From the NCBI GenBank assembly GCA_914767715.1, contig OU612069.1:17171387-17235386 (forward strand): a stretch of DNA of 64,000 nt, given 5' to 3'. This stretch comes from Membranipora membranacea (taxonomy: Eukaryota > Bryozoa > Gymnolaemata > Cheilostomatida > Membraniporidae). The translations under genes were made by a program, and so were the position numbers. The notes below the pieces were generated by a model that saw only the letters and a list, made by a program, of their open reading frames with translations, did not search any database and was not told the origin of the DNA. Positions 1 to 64,000 of this stretch are shown in pieces (position 1 is the stretch's first letter; each line of letters starts with the position of its first letter).

Positions 1-986
1 CACTATATACAGCTGAAGTGAGGCACTTAAAGGACAACCAAGGTTTCACAGCAATGCATTAGTGAGTAGTAAATAATGTGCTGGGCAGCATCAGCTTTGT
101 GCATTACGCGATGCAAAACTCAAAGTAGTTGCTGACTCTAAGCTGGGTAACACTTCGGTTTAGGGGAGGTTCCAAGACATTGCTGTAATGATGATAGATC
201 ACAGGCTAAATAATAACAGGAATAGGAAACTGCTCTGTGGTAGTTTATTTTAGCTGAGTTTGAGCCTGTGTTGGGCATTCTGTTGCGCGCAATTCGAGGA
301 AAACTGCTACGTTATGACATATTCTGTTGGCATTTACTGTTTCTGATATGCGTTTTCAAAGCGGCTTCGTATGTGAGACTTTTCAAAAAAAATATGTCTG
401 GTCTGAGTGCTGGTCCTTTTGACAGCGTTTCTGACGTGATGGAAAAATGATGCAAAATGTATCTACCTTTGATGGTCTATGCTGATCTTGATACATTTGT
501 TATACTGCTGAAATTTGTGGTGTGTGTCATTCAAACAGCTATATAGTGGGAAAAAGCAAAAATTTGGCCCTTTTTTATTTGAACTGTCTCAAATCGTTAC
601 TTAAAATTTCGCATTATATCATCAAAGTTAAAAAACCACATACATTATGACGTGACGTAAAAAGCCACTTTGGGCTCATCAAATATTATTTTCAACCTAA
701 AATTAGGATCGACTATGTCTTTAAGAATGAATGTAACCTGTTTTTGAATTTCTAGCAGTCAATGTAGCGCAGCCATCAACTTTGCTAAAAACAGCCTTCT
801 CAGCCTCATTTCTCCGATAAAATCACAATCCAATCACGTTTTTGATGAGCTTGTAGCGATCAGTAGCTCAGCAGCTTTCCAACGGTATATAAAATGTCCA
901 ATTTGTTCAACGCTGTATCATAACCTTAATCAATGCAAAGTTGTTTGACACCCTCAAAATTGATTGAGTTATTGACAAAAAACCTG

Positions 987-1440
987 GATGCGGCCAACAA
1001 CGGTTGCGATACCCCTTTTTATCACCTGTGTAAAACTATCATTAAAGCAAAACTACTTTTTCAATTATGCTGCTGCCTAAAAAACAGGCTTCGAATGTTC
1101 GTATTGATCTGATTTTTTTATGGTGACCCTCTCAACACATAACACCAGTTTTTAATGCTCTGAGTGTGTCGTTTTTCAAATAGTGCGCATTTTTAGGTTT
1201 CCTTTATAATATCATAATAATTGTCTTTATAAAGTTATATAGCGTGTAAAGCAAAAGTTTACTCCTTCAAGTATCATCAACAAGGTGCGTAGTGCTGAAA
1301 AAAGTTTATGGTCATTAAGATCGATAAGAACATTCGAAGTCAGCATTCGAGGCGTCTTCAAAATTGAAATAGTAATGTCGCTTCAATGATAGTTATATAC
1401 CGGTGATATAAGGGAGTATTGCAGCCGTTGTTGGCCGCAT
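987..1440. repeat. Degenerate inverted-repeat element
   Basis: Positions 987-1070 match the reverse complement of about 1360-1440 at roughly three quarters identity by eye. Both arms carry GCGGCCAACAACGG and a later ACTATCATT(A/G)AAGC block. The arms enclose about 290 bp. This looks like an old foldback or MITE-like element. A further diverged copy of one arm lies in reverse orientation near 6375-6460, so the sequence belongs to a dispersed family. I see no coding potential in 1-2059 apart from repeats. Confidence 0.5.
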
Positions 1441-1474
1441 CTCGGCTATTTACGATAACAGACCCATGTAAACT

Positions 1475-1930
1475 TGTAGATCCACTAATTATGACATGTT
1501 CTTTCAGATTTTTGATGTTTTGAAACAATATCATCAGTTTCTCATCAATCACTTTTCCTTTTGTCGTCAGCGTTTTACACATTATCACTTTTTATAAGGT
1601 TGGTCATTCACATAATATTTGAGATATCATGCTGATATTATATCAAAAAATGACCAAGGTATGTATGAATCTGATTGCAGAGTTTGAGTAGCCCAACTCA
1701 TGAGGTGAGCACAGGACAGATCTTTGAAATCTAAAAAAAACCGCATTTTTGGCCATTTTTCGGCAGCGTTTTTGGCAATTTGCTGCCTATTGCGCAACTT
1801 TGTGTAAGGTACAGCATCACCATTGCGACCGCCTCAAAAAACTACCCTAGAATCCACTTATAGAATTTATCCATCCAATTTCGTAAATGAAGTTGCGTTT
1901 CTAGCCACATCTTTGGTAGGCTGCCACCAC
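1475..1930. repeat. Dispersed repeat, copy A (copy B at 42000-42340)
   Basis: This stretch aligns in the same orientation with 42090-42340. Shared blocks include a gatccact...gacatg(t/c)tctttcag segment, ttttccttttg, a ttg(c/a)gcaac...taaggtaca segment, and a closing aggctgccacca. The copies differ by indels and many substitutions. No protein is encoded. Copy B lies where the PCID2 gene has lost its middle exons, which is why this family matters. Confidence 0.5.
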
Positions 1931-2059
1931 TGGACTAGAAGTATGTGAATGCTTCTATTTACTGTATTGATAAATTTTCTTCTATTTTTTCAGGCACTTA
2001 CCTTCACCCCATAACCATGCCTTCAAGGAAATTCCAATATCTACTGTCTAGGAGCAACC

Positions 2060-2898
2060 ATGTACAATCTTGCTGTGCTTTCTCTACCCTGGGCCTTCCT
2101 ATCTGACACTGTTAGTGCAGACCTGGTCATTGAAAACATTGAGGCAACACGCGAAGAACATCTTCGGTTCACTCGTCTCCAAGATTACCTTCTCATGTAT
2201 GAATCAGGTCTAGATGATTCGTTGATAGAATTGGTATGTGGCATGCTAGAGATTGATTCAGCCCAGAGGACCGGAAATGAAAAAATTGAGCTTGAGATTG
2301 TAAGGATTGGCGAGGAAGGCATAACTCAAACTACAGGAAAGGCTCTGGAATCGATTATTGAACAGTATGAAGCAGGTATTGTGATGATATATGTGGTATT
2401 TAGTACCAAATTGTGGTCAGGTGATTTATGCATTCATATGTTGTATGGTGTACGTACGTACGTACGCTAACATTGCTTTCAGATAAGGAGATAGCATAGT
2501 CTCACAATATAAAACACATTGTAGCGGCAGCCGTGGTCAAGTTGTTGAGATATTTATTGTTTATATCTGATTAATAATCACAAAAGGTTACAAAATATTT
2601 ACTGGTTGGTGACAAAAGCATTGATAAATTAATCACTTTCTTATGAAAATATTAGGCTTTATAGAGTGCAAAATAGACAAACAAGATGAGCTAAAATTAG
2701 GCCATGCTGGTCATTATACACATAATTTACATGAGTTATTCATATTATTACAGGCCCAGGGACTGTAACTGAAAATGAGGATGGTGTTAAGACTAAACCT
2801 GGTGGAGATATGGAGATGCCTGCAAATGAGTGTGGTGATGATGATAAGGAGGAAGAGAATGAAGTGGATGCACCTCATAATGCTGGTGGTGATGGCAG
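2060..2898 (+). CDS. Candidate two-exon gene fragment, function unknown
   Basis: Exon 2060-2375 starts with ATG and is open for 105 codons plus one base, ending at donor GCAG|GTATTG. Exon 2754-2898 follows an ATTATTACAG acceptor and stays open in the matching phase, ending at GGCAG|GTAGGT. The joined peptide is acidic: the first exon has a helix-like segment rich in E, I and L, and the second is a low-complexity Asp/Glu/Gly run. No family is recognised. No terminal exon was found, so this is at best partial and could be chance reading frames. The (GTAC)n run at 2451-2467 lies in the proposed intron. Confidence 0.3.
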
Positions 2899-3149
2899 GT
2901 AGGTGTATAAACAATAAAACAGTAATTATTTGTATCACTATTATGTTACCCCTTTGCCCCGATCATTAACTCACAGAAATGAGCATTATGATATAAGATA
3001 TTCTAAGTATTTCATTAGAGAGTTCTGATTGTCATGATATAAGTGTCCGCATGAAAACCATACTGATTAACGATATTGTTGGAAACTTCTATGTACAAAA
3101 GTATTTTGTACTGAGTTTATAACTAAAATCCAAATTGGGTGCCCGAGTG

Positions 3150-3580
3150 TTTTTACTGAAGATTGGAGATTTAGTGTGATAAGATTGAAGAAAAGATTAA
3201 GTCAGTTTAATTGAAAAATCAATGGAGGATTTCCTTAGTTCAAGTATACTGGGATTCAGTCCGGCAATTTGATTTATCTACTCAGGTTGGGTGTGTAGAT
3301 AACTCCACACAACAACAAAAAAGTGTCTGATCTGGGATCACAAGGTCCTGAGTTCAAGCCCACACCGGGTGCATTGTTTGTCTAGAAAAAGATGATCACC
3401 TTCATATACTATTAAACTTGATGGCTTAGTTCTTATAGGTGTTTATGATCAGCAATTTTTTGTCCAGTACAGTTGTTTTGAAGAATTTATTCTGAAAATT
3501 GGAGTTTAAAAATTAGAGATTGCTCTATTTTTCTTAGCAGCTTTGACAGCTTTGTGTGCGGGGAGCCCCCAGAATTTTCA
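3150..3580. repeat. Dispersed repeat, copy 1 (copy 2 at 24958-25310)
   Basis: The region matches 24958-25310 in the same orientation. Shared segments include tttactgaagattg, ttgaagaaaagatt, agtcagttta, the block around gttgttttgaagaatt, and cagctttgtgtgc(g/a)gggagcc. A tRNA-like B-box (gagttcaagccc) lies inside copy 1. The copies are diverged and non-coding. Between 2900 and 8300 I find no convincing gene; the stretch holds this repeat, the element at 5980-6187 and a related arm near 6375-6460. Confidence 0.5.
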
Positions 3581-5979
3581 TTAAATATACTGCCTATACT
3601 GAGATTGAGTCCATTTGATGGCTGTGTTAGGTTTTGGATGCAAAATATTTATAAGCTTGATTTGGAGTTTGATGGGTAAAACCTTGACATTGACTAAATC
3701 AACATCTCTTAATCATAACTTATAGCATGATATTATGGCATTCAAGTGCTACGTGTCAGTGAGTTTTTAGACCTTTTAATTCAATGGCATCATGTGAGCC
3801 ACTCTGGCCTTTGATCAGTTTCTCATTACCTTTCTTTTATTGAGATGCACGCAATCTGATCTATTTTGCAGTTGTTTTGGCTAACACGGTGTAAAAAGAA
3901 TGTGATCAACTACCTTTCAAGTTCATCAAAAACAACTTGGAGGCAGACAAGTGTTAAGATGCCGAGTATGATGGAATCCACTACCAAACGTGTTTTAACC
4001 ATCAACTAATGATAAGTCCATTGCTGTGATAGTCGATGTCTCTCTCTCTCTCACACCTGCACCTGATTCATCTTAGCTCAAGACAATCACTATGCTCATC
4101 AAGATTAATCTAATGTTTTTCACTGAGCCTATTGGCTTAATTTTTGTGAGACCTCTGTGTTAATAATGTTGTCAGGACCAATTCTACTACTTCTCTCGAT
4201 ACTGAGAAATATTTCTATGTAATATTTCACAACCATGCAAACTAATATGCCATCTACTCTAAGTGCCATTTTTATTTTTATATCCTGATAACTTTCCGCC
4301 ACTCGTCCCCAATCAGTTTGCTGTGTTTTCTTTTCTTATATGCAGTTCCATGTCATCTGCCCTTAGATATAGTTTAGTTTAATGATATTTTCAGTTGATT
4401 GCGAGACTTATTTTCCCACTTATACTTTTACTGATTTTAGAAATATCCTGTTCTCAATAAAATTAGACCAAAAAGGTAACCAATACTCCATAACACCTTG
4501 ATCAAACCAGTGCTCCGACGACTTAGCTAACATGATCCATGCTCTCCAAGCTTATAACCGTTTAGTTCCGTTGTTTTGATCCAAATAATCTTTCCAAAGA
4601 AACATACAGGTCTCCCCCAGCATCAAATGTGGATGGACGTAGAATGCATAATAAGCCTAGACAGGACACCGTATACTAATAGATTGAGGTACTTAATTGG
4701 GGGTGACATTATGACATTGAATTGTCCAGTAGCAATGATTTTACCATTGATTCAAAGTTCCAAGTCAAGTTTTTTTGTTGAAATCTGAAACTCGGTTACA
4801 TCTGTATCCAAACAGTACCTCCTGATATATATATATATGTATATGTATGTATACATTTCCATGGCAACAACCATCATCCGAAGATGTTCTCCCTGATTTG
4901 CAAAAAAATCAAGGGAATAAAACTCATTTCAATGAAAACAAATGGTTTGACAATTTGCCTGCGGCTGTGCTTGCGGCTGGGGTACGTTGCCTTTGAGGTG
5001 GTGTATTTGCTGTGTGTTTGTAGCACTGACCTGATTGGACGCATGGTGGTGATAATTGGTTTGTTTGCCTCGGTGTGGGGCCTATTGTTTTCACTACTGC
5101 ATTGCCCTTCAGTGTGGATTTGGTTATCTATTGATGAGCATCTCTCTTCAGTTATACTATTATTGAATTTTCCTTAATTTTACCTGTGATTTATTGAGTC
5201 ATAGGAGTTGACGAGAGCCTTCTGGATCACTGAGAGAGGTGAGATCTTGTATTGCATTATTATTTTCATGTTTATTGATGCTCGCATTAATTACTGATAT
5301 TATTGATGTCAGATTTTTTGTTGTCAATGATTTGATGTCATTATCAATGTCATTGGTATTTATGCCATTTATCAGAACTGAACTTATGAAATGGTATTTC
5401 TCTTATTTCAGTTTTACAACACATATCGTTATAATATAACACATCAAACCGTAACTCATCCCAGAAACCTGGTTCTACACACCCCTATAACACCCACAAA
5501 ACAATTATTACAACAAACATACGCTGCCCTGCAGCTACAGACAATGCAATTCAAATGTATGTATGATACTGACATCACGACAGTAAAACGCTTAATTTAC
5601 CGTTAATGGTACAGAAACAAACATCATTTTCCTCCTGTAGCAATCTGGCGACCGATTTCTTGAATAAAGTCAACTCTTAGCGAACATAAAAGTTGTATTA
5701 TTGATAGTTATTTGGAGTTGTGTTATTGATCCACATGAAGCCACAACTCCGAGCAAAAGTATCATCTATGATTACCACCGCTACTTCAAATGTCAAATAT
5801 AGTGCAGGATTAATTCCATTACTAAAAAAGGACTCTAGAACCCCAAGATCAAATGCCTCTCCTCTTTCCCTCGAATAATCAAATGCCATCCTTCTTTTAT
5901 TCCCAAACTGTATTCTTTGTCCGACCTCCTCGACTTGTGGGGTGTGGTCATAAAGTATATCTACATATTATATACTATG

Positions 5980-6187
5980 GTGTACAGGAATCCGCGACAA
6001 CTTAGCCAGAGCCAAACTTAGCGCAAGCTCGGGCAAAGTTTGGCTCAGGCTAAGTTTGGCTCGGGCTTAGTTTGGCTCGGGCTAAGTTTAGCTCGGGCTG
6101 AGTTTGGCTTGAGCTAATTTGGCTCGGTTTAAGTTTGGACGGGGCTAAGTTTAGACAGGGCCAAGTGATCGCGCTTCCGTGTACAGT
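5980..6187. mobile_element. Small MITE-like element with internal tandem repeat
   Basis: The ends form imperfect inverted repeats: the left end reads gtacaggaatccgcga and the right end, reversed, gtacacggaagcgcga, each flanked by ATACT-like sequence. Between them (about 6000-6165) lie roughly nine copies of an 18-bp unit resembling gctcgggctaagtttg. It has no coding capacity. I could not define a target-site duplication, so the type is inferred from structure only. Confidence 0.5.
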
Positions 6188-8317
6188 ATATAACAACTAT
6201 ATGAATGTGGTTGATTGTTAAAAGAATGCCATTACCAGAAGACTAAGGCAGAGTCTGATAACTTCCATTCATCTGTTGAGAGAACTTTTGATGCGTATGT
6301 GCAACTTACTATAATGGCAAATTGGGACTATCTACTGTATTATCCACAATTTTTCATATCAGCCTCATGTCACTTCTGCAGCAAAATGGAAAAAGTAGTT
6401 TTACTTTAATGATAGTACCTCTTTGCAACCATGTTGGCTTTGCCTCGGCTATAAATAGTATCAGACCAAGGAGTTAGGGTCACTCTCATTCTAACTCTTT
6501 GATCAGACTCAACTTAATTTCTGCATCAACATTTTCTAATGTGCTCTTTATATTTTCGCATGTTTTTTTAAATCATATCATTATTTTTGTTCATGAGTGT
6601 TTTGAGTATGATAACATATTATGTAAGGTTCAATATCCACCATTGCCATAAGCTCAAAGAATTTACCAGAAACAACTGTCAAACCTTACCCTGTCAATTA
6701 TGCCAATGAGGATTCATTTCTGCCACTTTTTGCATTGGCTGCCACCAATCTAAATAACCTTCTATGAAATTTGAATAGTCTAATACAAGTTAAAACTTAT
6801 TTATGAATATTTTAATAAGGATCGATCAATTACACATCAAATAGATTCTAGAACTACTCTATCAAAGATTGCTGTCGATCAGGTACTGCTATGATTTCTC
6901 TGATCGGTTCTAACTATGAGTTGTACTAATTACAGTTTTGCCGTCTCGCGGGGACTTTCAACGAATGCAGGGCGTATTTCAGGGATTTTACAAACAGCAA
7001 CTTGTTTTTTGTTGTACTGTGCGATGCAAGTGATTTTGGAAATAAAACCCTGATGACTAATGAACAGAAGTAATCACTGAATTGGATATTCGGGGTGGGC
7101 AGCTTTGTTTAAGGGTGTAAAATCCAGATATTGATCACTCCCTTTGTCTGCATTGTCAAAAACAAACATCTGAACAAGGAGTTACATTCTTCCTTGATTA
7201 GAAAAGGCAGCTTTGAATCATGAGTCCTCTGAGTATGGAGTTATTTTCTTCTTTGGTAGGGGAAGATAATTTCGAATTACAGTTACATTTTCGAACTAAA
7301 TGAGTCTAAAAACAATTAACTGGGACCACAATCAGGTGTCTGAATAAACAGGAATTTCGAATTATCAGGCTTGGAATTAACCAGCTTACACTGTACACTG
7401 TGTTTTCATGTAAATTCATAGCTTGAGCAGAGTTGTCACCTCTTGGTTCGCCCTAGAAATCTGCATCGGTGCCCGCAGCCCAAACAATATACTTGTACCG
7501 ATAGGCTGAGATTGAGATATAACTTCAAAAAACAACTGTCTCGGTCAGGGGACCTTGCTGTCCTAACCAACGGATCAAGGCAGATATTTACAAGAATAGC
7601 AAAGACTTCACAAAGAAAAAGATTTGAATGATTAGACTGTGCCTGAATATTGGTCTAACCATGTTTGAAATCATAAACAGTCCTGTATGGTAATGAACGG
7701 AATGAATTTGCATCCAGTTGATCATCTCGCAGAAAATTGTGTGATATAAAGTTGTCATTAATTCTCGTGTCGTTTGCCTGTCTAGTGTGTGATACCCATA
7801 TCTGAGTAAACTGATATAGATATACTGGAAAAGCTTTCAAAGCATGTGCACAAGAATAATTTTACCCCTTATAGACAATTATGATGAAAGACTGTCCAAA
7901 CTTAATATTGAAGAACTTAGTGTACATTTAAATGTCTTATGTCAGCGATAATTTTCCAAAGTTCAATCCTACGAGGACCATGTTTGCAATGATTCGCTTC
8001 AGCTGTCTCAGCCTTTTATGATGAGCTGCTGTTTAAAAAATTCATTTAATTCCATTCCTTCTTTTTCACACGGCCTCATTTGTCAAGATACTTTTAAGGC
8101 CATTGTGATATTTTAAGTGTATTGTAAAAGCGATAAAATTATAAGTAACAATTGCAATCCTGTACACACATAAAATATGATTTTATCACAAGATCCTTTA
8201 ATAATATAATTGGCAAATTTAAGTAGGTCACAGCTAGTAGTATGTGGAAAAAGGTACATATCTCATCTCATTGTTTACACTGGCATATCTGAATATTGAA
8301 ATGACTAGAATATGAGC

Positions 8318-9610
8318 TTATGCATTGTCAAGATTATTCAGTGACCTAGCGATATCAGAATTATCACTAGTCTCACTATGTATTCGCTTATGCATTTCCA
8401 ACGATAGCCTCTGGTATTCTTTAGCTTTGTCATACTCATTCGTTGCTTGGTATATGGAACCTAGATCCTTCAGTGACACAGCGATATCAGGGTGATCGTT
8501 ATTCTCACCATGTATACGCTTCTTCATTTCTAGAGATAGTCTGTGGTACTCTGCAGCTTTGTCGCACTCATTCATTGTGTAGTGAGTGTTACCCAGGTTA
8601 TTGAGTTATATAGCAATATCAGAATGGTCACTATTCTCACCGTGGATACGCTTACACATTTCTAGTGATAGTCTGTAGTATTCCTCAGCTTTTTTATACT
8701 CATTCATTGCGTGGTATGTGTCTCCCAGGTTATTCAGTGACACATAAATATCAGAATGGTCACTATTCTCACCGTGTATACGCTTCTCCATTTCTAGTGA
8801 TAGTCTGTAGTATTCCTCAGCTTTGTGATACTCATTCATTGCTTTGTATGTGGTACCCAGGTTATTCAGTCACACATAAATATCAGAATGGTCACTATTC
8901 TCACCGTGTATACGCTTCTCCATTTCTAGCGATAGTCTGTGGTATTCCTCAGCTTTTTTATACTCATTCATTGCGTGGTATGTGTCTCCCAGGTTATTCA
9001 GTGACACATAAATATCAGAATGGTCACTATTCTCACTGTGTATACGCTTCTCCATTTCTAGTGATAGTCTGTAGTATTCCTCAGCTTTGTGATACTCATT
9101 CATTGCTTTGTATGTGGTACCCAGGTTATTCAGTCACACATAAATATCAGAATGGTCACTATTCTCACCGTGTATACGCTTCTCCATTTCTAGCGATAGT
9201 CTATGGTATTCCTCAGCTTTATTATACTCATTCATTGCGTGGTATGTGTCTCCCAGGTTATTCAGTGACCATGCAATATCAGAATGGTCACTATTCTCCC
9301 CGTGTATACGCTTATCCATTTCTAGCGTTAGTTTGTAGTATTCCTCAGCTTTGTTATACTCATTCATTGCGTGGTATGTTTTTCCCAGGTTATTAAGTGA
9401 CATAGCAATATCAGAATGGTCACTATTCTCACCGTGTATACGCTTACGCATTTCTAGTGATAGTCTGTAGTATTCCTCAGCTTTGTTATACTCGTTCATT
9501 GCTTCGTATGTGTTTCCCAGGTTATTCAGTGACCCAGCAATATCAGAGTGGTCACTATTCTCCCCGTGTATACGCTTATCCATTTCTAGCGATAGTTTGT
9601 AGTTTTTTGT
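8318..9610 (-). repeat. 132-bp TPR-coding tandem array with 264-bp higher-order unit
   Basis: The basic unit is 132 bp (44 codons), about ten copies. Superimposed is a 264-bp period: blocks beginning near 8606, 8870 and 9134 share the same alternation of 'gcgtggtatgtgtctcccagg' -like and 'gctttgtatgtggtaccca' -like spacers. The two blocks 8740-8869 and 9004-9133 are nearly identical. This indicates recent two-repeat duplications or gene conversion. Long frames on the opposite strand here are by-products of the repeat. Confidence 0.75.
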
Positions 9611-12600
9611 AGCTGAATCATATTGACGCATTTCCTGCATTATAACACCTTGGTAAGATACAGCATCTGACATGTCTGCACAAAAGACATTTTCGCCGTA
9701 TACACGTCTGTACATTTCTATTGAAGAAATCATGCACTCTTCAGCTGCGCACAAATCTCCTAATTCAATATAGTTTGCTCCCATTTTTAGTAGTAAGAGA
9801 GCAATCTTTGGATGAGCGACAGTCTTACTGAAAATGTGGCAGTAAGTTGCCTTTGAGCTCTCAAAGTATATTTTAGCCTGGTCATAATGCTTTTGTTTGT
9901 GGAAGGCCAACCCAACTACATAATATCCATGAGCAGCTGCAGGTACTAAACTCTCCTCTCCATACAAATGTTCAAACATACTCTGATACTTGCTGCTGTA
10001 TTTGATTGAGGTGGCATCCTCAGACTGTTCATCATACAAATACGCCAGTGCCTCTATACATTCAAGCAATGCTGAGGTTGGCTGCTGTAAAAAAAAGAAG
10101 TCTTTCCTCAGTGGTCAATTTCTGTAGGTCTCTTCCACTGTTGCTTGCTTCTGAGCTGTCGATAGATTCACCATAATAATCATACTTCACTTCTTTGCTG
10201 GCCTTCATATAGAAATACTGAAGTGCCCTGAGAAGATAGTTTTCAGCTTTATCACATTGTCTTAAGTCAACATATAAGCGCCCTATGCTAAGCAAGTAAT
10301 CTCCTGATGATTCTTCACCTACACCCTCCAAAGTGTTGAGTGCAGCGATCCGATCTCCTAGATGACGCTGGCAGGTAGCGATCCTAAGACACACTGATTT
10401 GGTCTTGTAGGATTTATCATTCTCTCTGAGATGAATGAGAACTTCCAGAGCTTGCCTGAAGTAAAAGTTATCTATGAAAATATTTGCTACCAGATACCTT
10501 GCTTCTTGATTACAAATGGCGCTTTGACTACCAAGCCAGTCTAGAATGTTCTCCTCGGCTAAGTGCTGTATTGGCCCGAAGTGCTCATTCAGCAAATTGA
10601 ATGCTAGCATTGTGTGCCCAGTATGCTGGAGTGTCGATATCTTGCATAGGAATGTCTGGTCATTCGCATTCGCTGTTGTTTTATAACCCATACACACAGT
10701 ACCCAATTGATCAGCGTTTACTTCCCTTAGTTTATCCTTTAAAGGAACCATCATATCAGCTAGTGCCAGGATGAGACCCGTGTGAACATACAATCTATTC
10801 CCAGGTGATTTACAATCAATCTTCAATGTTGTAGTTTCTGTTGTTTGCTTCTCTGCTGTTGAAATCCTGTCATCTTGAGAGTCATGGTACAGGTAAGCTG
10901 AAAGTCTGACAAAACAGGCTACAGCAAGCTGAAATATCAATGATTTATACAAATCCTCTGATATTTTCCCAGTGGAGCGCAGGCGTTCTGCAGTTGTCCA
11001 TGCATCTTTTCCAAACACCTGATGGATCACTGCCAGATCATACATCAGTATTGAGGGAAATCTGTAGATTTGCCTCTTCACGTCTACTGTATAGGCTTGA
11101 TTCAGCAAGCGATCATCAGGGGTAAAGTCAAACTTCTTCATATCGTTTGCCAGCATGTCTATATTTGCATTTACCCGTGCTTCACTGAGCTTGATAGACT
11201 GTATGTATTCCTTGAGGGTACAAAGTAGGTTACTATTCCCATCAGAATATACCTCTGTCATATAGGAGAGCATCGCTGTAAGATCACCTTTCAGGGAGTC
11301 CTTTGTAGGGTTATTTAGTACATGCTCATATGCGATGCCTAAATCACTGGGAGTAGTTATGAAACTGCATTTATTACTGTCCTGTCCATTACCTGTTGGT
11401 ATGTTGCCAGCCTCTGCAGACAAGCCGTCGATTTTGAATCCATTCTTTGATTCGTCGTCAAACCACCCATTCAGTTCTTCAATTGCCATATACTTAAGCT
11501 TAGTTTCCCCGAGATTACCTATTAGAAAATAGCTGGTCAGTGCTAATTTCCTGAAATAGTCTTCAGTCTGCGGTGTTTTCTTCTCGATTAGAAATATGTA
11601 TTCAAGATCAGAGTACGGGGTTGCCTCCCCTCGAGCTAGTGAGCCTATAGCTATAACTGAAAATCCACATGGTGGTTCCTGGACCAGAGTTTCGACACTT
11701 TTATCTATGATAGTGTGCACAAAGTCGATCATTCTCTCCGTGCAAAGTGTAGATACTGTTTGAGCAGAATCAACTAGCTGTCCCATCATATCTTCCGTTG
11801 GCATTGGTCCTTCTGAATTCACATCGAATCGCATGGATAGTTCGTCAGTTACTTGGTTTTCAATTCGAACCTCATCTCGTATATTATGTAGATTGCTGAG
11901 AAGATCAGTAGTTATTTCCTGCTGTTGATCATAGCTGATCACAGCTGATCCTTTCCAGAATGTCTGCTGAACCTGGAATACTCTTTCTTTCCAGCCGTCA
12001 TATCCTGGTTTTCTCACTGACACAGAGTTGAAGAGTGTGTGCGCCTGTAAAATGAAAACATGCCTCCGATTATAGTACAAAGTAGCAAAGCACTTGTTGG
12101 CTTTGAGAATGCGTTTGCAATTTTGGGGAGAGCATTGGATGGATTCACTTCGCAATCAGTATAATGTCTTCCGTTAGACATCACAGGGTTTGTAAGACAT
12201 CTGATTTGCTTTATTATTGCAACAAGTCGCACGCCTGTCATGATTGAGATAACTTTGCGTTTGGATTCTAATTTTCATGGCGTGGTTGATTTCTTACCGC
12301 AGCTGGACAGTCAAAATTTATTTCACTTAAATTCATGTATCATGTTATTTGTCTTCCCGATAGGAGGACTCATCATTTTAGTAAATTTTCTAATTTTAAT
12401 TTTATCAAACCCACCCAGTACTTTCAATTTCATAGCCATGGAATTCCCTTTAGCAGTAACATATTACACATGCCTCACAGGATCATTGTTAACCTAAATA
12501 CTATGTTTTAACAATGATTTTAATAACTCAACACTAGTGGAATCAAATCAGCTAGTATTTTGCAGCTGAAGCAGCCACATTATATTTTAAACAAATCAAT

Positions 12601-12734
12601 AGAAAACAATACAGTGCCATAGGGAGTTAAACCCACTGAAGTAAGTGTTCTTGAGTTCTGCCTGCTGGCTGACCTCCCTGCCTTGTCATAAATTTGCCTT
12701 GTACTCTGTTGTTTGGCTGTTGTTTGGCACACTT

Positions 12735-12960
12735 GTCTTGCCAGATAAATTAGGTTACTATCTTGTCCATATCCCCCTCAATTTATCTTGCCTGATAAAA
12801 TAGCTTACTAGTTTGTCCATATCCCCCCCCCCCCCCCAATTTGTCTTGCCTGGTAAATTAGGTCACTAGCTGTCCATAACCCCTCCCAGATCGCCAGTTA
12901 AATAAAGTTACCATATTTCTCCATATCTCCCTCCTCCCAAATTCAGTCCCAAAGTCAGGT
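12735..12960. repeat. Tandem repeat, about 65-bp unit
   Basis: Three to four diverged units contain (t)tgtcttgcc(a/t)gataaattag, a tta/tca-ctag block and tgtccatatcccc. The third unit boundary carries a poly-C run near 12827. It is non-coding. The surrounding 12240-13400 holds no recognisable gene apart from the intron of the nucleotidyltransferase-TPR gene. Confidence 0.5.
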
Positions 12961-15121
12961 CAATAGTATTCCCACTAAGATAGAGTCAGCGTACTTGTTA
13001 CATTCCGACAAAGATAGTGTCGGCGATTCCCAATTGATCGGACATTGAATATGAATATTGCTTTACAATCAGCAGCATCTTTATATCAATTATTTCTTCT
13101 TTAAAAACATTTTTTTGCCTAAAATTAAAATAAATCACACTGCTCAGGACAACCTGCTCAATCTATTGTAATTTTCAAACTCAAAATCAGATCAGAATGG
13201 ATGGATGGAGTTATTGACAGAAAACCTGGATTTTAGACAGTAAATCAACAATAGCATCATTGCTTCTACACCTTCCAATGTCGTTACGCCGCCCACAATT
13301 AAATGCCTCAATGCTAATGCTGCATATTGTGTCCTGTCTAGGTTTGATTGAGTCCATGGTAAGAGCACTGATTAGTTTTATTATACCAACAGATTGCTGT
13401 CGTCATGCTTCGGATAATTTTAATATTTTATTATAGCTTACCCTCAGACAATCTGTCCAGTCGTCAGTTTTCTGATATTTCTTGTAATAAAACTCTGCTA
13501 GTCGTACCAAGTGCTTCACTTGGACATCCAGATTATATTTACCTCCTACGCTACAGGAGTAATCCCTCTTGAACTCGTGTAAATAATCCTCGTTATAAAT
13601 CATCTGAAAGACAAGATAAAAATGTCTGTGCAATATCAACGGTCAATAATTGTGAGGCCCCCTAAAATGTGTTCATGACGGATATGATGGATTTTCTTAT
13701 ACATGTAAATTGTAATAACCTTCCCTTCATCATAGAAGATCAGAAGTAGTCCAGAATAACCAACAGATAGCTTTCAGTTTATTTTAATGGCATTAGGGCA
13801 AAAATTTGACAGTGTTTATATGTGTAGATAGTTTGTATAAATACTATGTCATAGTTTCTACACCTCTCAGTTTGCCAGTTAGGGAGAAAATCAGTTTTTT
13901 AACTGGTAAAAATAAGAGGAGATAAATCATAATAATTGCCCATGGAATCCCAGTATTTTGCTTGAGAATACCAAAATATTCCCATTCATACATCTTCAGC
14001 TCAGTTTAAAAGGAATTGGAGCAAGATTGTAAATTAAAATTAAAGTAATTAAAAAACCATTGCTACAAGAGTTTGTGGTCAACTGTTTTGTGAGAGGGCT
14101 GCATCGAGAGAACCTGGCAAAGGAAGAAGCAGCTACTGGAATTTCAAGGGTAAAAATTTCAAACATTTGTATTAACTCCTTGGTTATAATGAAACCACCA
14201 CATTTACCACATGCAGACTTAATTCATTCACTTTATAGCTGGTGTAACATACAAATCAGATGACTTCGTCAAGGACCATGGGATGCGAAATAAGTAGAGA
14301 CAGCAAAGCTCAGACAATTCTATAATAGAATCGCTAATGTCGTTTCCCCCTGTTTTCGTAAGTTAACCATGTTGACGTCTCTTGTTTATGGTACTGAATT
14401 AACTGTTGTTTCCTATGACAAGAACATGCTTTTTCGAAGTGATATTTTGATATCATAGAAGATAACAAACGTACAGTTGACGTGTTTTGGCCTGGAGTGG
14501 CTACTATAAAAGCGCTGGGAGCCCGATGCATGTCAAGCTTTTTGGAACCAAAACTTAAAAGCCAACATATCTACTGGGCAAAAGGCTGCTGCATTTTCGT
14601 ATCACAGTTGGCTGTATTTTATACACCATCGCCATACCAGGTTAAAATAAAATTTAGTGATTAGGTAAAACACATAGTTGGATTTATTCTCCCCTGACCT
14701 CGTTAATAGAACCTGGATGATGCAAGAAAATATCGTACGCTGGCGAAATAACCCAGTACATGGCCATTAAAATCTATTGTTAATGTTATTTGTATTGGTA
14801 TTTACCTAAATATTTTGTTCTGTCTGATGATCTGAGTCTATGAACTAGGCCACATGACTGCTTCTCAAGACCAAAAGTTACCCTCCCGATACCGCCTTGT
14901 AACATCTAAAAGGCTTTGCAGTTCCCCGAGACTGCATGCAGGCTCTCGGCCTATTGGTTAAGATCAAAGTGTCATGGCCAATGGCTGATTAGTACCTGTT
15001 TCAGATTCTGGCAGCTTGCTGCAAACTCACGATTAGGAGGTCCACCATGGCCTAACCTCTAGGATGCATTCTAGTTTACTAGGGTGTATCACACTCTCAG
15101 TACGAGGACTACGGGCAACTT

Positions 15122-17788
15122 GCGTCTCTCTTTAGGAGCAGCCCACCCTCTGTTTTGTCATAAACAGGGCATGCAGGCTCTGCACGATATCATACTTGCG
15201 CAGCTGCTGTGATTGGTGTTTTCTAGCCTGTCTTGACAAGCCACCCTACTCCCTCCCCACCCGACTCCGAGGACTTGACATTATGTCTTTTAATGAGAAA
15301 TAACCCATTGTGAAGGGTACAAATCTTTTGTGACGGTGACCATCCAAAAGTGTGGTCAACTGGGGTGTAGGGAAGGCAACTGGAAATCTCACAGACATGA
15401 ATATAATATATATAGCTGAGCCGTTTCCTGTGATTCAGGTTCAACGGCCAACAATGGATATACTAGTTTAGATATTACACCTGGATATCTATTTTTCCCA
15501 CCCAGTGCCTCAGCAGTTGAGGGTGGGATTTCTACGCACAGTGTTAGAAGTGGAAAATATGAGGTCGGGGGATAACAACCAGGCAGTGTCCCAGTATCAA
15601 GTTGAGATATATTTTGGAAAACTCAAATTGTTACTATCAGCTGGCTGTAACCTTGGTTATGAGATAAAGAAGAAGAAGAGATTTCTGCTCATCTTCCCCA
15701 AACCACCGACCCTCCTACTAGTAACACATGGTGACATGCACTAGTATGTAGTTTGACCGACCACGGGTATCACACCTTGATATGATAACGCTATTGTGAT
15801 ATTGCTTGCAAACAACACTCACTGGGATGTGATTTGGATGAAGTGGAAGAGCTATAGTTAGTCAATGAATACTTGGTAAAGTGGAGGAATGGCAGGCAGA
15901 GTCCATACAGGGATTCACTCAGTTTTGTTAGCGTGTTGTAGCTGTGACAGTTAAAGCTTTAATTACAACCAACCAAAACCTTGCTTGATGAACTGACCTT
16001 TATTTGATCTCAAAATTCAAAATTTCCACCGATCGAAAGCCTTAGAAAGCTATAATAGCCAATGGAATATGATTGTAGTCTGGTAACCTAGTAATAATCA
16101 ATTAAACTCCTGAAAAACTGGGGTGATAAATTCAACCCCTGCATAAGCCCGGGTCGGGGGTACTGCCTACGCACCGGCTGGGCGGACATTTGTCAGGAAC
16201 TTTATTTCGATGTTGGCCTTGAATTATTGGTAATACTTGAAGTCAATAGTTTTGTTAGGTGGGTGGTTGTGCGAGAGAACACCTGCAGTTAGACTGTCCC
16301 GGCTTGTCTAGAAAGGTTAGCCTGCACAATTACTAACATCAGCAGGACTGTTCACATCACTTTGGTGACCAAGCCTTATCCCCATATCCTTAGATTTTTT
16401 TGTTTGTTACGACAGTCTAATTGCTATTTACTAGTTGATAACAGCTTACTTTTTGTTGTCTGCTGTCATCCATTGTCCTCAGGTCTCATATGTTTTCTAT
16501 GATCAACAGGAAACTTCAGCTGTAAATAAAATCGAAATAAAATTGATGGCAACACACCAAATAGAATTTTGTCAATCTTACAACCTTGGACTTAACTGGT
16601 TACGAAATTTGAACAGATCTTGTTTTCTTACCTAGATACCCATTTTATTAAAGTAAGGATAAAACGCTTTGTTTTCACACCCCCCCACCTACTGATAAGT
16701 CATGATATGTAAGCCTGTTAACATTGTGTATATCTGATAATTTCAACTAACTCATGCAGTCTAAAGCCTGAGAAGCATGAATTGAGATTTGATATGGCCA
16801 ACCCAACACATGAATAAGAGCAGGCGCATATGATGTACTGAGGTTGAATTGACACCCTCTTTCGGAGATGCAAATACTTTGAGTTTGGGAGACCCTCTTA
16901 AAGCTAGGAATTTCTGATTTGATATGTTATGTTCTTCAAGATAGATGTTGGCATTTTAATGTAGGGTCATTGATACGTAGGGTAACTAAATGGTGTGTAC
17001 CGATCCGCTTACATATACTAAGAAAAAAGGAGGTAAAAATTATAAGCAAAAAGTTCAAATATGGGCTAGTTGATGTCCACGTAAATTACCGACATATTCT
17101 CTGGAGTTGTTATCATATCAGATAATCTAACTCCCTAGTCTATTGCGCACAGGAAGAACATTTATCTACGGACCATGGTGAATGCAAATAAAACTGTGTA
17201 TATGCTCTATATACTAGCCATTGCCACAACATAATTGCACATCCTTTCAAAAATTGATCCTTCCTATCCAAATCCAAATCTGACAAAATGACATCGAGCT
17301 AATTACTCTGCCATCTCTGTCATCAATATCAATAAGTCTTTAAAGTCTCCTATCAGATTGTAATATTGCTGGTATTATCAGATCAACTACTTGCTTGTTT
17401 ATCCAATTCCCTGCGATTGTAAAAGTAGGCATCATTCCATGGTTTAGGTTTATTTACGCTGTCAAGAGAATAGGCGGTTTTAGAGATTTGTGGTTGTGAA
17501 CTCCACACAAAGAAAATGTCTCACCTTGATAAAGACAAGTGATAGATAGAGTCCTTTACTCTAGATGGTGTAGAGCAAAGTACGTTGTTCCTCCACTATT
17601 CTTATTATGTTATAACTCTGAACATCTGTATGAAAAAATTAATAATAATTATTCTAAGATTTTATAAGCCTCATTATTATATATGCGTATGTGAATGGAC
17701 GTTATATGGATTACATCGTTATATGCCTCACATCACATTACCCTGTTTATGACAAAACAGAGGGTGGGCTGCCCCTAAAGAGGGACGC
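15122..17788. repeat. Pair of 48-bp inverted repeats spanning 2.7 kb
   Basis: 15122-15169 (starting gcgtctctctttagg) is the reverse complement of 17741-17788 with only about two mismatches. The shared core includes gcagcccaccctctgtt and tcataaacaggg. They could be termini of a non-autonomous element or two opposed solo copies of a repeat. The interior has no recognisable protein, and I could not identify a flanking duplication. Confidence 0.45.
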
Positions 17789-18749
17789 TGGAGTAGTTGA
17801 GCCGCAATTTTTAAAAATTGATTTCATTACTTAACAAGCAAATCACGATATCTCAAAAAATTTCATCTGCTGGTCCCTTACCCTGTCTTGACAAGCTTTG
17901 TCGGAGGGGTTCCCCTCTCCTTCCAGCAATGCTTGTCAAGAAAGGCCACTGTTTGCCATGGCCTTGCAGGATGTGGCACTTTGAAGACTTCTCTTTCAGA
18001 GAGTATGCAATAACAAAAAAAAACCCATTTATTATATAACCATGGCCATTAACAATAAGCCGCTGGGTCACAAAGCGATATTAAATTCTGTAAATTTTCA
18101 ACTGCACTATCATTGACCCACTCAAGGTCTCTTGTCCATAACCCAGGATTTGAGTTTACAAACTGCATATAATTCTAGTGATGAAAATACAATTGCCGTT
18201 ACGCAATGCAAGGTGTAATATCGCATCCTACTGTATGCTAATGGTTCCTATGGTATCCTGTTGAGGATTTATTATCAAACCATAAAACCATAAAGTTGCA
18301 TCTTGGGAATGATGTAAAAATTCCATATTCAGTAGATAAAGGGTAAGTCATAAAGAGATAAAGGGATTCATGCATAAATGATTTAACATTTATGGCATTT
18401 CAAGTAATGTAAAAGCCTCTTAACAACTTCAAGCATAGCCTATATCAAACATGACAGTATATTTCAAGCTTGTCATGTATGCAGATATTTGCCTTACTTG
18501 TGCTAAATCTTGATTAGCACCCATTTATGACAGCATTAATGGATTCTGAGGTAACAATAAACGACCCTAGAAAGTGAAAAAATGATTCAAATAACCTGAA
18601 AAATACACAACAAATATGCATGGCACATTATTCAATGTTGATATTCAATTTCCCACCGTGTTTTGCAGTTTGTATGCTCCTTTCTACTTCCTGCAACATA
18701 TCATCATCACCAATTTGCATCAAATGAGAAGACAACTTCGTATTATTGT

Positions 18750-18875
18750 TGAGTTGCGACATTTGCGACGTTAGTGAGTTCGAGCTATTGCGACGTTTAA
18801 AAAAATGCGACGTTTGTGGGTTTGCGACGTTTTAAAAACCCTTCGTTGCGACGTTTTTTGGATTGCGACGTTAGT
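18750..18875. repeat. Cluster of GCGACGTT motifs
   Basis: Six copies of GCGACGTT plus one GCGACATT occur within about 115 bp, all in one orientation, at irregular spacing (17-23 bp) separated by A/T-rich or variable linkers. The first and last full copies share a longer ttgcgacgttagt context. The CpG content stands out in AT-rich surroundings. It could be a degenerate tandem repeat or a protein-binding array; nothing nearby decides. Confidence 0.5.
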
Positions 18876-20064
18876 AGAATGCTAGATTGTGGGTTCAACA
18901 GGGGACCCCCGTAGATAGTGGAAGTTTAAAATGTAATGTGTATGTATACGGCGGAAGGAAAGCTACGAGCAATGGACATTCTGCCATCAAAGTTCATTGA
19001 CTTTATGTTCTCATGACAGGAGCCTTATAATATGGCTTATAATGCACACTTGATAGTTATAAACTTAGGGTACAACATATCTGGGCGTGACCACGATAAG
19101 CCTATTGGTCACACAGGGAGGGTTGTGACATGATACCATATTATTTTCCACAGATCCTCTAAATCCAGACAATTTTGATCAATGTATGCATTCTAAGTGC
19201 TCTGACAGCGGCAAAAGCGAGTTAATGTAATTGTCCTAATACTTCAATATCCCATAGACTATATCATGAGCAATGCTTCCCTACTTATCACAGCACATTC
19301 AAAATTCACTCAGGTGCATGTCCTAGACAGAGATACAGTTAACTCACCTTGTACTTGTCATCCTATGATCAGCACCTCTCTGGTTTGTCAGCTTCTTGTC
19401 CGTCAGTCCGTCAGTGACAACAAAGATTTGCTCCCAATAAAAATCTCGGTTTGCTTCTTGGTTTAAATTCTCCCGTCTAGTGAAACAATCCAAGCCAGCG
19501 ATCGTCGATCTACCGTCACAAGTTAAGAATGTGGAATGATTTGGGTCACGTTTTTCACGATTCAAAATACTGTTATCACTAAGTTGTGTTATCATATTGA
19601 GGCTTGTGTTGGATTGAAGTACTGTGTGGGTACTATCAGCTTCTCACAATGTTTACTCAGGCTAGCCTAAAACCTGACAAGAACTGCTGTCAAATATTAA
19701 GCAGTTTTTCTACCACAAATATAAAATGATACATAGGGTTGTGAATGAAAGTAAAACTTCTTCAACAAGCTCCATGGTAAAAATTTAGAACAGAAGTTAC
19801 ATTTTCAATGCCATCTAAGTATAAATCTAGACTATTTTTAGAGATTAATTGTACCAATTATGCTAACCCTGGTTTAGAGTTACTACAAACAAAAATGTTC
19901 ACGATCAAATATTCTCAGTCAGATTGCGTGCCTTTGTATACTGTCTTGTCACACATTACTAACTTATCAAAGTAAGAATCAATGGCAAGTCTATGAGCAT
20001 ACAAAATAAGGGCTCATCACTAATCCATTCATCTCTCACGATCTGTGCTAATGCTGCTGCACTA

Positions 20065-20550
20065 AGAACCCATCCGGATGCCTATCGGACAACCGCCGGT
20101 TGTCCGCGCGGCATCCGGTGGTTGTCCGATAGGCATCCGGTTGGCCGTCGGATAACCACCGGATGCCAAATAGGCATACGGTTGCAAAAATCGCGTCCGG
20201 ACACATATTTGACAGAGGCGGATGGGTTCATAACAGAGAAGGATGGGTTGTAGACACTCATCATCCAAGCATAAGACCCATCCGGACATGTTTTTAGCAG
20301 CTAAAATTACTGCTCAAAGCCCATCCGGACATGTTTTTAGCAGCTAAAATTACTGCTCAAAACCCATCCGGACAGGTCTTTAGCAGCTAAAATTACCGCT
20401 CAAAGCCCATCAAGACAGGTCTTTAGCAGCTAAAATTACCGCTCAAAGCCCATCCGAACAGGTTTTTAGCAGCTTAAATTACTGCTCAAAGCCCATCCGG
20501 ACAGGCTTTTAGCAGCTAAAATCAATGCTCAAAGCCCATCCGGATGGGCA
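20065..20550. repeat. GC-rich foldback plus 43-bp tandem array
   Basis: 20065-20165 is rich in inverted words (atccggatgcctatcgga; ggttgtcc; ccgataggcatccgg) that can fold on themselves. From about 20277 to 20545 there are about six copies of a 43-bp unit containing catccggaca, tttagcagctaaaatta and ctgctcaaagc. Each copy holds its own small palindrome (tttagcagctaaa). The block begins with cccatccggatg and ends with catccggatgggc, suggesting a bounded element. Related words recur at 20620-20670 and 21060-21250. Confidence 0.55.
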
Positions 20551-23089
20551 AAACGTCAAGTGGAAATCCACATGCCGAGACCAAGGAATTAACTCCTTGC
20601 CGAGACAATAGAAAATAATAATAAGTGGTCGTCCATTTCATAAGAACACAAGTGCCAAATGGACGTCAATAATGTCTTGACTACTGCCAAAAAAATAAAT
20701 TCATAATAATAATCATATTGATGACGATGATGTCCTTGTTGGGAGTCGTTTGTGAGTGGGGATAATGCATCATGTGATGTACCTTCAGGTTTACCTGCAT
20801 GTGTGTAGGTTCCAAACTCCAGCTGTGTCTTGCAGGAACTTTTATACAGTTGAAGAGGATGATACATATAAACATTAAGTTGTTATACCCCAAATAACAA
20901 TGTAAATCAGGGAGAGTTCTCCAGTCCTTAATTACATGTAGAGCCAAAAAAAGTTATGGTGAAATGACCAAACTTGAGTCGAGATCGAGGTCAGTCATAA
21001 CAGGACCAATAGACATTCACTTAAAATTATAAAGTTCAGTCAACTGGACACACTAATATTCATCAAGGTGGCCGGCCACTTAACACTTGAAATTCTTGCT
21101 AAACGACCGCCACTTGACAGTGCATTATCAATTATATTGATTTATAAAATGGATGGCCATTTAGCAGTAAAGGACGGGTGTTTAGCACAAGTGGATGGCT
21201 ATTTAACAGAGGTAATAAGTGGACGGCCTTTTAGCGGACACATATTTATCACAACAAATGCAACCTGAAATGAATACATCAACTTTCTAGAATGTAGCAA
21301 CAGGTGATACTTGATTATATGCCTTATAAAAGCACAGTAAGCTAGCTTTAATGGTTTAAGGCATGTTTTACACAATTTTCAAATCATGATACTCTTGTAA
21401 TCTGTTTTTGCAATAACTGCATATTACCAACATCTGGTAGCAATCGATGCCAGTGACTTCTTGGAGTTATCTTCTTAATGTCAGAGAGATAACTTTCAGT
21501 TGATTCAGTAAACTGCCTCTCATGCCACAGCTCACATATACAGGTGACTGTCACAAACAATGGCCCTGATAAGAAAACTTCTCAATTGGCTCGTCTGGTC
21601 GCAGTTGGAGGCACCGTCATATTTCACATCAGGGCCTATTGATGCAGCCTGATGAGAAGCTGTGGTACTGGCAGTGGTACTTATCATCCCTTATGAGTAA
21701 TTTCTGTTTTACAGCCATGGATATCAGCTATAGGCCCATGAACAATTCTTCATCATATCTGGAGATTATCTTATTCTTCAAAAGCCTAAGATTATTACGT
21801 ACAGAAATCTCTTCAAGAAAGTGTAAGTATAGCCAGGGGCAGATTTTCATCTGTGTTGAAGGGTGGCTTTATATGGCCAGGGGAGGCATTTTGTGATTTA
21901 CATAGCCTTAAATTGGTTGAAACAGTGAACATATCAAAGTGAATTCTACCTATGCAGTATAGTTATGTGAGTGTGACGCAGACTATGACTGCAGCACAGC
22001 AATGGTGGTTCCAACAAGAAAGGCAACTCGCAGTGTTCAAGGTTATGATATATCAAAACCAGTGTTTCATTAGCCCAAATATTTTCAAATGATCGGATTT
22101 CATTGTATTTCTAATTTACATGCAGTCCTAGGTAAATTCGTTCAGGCTCTATGCTGATTGCTGCTGATAAAAAGGTATGCCTTGTCAGTATTCATACGCA
22201 AGAAGCTATCTGAGTATTTAGATATACCTAAATCTAATAGACTACACTAAAGCTATAGACCAGTGCTCGTTTTCCTCTACCCACCGGACCCCTAATTACA
22301 GCCATAGTTGGATCACCAAATTGCATACTGAATTTATTTCGGTGCTTTCAGTTGAGGGTGCAATAGTGAGGACCAGAAAGCCATTTAATTAGCAAGTTAG
22401 ATTGACAGTTACAGTCTTTTATATTTTATATAATACCGAAGTGTATAATGAGACAATTCCGATGTTACATGTGAATTATCAGTGCAACACTTAGTGAGTG
22501 ATCTCAGCAGTGTTACACACTGATATAAAATAATAAACTGATTGGTCTGAGGTACTCATAATAATCGTAAATTATAAATTATAACTTTGGATAGAGTGAT
22601 AAACAATAATAACTAAATATTGGTTAGTTGGAGGTACTTGCTAAAAAAATCAAGTATGTTACTTCTAATTTCAATTACAGCTGAATTTTTCGCGGTACCT
22701 TTGTACATATATTTTGATGAAAATTAATAGTATGAAGCTTTATAGGCCGAAAGGGGTTATAGAATCTAACTGGAATATCCTTACCTCATGTATACCCATA
22801 GTCATTGGTAACTTATAAATGTCTTTAGATTTCATAAAAAGATTTGACTAAGAGAAATATTTCAGTTTCTGTCTTTCTCTATATATATATTGGCTGCCTT
22901 GAAACACTTGATAAAGGATTGTGGTGGAGGCGGGTGGGTCAAGGCTTGAAAACTCATGCAAACAAAAAACTTAGACATATTTAGAGTATGTTACTTGTAG
23001 GTTTCCATGTTCTATATCAATTGCCGTCGGAAGGAAAATGTGATGCGAAGCCTTGCCTTTAACTCAGAAAGGCAAATATGCATAAAAAA

Positions 23090-26000
23090 TCACGGACACG
23101 TGCCGTGAACCTCGATCTCCCTGAACGACAGGGCTGTTCCATGTGTGTTATACAGTTCAAATACAACTTGTTTCCCTTGTATAGGAACATCGCATGTGAA
23201 AAACATTGAATCCTCGGATATCATACCATGAAATTTGGAACAAACTGCATGTCCTGCTAGCTGCTCTCGGTAGGTTCCATTCTGTACATAATGACTTTGA
23301 TTGGGCATACCCACATACACTATTGGATCTAAAATCAAACAAACCAAAATTTCAACAACAAAAAAGGGGTAATTTATTGATTTTCTGCTCAAGACAATCA
23401 ACCTGTTTGCAAACTTCTATATGCTCATTCAAATTTTTGTGAGGATGATCAGCTAAAGCTTCAGTATGGTGTTGCTTATATTCGAGGAATGGCACAGCAC
23501 AGCACCCCATCCAAAAACATGGCAGTGATATTCAGATTTCGTCATTCCGGAAAAACTACACCATAACAACACAACACTGTGCAAACTTCTCAATAACCCA
23601 GTACGATAAAATGTACATTACTACAGTATTATTTCAAACCGAATATTAACATTAATCAAACAGAATTAGGGTACTGTAAAAATTAGAATACTCGCAATCT
23701 TCTTCAAATTATATTGAATATTGTACTTCTAGATTTGAACGTTCGCTCAAACAATCAGAGGAAGATCTCGTCAATAACTGTGAGGTAGCTTTAGGTAAAC
23801 TAACCCGATGCATTCCCTTTTCTTTCACACAATGCGCCATTGTTGTCATCACACTCCATATCATTAGCTTGTATCTGTACTCCCAACATTTTAACCTCGA
23901 TACAGTGCTGTACTCCATTCTTATTATTGGGAGAGGTACCTTCAGCAGCAAAAACTGTAAGAGAAAGTAACACTACTACATGCCGACCTGCCGACCTGCC
24001 GACAAGCTGATATCTATGATATATAGTGGAGTATTGACATGCCAAGCATCACCATGCTGCAACCATTTGTTTCCATAAGTTGTCTCTTTCTTCGAGTTCT
24101 TTATAAATTTTTTGACCCCACAAGAGTCACATGTTCACAGGCTCAGACCCACTTAGAAGTCAACCTGACAGCACAACAAGCATATCAAGTTGTTGTCTTC
24201 TCTGGAGCAAAGTTAATTGTTTCCACAGAAATACAAGGATGTCTCAGTTAATATAATGCATTTCTCTCTACTAGAACTCATAAAGTGTCAAGATACAAAG
24301 GTGAGAAATGAATGTGACACTTTAATAGAGAGATTAAAATGAGATCAATATAACAATATCAATATAATTATAAAGTGTATAAAATCTTACTTGCAAAAAG
24401 AGGTAATGACCCTACCAGAGAAGGAGTAGGAGGTAGCTCAGTTGGTTAGAGCGCCTGCCCTTTAACGCGCAAGCGTTTGAGGTCCTGGGTTCGAATCCCG
24501 CTGCAGTCTACTGACTACTGGTCTCATATGACGCCCCAGGTGTGCTCCGACCTGCCTGCAAACTGAGAGCAACTTGGCGCCGAAAACGGCGGCCGCGCCC
24601 TTAAGGCACTGATATTTCTCAGTCCTCGGATGGAGACAACACTTGCAATTTTAACCCACAGATATATCAAATAATCTAAACAATTCCCAATCATGGAACT
24701 TAGACATAACCGACTGAGAGTGTGCTCTTGAGCATTGAAAGTTCAGTGTCTACACCGTGCTAGGGGCTGAACAAGACGGTTTATGCTCTGACATCTCAAT
24801 AACACCTTATAGTATAGTGAGACAAAGTTGTGGCACCTTGAAAGTGAAGTTTAATATGCTTACTTTGAATTATATTATTGAAGAGAAAATGGTTGTACAA
24901 TTTGTTCTTTTTTTGTTCTCGTCAAAGGCGGGCAGACATGGGGCTCCCCGCATATTTTACTGAAGATTGAAGATTGAGTGTTTTAAAGTTGAAGAAAAGA
25001 TTTAGTCAGTTTAAATGAAAAATCAATAAAAGATTTTTGACTTGAATTCAGTCCAACAATTTGGAGTTAGCTACTCAGATTATGTGTTTTGGACAACAAC
25101 TCCGAACAATAACAAACTTAAGCTCATCAGCCTATCAAAACAAAACCAAAAATCAAGCACATGGGTCATCCTAAGCAGAAATGAGTAGATAACACCACTG
25201 TCCAGTTGTTTTGAAGAATTAAGTCTGAAGATGAGAGTTTTAAAATTGAAGATTGCTCTATTTTCGCTGAAGAAATTGAAGACAGCTTTGTGTGCAGGGA
25301 GCCAGAAATTGCCAACCTACCTACATCTAGTCTGTTTAGTACCAGTAGTTAGTAATTTACTTTTCTTATGCTTCTACCTGACTCAAGAGGGATTCTTTCT
25401 AGCAAGATTGTGACTGGTAAAAATGTTTTTTTTGTTTACTTGATGTCTGGAGTTAGTGTTTTAAAAATTAAAAAATAAACGCACAGACATGGACCCTAGC
25501 CTTTGAGCTCAATATTACTGCAATAGAAAATCTTACATCATAAACATAATAATGATTATTTAATGAACTAATATTTCAAATCTTCGAAACATAATTTTGA
25601 AATCATTGTATTACAAAGATTGCAGATATATCATTTGATCGAATATTCGTTTGATTCTACGAAGATGAGAAATATCTTTTGATCAATGGACATCAAATGA
25701 TATATCAATTGTCACATGATCGGACGACCTATGACTCCAGCACAATAACCACACAGTACCTAAATCACATGATATTTTCTCATCATTGTATTATCGATTC
25801 TTGGAAGTAGAAATATATCTGTCAGGCAACAATACATTTGTAAAATTTTTGCCAGGTCTTGTCGTTTGAAGGAATGATGGATATACCAGTTGCCATATTA
25901 TATTCTATCCTGAAATTAGGCTGAAATGTCTCGAATCCCTTTTAACCATCATTTAAAAACCAGTTTAAGAGCCCTATTGCAGTTTGCCTTATCATTCGAT

Positions 26001-29000
26001 TAACCACTGATAAAGCAATTGAAGGTGTGCATTGCTTAAAAGGAGAGAAAAATATGCTATAACTGTCCATATTTGCCAATCCGCATGCATATGATAAGAT
26101 CTGATTGGGAAGATTTTCGTGTAACACAATCACGAAATATATTCATATATCAGGAATTTGACATCATGAAATCATGAAATTAGTCTTCCAATATCATTGG
26201 GTCATGATTTCAAAGATATTATGGCTATTACAGGTTCACTTATCAAAAAGCTCAAAACTGTTTTTTATAAAGTGTTTAGATTAAATAGTTCAATTATGCT
26301 AGACATTCGTCTCATTACGATCCTCTGCACACACGTACACAAGTACACAGGTTTGTCTCCAGGAAAATGTAACTCCTGCATATTTAATACCTGTGTACAT
26401 GTGTACCTGTGTACAGAGGACCATAATGAGACGAGTGTCTAGAACGATTGAACTATTTAATCTAAACATATTTTACTATGACAACAGTGAACCTACAATA
26501 GCCATTTTATATCTTTGACATTATGACTTCATGACTAAAACCAGGGGCAGATAACCTTGCTTAGTAAGTTTTTGTGTTACACGGAAATCTTCCCATCTGA
26601 TTGCTATAACAGATCCTTCCAAAAGTTGATATGGAAGGAAACAATCACCACCAAATCCTGATTGAAATAAGAAATAAGTTTGCTATTTTGTATCACTGAT
26701 TGCTTTTTATCATGAATTTTTCATAGCAATTAAAAATCTATTCCTTTCTTTCATTTTTCTTATTAAAGTCCTTAATTACAAAATTTTTTTTAACAATGGC
26801 ATTTTCTGGTTGAGCTATTCCATGTCAAACCACAGCTGCCACACAGGAAAATAAGTGCTTATTGAATTCTGTATAGACCGAAACTTATGATATAAGGCTG
26901 CAATCAATGAATGAATGGTTTAATTAATTGCTGCAATCTCAGCATTGTCACATTGTGGGCAAGTAATTTGCACAGAATGATCGTCAAAATCAGTTTGAAA
27001 TTAATTATCTAGCGTAATTATTTACGCAGTTACTGTCTTACTAGTTGAAAATAAAGACGTCATCACCAAGTGCGTTATTTCATACCCTGATTTTTTAAAA
27101 TCTGTTTGTGCATATCATTTGCTGATTAATGAATTTTTTTAGGTTTAAGCCTCAATCAGTTATTTGTGAGCTATACACATTTGCAGTGGCAGTAGTAGTT
27201 TACGCTTTTAATAAGTATTTTTTCTTTTATGTACAAATAGGTTTTTGAGGTTTTCTCTGGGTACATACTATCATATGGCATCGGATCACCGTTTGTAGTC
27301 ACAAACGTATCTTCAGTTTCTCTATCGTCCAAACCAATCCAAAACGGTTTTCCAGTATCTTCGGATACACTGCAGAAAACAGATACCAAATACTGGAGAG
27401 ATATCAAGTGCAAATATTCGTTCCCTAAATTCTCAATTTGGAGACTAAAAAAGACCGAAATAATTCCTTATATCTGGATAGGTTAAAAAAATTGTACACC
27501 TATAAAATTGTATGATTTGTTTTACTGCAATGGTTTTTGACTGTCTCAAGGAACATGTTTAATTTGAGTTAAAAAAATAGTGAACTTGAATTGTCCGCCT
27601 CTGATTGGCCGGCCGCAACAGTAGATACTTACCATTTCATATATGACCACTCTCTAGACGTCTCTGGTATCGCAAGCCAACCTCCGTTATCAGCGCAATA
27701 TTGGTTAGCCTCATCAAAGGTATACTGTCCATCAACGTCATTAAACAACTCCTTTTCTGAATATGAGAAATCCCCTTGTATTGAGTTCCCGCAACCAGTG
27801 TATCATGAATTCACACGTAAAGTTAGCTAGCATATTTTAAATATATGAAAATTCAGACACTTTTGACCATCGATTTCAGCCATAGAATGTATGTTTCAAT
27901 GGCGGTGACAAAAACAACAGAACAACTTGGCTATATGACATAAAACAATGACCCCTCTACCTGTTGGTAGGTTTTGATTGAAGAAGTGTACACCCCAAAT
28001 GGTACAGTTGAGTCCAAGATCTACCATCCAATAAGGCTGACTCTCCCATTTAGTCGTCATTGTGCTGTTGTAGTCACCAGTAACACCATCATTCCCAATG
28101 TGCGGTCCATTCAACATACCGTCATTTTCGGAAACTGTAGATGCGATGCTAGATTTTCCTGTAATTGAGAATGAGTTTTCCCAAATGAGCATTTCATCAA
28201 AATTCCCGCAACTCAATGACTTTCTAGTTACATTGCAGTCATTGCTTTCTCATACCATGTAAGGCCTTCAAGTTCATGATTGCAGCGCATCAAGTAAATA
28301 TAGCGCTGACATTGAGTCGCCCCCTCATTAGCCGAACTCAGCTATTGCTAATATTTACTCCTCATTGGTAATGAACATTTTCTGAAGAAACTTACCTAGC
28401 GCTAAACTTCTATCAATGTCAACAAAGTATGTCAGAGTATCCCCAAAACCAGGTGACCTTGTTAGCTCATGATTAGAAGAGTAATTCAGTAAGTGACAAT
28501 CTCCGAGCAAAGGTAGGAAGTGAAAACCGAAACAGCCAAGAATAGAGAAGCATCTCTTTACACAGTCACTCAGACTCAGCTGCTGATATTTTGCAAAGTA
28601 ATGCATATCATCGCTGCTGTCTACTCTGTGTAGGACCAGCCGCTGATGGTGAGTGAGGTTGATGTTAGATATATCCTCAGGAACTACAGAAATAAAATTT
28701 ATGATTATGTAATATTCACCGAGCACATATATTATCCATTATCATGTGCTGTTTTTCTGATGAAGACCACTTTATACACAATTTTCTTGAACATTGCCCT
28801 TCTAGTCGTCTTAGACATGTTAAATATCGCAGCTCATGGGGCAAAGACTGTTTTCTCAGGCAAATGTGCATGACACTTAATGAGATTCTTTTTTAAAAGT
28901 CCATAGTTCCATACACTGGTAGCAAGCTCTTATTATGACAAAGTATATGCATCCACTTTTCGAAACATTTAATGTTTGTGATAGCTAATAAATCAATGAA

Positions 29001-29471
29001 TCAATCAAGAACACTCCCTGTCAATATCAGTTTTACTAAGCGTTTAAAATAACATGGATCTGACCCATTGGATTTTAATCAACCTTTTTAATCAACCATT
29101 GAACTTGATCTAAACTCTGTCAGAACTGATGCTGATAATTCGGGTGTAAATCCCAGAACACTACCTGTCTACAGTAAGGCTCTTTGTATGGTGCTAGTGG
29201 TAATTGTCTTAATGTTAATCAAAAGATATGTGGACATACCTTTTAAATAAGCATTCTGTAAGTTATTCCCTGCATTTTGGAACGCATTGTACAGGATGCA
29301 GTTAGCCTCTTTTCCCTCATTGCTGATAGAAAATGAGACGCAGCTGCTTTTGCGTGAGCACATGTACCCACAGACTTCTGGTGGTATTGAGGTAGCATGC
29401 ATATTCAGTGGACTCGTTGCGACAAACCTTGTTCTAGTACTGGAGCTTACATAAGCAATCGATGACTGTAC
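23090..29471 (-). CDS. Modular extracellular lectin-like protein (PAN, F5/8C-like, C-type lectin exons), 5' partial
   Basis: Exons on the minus strand: 29240-29471 and 28396-28683 (two PAN/apple-like modules with paired Cys); 27961-28158 (first half of an F5/8C or fucolectin-like galactose-binding domain, with PYWMVDLG and WGVHFFNQN); 27633-27756, 27269-27369 and 23805-23954 (C-type lectin domain, with ANQYCADNGGWLAIPE, PFWIGLDDRE and the closing NDMECDDNNGALCERK); 23090-23328 (second half of the galactose-binding domain, with DPIVYVG and REIEVHGTCP, then a stop). Every module is bounded by phase-1 introns. After the lectin exon, either the donor GTTAGT is used or a TAG ends the protein two codons on. 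Such proteins are usually secreted or membrane-bound recognition molecules. No start exon or signal peptide was found upstream, so the 5' end is missing. The large internal intron contains a SINE-like element and a foldback element. Confidence 0.6.
24428..24650 (+). mobile_element. tRNA-derived SINE-like element
   Basis: It begins with a tRNA-like head: a near-perfect A box (tagctcagttggttagagc) and B box (ggttcgaatcc) at normal spacing. The anticodon arm between them does not form the usual 5-bp stem, so this is not a working tRNA. A non-tRNA body follows to about 24650, ending near ctcagtcctcggatggaga. That arrangement is typical of a SINE inserted in an intron of the lectin-like gene. Confidence 0.5.
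24958..25310. repeat. Dispersed repeat, copy 2
   Basis: Same-orientation partner of 3150-3580, diverged and non-coding. It lies in the large intron of the lectin-like gene, about 300 bp after the SINE-like element. Confidence 0.5.
26099..26603. mobile_element. Foldback element of about 500 bp
   Basis: The two halves are imperfect reverse complements. The left arm (26099 to about 26352) has ctgattgggaagatttt, cgtgtaacac, tttagattaaatagttcaa and tcgtctcatta. The right arm (about 26388-26603) carries their complements in reverse order. The centre holds gtacac/gtgtac words around a roughly 35-bp loop. No coding capacity. It lies in the large intron of the lectin-like gene. Confidence 0.6.
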
Positions 29472-31350
29472 CTAAATAGGAGAGTAAATGCTATGCTGAA
29501 CACATTATTGAACAAGTAGATTTATCAGACAGATGTGAAATACAAAAATCTTTGAACAATCATAGCGTCTTTTTACCCATTTGCTGCATGAATCTTTCAC
29601 ATTTTTTGATCGATTCAGTCTGAAATAGCTCAAGTTTGTTAAAATAACTTCAAACAATGTGATTGTCAACATCATTGTGAATTTTCAGTAGGTATCTGTA
29701 TCTCATAAGTCTTAAGGGAACTGACCGTTTATAATAGGTAATACAATATCAAGTATCCGTCAAAAAATGTCAACCACCAATTTGACATACTCATATCGAA
29801 AAGCTATACGAAAATACAAAACATCTTTTAATTGCTGTAGATTTTATGGATCTACATTATCGACTAATTATGAGATTTGTGTACAACTTACCGCATATAA
29901 TGCTGTGCTATAAAAAATATGTATTGTGTAAATCCTGTGCAGGCAGTCCATGGCGTTCTATTGCCTGAAGTGACTGAATGATCACTTTGGACAATGTAAT
30001 GTCCGTACAAAGATATATAATATTTGTATGTTAATGACATTAACATACTACACATTGAATCATAGGAGTTAAATGTCACTGACGTTATTGACCAATGTCT
30101 CAATGAAGATTCTGAATAAACGGTAGACAGAATCTGTCCAATGAGAACGCTTCCCCATGTACTGAACCATGATGATGTACTTCTTGAAAACGGCTTTCCT
30201 GCGAAGGGAATGACTTCAATTATATGAACAATATAGCAAAATGAACTATGAAAATAAAAATTGTCCTTTGTTCTATTTACATGATAGGCCTGCTGTTTTT
30301 TGTCATCAACATCAGACAACAAAACTTGAGATAATTCAACAATGTACCTAGAGCAGCAGCAGATAAGTATTTGTTGGTGGAAATAATTATTACTACTAAA
30401 TTAGTGAAACATATTGCTAACTTTTAATCAACTGCTATATTTACAAAAGCTCCAACCTAAGCTAGCTAAAATTTGTGTTAGCAAATATTTAGTCAGCCCC
30501 TTGCTAGCTAGATTGAAATCTAGCCATTATTTAATCTTTTGTGGTATTTCATTCAAGTGCAGGTTGTTAATAAACACTGTTTATTTAAAAAATGGTGCCT
30601 CTTTGGTTAACATAAATCTAAACATTTCATTACAAACTTCATAGCACCAGAATTGTCTTGAGAAGCAAAGTAGAAAAACAATCTGTACTGAGTCAGATCT
30701 GTAACCTTCACATTGGTTTGGAAATCATTATTTCGATTCTGCCAAGCAAGGGTTGATACTGTTTTGCCTCTATCTATTAAAAGTCTAAGTTTGGTTTTCT
30801 ATCGCATCCGTCCTGCATTCAGAATTGTATCAAATTCAGGTGAGAGTTGGCTAGCCTTTTTCACAGTGGGCGACAATTGTGAAAAAATGATTATCCCGAT
30901 ATATTCGAGTGCAATATATATGATATAGCAAGTGCCCACACACTTTTTTTTCAGTTTATCTATTGTCACCTTATATATGGTATTCAATTCATTGACAACT
31001 TGTCCTATAAATAATGCCCACAATAGATTATTTTTGTTGCATAAACAGGCTTTATCTATCATCGCCAATGTGCATTACATTCCGTATTATCTCATTCCAA
31101 TCGAAACCGTTACGCGATAATCACAACTTCTGCCACTTCCTAAGCTTGTTTGTTATTTCATTTCACTTTTTGCGATTTAAACACCATACCTGGTTCAGCT
31201 TTCGTGATCAACACTTACTTTTATCAACCTTCATTAGAGACAAACCCTACTCATCTTCTTTGATCAAGGGACGGTCATCCAACAATCTACATGTTTAATG
31301 CACAATGACTCTATGATCCATCAACATGTTACGAAGACATTTTTATTTAG

Positions 31351-34300
31351 ATGATTGACAACGAAGACTACTTACATGAGTTTAAGAGGGATTACTCCTG
31401 TAGTGTAGGAGGTAAATACAATCTACAGGTCCAGGTGAAGCACTTGGTACAACTAGCGGAGTTTTATTACAAGAAATACCAGAAAACTGATGACAGGACA
31501 GATTAGCTCAGAGTAAGTTATAATAAAAGAATAAAATTATCTGAAGCAAGACAGAAATTTGTTAGTATAATAAAACTAAGCAGTGCTCCTTAGTCTTACT
31601 ATTTCTTTTAGCATGTTCCACCCTTAGACCTCAAACCAACACGGCATCCTGAAACCTGTCTTTTAACAACCAGATATCACGAACCAATACTTTTTGACTT
31701 TCACAAAGTCATTGCTTTATGCTTTATGTATATAGTAATTTAGTGCATATTGTAAGAATGATATGCTCCTTGATACGTCAACAAAATAACCAACCCAACT
31801 TCTGCAGATTTCAACCTAATTATATTAGGACAATTATTGTGTCATTGTACAGGCGCACGCACTCTTCAACTCTGTATCTGTGAGAAAACCAGGATATGAC
31901 AGCTGGAAAGAGAGAGTATTCGAGGTTCAGCAGTCATTCTGGAAGGACCACCTATGATCAACAGCTGAAAATAACTACTGATCTTCTCTGCCATCTACAT
32001 GAGATACGAGATGAGGTACGAATCAAAAACCAAGTAACTAATGGTCTATCCATGCGCTTCAATGTAGGTACAAGAAAACCGACCGGAGATATGATGGGAC
32101 AGCTAGTTCATTCTGCTCAAACAGTATCTAGACTTTGCACAGAGAGAATGATTGACTTTGTTCACACTATCATAGATAAAAGTGTGCAAACTCTGGTCCA
32201 GGAACCACCATGCTGGGTTTGCGGCTATAGCTATAGGGTCATTAGCTCGAGGGGAGGCAACCCCGTACTCAGATCTCGAGTATATATTTTTGATTGAACA
32301 GAAAACACCGCTAACAGAAGATTATTTCAGGAAACTAGCCATGACCAGCTATTTCCTGATAGGTAATCTCGGCGAAACTAAGCTTAAGTATATGGCTATA
32401 GAGGAACTGAATGGATGGTCTGATGACGAAGCAAAGAATGGATTTAAAATCGATGGGTTGTCTGCAGAGGCTGGAAACATACCAACTGGTAATAGACTAA
32501 AAAGCGATGCATACACCTTCATAACTACACCCAGTGCATTGGCCTATGGCTACGGCATGTACTGAATAACCCTACAAAGGATTCCGTTAAAGGCGATGCT
32601 CTCAAATATGACAGAGGTATACACATATGAGAAGAGTAAGCTACTCTCACGCTTTAAAGTTCTCAATCAAGCTCGTTGAAGAACGGGTCGTTGCAAACAG
32701 AGAAATGCTGGCAAATGATATGAAGAAGATTGAGTTTACCCCTGATGATCGCTTACTAAAACAATCCTACACAGTAGATGTGAAGAGGCAACTCTACAGA
32801 TTTCCCTCAATACTGCTGTATGATCTGGCCGTAATCCATCAGGTGTTTGGAAAATACGCATGGTCAAATGCAGAACAACTGCTTTCCAAAGGAGAAATAT
32901 TGAAGGATTTTTATGAATCACTAATGTTCAAGCTTTCCGTTGCCTGTTTTGTAAGACTGTCAGCTTACCTGTACCATGACTCTCAAGATGACAGAATTTC
33001 GACGGCAGAGAAGAAAGCAGTAGAAACTACAAAAGTAAAACTCTGCACTAAAACATCTGGGGATAGATTGTACGTCCACACAGGTCTAATCCTGGCACTA
33101 GCTGATTTGATGTTCCCTTTGAAAGATGAACTAGGAGAAGCACATGCTGATCAATTAGGTGCTGCATGTGAGGGCTATCAAACAAAAGCTGACGCAGATG
33201 ACCGGACATTACTATGCAAGATATCAACACTCCAGCATACTGGGCACACATTACAAGCATTCAAATTGCTAAATGAGCAAGTCGGGCCAGTTCAGCAGTT
33301 AGTCGATGAGGACATTCTAGACTGGTTTGGCTGTCATAATGCCATCTGTAAACCAGAAATCAAGTATCAGGCTGCAAATATTTTCATTGATAACTTATAC
33401 TTTGTGAAAGGGCTGAAACTTCTAAGTCATCTCAAAGAGAATTACAAGGAATACAACAAAATATCGGTTATTTCATAGGATTGCTACCTGCCAGCGTCAT
33501 CTGGGAAATCAAACTGCTGCTCTTCACACCCTTCTGGGGAATGTTCATGAAGATTCATCAGGAGAATACTCTCTTAGCATAGGGCGCTTATATGTTGATT
33601 TGAGAGTATCTCCTATGTGAGAGCATGCCAAGAAGTGAAGTTTGATTATTATGGTGAACCTATCGACAGCTCAGAAGAAAGCAACATTGGGAGAGACCTA
33701 CAAAAGTTGGCGACTGAGGAAAGACTACTTTTTTTACAGCAGCCAACCTCAGCCTTGTTTGAGTGTATAGAGGCACTGGCGTATTTGTATGATGAACAGT
33801 ATGACCAGGCCACCTCAGTCGAGTACAGCAGAAATGATCAGAGTATGTTTGAAAATTTGTATGGAGAGGAGAGTTTAGTACCTGAAGCTGCTCATGGATA
33901 TTATGTAGTCGGATTGGCCCTCTACAAACAAGAGCATTATGAACAGGCTAAAATGTACTTCGAAAATTCAACGGCAACATACTACAGGATTTACAGTAAG
34001 ATTGTCGATCATCCAAAAGTTGCTCTGTTAATACTAATAACCGGCATAAACTATATTGAAATAGGTGATTTATCTGCAGCTGAGGGGTGTATGATTTCAT
34101 CCCTTGACATGTACAAACGTATCTACGGTGAAAACAACTTTTGTTCGGACATGGCCGATACTGTGAACTACAGAGGATATATAATGGAACTTATGAGGCA
34201 GTATGATGCAGCAACAAAATACTACAAATATGCGATAAAAATGTAAAAGTGTGTACATGGCGAGACTAGTGACCATTCAGATATTGCTACAGCACTGAAT

Positions 34301-35745
34301 AGCCTTGGGCTCACTTACTCTAGTATGAGTAGGTATCATACTGACTCTCGTGATCTGACTGGGCATGTAGATCACTGATAAACTAGGCTATCATTACCAC
34401 AAAGCAGGTGTCGTAAGGCTAAGTATGCATCATGCGTGACTTGAATTTGCGCATGTGCAAGAACAATGAGTTTAGTTTGGGTTCTGATTGCAACTTTGGA
34501 AAGGGAAAATTGGATACCCCCTGCATAAACTGTCAATAAAAATCAGCTAATAATGACAAGAGAGGATAACTATCAATAACAAATCCGCACGCTTTGGGGA
34601 GTATGTCACCAGAGCAGGTAGCCAATCAGATGGCTTCGGAATTCCGAGACTCAATTTTGCAGAGATAGGCTCATGCCCAGAGCTGAGCATGCGCAGAATG
34701 AGTAGGTATGACAAAGCTGAAGAATACTACAGACTATCACTAGACATGCGTCAGCGTATACATGGTGAGGATCAAGATCATTCTGATATTGCTCAGTTAC
34801 TGAATAATCTGGGTACCATATTCTACGCTATGAATGAGTATAACAAAGCTGCAGAATACCACAGACTATCACTAGAAATGGAAAAGCGTATACATGGTGC
34901 GAATGGTGATCATTCTGATATCGCTACGTCACTGACTGAACTAGGTAGCACATTCAGAGCAATGAATGAGTATAACAAAGCTGAAGGGTACTACAGACTT
35001 TCGTTAGAAATGAGTAGGCGTATACACGGTGAGAATAGTGACCACTCCGTTATCGCTCTGTCACCGAATAATCTAGGTACCACATTCTATGCATTGAATG
35101 AGTATAACGAAGCTGAAGGGTACCACAGACTATCGTTAGAAATGAGTAAGCATATACACGGTGAGAATAGTGACCACTCCGTTATCGCTCTGTCACTGAA
35201 TAATCTAGGTACCACATTCTATGCATGGAATGAGTATAACAACGCTGAAGAATACCATAGACTATCGTTAGAAATGTATAAGCGTATACATGGTGAGACT
35301 AGTGACCATTCTGATATTGCCACTACACTGACTGAACTGGGTACCACCTACAATGCAATTTATGAGGTTGACAAAGCTGCAGAATACTGCAGGCTAACAC
35401 TAGAAATGTATAAGCGTATACATGGTGAGAATAGTGACCATTCCGTACTCGGGTACTGCATATCAAGCAATGAATGAATATATCAAAGCTGAAAAATACT
35501 ACAGACTATGGTTAGAAATGAGTAAGCGTGATATTGCTTCGTCACTGAATAATCTGGGTAACAACTACTACGCAATGAATGAGTATAACAAAGCTTCAGA
35601 ACACTACAGACTATGTTTAGCCATGTTTCAGCGTATACATGGTGAGAATAGTGATCATTCTGATATTGTAGTGATAAGGAATAATCTGGTTATCAAAGAC
35701 AAAGAAATGAGAGACAGACGACGAATATGTTGTCTGATCAGCTGA
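31351..35745 (+). pseudogene. Nucleotidyltransferase-TPR gene, copy 2 (inverted, heavily mutated)
   Basis: This is a paralogue of the minus-strand gene at 8318-13603, with the same architecture. Exon 31351-31512 equals the first exon (162 bp, ATG directly after TTTAG) but has an in-frame TAG at 31504. The second exon starts at 31853 after TTGTACAG. Lesions visible against copy 1: an 11-bp deletion near 31950, an extra base near 32212 just before the GSLARGEATPYSDLEY motif, frame breaks near 32550-32630, 33478-33617 and 34246, and a 361-bp insertion at 34337-34697. The TPR array (34689-35745) then resumes with 44-residue units, with another break near 35470. The 7-T tract near 33729 keeps frame where copy 1 has eight. 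Shared intron sequence shows the duplication was at DNA level, not by retrotransposition. Confidence 0.75.
34337..34697. mobile_element. 361-bp insertion in the TPR pseudogene
   Basis: The insertion is flanked by identical 12-bp direct repeats, atgagtaggtat, at 34325-34336 and 34698-34709, inside what should be a continuous TPR unit. The insert is non-coding and holds gcgcatg/catgcgc words. No clear terminal inverted repeat is seen. The direct repeat suggests a target duplication, but its true length may be shorter because the flank is part of a repeated coding motif. Confidence 0.5.
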
Positions 35746-36063
35746 GGGGGTTCTATGCATTTACCATATTGTTTTTTGCATGAGAAATACCCTGTACCAC
35801 ATGCTGTTTTTGCTGAGACCAACTTTAATCTAAGAATATGGGTATCTCAGAACTTTAAAATGATGCCCTATTGATCTACATTTATTTCATATGCTCATTT
35901 GCTCGTCAAATAAAATACCCACAGGCAAAGATAGTTTGTGATATTATAATAATCTTGTGGATAACAGTATGCTGAGACTTTGGTAAACTATTCTTCACTC
36001 GAGCTTCTATCATTACAATTTGTGCGATAGTAAGTATGTCCAGAGCCTTTTCCTATGTGGTTT

Positions 36064-39000
36064 TATTCTTCAGATGAGTTGTTGTCCTATTCTATATGCA
36101 GTTGTCGCTCTCAACTCTGCATTGACTGGAAGCGGTGAGAAAAAGGCCAAACAACTGCCTGCTATCCTCTTTTCAATCTGTGAAGAGAAGTTTGGCTTAG
36201 TTGCGAAACGAGGTGGAACTCAGTGCACCAAAATACCAAATAGACGCCAATGTGAGAAAGGCAAACTGAGAACTCAGCAACGCGCGCTGAGAGAGAGAAT
36301 GAGAAATTGCGCTGAATCAGAAAGGCATGGGCTTTTTGTATTGCTTAATGATGTCAAGGAACGAAAAAGAAGGCTAGCCAGAACTGAGGCCTTGAGGAAG
36401 AAGAAGCGAAAGAACTTGAACAATTTCATGAAAAATCCATACGGATTAGCCAAGAAGTTGTTTGAGCAGAGCAAGAGTGGCGAGCTCAAAGCTAGTCAGG
36501 CAGAAGTTGAGGCGCACTTGGCAAAAGTGTACGGTAACAAGAGCGAGGTGAACACTGATATTGCTGGGCTTAAACGTCCAACATCTCTAGGTTTCAGTTT
36601 TGAGATGGGTGATATCAAGCTTGGAGAAGTTGCACATGTAGTTACCAAGGCACTTGCCAAAAGTGCTCCAGGCATTAATGGCACCAGTTATAAGCTATAC
36701 AAGAAATGTCCAGGCATACTGGAGATCTTGACAAAAGTGCTCACCCAAATCTAGAAGTCTGGCAAGATCCCAGATGAGTGGTGTTGTGCGAATGGTGTGT
36801 ATATACCGAAAGAGGATAAGGCGGAGGACCTAGGGCAGTTTAGACCAATATCACTGCTAAATGTAGAAGGCAAGATATTCTTCAGCGTTCTGGCAAAACG
36901 CCTGACAGATTATCTTATGAACAATGGATTCATTGATCCATCAGTTCAGAAGGCAGGCATCCCAGGATTCCCTGGATGTCTTGAGCCTGTGAGCATGATT
37001 TGGTCAGCAATAAAATCTGCTAAGCAAGCAAAATCAAACCTTGAGGTAATCTGGTTGGATTTGGCGAATGCCTATGGTTCTGTACCGCACAGCATAATTG
37101 ACCTCGCACTATCACACTTCTGGGTGCCCGACAGGCTGAGGGTTATGGTTGAGCGCTACTATAAAAAGTTCAAAATGCGATTCACTACTAAGAACTTTAC
37201 CACGACCTGGCAAGAGCTGGCAGTAGGCATCCCTATGGGATGTGCTATACCACCTTTGCTATTCGTTATGGTGATGGAGATATTTATACGGAATTCACAA
37301 GGCAGTTTGAATGGGATCCAGGTTGCGAATAACCAGATACTACCGCAGATGAGGGCCTTTATGGACGATATTACAATAATAACACCAGATAAGGCCCGGG
37401 TTTTAGCTTCAATCGATAGACTGCATGAGTTGATAGAGAGATGTGCGAAGCGATTTAAACCTAGCAAGAGCCGGTCCCTGTCTTTGTGTAAAGGCAAACC
37501 TGTACCAAATACCTACCTCATAGGAACAGAGCGTATTCCCAAGCTTGCAGAGCAGCCTGTGAAGAGCTTAGGAAGATGGTATAGTTTACCGATCATAGAC
37601 AGGTTTCGCGGAAACGAGGTGCAAAAACAACTCATTACAGGGCTGCACACGATTGAAAAATGTGGTCTGTCTGGTAAATACAAAGCCTGGATTCTCAACT
37701 TTGCACTCATGCCTCGAATTCTGTGGCCTCTGACAGCTTATGATATTCCGCTTACACCAGTTGAGAGAATGGAGCAAATGATTAACAAGCACATGCTTAA
37801 GTGGCTCGGAGCTCCAAGGAGCTTCAACACTAATGCACTGTATGCCAGTTCGTTTACTCTTTCACTACCTATGAAATCGCTTGTGGAAGAGTACAAAACA
37901 TAAAAAGCGAGACTGGATATGATGTTGACCGAGTCACCAGACCAGGTGATAAGGGAATGTGCTCCAAAAATTGACACTGGTAAAAAATGGTCTGTCACAG
38001 AGACTGTCAGAGATGCCAAATCTCGACTGAAGATAAGTGAGATTGTGGGTGCTGTGACCATGGGCGTCAGAAGGATTTACCAAGGGGTGCTCCTTTTAGC
38101 TGTGGAGTAGTTAGTGGCATGTGTAAGCGGGGAGGGTGTGGGAGGGGCGCAAAGAGTCCCGAAAAGAGACATTCTGGTACATACCAGCCAACTTTTATGG
38201 ATGAGCAACACCAAGCATGATACCAAAAATATTTAACAGCAACAGCCTCTTGCCCGGGCCCCGATTAAAAGTTCTAGCGATAAAAGAAAACATTGAGTTC
38301 CAATTGTTAAAAAAAAAATTTAAACCTCCCAAGGGGTGCTCACTTGAGCACCCTGAGCACCCCTTCTGACGCCCATGGCTGTGACAACTGCACGTCATGG
38401 CATCGGCTGGGAAGCAAACCGGTGGCTCTCAAAGGAAAGCCCAAAGGTTAGACGGGAGATGGTAGTTGATGAGGTGCGCAAGATGGAAGAGGAGCGCCGC
38501 CAGACACAAGCTGTAGGCCAAGCCAAATAAGGTAGGTGGACTTGTTGGGAGTCTGTTGAGCAGCGTCAGCTCAAATGGACTGAATTGTGGTCGATGGAGC
38601 CACAAAGGATCAGCTTTCTGGTTGGTGCAGCTTATGATCAACTACCGACCCCGGCAAACCTGGAACGCTGGAATTTGACCGAGAACTCGAAATGCGCCGA
38701 GTGCTCGGCCAAGGGCACACTTCGACATATACTGTCGAATTGCCAACAGAGCCTGGGAAGATACATGTAGGGGCATAATCAAGTCCTGAAAGTATTGTGT
38801 AAATATGTCACGGAGAAGTGTGAATATGCTAATGCTGGTGGTGAAGCGTGTGAAAAGATTTTGCGCAAAAAGGGATTGATGAACAGCGGAGAATGGCAGG
38901 TGAGATGCGACCTCACAGAGCAGCTCAGCATGCCGCAGCATATTGTGATCACGAACCAAAGACCAGACTTAATTGTTTGGTCTGACAAAGAAAAAGCACT

Positions 39001-39297
39001 AATACTGATGGAATTGACGGTGCCTTGGGAAGAAAATCTCTCATAAGCGCATGAGAGAAAACTGACAAGATACGAAGATCTGGTCACACAATGCCAAGTC
39101 AAAGGTCGGAATTGCGAATTATTCGCAGTGGAAGTTGGCTGCCGTGGATTCATGGCTAGATCAGCTACCAAATTTCTGACTCCAGTTGGGCTTTCAGGAA
39201 GAGCACTCAAACAAGCCACAAAAAGCATAGTGCATGAGGCAGAAAGTGCATCTGCTTGGATTTGGCAACATCACTGCGTGAAGACAAAAGCTAAGTA
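36064..39297 (+). mobile_element. Degraded non-LTR retrotransposon with restriction-like endonuclease (R2/NeSL-type)
   Basis: A single polyprotein frame can be followed through several stops (36752, 37901, 38527, 38768, 39044). An N-terminal basic region precedes the reverse transcriptase (36797-37903), with motif A LDLANAYGSVPH (Asp near 37058), motif B GIPMGCAIPP, catalytic FMDD near 37363 and the following KSLGRWY. The C-terminal part has a CCHC knuckle, CAECSAKGTLRHILSNC, near 38690-38745, then RPDLIVWSDKEKALILMELT at about 38960-39020. The latter matches the PD...(D/E)xT/K pattern of the restriction-like endonuclease found in early-branching LINEs. The open sequence ends at 39297. The copy is inactive because of the stops and a MITE inserted at 38059. 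Clade assignment is by motif only. Confidence 0.75.
38059..38377. mobile_element. hAT-like MITE nested in the LINE
   Basis: Perfect 16-bp terminal inverted repeats CATGGGCGTCAGAAGG bound 319 bp of non-coding DNA. The flanks are an exact 8-bp duplication, GCTGTGAC (38051-38058 and 38378-38385), the length typical of hAT transposons. Removing the element and one duplicate restores continuity of the LINE reading frame at this point. A second inverted pair (aaggggtgctc / gagcacccctt) lies just inside the ends. Confidence 0.85.
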
Positions 39298-40920
39298 ATC
39301 CTATTACTTATAAGCTGGGGTTTGACACACTCACTTTGTTTTGTGGAGTTGGCCAGCATTTAATTCCTTTTGTTATAATCCTTGTAAGGATTAGAATGAG
39401 GGGATTAAGCGATGATAAGCAAACTGCTTGGGGTAGAAGGCTAAGCAGGATTATGCCTTTAATACTCAAATTAAAGTAGTTTAATCTCTGCAGGGTGAAA
39501 AATCAAAGTGAGTCTGAGTAAGATCTAAGGTATTACAAACATAGGATTAAAAGCTTGGCCCTCGCATAAAAGGCAGGCAGAGCGAGACAGGAAATCACAG
39601 TCAGCCCACTGGCTGTAGCGCAAAGAAGTCATCTCTCTGACTTGTGTATGAGTTGTACTATGCTCAATGTGGTGAATTTGAGTAGTGGATGAGTGGCATG
39701 AGGGGCGGGTGCCTTGACGATAGCGACTTTGCGCCGATGAGTTGATGGAAAGCAAACCTCCCTGCACTGGTTTGGCTTAGAGTATAAGCATGAGAGTGAT
39801 GGGGTGAACATTGTTGTACTGAAACAATGAAGAGTTGGCAGCCTCCCTGGTTGCGCAACAGCGTAAACACACCAATTATGTCAAACCACCGAAACTTACA
39901 AAATGCACTGAGGGATCGATGAAATTGATTGAGATGTTCAGCAACACAAAGGGGTGGGTTCATGCTGCTGGGGCTGGCCATGAGGAGGTTGTACTAGAGA
40001 AGGCCTCGAAACAGCGCTTGACTCATGGTTTCTAGCTGAAGACATGTGTGTTGTGCAGTGGTACGCGCACCACTGTATGTTGTATCTCAGCAAAAATTTA
40101 TCAGAATAGTATGTAAATAATGTGTTCATAGATGGCTCTGTCTAGCATAGCAAGAGTCAAGTGCAGCCAGCACCGACCTTAAGCATACTCCTTGCCCACA
40201 AAAACACTAGTAGGAGTTTTTTGGCCTGAAAGGTCTGGACTGGGTTATACCTCAATGCATCGAGTAAAGTTTGCACGCGTTCAGCGGAGTGTCAGGCAAT
40301 AAACGTAGTACTAATGTAGTTGTTGTGTTTATCTGGCGTTCGCCTTTAAATGTGGAATATACAAAAGAAGGTTGGGTGATTCGATGCGAGCTGTTGCAAG
40401 TGATCTTCTGTCTATCTTGGGATCACACGGTAATCTGTGAACCATTTTTTGTCTACCACTTCATATATAGCACGGTAATGAAGTGTGTATAAGTTTTATG
40501 CGATATCTGATCAAGTAAAAGAAGGACTCAATCACCTATAGCTATATTTACGTGTACAGCCTCTAACGTTTACTATCAGACTGGCTTTGACTCTGACTAC
40601 TACTACTTTTATTGTTCAAGGGCCAATTCAGTTTGTAGCTTTGTCAATTTGTCCAGTAATAACTAACTCAACTTTTACCAGTTGCTTGATAAGGCATATG
40701 TATCTTTGAAAAAATGTATGTAATGCATTTGATGCACTTAACTAGCCGGTTAAATGCCACGTTGCCAATAGTTTATGATCTACAAATTCTAACCAATCAA
40801 CACTTGATGTATACTTATATCTATTGAGTGTCCATCCTGCCAATCTGAGCCTTTCCTGTTCCTTTATCAGTCCCGCAACACGCCCAACCCTGTCAGAGCG
40901 ATGTATATCATATGCGAGAT

Positions 40921-41060
40921 TATGAACATCTGGAATAACAAAAACCAAACCAAAACCAGGTGACCTGTTTAGCTCATAGTTTGATGTGTAGTTCACGAAG
41001 TGACAACATCTTGCTATCAGAAGGAAACGAATTGAATAACGACATGGAATACATCTACAC
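40921..41060 (-). pseudogene. Fragment of a PAN-module exon
   Basis: It resembles the PAN exon at 28396-28683: both encode NY(T)SN(Y/H)EL(N/T)RSPGFG after a Cys-containing stretch, and the DNA shares gagctaa(a)caaggtcacctgg-like sequence. Upstream coding is broken by frame changes and no other exons of the lectin-like gene are seen nearby, so this is a decayed partial duplicate. Between 39300 and 40900 I see no supported gene. Confidence 0.5.
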
Positions 41061-41718
41061 AGTCAGCGTGATTGAAGAATTCCTTTGAAGTAAATCACAA
41101 CGTACTCATACCTTCCAGAAACTCATTGGGACACATACACCTGATCCAACACCGAGATCATCAAGTGAACCATCTGTATAATCATTGATGTCGGAATCAG
41201 TTACACAAAACCTTGTCAGTCAATTGAGCCACCAAGACAATTGCAACCCACTGCCCAAAACCCCCTCCCTGCAATTGTCAGTAAATTTTTACATCAATCA
41301 ATTTGGCAGCAAAGATAACATAGATCACTGTCGTTCTTTGAAGTCAGGTTTACATGGATGTTTATTTTACATACTCCAAAAGTCTCCATGATATTCAAGG
41401 TATAAGATCGGTTATGATATTGAAATATCATATTGTACATTTATAACTAGTCTTATAACATGACATAATAGATGATGTCAATAGTCTCCATACAATATAA
41501 TGGTGCATTATTGACTGTAGCACAAGAAGGTCAATAAATCACTTCATCTTAGTACAATGTCTGTGAGTGATTTATACAGAGATAAAGAAATATTATGATG
41601 ACGTTGTGGGCGTGTTACATGATGACTGGGCGAGGATCTTTTACAGATATTCCATGAGAGTGCGTACTATAAGATGTCTATAAGACGGATGGTTACACGA
41701 CATCTCTTCTACAGTGCG

Positions 41719-44700
41719 TTATAGCACTTCTGTGAGAGCAGGGAAGGGTTCCTGTTTGCTGACTACGACAGTTCTGTGGGCGTGTGAGATGTAGCCTTTA
41801 ATCTTACCCTGTAACACAGTAAACAAAAATGTAAGTTAAAGTTAAAACGTAGGTTAACAATCTGTGAACCCATAATGTCCTGATGATTAGAAAAATGTTG
41901 GGTCAAAATCAGACAGTCATATTACTACTCGCCAAGGAATTGGTGGTGAAACATTGGTTGCCTTCAGATCACCATAAAAAAAATCAGATATCAATATGAA
42001 CATGCAAAGCCAGTTTTTTAGTGGCAGCAAAATTGAGGAAGTAGTTTCAGCTGTTACTCTGCTACTACAGCTAGCAGACCTATAGAACTCTTAAATCCAC
42101 TGATCCTGACATGCTCTTTTCAGGTTTTTCAATATTTTAAGATCATAAAATAATATTTTGATTAATTTTCCTTTTGCTGGAAGCATTTTTAACAATTAGC
42201 TGCTTATTGAGCAACATTATATAAGGTACAATATTACCACTGCGATCAACATAAAGAACTCCACTAGAATTAACTGTCCAGCCCTTACCACCCAATTTAG
42301 TAACTGTAAGTGAAAAATAGGAAGAGGCTGCCACCAAACTAACAGGTTTGTTTTATTATATGAAAAGTTGATGCATTACCCCAGTAAATCAAATACTGTG
42401 AGTTCATAGGGCAAATAAAAAATACCAAAAAAGCTGCAGTGCCGGCGCTGAACAATGGTGCTTTAAAATCCTTCGAGAGAAGACAGGTTGAAAAAAAAAC
42501 CTCATTGACAGACATATAAAGTAAGAAAGATTCAATATGTTGTTCTTAGGGACTGGGAGACACCCTAGCTTTATTGATTGTTAGCGTACAATAAAAGTCA
42601 GGGAGATAATTGACATGATATTCTTGTTGAGCGCTAAATTAGTTCAGAAGATTGGTACCCCAAATGCAGGATTAAATTTCTAGCAGTTAGGTCTTGCGAA
42701 TTGTCATGCCTTCTTTAATAGGGCAATGTCAGGAGTTGTCCTACTCTATAGGGGGCTGGACAGATAAGATGATGAATTTCGACATGGGGGTAGCTCACAC
42801 CTAGTGGTATGGTAGTCAGCACAATAAAGATAGAAACAAAATATTGCCCATATTTCATAAACCTAACAAATAAACCTACCTATGTGACTAGCTGGGAGAG
42901 TGAGAATTTATCTTTGATAGGAAGACTATCTATAGCCCTGGTGAGAGGTTTACACAGATGTAGCTTGTTTATCTAAAAGTAGAGCAAAGATTGTTCATAA
43001 CTCCATACATACAATAATGTACAGTATCAGGAAGCACTGGACTAGTAAAATTATAATAGACTAATAGCCTCAAATCGATGTGTGATGGGACTGCGGAAAT
43101 TACTTATATGAAACTGTCATGCCTGTAGGGAAACAGTCTACGCGCTCAGACTGCAAATATAGTATAGACCACTTGTGATACCCTGTTATCAAAGGTGCCG
43201 CTATCTAGACACAATCCCGAGTCTAAACAATTAAACTTGAGACTATGTAGACATATATATGTAGCCCATCAGCTTGTGTCAATAATTTGTATATAACATA
43301 TACAGATGATTAGAGACTATGAAATGTGTACAAATGTAGCATTGCTTGTTATCCACTTTCATATGAGATATCTGGAAGAAAATGGCATCATATATACATG
43401 TATAGAAAAGTAATTCATCAATTTTGACCAATTACATATCTCGACTCAACTGTGATGGGTATAGTTTGAGTATGCTTACCCTGAAGTAAATCTTGAAGAG
43501 CTGGTTTACCAGATTCAACATTCCCCACTTTTTAGTTTGCTGGTGCAGATCGGCTGTAAAAAACAAACAAAGTTATGTATGTAATCATCTTAACTGAATT
43601 TACAAGATATTGAAGTTATCCTACATCAGTTAGGTTTCAATCGCTAGCAAATTGGGAAAATTAGAGTATACTATCAGGGACAGCCATAGACATAAAAATG
43701 CTGTGTATATTCATGGGGTAAGCTATATTATCTATATTTAAAGTTGTCTATACTTGAAGCTACCTTTCTATGCTTGCTATATAGGCCTAATCCTCAGCCA
43801 ATATTGATATAAGCTGCCTGCTATATATATTTGATTTTACCCAAACACTGATATTCAATAAGTTTGATGATCAGCCTGTTAACAGGTATTGTAGGTTAAG
43901 TAAAGAAAGATGAAAAACCAATTACAACCGATGCCAATACCCAAATACCTGATGCACTGACGATTAGACCCAATTTACATCAGTGCCTTCAAACTACCAA
44001 TTCAAAGAAATATTGTAACAGTGACTTCTCACCATGTCGGGCTGCAACAAGTTGGATCCAGTTTACCCGCATACTAGTTGCTCTCCCTCCACTAGTCACC
44101 ACAGTGGCTGGCGGGGTGACGAGTGGAGGGGGAGCAACTCCGAATGCAGATAACTGGATAAGACTTTGTCTAACCAATGAGGGAGTTCATTGGTCTAATG
44201 TCTGGCAATTGATGCTCCATCCAGCAGGTATCATATTTTATCTGCACTAAGGTTGTAAAACTGACCTGTCACTAGCACAGACCCTAAAGCAGGCCATCAG
44301 ACCATCAGCTGCTTTCTCCAACATCTCACCTTTCTTAGATGTGTGGAACTTACGAGCTCTCTGTGTCTCTGCCTGAAAGATACAGATTAAATTAAACTTT
44401 ATTTAATAGGAATATAAAATGTATCTGATCCAATGCCAATGGAATTTAATGCACTCTTTCAATTTCATTTGCAGAATGATTCATAGTATCCATTATCACC
44501 GGTATGGCCATATATATCCATGTGTTGGTGAAAGATGCTATGGCCTTCCCCTCAGCTTACTTTAGGCTATGATCTATTGACATGTACAATATTGAAAGAT
44601 TGTTTTATAAAGCTATGTGGGAGTGGGAGTGTAATTCAGGTAAACTTATAAAAATATTGAAGATGAAGATCAAGCTTTATTAATTTTGCCGGGATTGAGG

Positions 44701-46606
44701 TGCCCTGCTTCTATGGGTGCACGGATATATCAGAATAGGGGAGCATGTCAGTTTGAGATAACTATTATCAACATCGGTTTGACGCACAAAGGAGTAGTTT
44801 TCCATTGTTGATAGACTTGGAATGATCCGCTTGTCAAAAAGCCCAGAAATGATATAACTAAGGAAATTTCATATAACAGCATCATAATCAGGCAATGATG
44901 CATTTCACAGCAGGTATGAGCACTCACCGACAAGGCAAATAGCCTGAGATCGATACATAGAACAAACATGATAGGTAGAGCCCAGTTCTCATCCTTCATC
45001 GCCTGCATAGCCTTCGAGAATGCTGTCACAGCCGCTGCCTGAAATCCGTAAGCTTCAATAAAGTTGTGATTACTAACCGCCCATAGAGCTCTAAAAATTA
45101 AAATGAAAACACTCGCATGAGAATGTAACTCCAAATAATGACAACTTTATAAAAACAAAAGCCAGGAAGACAGCAGCAGCCAAGTTACTACATCTATGAA
45201 TGAGTGAGCAATTCTTTGCAGTAACTTATAAAATTACCAGAAGGAACAGGTCTAAGTAGTATGACAGCAGTTGCGTATGACTGAAACCCAGGCACTCTCA
45301 GCCATATATAGACTTGATGTTAATAGTATTATAGTTGAGTGCCGAATCTGCTAATCCATGAACCAATTTTATCGGGCAAACAGTATGTCAAATCAAGTTT
45401 ATCACAGTATACTTCTAAGCGAAATCCTCCAAACCAGTCCCAACCCTTGTCAATGTGTTGTCACTGATTGGCTGTTGTGTGGGTATGAGAGCCAATGCCA
45501 GGTCACTGAATGTACCCGTCGAGATATGGTGACTTCGAAACTTGTATTGATAAGTTCTTTCTTACCTGGCTTTGGCTCTCACCACCCTCAGCCATTCAAC
45601 GCCCAGCCCCCCCCCCCAATAACAAAAAAAATATTTTAACGTGATTTAATACCTGTCTAGGTGACAGTTTTCCAACAGCAGACAACGCCTTACCTGATAT
45701 GAGCAGCTACTATCTCATCCCAGGGCTGTCTGAGGATCTGTTCACATTTCTGTTCAGGATTCTGTAGCTGTAGTCGAGGGTTGTTGATGTGTGGATGTTT
45801 GAACGATAGCAGAGGCTAAAGAAACAGAAAAGATTAGAGAATTAGCGAACCGGAGAACTAGCAGGCTCTATGCTGATAAATTGTCTCATGGTGCAAGCTA
45901 AACAACGCTGCATTTTGCAGCCTTGCTTTAATTTCAAGTTTGCAAGCTATTAGATTGCGACAGAGAGCTATAGGATGTCTGCATGCGCCATTGCCAAATA
46001 TTTCACTTGGGATTGCATTACAGTGTCATGAACTTGTGTGCCATTCTGCTCATTCCGTTTCAGTCCACCGCTGTAACCCTTATCATAACATTAGCATTAG
46101 GTAATTGGGTGCTAAGATCAACCATTTAGTGACATTGTTGTTAATGTAATGCTTCCAACATTGACCTGGGATATTATTTACGGCTTGGTAGTTCAGATGT
46201 GAAGGAATAAGAAATTGAACTCAGTTATTAGTAAGACATATTTACCGCTAGATTTAGTCCATCTCGGTCATCAAGGCAATCAGAAACCTACAGAGACGAA
46301 CAATAACAAGCGTTAAATCGGTTACCTAGGTCTAGGTCTAGGTCCTCGATTCTAATAGACATCTCTTTTTGCTGAATTTCAAGGTAGATCTTTATGATAT
46401 AAGCTTCTCTTGCATGACATTCACCTTAAATTAAAGCAATGGGAAAAACAGCAAGGAGCTTGAAAATATGTCTCTTTCAAGATTGTTCAGCACAAATCAT
46501 TAATGAATGAATGAAAAGGTAAGATCGCCAGAGTCAAAGTTTGCGATCGACTATAATACAGGTAACTTACATGAGAAAGGTAGGAGTTCAGTGTGGTGTG
46601 CGCCAT
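41719..46606 (-). pseudogene. PCID2: PCID2 (TREX-2-associated PCI protein) gene lacking its middle exons
   Basis: Minus-strand exons in order: 46571-46606 (MAHTTLNSYLSH), 46246-46287, 45694-45815 ([14 protein letters not shown]), 44928-45090 (HNFIEAYGFQ, ENWALPIMF), 44273-44372 (GEMLEKAADGLMACFRVCA; donor A|GTGACA chosen because it keeps phase), 43480-43553 (KKWGMLNLVNQLFKIYF), 42880-42972 ([15 protein letters not shown]) and a terminal exon 41719-41808 (GKIKGYISHAHRTVVVSKQE, then a stop). These match animal PCID2, a PCI-domain protein of mRNA export, closely and in order. The roughly 170 residues normally between the last two exons, which form most of the PCI/winged-helix region, are not found in 41809-42879. 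That interval instead holds a dispersed repeat. The penultimate exon ends in TAG directly before GTAGGT. Either this copy is broken or the assembly has lost a segment. Confidence 0.8.
42000..42340. repeat. Dispersed repeat, copy B
   Basis: Same-orientation relative of 1475-1930. The first part (cagcaaaattgaggaagtag) also resembles the arm near 6375-6460. It lies in the interval where the middle PCID2 exons would be expected. Confidence 0.5.
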
Positions 46607-46938
46607 GCCTCAACCTGTCGTCCAATGTGGTTCAGATTCTTCCACTGCTCTTCCTGTGCAATTCGATCTGCAATCACGCATAGGGCTTTTTATATATAGA
46701 ATAATGATGGGGAAGTTATTTACATTGTAATCTAGAGGTCTACTGCAAAACAAGGTAGCTGGCAATGTTAGACTAGATCAAAAGTTAGTCTAATTTCGCA
46801 ATAAACCCTGTGTTTGGCAGTAAGCTAAGGGTTAACTCCTTGCAAAAATTTTCCTCAAATTTCTCCTTCTCCCATCCAATAAGACAGATTACCTGAATCA
46901 CGCGTGAGCAAAGCATTTCTGCAGCATCACGAAATCAT

Positions 46939-46966
46939 GGGGGGGAGGGGGGGGGGGAAGGGGGGC
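46939..46966 (+). repeat. Poly-G tract
   Basis: Nearly uninterrupted run of G broken only by single A or AA, within the 5' flank of PCID2. Runs of four or more G could form a quadruplex. It is also a site where sequencing errors are likely. Confidence 0.6.
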
Positions 46967-47722
46967 TGATCGCCAGGATCCTTTTGCATAACCTTTAGGT
47001 TCAGGGAAAAGGACCTAATAACTCAATAGGCTTGTACTTGAGATAATGCTGAGTGGTAGTTAAACCGTGTGTTAGGTCTTCATAGGATTGAGAGCGAGGG
47101 GAAGGAAATGACATTGATCGATGATCGCCCCATATGCCCGACGGATGGTATAAGTGAGCAATCGATATCGGATTGTACATGTCTGTAGTGCCCCTGAGCA
47201 CAAATCAATTACAACAAATAATCATAACCTAGCAGCGTCACTCAGCAATGAACAACAATGAAGGTACAGCCGTCACTCCTTTCATTGCTCATTGCTGCTT
47301 GGCACTGCTAGGTTTGCAACCTGAAAAAACTAACTTAATCCTTTAAGTTAAAAGGTCAAGTTCATTACAGACAGGTAAGTTGGAAAGAATGTAAATTGTA
47401 AATGTAGAGAAATAAGAGTTGTGGACTCACTGACACTAATCAAAGATCTTCAAATCAATTGAATTACGTTTCTGTATCAACTTGATAAATAAAATCCTGC
47501 AGAATAATGATAACTTACATCACTTACATCAACTTGCATCAAAGACGACATCACGCTAGACCATCTAGGGGGGCGTAAGGGGCGTGCCTCAGTTTTGGGA
47601 CATAACTACATAGGGATTGGACATTGTTCCAGAATACCATCCCATGGGTAGGGCATTTGGGTTCAGAGCGGGTACAAGTACCCATGCAGTAGGGCATCAG
47701 TAGTATTGTCCTCTGATTGTCC

Positions 47723-48215
47723 TTAGATATTCACATCCCTTATTGTCCGGGGCAGAAAACAGTTCCCTGTGGCAGCGATAGAGCGTGGCTCGTTCCGTGT
47801 TTGTGATCTTGTCGAGACTGTAGTATGGGGCTGGTTTATTATTTCATCGTAGGATGTGCAGAGTGCAGGGTGTGCCTCCTCTCTTGACAGTACCTTATTT
47901 ACGAGCTTTACCCTGGAGTTCTTCCGCCGAATATCTAGCTGCTCCAGCTGCAATTTCTCCTTTGCTTCCGTAACAGCCCTCCTCCCCTTCAATCCACAGA
48001 TCATTCTCACACCTTGGTTTTGCACAATCTCGAGTGCCTCAATCTCCCTCTTTGTGGAAGGATCCCAGGCACAGGAACCATATTCCAGATGAGGAAGGCA
48101 GAGAGACTTGTATGCAATCAGTCTGGCTCTCTCCGGTGCCCAGTAGAGAGCTCGTCTGATCATCCCAATCTGCTTTCTGGCGCTGCAGATTATAATATAA
48201 GTTTGAGCAAGGAGT
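47723..48215 (-). mobile_element. 3' fragment of a non-LTR retrotransposon reverse transcriptase
   Basis: The frame encodes the conserved region after the RT catalytic domain in jockey/CR1/RTE-type LINEs: RARLIAYKSLCLPHLEYGS, AWDPSTKREIEALE and VQNQGVRMI, then LEQLDIRRKNSRVKLVNK. The upstream catalytic motifs are absent, so the copy is 5' truncated near 48215. It ends about 450 bp before the large transposon and has a different origin from it. Confidence 0.75.
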
Positions 48216-48661
48216 AACTCCTTGGTTTGAGATCAACAACGACCACAGCAAAATAAAAACTCAAGCGGGCGGTCAAACATTGCCAAAGTACGGGCTTCGT
48301 GAGTAGACCTGCCTATGGATCAATTCAATCAGTTCCATTCATTTCATTCAGAATCAAAATAATGCAGCAGAGAAACAACATACTATTATTTTGAAGAATG
48401 GAAGCTGTGAACCTAAATAGGGAGTTCATTGCTCTCAATCTAAGTTGTTATATTGGCCCCCCAGCCACAGCAGGGAGTTCCATATTCCCTGCCAACAGGA
48501 AAGGTCGAAATATTATGATAATTCATTAGAGTTGTGCCATCATCATTCATAGAAAGAAAAGTTTTTTTCACATAATTTCTGAATAAATGTGCTAGTTTGG
48601 CTCACTCAGGGAATTTCGTAGTTCGTAATCCATAATTGATTTGAGGAGAGGGAAATATAGC

Positions 48662-48666
48662 CCATC
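48662..48666. repeat. Target-site duplication, left copy (CCATC)
   Basis: CCATC sits immediately outside the TACGGCAG tip and is repeated exactly at 63350-63354 beyond the other tip. The 5-bp match is direct evidence that the DNA between was inserted as one unit. Confidence 0.85.
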
Positions 48667-48852
48667 TACGGCAGACGAGCTGCGCCATGTGTTGAAAATA
48701 TTTCGGAATGGCGCAGCTCGGCTACATGAGTTTCACATGTGGCGCAGCTCGGCTAGGTGAAGTTTACGTGTGGCGCAGCTCGGCTAGAGGCAATTTTCAC
48801 GTGGCGCAGCTCGGCTAGAGGAACATTTATTAACCAAGAGGACATGATTCCT
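48667..48852 (+). repeat. Left terminal inverted repeat
   Basis: The tip TACGGCAGACGAGCTGCGCC is followed by four direct units with core GGCGCAGCTCGGCTA at about 30-bp spacing. The last shared block is acatttatta...aagaggacatgattcc. The tip itself contains the reverse complement of the unit core (gagctgcgcc), so tip and subterminal units face each other. Such arrays are usually transposase-binding sites. Confidence 0.85.
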
Positions 48853-48906
48853 AATAGTTATAGACTTGTACTTGCTTACTCATATGTCGGAATTTGACTT
48901 AGGCCA

Positions 48907-51036
48907 ATGGGTGTCCACATCTCTGGCGGGAAATGGATTATACATAGCTTAAATTTAGTTGTAGAGAACACAGTTTTGGCTCTTCAACATCTTATTATGG
49001 CTGCTGAGAATCTTAAGGATACTTTTTATGGAGAGTGCAGGCTGTGTGAATGTTCATTTATGGGAAGTTCCAATCATCTGTGTGGGTGTGGACATGACTT
49101 CGATGTGCATGTAAGTAAGCAGCCAGGGACTTAAAAAAAGGGCTGAAAGTGAATGTTTTAATTAACCTCACAACTCCAACTACTATCTATCATTATCTAG
49201 TATACTATATATATATATATAAATATCTACTACCAATAATTATCATCACTTCTACCATAACTACTTCTGTCTATGTCTGTTGGCTCCTGATCAATGACTA
49301 TTTGTTTCCATATGGAAAGATAGATGTTATAATAATAATAGTACTAAGTAGCAGAAAGTGAGAATAGTCAAGTCATATAAATAAATTAGTTCTTTTAGCA
49401 CAGAACTCTCATGTCAGTGTCAACTCAACTGTCATACTCAACTCATACAAGTCAACGCACATTACATTGGTGCATTATTCATTTATCTACGCAAACAATC
49501 AATCATACAAGATTTCATTTGGATATCAATTGATAAAGATGGCTCATAGCTATATATATGTTGTTTTTGATCTAGATCAAACTGGGCATGTGCAATGAAT
49601 GTGAAGATAATGATGATGGTACAGAAAAATGTCCTGGATTCCTTACTGCAGGAGCAGTTGCACAGTGCTATCACTGTCTCCATTCTCCAGCCTCCCATGC
49701 ACAATCTTCCAGAGGTAATGTATAAAACTGCAATGACATGTCTTGTGCCTGTGGTACATTACAGATTGCTACTCAGTTATTGTAATTTGTTGATGATTTT
49801 GAGAGTCTAGTTTTATAGCCCTCCTTCAATTCCTGAAATCGACTAATGTATATCACTTTTGATTAGGTTCTGACGAGGAAGAATCTCTCCGTCGATGGGT
49901 GCTGGAGGGGCACAAAATCGAAGTCGTGCGCAGACTGTTTGTCGAGAGATATATAAAAGACATAAGGTAGACATCACATAGGACTACATGTTGCAATAAC
50001 TGAACAATACCTATTTGTTATGGCTTAAATAAAGGCGCATGTAAATGACAATATCTTTGAACATCCAATACGGGAAACAATGATTATTACCACGAAGAAT
50101 GGAATATCCATTATTGATGCACTGGTCTGCTTACTGCATATCCGGTTCTCTCTCAAAATCATATCCCGACAAGTCTGGAGTATTATAGCTTTATGTTTTA
50201 GTTGTACCTATTATTAATTACAGTCGGAGGACTTTGCAGCGAAGATTACATCTATACGGAATTAAATACTCTGAGGACAAAGAAATAACTGATGAGCAGA
50301 TACTGGAAGCTGTGAGGGTGAGCATGTTCATCGTTGATACTTAAATGGGGATAATGTACCAGCAAATCACTTTGGACCATCGTAGTGAATCTGTACGATT
50401 ATCCCTTTGCTACAGATTTTTATCAGGTAACATTATACATTTTAGAAGGAGAATGCTTTGGGAGTGTATGGTTACAGAAGATTACATTCTAATTTGAGGA
50501 TCAAACACAACCTAGCGGTGACCAGGTCAGTTGATATAGATCCAGTCACAAGTTCACATGTTTTGGTTTCAACCTGAAAACAACTTGGTCTAGTCAGTCT
50601 CCTATGACTTTTAGGGCATGTTCAGTTTGGCTGCTTTGGGCTGTATTTTTCCACTTTTTTTAATTAAATATATTTGTCATGACCTGCAGGGGAGGGTAGT
50701 TGTATGAGAGTTTACTCTGCGGAGAACAGACGATTGTCGCTCAATGTAGCCTTGCTAGTCCATCTGCTTATACGGAAAATCCTTTTTATCACAGTTTAAT
50801 TGTTGTAAGTGTTGTAATTTATGAGTTGGGTATGTTTGAGATATGTGTGACTTCTTGAGAGGTGTTAATAGTGTGGGTCGGTTTAAGTTGATCAGAATAA
50901 CGACATTTATAACTCGCCTGGAATTTTGTAGAGATCGGGTGACTGACTTGGTTATATCTCACGAGTTTCCGAGAGGAGTTGACCCTAAACTTGGAAGGGG
51001 CAGGCTTCACCAGAAGCAGTTTATATCAAAAGTATG

Positions 51037-51073
<37 letters not shown>

Positions 51074-52995
51074 CCGACCTCTTGATATCACACAAAACTA
51101 ATCTTGTTCAATAATTTTAATACTCTGTTAACAACTAAATTATCCCTGCCAAATTAAACTTAGTTGTTACCATCTTTCAAATGACTTCTTTTGTGATTAA
51201 GGGTCCAAATTGGTTGTGGTCAGTAGATGGTCATGAGAAGCAGGCTCAGCCATTCGGAGTGTATATCTACGGAATCATTGACACATTCTCAAGAAAGATT
51301 TTGGCCCTGCATGTCTTGCCTGACAAGAAGAAGGAAACAGTAGGTAATTGGCTGCTAAACGAGATCTGCCATATTGGAGGTATGTTTGAAATAATATTGC
51401 CATTGTCTTTATTTTTTATCCACTGCTTTGTGCTATGATGCATGTATGCATGTTACTTCGAAATGTAAGATAGCACATTTATTTTGGTAAATATTTTATG
51501 ACCGTGTAACAGCAGGGAGTTTGGGTCAAGCTCCCTACTGTTCCCCTTTCACCGGTCGCTCATAGCTTTATCTTCTGTGTGAGTTGTGCCCTCCTTGAAT
51601 ATTTGTTCAGATAGGACATAACTCCTATAGAAAACCAACCTGCTTTTTGATAAGCAACCTAGCAGCGATTAAACCGATGAACCGCCTCATCGTTTTAATT
51701 GCAATTTTATGATGTATGTGCAATTCTTTATCCAGGGCTTCCGAATCAGATAATGGTAGATAAGGGAACCGAGTGGAACATGGTGGTGGATGCTGTCAAC
51801 ATCATTCAGATGTCAAGTGTATTTAATCAGGTGAGCAATATTTTGAAAATAATCCAGTCATACATAATAACGTTTAACGAGATTGAGTGTGATCAGAGTA
51901 ACCTGCAGTTGGAGTTTCTCCAATCCCACGGTTAGTTGCTGCCAGTATCTACTACTACTCTTGTATGCTCAATCTTGGCTAGTAGTGGGTTATAAGCCCC
52001 TTTTCTCAGTTTACTGGTTACCGTTTGAGACATTCATCAGGGATAACCTGGACTATTAAGGGGAATAAGCGTGTGGTATGACTTGTTGTTAGGGACAGAA
52101 CTGAATTGAACAGAAATGGCTGTCGAATGTTTCTTTTGTTGTCTTATTTGCAAGCCGCTTATATATTCAGGATGTGACTCAAGCGTTTACGGCCAGCGAG
52201 GGAACATTTAGATATGATTTCAATGTTGTAGAAAATTGAAGCGTTTTGGGGCAAATTCAACGCACACTCAGACATGCGATGGTATAGAGAAGTATTGAGA
52301 GAGCTTGAGACTGGCGGCTTTTTCGACAGGAACGCAGAATTAGACAAGTAAGTTACTTAGATCGGGTGACTGGAATAATTCCTTCAATTCTAATTCATCA
52401 ACGGTAAACTTATTGAAACATGGGACCGGTTTGATACATAGAATTTGGCTTATCTGCATTTAAGTTCAACATAAATCTTAAAGTGAAGGTAGGCTTATAT
52501 GAGTACAACTATCTTCTTAAAATGTTACAGGTGGGTAGTATGGAGGACATTTTCCTCGATGATACAGAGCTCACTTAACCAGTACAAGATCACCCATAAC
52601 ACAAGCAGGATCAGAAAACAAAAAAACCTGCTCTTACCAAGTGGATATTCCCCTAACCATATGTGGGAGCACCCACATATGCTCAATTCTGGTAGGTTTT
52701 TGAGCTTCATCGATAAAGGGAAAGCATGGTTAACTAGCATTCAAGTTGTGGCTGCTTTGAACTTGTGAGTGTTGAGAACTCATGTCCGTTTCTGTTGTAT
52801 AACAATGACATCCTCAATATTGTATTCATTCAATTTATAGAGGACTACATGGAGCCACTGATGCAGCGTCCGGACATCCCATCCTCTGCAGGGCTGGGTC
52901 TGGACAAATACATACTACCAGCTCATTTAATGGTAACACCAACCAAGGAGAACTGCAAGGAGCTTTATATAAATATCAGACAGAACATTATGTAA
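48907..52995 (+). CDS. IS3/IS481-like DDE integrase (transposase) of the large transposon
   Basis: Eleven exons with consistent phases give 473 codons: 48907-49110, 49576-49714, 49867-49966, 50224-50317, 50446-50525, 50932-51031, 51202-51379, 51736-51830, 52232-52347, 52531-52691 and 52841-52995. Residues about 43-105 are Cys/His rich (CRLCECS, LCGCGHDFDVH, MCNECED, CYHCLH), a likely zinc-binding region. A helix-turn-helix region follows (SRRTLQRRLHLYGIKYS; GVYGYRRLHSNLRI, like IS3 HTH_21). The catalytic core has D248 in WLWSVDGHEK, D307 in MVDKGTEW and E333 in SVFNQKIEAFW. The D-to-E gap of 25 residues is shorter than usual. All introns have GT-AG ends. A polyadenylation-like aataaa overlaps the stop. 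The protein should cut and rejoin the element's ends. Confidence 0.88.
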
Positions 52996-53040
52996 TAAAT
53001 AAATTTATCAGATATAGCTGAGATCTCATGTATTGTAACA

Positions 53041-53172
53041 AACTAACTAGTTGGTTGGTATTTGTTACTAGCCCTGTTCACACGGCCACGGGTTTTGGTT
53101 TTTTGCCAACAAAACCAAAACCCGTGGCCGTGTGAACAGGGCTAGTAACAAATACCAACCAACTAGTTAGTT
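53041..53172. repeat. Perfect 62-bp palindrome with 8-bp loop
   Basis: 53041-53102 is the exact reverse complement of 53111-53172; the loop is ttgccaac. The hairpin lies 45 bp after the integrase stop and 380 bp beyond the kinase stop, between convergent 3' ends. It could be a shared terminator or 3'-end hairpin, or a young foldback MITE nested in the element. Complete arm identity implies recent origin or active correction. Confidence 0.85.
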
Positions 53173-53552
53173 ACAAACTCTCAAAACAATGTATTTAATA
53201 AGAAAATCATAGCTTGCACAGTGTTTGAATTTTAACTAACAGTAGATGGTCGCAGGTACATATAAAATTGATATATTGTAGATATGTATAAATCATAATA
53301 TATTGTGCACAAATATTTATGCATGTTTTACTACACACATATATGAACATAATTAACCCAGACTCGCAAAATCAAAATAATGTTAAATAAAGAATTGATG
53401 GCTTGTTAACTTTTTAAATGTAAAAATTTCCAAAAATATTTTATTTACAGATATGTCATGTACAGATGTATTAATTATCATATTTTTAGCCTCAGTATAT
53501 TTTGTTTTTTATTTACACTGGTGTGTATAATAATAAATAAACATATTGTCTG

Positions 53553-56500
53553 TCAGCGCATTTCGTCAAGTTGTCCCAGAATGGCCTTGGCAGAAGGCCG
53601 CCTCTCCTCTCCGTACTCCATCAAGCTGGATAGCAGCTTCTGCATTAGCGGTGGCAGAATCTTGTGCGTGCTAGGAAGCTGATTATCGTAGATCTCCTTG
53701 GGCACACGCACTTGTGTCCCTGGTATTTTCACAGTCTGTTTACCCCATGCTCTTTTATCTAAAACAAAAATAATTGTTAAAATCTGCTGAGCAAGTGCTT
53801 ACTGAACGACTTGCTAGGATGATACATTGTCAACTACTAATAATTCCAAAGAAAATGTCTATCAACTCAGTGTACAGATCACAATTTCAAGCTGTTTATT
53901 AGCACTATGATCGGGAATCCCCTGTTCTCTGAGAAGTGCGCTTCATTATCAACCCTATGAATGCATGTAATTTACACACCTGTGAATAGCTCATGCATTG
54001 TTACTCCCAGGGACCAGATATCACAGTGAGTAGAGACGCGTGTTCTTCGGAGGAGCAGCTCAGGCGCCATGTAGTACACTGTACCTAAGATAGATAAATT
54101 TGTAAAGACATTATTATCACATTGTACACTGCTAGCTGATGTGGTATGTACCTTCTAGGACGCTAGGTAGTTTACATGTTTGCAGGTATGCATTTTTGGT
54201 ACATTGTCTTTCATGTTGGAAGGCTCCACTCAGAACAAGAGTGGTTGATTTTGTGGTCCGCTTAGATCGATGCATTCGAGTCTGTCTAATGGAATGGTGG
54301 AAAAACTAATAGCACATATGTGTATTTTCTGTGGAAAACCCTCAGATCAAACCAACAAGCAATGTTAAGATTTCAAGAGAGGAACGACATTTTCTGAGTG
54401 CGTTGAAAGTGGATTTTTCCCTGTGTCTGTCTTGTTTTCTTTCTGCTATTTCAGGACAGCAAAATAGCATTAACTGAGCCAAATTACTTCAAATAAAGGT
54501 ATTTCTGTTCTTATATCTAACTCATTTTAGCTCTTTGTTCTGGAATGTCGTACCTGAGTGTCCACCAGCTGAGATACTCGTCATGGAGCTGGTGAAGGCC
54601 GCAAAGCCAAGATCAGCGATTTTGGCAACACCATTGAAAATCTAAAATTTAAAAATATTACACTTGTAGACGGCTAGGTTGGGTATATAGAATTAATAAT
54701 GTAAAATGAGAATAGGCTCATACAGTCATAGAGAATGGTGGTGTACCAAAAATTATAAATCCATCGTCAATAAGTAGAATATAAATACCAAAATCCGTCA
54801 ACAGAACGCCATTCCAATAACTCTAATTACAAGTTTTTAAAATACTTGATAAAAAGCTGTGGGTCCCTAAATGTGTTTATATTTATGATAATACATCATT
54901 TTTACCACTTTATTCATTCAAGAAGAAAAGGAAAAGGGGAGAATAATCTTAACAATTTGAATCTGTTTAGTTTTTGTTTAGTGTATCATCAGATCCAATA
55001 TTACCATGTGATAAAAGAAATGGATCACAGGTGCTCTGGGTAAACGCGATACTAAAAATATTTCAACTTGAATAAAAATTGCTGTAATGGTATTTAGTGG
55101 CATCGGAGAAGTGTTTGGATTCTTACCAAAATATTCAGTGGCTTTATGTCCTGATGGACAATTTTCTTGAGGTGAAGGTATGCCAGCCCGCATGCCATAT
55201 CTCTAGAGTATCTTAGCTTTGTACCAAAGTCCTGCAACCAAAAAGGCATACACATGAATGCAATGAAAACCATGAATAATGGTGTGATAGCACATCTCAG
55301 TTTCAAGCAAATTTTAAAAATTACCCTGGCATGGGAGAAATGAAGAAACCTGAGTAACCTAGAGTGAATTTGAGTGATTGAGGATCATAAATTACGAACG
55401 TTGCAAGCCTGTAGGGTTGTAATGTAACTTACTTTACACTGTGCAGTCACTTGGCGTGTCGTCCTACTCTGAATATACTTCTCTAAGTCTGATGATGCTC
55501 GCCCCATAACTACTCCCACCTGGGTTCCGACCTGGATAACCCCAATGATCCCAACAATATTCTTGTGACTCACTCTCCTACAAAAATCATATATGAATCA
55601 CATAATATCAATGTGTTCAGTATATTTGACAGCCTATAAAATGTAAAAGATTTGTAATAATGTTTCTATCACCAGGTAAGGATTAATGTTGAAAGATGGA
55701 AAAAAAGTTACATCTTCAGATTACAAGTTTTCGGTTGCGATACAATTTGTCTATACCTAAATTGATAAAGATGCCATGACAATATATCACTGCTGAAGTG
55801 GAAGAGATTCAAGTGCTAGTGGTTTCGAGATCCTAGTTGATGATTTCATTGTGCGTAATGATGACTTACAAAAGATACTGAATCTCCGGGTCATCCAGTA
55901 TGTCCCCGACCTCCATCATCTGGCGCATAACTTTCACTGCTACTTCTCCTCCTTCAAACGTTCCTCCGTATACCTGGGCCGAAATACCAGCTCCTAGTCC
56001 CTTATTGTAGTCCACGGAAACACCCTCCAACACTGAAAGATTACACTCCAAAATGCAGGCACATTGTATCACCAAACAGCAGAAAATTATCATTATACAA
56101 TCACAACATATAATATCAAAGTACAAATATGTCAACATGTAGGATAACAATATATCTATTGAAACAAAGTAACAAAACGCATTCTTGTATTAACCCTATC
56201 CTTTAAAAACCGCCTATGCATTGATGGCGAGTCCTTTTTTAGCCTTAGCATCTCTGCAGAATGATGATTTTTCTGAATTCTAGCCAAGTCATTGATCAAG
56301 CCGAAATGCCGGTATATTTTTTCAACAACAATTGATATATACCTCAGTGTTAATCAAGATTATGCTTTGGCATTTAGATGAAGGCAATTTTATTAACTCG
56401 CAAAACTGATTATGTGGAAACTTACATAGCAGCTGGTCCAGTTCTTTATTGGACCTATCCCTCTCATCTCTCAACTGTTTCTAAAAAGCAATAATTTAAA

Positions 56501-59500
56501 TATGTATTTTATCCTAAGTCAATGCTAGGAGTGTGAACTTGGTGAAGATCCCACAAGTATATAAGCGACGCACACGTTGATGAGCTTACACAACTGAGAG
56601 AACTGGCCGATTAAACACGCCCTGAGCGTTGATTGATGGGGAAAACAAAGGAGCGTAGCGGTAGGTCTCTAGATTTGAGTATGATAAATAATCTTAAAAA
56701 ATTTTTGTAGGATTTGAACACAGTTTAACAGTGTCTAAGAGAGAAGTTGTAATATCATAACCCACATAGAGTCCATCATGCTATATAATCTTACCTCTCG
56801 TTTCAGACATTCCACCTCTTTCTCCAACCTACTGATCTGGAAGGTGAAAGGAGATCAGTTTTATATTTGAGTAGAACATTTGATGTACCGTTATGGTGTG
56901 GTGATGGTGCCATCTGATGTTAGCCAGATGTTAGCAAAAAAAGCTGCATTAGTTGTCTAGCACCAATGCTCTGGATGATACAGCTAAAGCAAGGAGCAAT
57001 GTATGTAGTTGATTTGTGGTAGTGCCAAAAGTCTTGGGTTAAATTTACGGCTGTGGTGGCACATTGATTGAACCATATATCTGCATACTCGCTTGATAAC
57101 TTGAGGTACAAACAACACAAGGTCAAATTTAACAACAACCTCATGCAAACAGTTGGAAATTTTGTACTGTCCTACCTTCATACTCCTCTGCTCCCATTCA
57201 TCTGGGCTGGCAGCTGCAGGTCTCTTTGCCAGCTCCGATCTCCCCTCTTGGGCTGTCTCATTCTCCGGCCTCCTCTGTTTGGCTGTCTCATTCTCCGGCC
57301 TCCTCTGTTGGGCTGTCTCATTCTCCGGTCTCCTCTCTTGGGCTATCTCATTCTCCGGTCTCCTCTGTTGGGCTGTCTCATTCTCCGGCCTCCTCTGTTG
57401 GGCTGTCTCATTCTCCGGCCTCCTCTGTTGGGCTGTCTCATTCTCCGGCCTCCTCTGTTGGGCTGTCTCATTCTCCGGCCTCCTCTGTTGGGCTGTCTCA
57501 TTCTCCGGCCTCCTCTGTTGGGCTGTCTCATCCTCCGGCCTCCTCTGTTGGGCTGTCTCATTCTCCGGCCTCCTCTGTTGGGCTGTCTCATTCTCCGGCC
57601 TCCTCTGTTGGGCTGTCTCATTCTCCGGTCTCCTCTCTTGGGCTGTCTCATTCTCCGGTCTCCTCTCTTGGGCTGTCTCATTCTCCGGCTCTGGTCTCCT
57701 CTCTTGGGCTGTCTCATTCTCCTGCTCCGATCTCCTCTCTGGGTCTTTGATCTCTGCTTGGCTACATGTTGGCACTTCAATGGTAAAAACAAATGTAATT
57801 TCAACCAAATTTTTTATTTTTTAATTGATAAAACCTAAAAAATATTTAACATGAAAGATAAAAATAGCTTATTATAGAGATGAGAATCAAAGTGTCTGTC
57901 CAATGTGTGACTGCAGCCAGATATCGACATTGTCATCACTTTGTTAGACAGTGGATTGTCTTTTTTGATGATATTCATTCCGATCTTGTTCGCGGCATAC
58001 CAGAAGCTGTAGCAGGCATTTGGCTGTTATATTTCCTTAGTCTCATTTTACCAGTCGCCTGTTTCATTATAAAGATAATATAAGATTTGATATGTCATAC
58101 ACAAAACATTGACTTACATCCATTCAGCTGACGGTACATAATTCCCATGGGTCTCCTCTTGCTTGCAGCTTTATCCGTTCTAAAAACAACAGTTTTTTAA
58201 TGAGAGTACCAATTATATATTGGGGTTTATTTCTAATCAATGTTACAGTTTTTTTGTACCCCAAATTTAGTTGACTGTAAGCCGGAGATCACTCAATCGG
58301 TGGCTTTGTTCAGTAGGTGGCAACAAATGAAAACCTCTTTATACTTCCGAATCCAATTGAGATTTAGCGTCATGGCAAGCCATATCACTATCAACGTGTG
58401 AGAATATACGTGTATATGTTTATGTAATGAAACAAAAATGCCTATTAAACCGATGTGCATTTTGTCTTCATCTGATAAGTTAGAAATAAAATTTCTGGTG
58501 AGCTACTAACAAACACAGTGAAGAGATTGTTGCAGACATAGTATCAGGGCATGCAGTCTGCTGCAACGCCCTCTCTAATTTATAATTTTCTAATTACTTA
58601 TTGACATTGCCGCATTAAGTTATGGTGTAAAATCTGCACAAATTATGGTCCTCACCTGCCAGTTTCTCCATCACCTCTCTTACGGGGGGGAACCAGAGGT
58701 TTCTTAAACTGTAGTGCTGGCAGTGGCAAAGGAGGGCTGTAAGATCACGGAAAAAATTAATTATCTAACAGAAGTGAGAACTCACCTCCACTATCAAACA
58801 AAACTGGACTCAAAAGTGAAAAATGACTAAATATGAATAATATTGTCCTTTGGGAGAGAAGCTTATTGGAGTAAAGAGAGGAGGCAGAAAATATTTAGGT
58901 AAAACAAACTATCTAGAATTCAATTTTTGTGTGAGAACAATATCTATTACTACCTCACAGATTTATCAAAGAGCCCTGCATGTTTAGTCTATTTTACTGA
59001 TGTTGCATAGAATTAAGTTGAATTAAACAATTGATTTAAAAAATGTACCAAACCTAGTGAAAATCAAATAAAGGCTCACCTCAAATTTAACACAACACAC
59101 TCTCTGTCATTCTCGTCAGCATTATCACCTATGGAAAAAAAACAGATCTCACACATCAGAACATAGAACATCAATGAGGTAGTACAAACTCATTAGGAAC
59201 AAAATTGGGTCCTGGGGTGTTTTGTTCCTATGAGGTAATAATTCATTTACAGAAAAAGTACAGGAGGTTGACTATACACCTCTTTTTTGAACGAATGTTT
59301 TAGAGCAAAAAATAAGGATTCTGAGTTGACGCTTTGAATCTTGGCTCATAAGCTTGGTATACACAAATGATACAATGGTGCTTGGGTCTGAAACAGATTC
59401 AAATCAATTGTATTCACATGGATAATCCTCGTCTAATTATCTTCACTGCAATTTCATTCAGTTTCATCCAGATCTTTGATTTCTGGTTTATCAACTGGCT

Positions 59501-62500
59501 ATCTCAGCTGTGCGAAAATTAAGTATGCCCAAATAATCCTCAATCAAATATATCCCAAGTCTTTCGATTTGACAGACACCCTCCAACCAATAGTAAGATT
59601 ATCATAATGAGTATTATAAACATTTGTGCAGCAATGGATTATGCCATATTGACTCAATATTAAAAATCTTTATGTCAAACTGACCAGCCAGGATTTACTT
59701 TCACAATTGTAGCTCATCAGATCATCTAGAGGAGACCCAATCTTGTGGTCCTTGCTTGAATCCCAATTAAATGCTGCAACAACTCAACACAATATTTCTG
59801 CAATGGGTATATCTATATTGTACAGCATGGGTGGGCTACCTTTTTCGAAACTGGTCACATTTTACGCAGGAGCAACTCAAAAGTCGGCAACATATCTTTC
59901 AGGCATAAAATTGGAACAGGGGTGAAAGTTTTGGCACTTCCTATTTTGTACAAACTAAAACAGATTTATGAATAAAAATTGCGGTATGTAGCTAGAAACA
60001 TCAGCCCAACAGAAATACTGATTTATCTAATCTTCTGAGGTTTTGCTGGTCATGTTACCTAATGATTTTCAGGATTTGGTTGTGTACATGTTTGTATCCC
60101 AGTGTTTCATGTGTATGGCAAAAGGGCAAAGCGGAAATTTTCGCCAATGTTTGTGATGTGAGAAACCAAAATGCAGGTAACATGAGAGTTTTTTGATACA
60201 AATCTGCCTGTCGACTTAAGAATGACGGGTTAGGAAGCTAAGCTACATGCATAATACAGAATGGCCACATTTTTGAAATATATTATGATTACAAAGCGGT
60301 ATGCCTTCTTGGATATCCGCATTACAAAATGGGAATCAAAATTAATGTGTAACTACTTTTACAGGCATGCAGCCACAATAAGACACAGAACAGCCGCAGG
60401 ATGCCCATAGCTGATCTACAGTGCCCAAATTGAGAATGTGGGTGGTATGGTAGTAAAATGGTATATAACAAATAATACTTACATTTTCTGAAAAACAGTT
60501 TGTTAGGGATGGTGCCGGGAGTATCCTTATCAACATGAAGGCCTTCTTTTCTTAGGAGCATCCTCCCGCTGGCCCATCCTGTCTTTACTAAACACTGCTC
60601 ATATAGTGACAGGTATGTCCTGTCTTTAGGCAGCACCTACAATAAATAAAAATGACAGTTTTAAAACTCTAATATCTGCAGCTTGTGCTTGTGCAATTAA
60701 CATGAAACCTCCTTACTCTCAAACTTTTTAGAAGAATGTGTATCAGCCAATGAATGCCACACCAACAAAAATAGTTGTGATGATCCTAACTCTAGTCAAG
60801 TTGTGACTTAGTAATTAGAAAATCAGTAAATTATTTCAATAACAAATAATTGTTCCCAAAAAACAGAGTTGGAAAGGGAAAACATACACTGGAATATTTA
60901 TGAATAGAATAATAATTCTATTCATATTACACAACTTCTAAAGAATAGACTTAATAACTGAGACAATTTCAGTAGACAACTCACCACAATTCCAAGTTTA
61001 AACCAAAGGATTAGTAAAAGTAATATAATAGCTCAGCGCAACAACAAATAAAGTAAACTATAGATTACATCTTAGATTGATGAGCTGATAGCAAAGATGT
61101 ACTCCTGAGGACTCCACTACACAGGAGGACAACAATGATACAGACTATGACACCATTAACAACTGACCAAGAATAATAATGCCCCTAGAAAGTCGCAAAG
61201 ACAAGAGAGAAGACTCGATATATGACATGTTATACAGTTAATTATTGACAAATTCCTAAAATAAAACTTCAGGGAAAATGTTTACTTTTTCAATAATAGA
61301 AAGGAAATAACCACATGTAGCAGTGAATAAAATTTGATAAATTAACTTACGTAATCCACGCACAGGCCCTTGACACGAGTCTTGGTCCCGTCGCTCTCTT
61401 GGAAAACAACCTCAACCCCCTGAAAATAAAAAATAATTAATAAATCGGATCGCGTAGTTGCACATAGCGGGAATGTCTTTGTGCAGTTGGCAGCAAAGAT
61501 CGTACACGTCATCAATGACTAGGGAGCGTATCTTGCTAAGTGGATGGGCGGTATGTTCCCCCACCAAAAAATGCAAAGATGAAGGCTAAATGATGCTTGG
61601 TAAATGTAAATAATATACATATATCAAGATTGAAACATTTATCACGAAATTCGGCAGTTTGTGCCTTTCATAGACTGGCCTTATTTAATTGGAGACCACA
61701 ACGTGCCATATGTCACACATGATTATTTGGTGTGTAATGAATGGACAAGGGCCAGAGAAAGATAAAGTCAACTTATCACAGATGTTGGCTTGTTACTCAC
61801 CAGCAAGGGCATCAGGCTATCTTGCTTCTTTTCTCTCTTCTAAAAAGGGATTAACTTGTAATAAGTTTTTGGAACAGTAAGGTAATTTTATGGATTAGAT
61901 AAACCGTGAATTCTCTGCAAACAGACTTGCCCTTCGTCAAATAAATCAAGAGTAATTCATCGAATTCATTTTTTGCCAGATTTTCTGGATAAAATTTATT
62001 GCTGATAACTTCTCGATTTCAAGAAAAGGCTAGACCATGCAATGATGAAGGATGTTATCTCCTGTGTGGTTATGCAGCAACCCACTGGTGTGAATTGTCA
62101 TGTTTGTATCAGTATCAATTAAAAGTTTGACAAATTGTTTGTAATTGTGGTATTAGGTCAGACTCGCGCTAACAGATTGAATTAGGTTTTCGGGTGAGGA
62201 TTTTGGCCAGCAAAACCATAAGCCCATTTATTTGTAGTGACCTCACTTAGATTGTCAAGCTAGCAGAAAACAATGTCCATACATTGCTTCATTTTTTTTT
62301 AAATGTTATATTGGTTATTATAGAAATTTCATGAAAATCGATTATTGGCAATGAGTGGAAGAATAAATTTTATGACTTTACCATTAGTAAGATAGCAATG
62401 AAAATTCCATTTTTGTATAGTATATATATAGCTTCCTTTTTAAAAAGTGGATTTGCCAGCAGAACCAAATGAGATCACTTATTTATATCTAAAATGAATG

Positions 62501-62973
62501 CTCTTCTGAGTAAGGTAGATAGTCAGGAAGATAGTTTCCAAAGTGCCAATGAATAAGTCACTGATAACTTCAAACCCTCCCTGTTCAAACTAACTGGTTA
62601 CAAACACTGATCACAACTCAACCCATTATTAAATCATTGGTTAAACCACCACACCAAGGAGTTCTCTAACTCCTTGGACTAGATCAAACAACAATAAATC
62701 AATGAGCATGGTTTGCATTAGAAAAACCTTCACTAAGGCACAGCTGAGTTTTTGCTCAAAATCAAAGAGACTCACCTGTGGCTTCCTGACTCTTATGGTT
62801 TCCTCCTCTTTTTCAGTTCTGATAACCACATGATGCCTAGCTCCATGCAGGCATACCTGGCAGGTGTGAAGTCCCTTGTTGTGAGTAAATTGCTTACACT
62901 CACAGCAGCTGACCTGACAGGCACCTCGTGACTTTCCAAACATATCGATGTTGTTATTAAGGTTATTAGCCAT
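53553..62973 (-). CDS. Transposon-encoded Cys-finger / decapeptide-repeat protein kinase
   Basis: Fifteen minus-strand exons keep phase throughout, giving 706 codons: 62776-62973, 61351-61419, 60483-60636, 59080-59128, 58656-58736, 58118-58179, 57176-57774, 56795-56836, 56426-56480, 55870-56032, 55433-55577, 55127-55231, 54554-54641, 53980-54084 and 53553-53758. Residues 19-48 hold a Cys-rich finger (C23xxC26, C38xxC41). Residues about 205-390 are mainly RRPENETAQQ repeats. Two short exons (405-436) look coiled-coil. The kinase domain spans about 440-706: glycine loop GLGAGISAQVYGG, VAVK (K470), SHKNIVGIIGV, HQDIKPLN (D567), DLG in place of DFG (D584), MAPE (E612) and DIWSLG (D625). All catalytic residues are present, so activity is plausible. 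The substrate is unknown; the integrase or host repair and chromatin factors are possible. The start lies about 160 bp inside the right terminal repeat. Confidence 0.87.
57235..57720 (-). repeat. 30-bp coding minisatellite in the kinase gene
   Basis: About 16 units of 30 bp, in frame, encode RRPENETAQQ with minor variants (TAQE, PEDE, an extra PE). Neighbouring units are almost identical, so copy number probably changes readily. The peptide is highly charged and likely disordered or helical. Long open frames on the other strand here are by-products. Confidence 0.9.
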
Positions 62974-63135
62974 TATTAGGTTGAGTAGGTACTACTAGTC
63001 TGTGTGAGTTGCTATCTGTGAATGAATGTGTATGCAGACCAAGTTGAAAATAGTGTAACGTTTAACACCTCCAAAAGACAGAGAAGACTCCGCCCATCCT
63101 TCCGATTGCCTACTACCAGACTATTCAATTTGGGA

Positions 63136-63349
63136 GTCGTGTCCTCTTGATTGATAAATGTGGCTCTAGCCGAGCTGCGCCACGTGAAAATGTTCCTCTA
63201 GCCGAGCTGCGCCACGTGAAAATTGCCTCTAGCCGAGCTGCGCCACACGTAAACGTCACCTAGCCGAGCTGCGCCATATGTAAAACTCATGTAGCCGAGC
63301 TGCGCCATTATGAAATATTTTCAACACATGGCGCAGCTCGTCTGCCGTA
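63136..63349 (-). repeat. Right terminal inverted repeat
   Basis: Inverted partner of 48667-48852, with the same tip and the same order of spacers (acatgag, aggtga, agaggcaatttt). It has five GGCGCAGCTCGGCTA units instead of four: one additional 30-bp unit next to the inner edge. Beyond the units, the homology continues as tcaagaggacacgactccc in element orientation. Confidence 0.85.
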
Positions 63350-63354
63350 CCATC
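63350..63354. repeat. Target-site duplication, right copy (CCATC)
   Basis: Exact copy of 48662-48666, immediately outside the CTGCCGTA tip. The remaining 63355-64000 contains no supported gene. Confidence 0.85.
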
Positions 63355-64000
63355 TTTTCCTTGTACAAAATGGGTATTTGTTGATTAGCTGTGGTTTTGG
63401 TCATACATACAGTGTCTGATTGAGTGAAGAGAGCCAAGGGTTATTATATAGGGGTGCTTCACTACATCCGGAATGCTGACTTTTCGATGGAGGTCAATTG
63501 ACCGATGCTTCTGCAGCCCTGTCATGCACACTCATCTTTAGATATTCCAGTTTTAACTCACCAGGCTTTGATAAGGGATGACTGGGCTATCATATGGAGT
63601 TACACATACAGAAAAACAACAAGAATTGGAGGCTACAGGGTAAGTTAAAGGCAGTGATGTCTGAATGACAATTTTTCAACCAACAGCCCAAAAAGTTGGA
63701 GCCAACTTGGCAAGTAAAAATTGTTTTAAGCCTTAACCTTCTTTAACTGTGCTAGAAGAGACGTCAAACATTTCCTCACCGTGGCTTAAAATTAGTTTAT
63801 GTGGATTTAGTGACTGCAACTTGCTCTGAAAAAAACAGTAATATCGTGATTTTTGTAAATATTAAGAAATTTGTGGTTCGGTTTGGCACCTTCCATTTGG
63901 ACTCCCTTTGGACCAAACCCTCACCACACCAAAAAATCTATTCTTTAGGACTCTCTTTTGGTCCATTTGAATAGAAATTCAGGATTATTCCAATACTTTT

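Follow-up and report, generated by a model that had tools for sequence, protein, structure and literature searches.

The question raised by this locus is what a protein kinase gene is doing inside a DNA transposon; in the usual view, a DNA transposon of eukaryotes requires no protein of its own beyond the transposase and, in some cases, a partner that binds DNA. The locus lies in a 64,000-nt stretch of Membranipora membranacea contig OU612069.1 (17,171,387-17,235,386, forward strand), referred to here as the window, in which all coordinates are given. The window transposon was designated element A; B, C, and E are other full-length elements of the genome.

Element A is a 14,683-bp DNA transposon (48667-63349) with the tips TACGGCAG at 48667 and CTGCCGTA at 63349. 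An earlier note on this DNA had described an intact transposon with matched tips, inverted repeats, and a CCATC duplication, a description confirmed by the arms, the duplications, and further copies. The span that it gave (48662-63354) denotes the same element but includes the target-site duplication CCATC (48662-48666 on the left, 63350-63354 on the right). The 20-mer tip occurred twice in the window with ≤3 mismatches, versus no occurrences in 100 shuffles. The terminal inverted repeats (left, 48667-48828, forward strand, with a TACGG tip; right, 63188-63349, reverse strand) are 162 nt long and 97% complementary. The left repeat contains 3.7 tandem copies of a 31-bp subterminal unit, TGGCGCAGCTCGGCTA... 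(48709-48823, forward strand), and 5.1 copies of a 31-bp unit are present at the right end (63156-63315, reverse strand). Rfam and tRNA scans gave no matches.

Copy B has both frames open and differs from A by 32 substitutions in 14,334 compared bases (0.2%). Their insertion sites are unrelated and their 5-bp duplications differ (CCATC in A, GTGAC in B), and this combination was counted as evidence that the copies were recently active. The full-length copies outside the window have different flanks and duplications, and one is on another contig. These copies refute the possibility that there is no mobile element here and that an assembly error or chance placed two genes between inverted repeats; the many related non-autonomous elements also argue against it, nothing was found in its favor, and we consider it vanishingly improbable. 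With inverted repeats, duplications, and dispersed copies, A has the characteristics of a cut-and-paste DNA transposon, the excision of which is predicted. The duplication is 5 bp in A, B, E, and a further copy, D. A 6-bp CCATCT duplication is possible for A alone, but was ruled out as the rule by the 5 bp in B and E. Both ends were located for 11 of the related non-autonomous copies, and in these the duplication was 6 bp in nine, 7 bp in one, and absent from one.

The transposase gene (48997-52995, forward strand; 443 aa) has 11 exons (48997-49110, 49576-49714, 49867-49966, 50224-50317, 50446-50525, 50932-51031, 51202-51379, 51736-51830, 52232-52347, 52531-52691, and 52841-52995); all of its introns are GT-AG, and the only stop is the terminal one. 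A Cys/His-rich N terminus, which matched no Pfam zinc family, is followed by an HTH_21-like region and a DDE core, D218/D277/E303. These are the same residues previously numbered D248/D307/E333, in a gene model that now starts 30 residues later. The protein matched rva_4 (2.4e-19), as well as rve (1.8e-7) and HTH_21 (7e-4), the latter two under their cut-offs. Matches to the NCBIfam models for IS3 (E, 3.8e-12; 46 of 160 bits) and IS481 (E, 1e-10; 42 of 224 bits) were far under the curated cut-offs. Plasmid-borne IS3 transposases matched at below 60% identity, and a PDB sequence search gave one meaningless match (E, 0.22). The proposal of an IS3/IS481-like transposase was thus borne out by the DDE core, the HTH_21-like region, and the IS3/IS481 models. 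Bacterial IS3 and IS481 share the HTH_21 plus rve core with A, but the gene in A is spliced, is accompanied by a kinase gene, and scores far below the curated cut-offs.

Judged from sequence features, the termini and transposase of A fit the eukaryotic IS3EU superfamily. IS3EU/GingerRoot elements have TA..TA termini and a target-site duplication that is "usually 6 bp," and the fungal TET+ IS3EU families of Pucciniales have TAYGG..CCRTA termini; A, B, and E have TACGG..CCGTA. As in IS3EU/GingerRoot elements, the DDE transposase of A is IS3/IS481-like and lacks the HHCC domain known from integrases, and the related non-autonomous elements of this genome mostly have 6-bp duplications. At 5 bp, the duplications of A, B, and E are shorter than this usual length, and A differs in the spread of its transposase over 11 exons and in its eukaryotic-type protein kinase (ePK) gene.

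The kinase gene (53553-62973, reverse strand; 719 aa) has 16 exons (62973-62776, 61839-61801, 61419-61351, 60636-60483, 59128-59080, 58736-58656, 58179-58118, 57774-57176, 56836-56795, 56480-56426, 56032-55870, 55577-55433, 55231-55127, 54641-54554, 54084-53980, and 53758-53553), again with GT-AG introns throughout and only a terminal stop. It encodes an N-terminal Cys/His module, a repeat region, and an ePK domain (residues 459 to 712). Exon 8 contains a 30-bp minisatellite (57233-57722, reverse strand; 16.1 copies) encoding 10-aa units such as ENETAQQRRP. The domain matched Pkinase (9.4e-41), and there was no match to Alpha_kinase at an E value of 1. The motifs of an ePK are the Gly loop, the VAVK Lys, the alpha-C Glu, HxD, DxG, and APE. 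All are present (G461-G463-G465, K483, E499, HQD at 578 to 580, DLG at 597 to 599, and APE at 623), so that the kinase is of eukaryotic type; it is predicted to be active.

Exon models for A were picked by eye for open frames, and both sets were compared with intron-derived pieces of the same lengths as the exons (5000 draws per gene; the repeat exon was left out of the kinase set). These pieces had a mean of 27.9 stops (minimum, 11) for the transposase and 32.7 (minimum, 17) for the kinase; the two models have no internal stops. In addition, the integrase and kinase domain matches extend over exon junctions. The two convergent, spliced, stop-free genes reported earlier were therefore confirmed, with 11 and 16 exons.

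The kinase was present in all three full-length copies found with the ends of A (A, B, and C). In C, an older copy with a damaged left tip, the transposase frame is open and the kinase is broken by a stop in exon 1, a 4-bp deletion in exon 2, loss of the exon 8 donor, and a 270-bp insert in exon 11. Preservation of the kinase thus does not extend to every single copy. At 14 loci with related ends (L024-L037), no match to either the kinase or the transposase was obtained at an E value of 1e-3, and these loci therefore look non-autonomous; copies with the same ends but no kinase would have counted against the kinase as a fixed part of the element, but these loci lack the transposase as well. The last kinase exon also occurs at nine sites on C3, which were candidates for further kinase elements; the one of the nine that was read (L045) is a fragment in which only the 3' ends of the two genes, in convergent orientation, are present. 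An 18-mer match in a viral contig (L001) was attributed to chance, as the repeat does not continue in the surroundings, and searches of collections of viral and genome contigs revealed no relative.

Element E is a more distant relative (20,150 bp; TACGG tips; CTAGG duplication) with the same convergent gene pair, slightly decayed. All 11 transposase exons were matched in E, as were kinase exons 1, 3, 4, and 11 to 16 of 16. The transposase has one in-frame stop, in exon 7, and the kinase is without 8 residues before the catalytic Asp, including the His of HxD. Identity between A and E was 57% over 405 codons for the transposase and 46% over 273 codons for the kinase, and differences at codon positions 1/2/3 were 0.34/0.23/0.61 and 0.45/0.36/0.65, respectively; this conservation is overstated, because the codons compared were chosen from the aligned proteins and freedom from stops was a requirement for six of the seven E kinase exon models used. 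At shared residues, the codon had changed in 131 of 217 cases in the transposase and 72 of 121 in the kinase (60% each). The equal synonymous turnover and the lesser change at positions 1 and 2 indicate joint inheritance of the two genes, with the kinase under constraint. At another locus, F, a match to kinase exon 15 (1.9e-8 with the exon of E) was found downstream, on the opposite strand, and exon 16 matched at a nonsignificant E value of 1.3. No kinase or later transposase exons were found in the 7 kb downstream of locus G, and no kinase in 5 kb at locus H. The comparison of A and E shows that the kinase has accompanied the transposase since the common ancestor of these elements. The earlier suggestion that it is a fixed part of the element holds for A, B, C (broken), and the diverged E.

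These findings bear on whether the kinase is a passenger, that is, a host gene that an ancestor of A, E, and F captured once and that was then retained, by chance or to the benefit of the host, with no role in transposition. The catalytic domain is that of an ordinary ePK, its closest PDB relatives being MAP3K12, then PHO85 and RAF1, with CDKs not far behind, and the kinase is broken in C and absent from non-autonomous copies, as a passenger might be. Co-inheritance with constraint over 54% protein divergence, the shared convergent position in the three elements (A, E, and F), an N-terminal module related to that of the transposase, and the occurrence of kinases or HECT ligases at the corresponding position of other elements all argue the other way. 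Accidental capture was largely rejected after the search for diverged relatives (E, F), and we regard a passenger as unlikely.

Retention of the kinase with the transposase across distant copies instead suggests that such elements function in part through protein modification. The earlier note considered a transposon kinase not to be a standard arrangement, but fungal TET+ IS3EU elements, in the available part of their description, already pair a transposase with an alpha-kinase gene in opposite orientation (PMC12730594). That orientation is as in A, but there a TET/JBP gene lies between the two, whereas in A only 557 bp separate an ePK gene of the Pkinase type from the transposase gene. Among the papers screened for transposon-borne kinases, this was the sole relevant precedent; PMC12810828 proved not to bear on the question. 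A transposon kinase as such is thus already known; the kinase type, ePK rather than alpha-kinase, is new or unusual. Styx of Zymoseptoria is also IS3EU-derived and, according to the available part of its description, its degenerate copies move too, with 6-bp duplications at a new insertion (TGTGAT) and the parental copy (CATAAG); it differs in having four coding sequences, the sole kinase being a host gene duplicated near it (PMC10853768).

The genome also encodes other rva_4 (PF24764) transposases, which share the integrase core family and, at many loci, a convergent second gene, but most are a single open frame of ~180 to 340 aa, and at 8 of 13 strong loci a HECT ubiquitin-ligase exon, rather than a kinase, is convergent within 2 kb. 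By position, HECT ligases seem to take the place of the kinase in these elements. The genome search revealed a single locus for an alpha-kinase (C1:30.39 Mb; 3 rows), which is not near a listed transposase hit. We read the second gene of such elements as a slot for protein-modifying enzymes, which may be filled by an alpha-kinase in fungi (PMC12730594, in the part available) and, from position only, by HECT.

A zinc-type module, CPGFx8CxxCLHx4H, links the two proteins. None of 10000 shuffles matched as well as the transposase of A and the kinase of E; between the two proteins of A the match was weak (940 of 10000 shuffles; 9.7% and 19.7% of 5000), so the shared module is nonsignificant within A alone and clear only once E is compared. 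From the anatomy of the element, the transposase, with its HTH and DDE core, would bind at the 31-bp subterminal repeats and at the TACGG tips and, after excision of the element, reinsert it with a 5-bp staggered cut. The kinase would be brought to the DNA-protein complex by its related module and there phosphorylate the transposase or a protein met at the complex, so that transposition proceeds or escapes control. That A is a recently active cut-and-paste transposon of the IS3EU kind with such a co-inherited, module-recruited kinase is the explanation that we consider probable. It is also conceivable, if somewhat doubtful, that the kinase targets host proteins instead, such as factors of chromatin or piRNA silencing, keeping the element expressed. 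Transposon-borne TET/JBP enzymes, thought to counter methylation, offer an analogy, and host factors could be disabled by a ubiquitin ligase as well as by a kinase; against a host target, the module common to transposase and kinase slightly favors a common target site.

A general rule for IS3EU-like elements at large is more tentative, and we would put it just short of an even chance. Such elements would keep a fixed architecture of a transposase and a convergent modifier gene, the type of modifier having been exchanged in evolution (alpha-kinase in fungi, ePK in A, and HECT in sister elements), and the kinase would be tethered to the complex by the shared module. If so, an enzyme encoded by the element would carry out post-translational modification as a general, so far unrecognized step of IS3EU-superfamily transposition or silencing escape. 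With a kinase that coevolves with the transposase, and with HECT in sister elements, element-encoded protein modification would become a principle open to testing. It raises the questions of what is modified and whether modification licenses transposition or disarms silencing, for which the near-identical, intact A and B allow direct assay.

The two genes of A converge on a perfect palindrome with 62-nt arms and an 8-nt loop (53041-53172), which lies between their 3' ends, and a corresponding self-complementary match was also found in copies B and C.

Element A, the transposon in the window (48667-63349; 14,683 bp), has terminal arms of 162 nt each that are 97% complementary and begin TACGGCAG, and is flanked on both sides by a perfect CCATC target-site duplication. 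Subterminal 31-bp repeats number 3.7 copies on the left and 5.1 on the right. The transposase gene, on the + strand, has 11 exons encoding 443 amino acids, with profile matches to rva_4 (PF24764, an integrase core family; 2.4e-19), rve, and HTH_21 and, among NCBI models, to IS3 (3.8e-12) and IS481 (1e-10). Its catalytic residues are D218, D277, and E303, the last two separated by an interval of only 25 residues. The second gene, on the - strand, has 16 exons encoding a 719-amino-acid protein kinase with a Pkinase domain (9.4e-41); a profile search detected no alpha-kinase match. The closest PDB relatives are MAP3K12, PHO85, and RAF1, and the residues expected for activity are present, with HQD replacing HRD and DLG replacing DFG. 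The splice models of both genes are supported because domain matches cross the exon junctions. A 30-bp minisatellite (57233-57722) lies in frame within the kinase gene, and 6 of the 8 variable columns among its 16 units alter the amino acid. A perfect palindrome with 62-nt arms (53041-53172) separates the transposase and kinase 3' ends and could terminate both transcripts; it is also found in copies B and C, and a 35-nt piece of it was matched in L034, a gene-less relative, near 7973-8007.

In the genome searched (339 Mb in 18 contigs, including the window), a search with the terminal inverted repeat (TIR), in which 40 of 199 candidates were scored, yielded at least 44 matches, and copy counts are lower bounds. 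The whole element is carried by at least three loci: A, B, and C (contigs are written C1, C2, and so on, distinct from copy C). Copy B (C2:33.80 Mb; 14,605 bp) has a GTGAC duplication and two uninterrupted genes. It differs from A by 32 substitutions in 14,334 compared bases; the transposase proteins are identical, and the kinase of B is shorter by one repeat unit, the minisatellite copy number differing between A and B. This near-identical pair shows that the element moved recently. The description of A as an intact transposon in the earlier note thus holds, on the strength of the arms, the CCATC duplication, the two genes, and copy B. Copy C (C5:4.62 Mb; about 19.0 kb) carries four inserts ranging from 48 to 3022 bp, 314 substitutions in 14,132 bases (2.2%), and a damaged left tip. 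Its transposase frame is open (442 amino acids, one codon fewer), but several separate lesions disrupt its kinase. Because 13 of 19 transposase substitutions, counted on translations, are protein changing, copy C looks like a decaying copy that is not under selection. A kinase gene is present in all three whole copies, open in A and B and broken in C. At two loci, L016 and L017, paired elements are arranged end to end with gaps of 9 and 14 bp.

A protein search with the transposase for diverged relatives (at least 87 matches; 95 of 141 candidates scored) recovered element E (C1:40277099-40297248; 20,150 bp), which ends in TACGG tips, is flanked by a CTAGG duplication, and has a TIR about 130 bp long. 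All 11 transposase exons were matched in order, and kinase exons 1, 3, 4, and 11-16 were matched downstream on the opposite strand. Identity between A and E is 57% over 405 codons for the transposase and 46% over 273 codons for the kinase (exons 3, 4, 11, 12, 14, 15, and 16 only). Differences at the third codon position were 0.61 in the transposase, versus 0.34 and 0.23 at the other positions, and 0.65 in the kinase, versus 0.45 and 0.36. Among codons for the same residue, 60% differed in each gene (131/217 and 72/121). All of these figures are biased toward conservation, since protein similarity served to locate every exon and six of the seven kinase exons were modelled stop-free. The equal codon change and third-position excess indicate that transposase and kinase share a divergence age and were both constrained. 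The kinase is a conserved, convergent part of the element, in agreement with the earlier proposal that it is a fixed component. Element E itself is not intact: transposase exon 7 contains one stop, and 8 kinase residues, the His of HxD among them, are missing ahead of the catalytic Asp.

More diverged transposase loci were also inspected. At locus F (C2:32.27 Mb), kinase exon 15 was matched at the expected position and in the expected orientation (0.001 versus kinase A and 1.9e-8 versus kinase E), perhaps together with exon 16 (E of 1.3); no other kinase exons were found there. At locus G (C3:8.30 Mb) no kinase was seen within 7 kb, nor were later transposase exons, save for one match with an E of 1.3, and at locus H (C4:1.59 Mb) transposase exon 6 was seen with no significant later exon within 5 kb. 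No kinase match lay beside the remaining loci with the catalytic-domain query, which would miss diverged kinases. The N-terminal 218 residues of the kinase gave 18 matches, all of them in A, B, C, E, or one of three additional spots: two exon-1-like copies at C1:17711689 and C1:17713056, and C1:25220919, with no transposase nearby among the matches listed. The catalytic-domain search also matched the last exon nine times on C3, with eight of these places within 0.7 Mb at 27.5-28.2 Mb (68-82% identity) and one at 30.5 Mb (59%); on C9, exon 12 was matched twice. The one C3 place read is a fragment of the element middle with both convergent 3' ends, and the one C9 place read contains exon 12 alone.

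Fourteen loci picked from the TIR matches (L024-L037) form one related family, with a TIR 90% similar over 121 bp and lengths of 2.4 to 8.9 kb where both ends were found. None of the 14 matched either protein by tblastn at an E of 1e-3. Among the 11 with both ends, duplications were 6 bp in nine, 7 bp in one, and absent in one. Element D (C8) is a further member of it, with a 5-bp duplication; this family and D are best read as non-autonomous passengers. The 5-bp duplications of A, B, D, and E contrast with the 6 bp of 9/11 related non-autonomous copies.

The N terminus of kinase E starts with CPGF-x8-CxxCLH-x4-H, a pattern also present in exon 2 of transposases A and E; the kinase A counterpart, CKQF-x8-CxxCLH-x4-H, keeps the spacing. 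None of 10,000 shuffles aligned locally as well as transposase A with kinase E, whereas the score was reached by 71 shuffles for transposase E with kinase E, 286 for transposase E with kinase A, and 940 for transposase A with kinase A. The module is probably homologous between transposase and kinase, the likeness having faded in A, and this putative zinc-type module might tether the kinase. The transposase would bind the subterminal repeats, insertion would proceed through a 5-bp staggered cut, and the kinase would target either the transposase or a host protein in its vicinity.

In the literature, TA..TA termini are invariable in complete elements of IS3EU, a eukaryotic superfamily with an IS3/IS481-like DDE transposase, and their duplications are usually 6 bp (PMC10045372); a new insertion of Styx, a fungal element derived from IS3EU, likewise produced a duplication of 6 bp (PMC10853768). 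TET+ IS3EU elements of Pucciniales have TAYGG..CCRTA termini and 6-bp duplications, and in all TET+ IS3EU families the transposase gene and an alpha-kinase gene are oppositely oriented (PMC12730594). Comparison with these features indicates that the window element is IS3EU-like, and it very probably belongs to IS3EU, although its duplication is 5 bp rather than the 6 bp usual in these accounts. Since fungal IS3EU already pair a transposase with an alpha-kinase, according to PMC12730594, the earlier view that the arrangement is not a standard one is not supported as it was put. The element is real, intact, and unusual, yet has precedent; the novelty is a eukaryotic-type kinase in an IS3EU-type transposon, where the fungal relatives described there carry an alpha-kinase.

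Other rva_4 transposases gave 25 matches in the genome, with 13 loci below 1e-30, a cutoff of our choosing. At L049 (C4:27.01 Mb), the only one read downstream, an opposite-strand HECT exon was found (942-1265, - strand; 3.1e-8). In a genome HECT scan (70 matches; 74/74 candidates scored), 8 of the 13 strong loci (C3:10.08, C3:24.73, C4:27.01, C7:6.38, C7:6.63, C7:6.99, C8:10.48, and C8:20.76) had a convergent, opposite-strand exon for the HECT C terminus at a distance of 0.9-1.7 kb. At C5:26.63 a HECT exon lies 2.8 kb further along on the transposase strand; the scan listed none beside C5:27.17, C11:11.34, C8:10.61, C2:37.45, or the weaker rva_4 matches. Five of the eight HECT matches have similar scores and probably represent closely related copies within a single family, which reduces the number of independent cases. 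From position near the transposase, sister elements appear to carry a HECT ligase.

Elsewhere in the window, 8331-11801 and 32079-35710 are an inverted pair of copies of a TPR-repeat gene, about 74-93% identical over pieces, with a DUF294-type nucleotidyltransferase domain matched in the first copy. A reverse transcriptase frame at 36755-37903 (RVT_1, 1.1e-20) probably derives from a LINE-like element.
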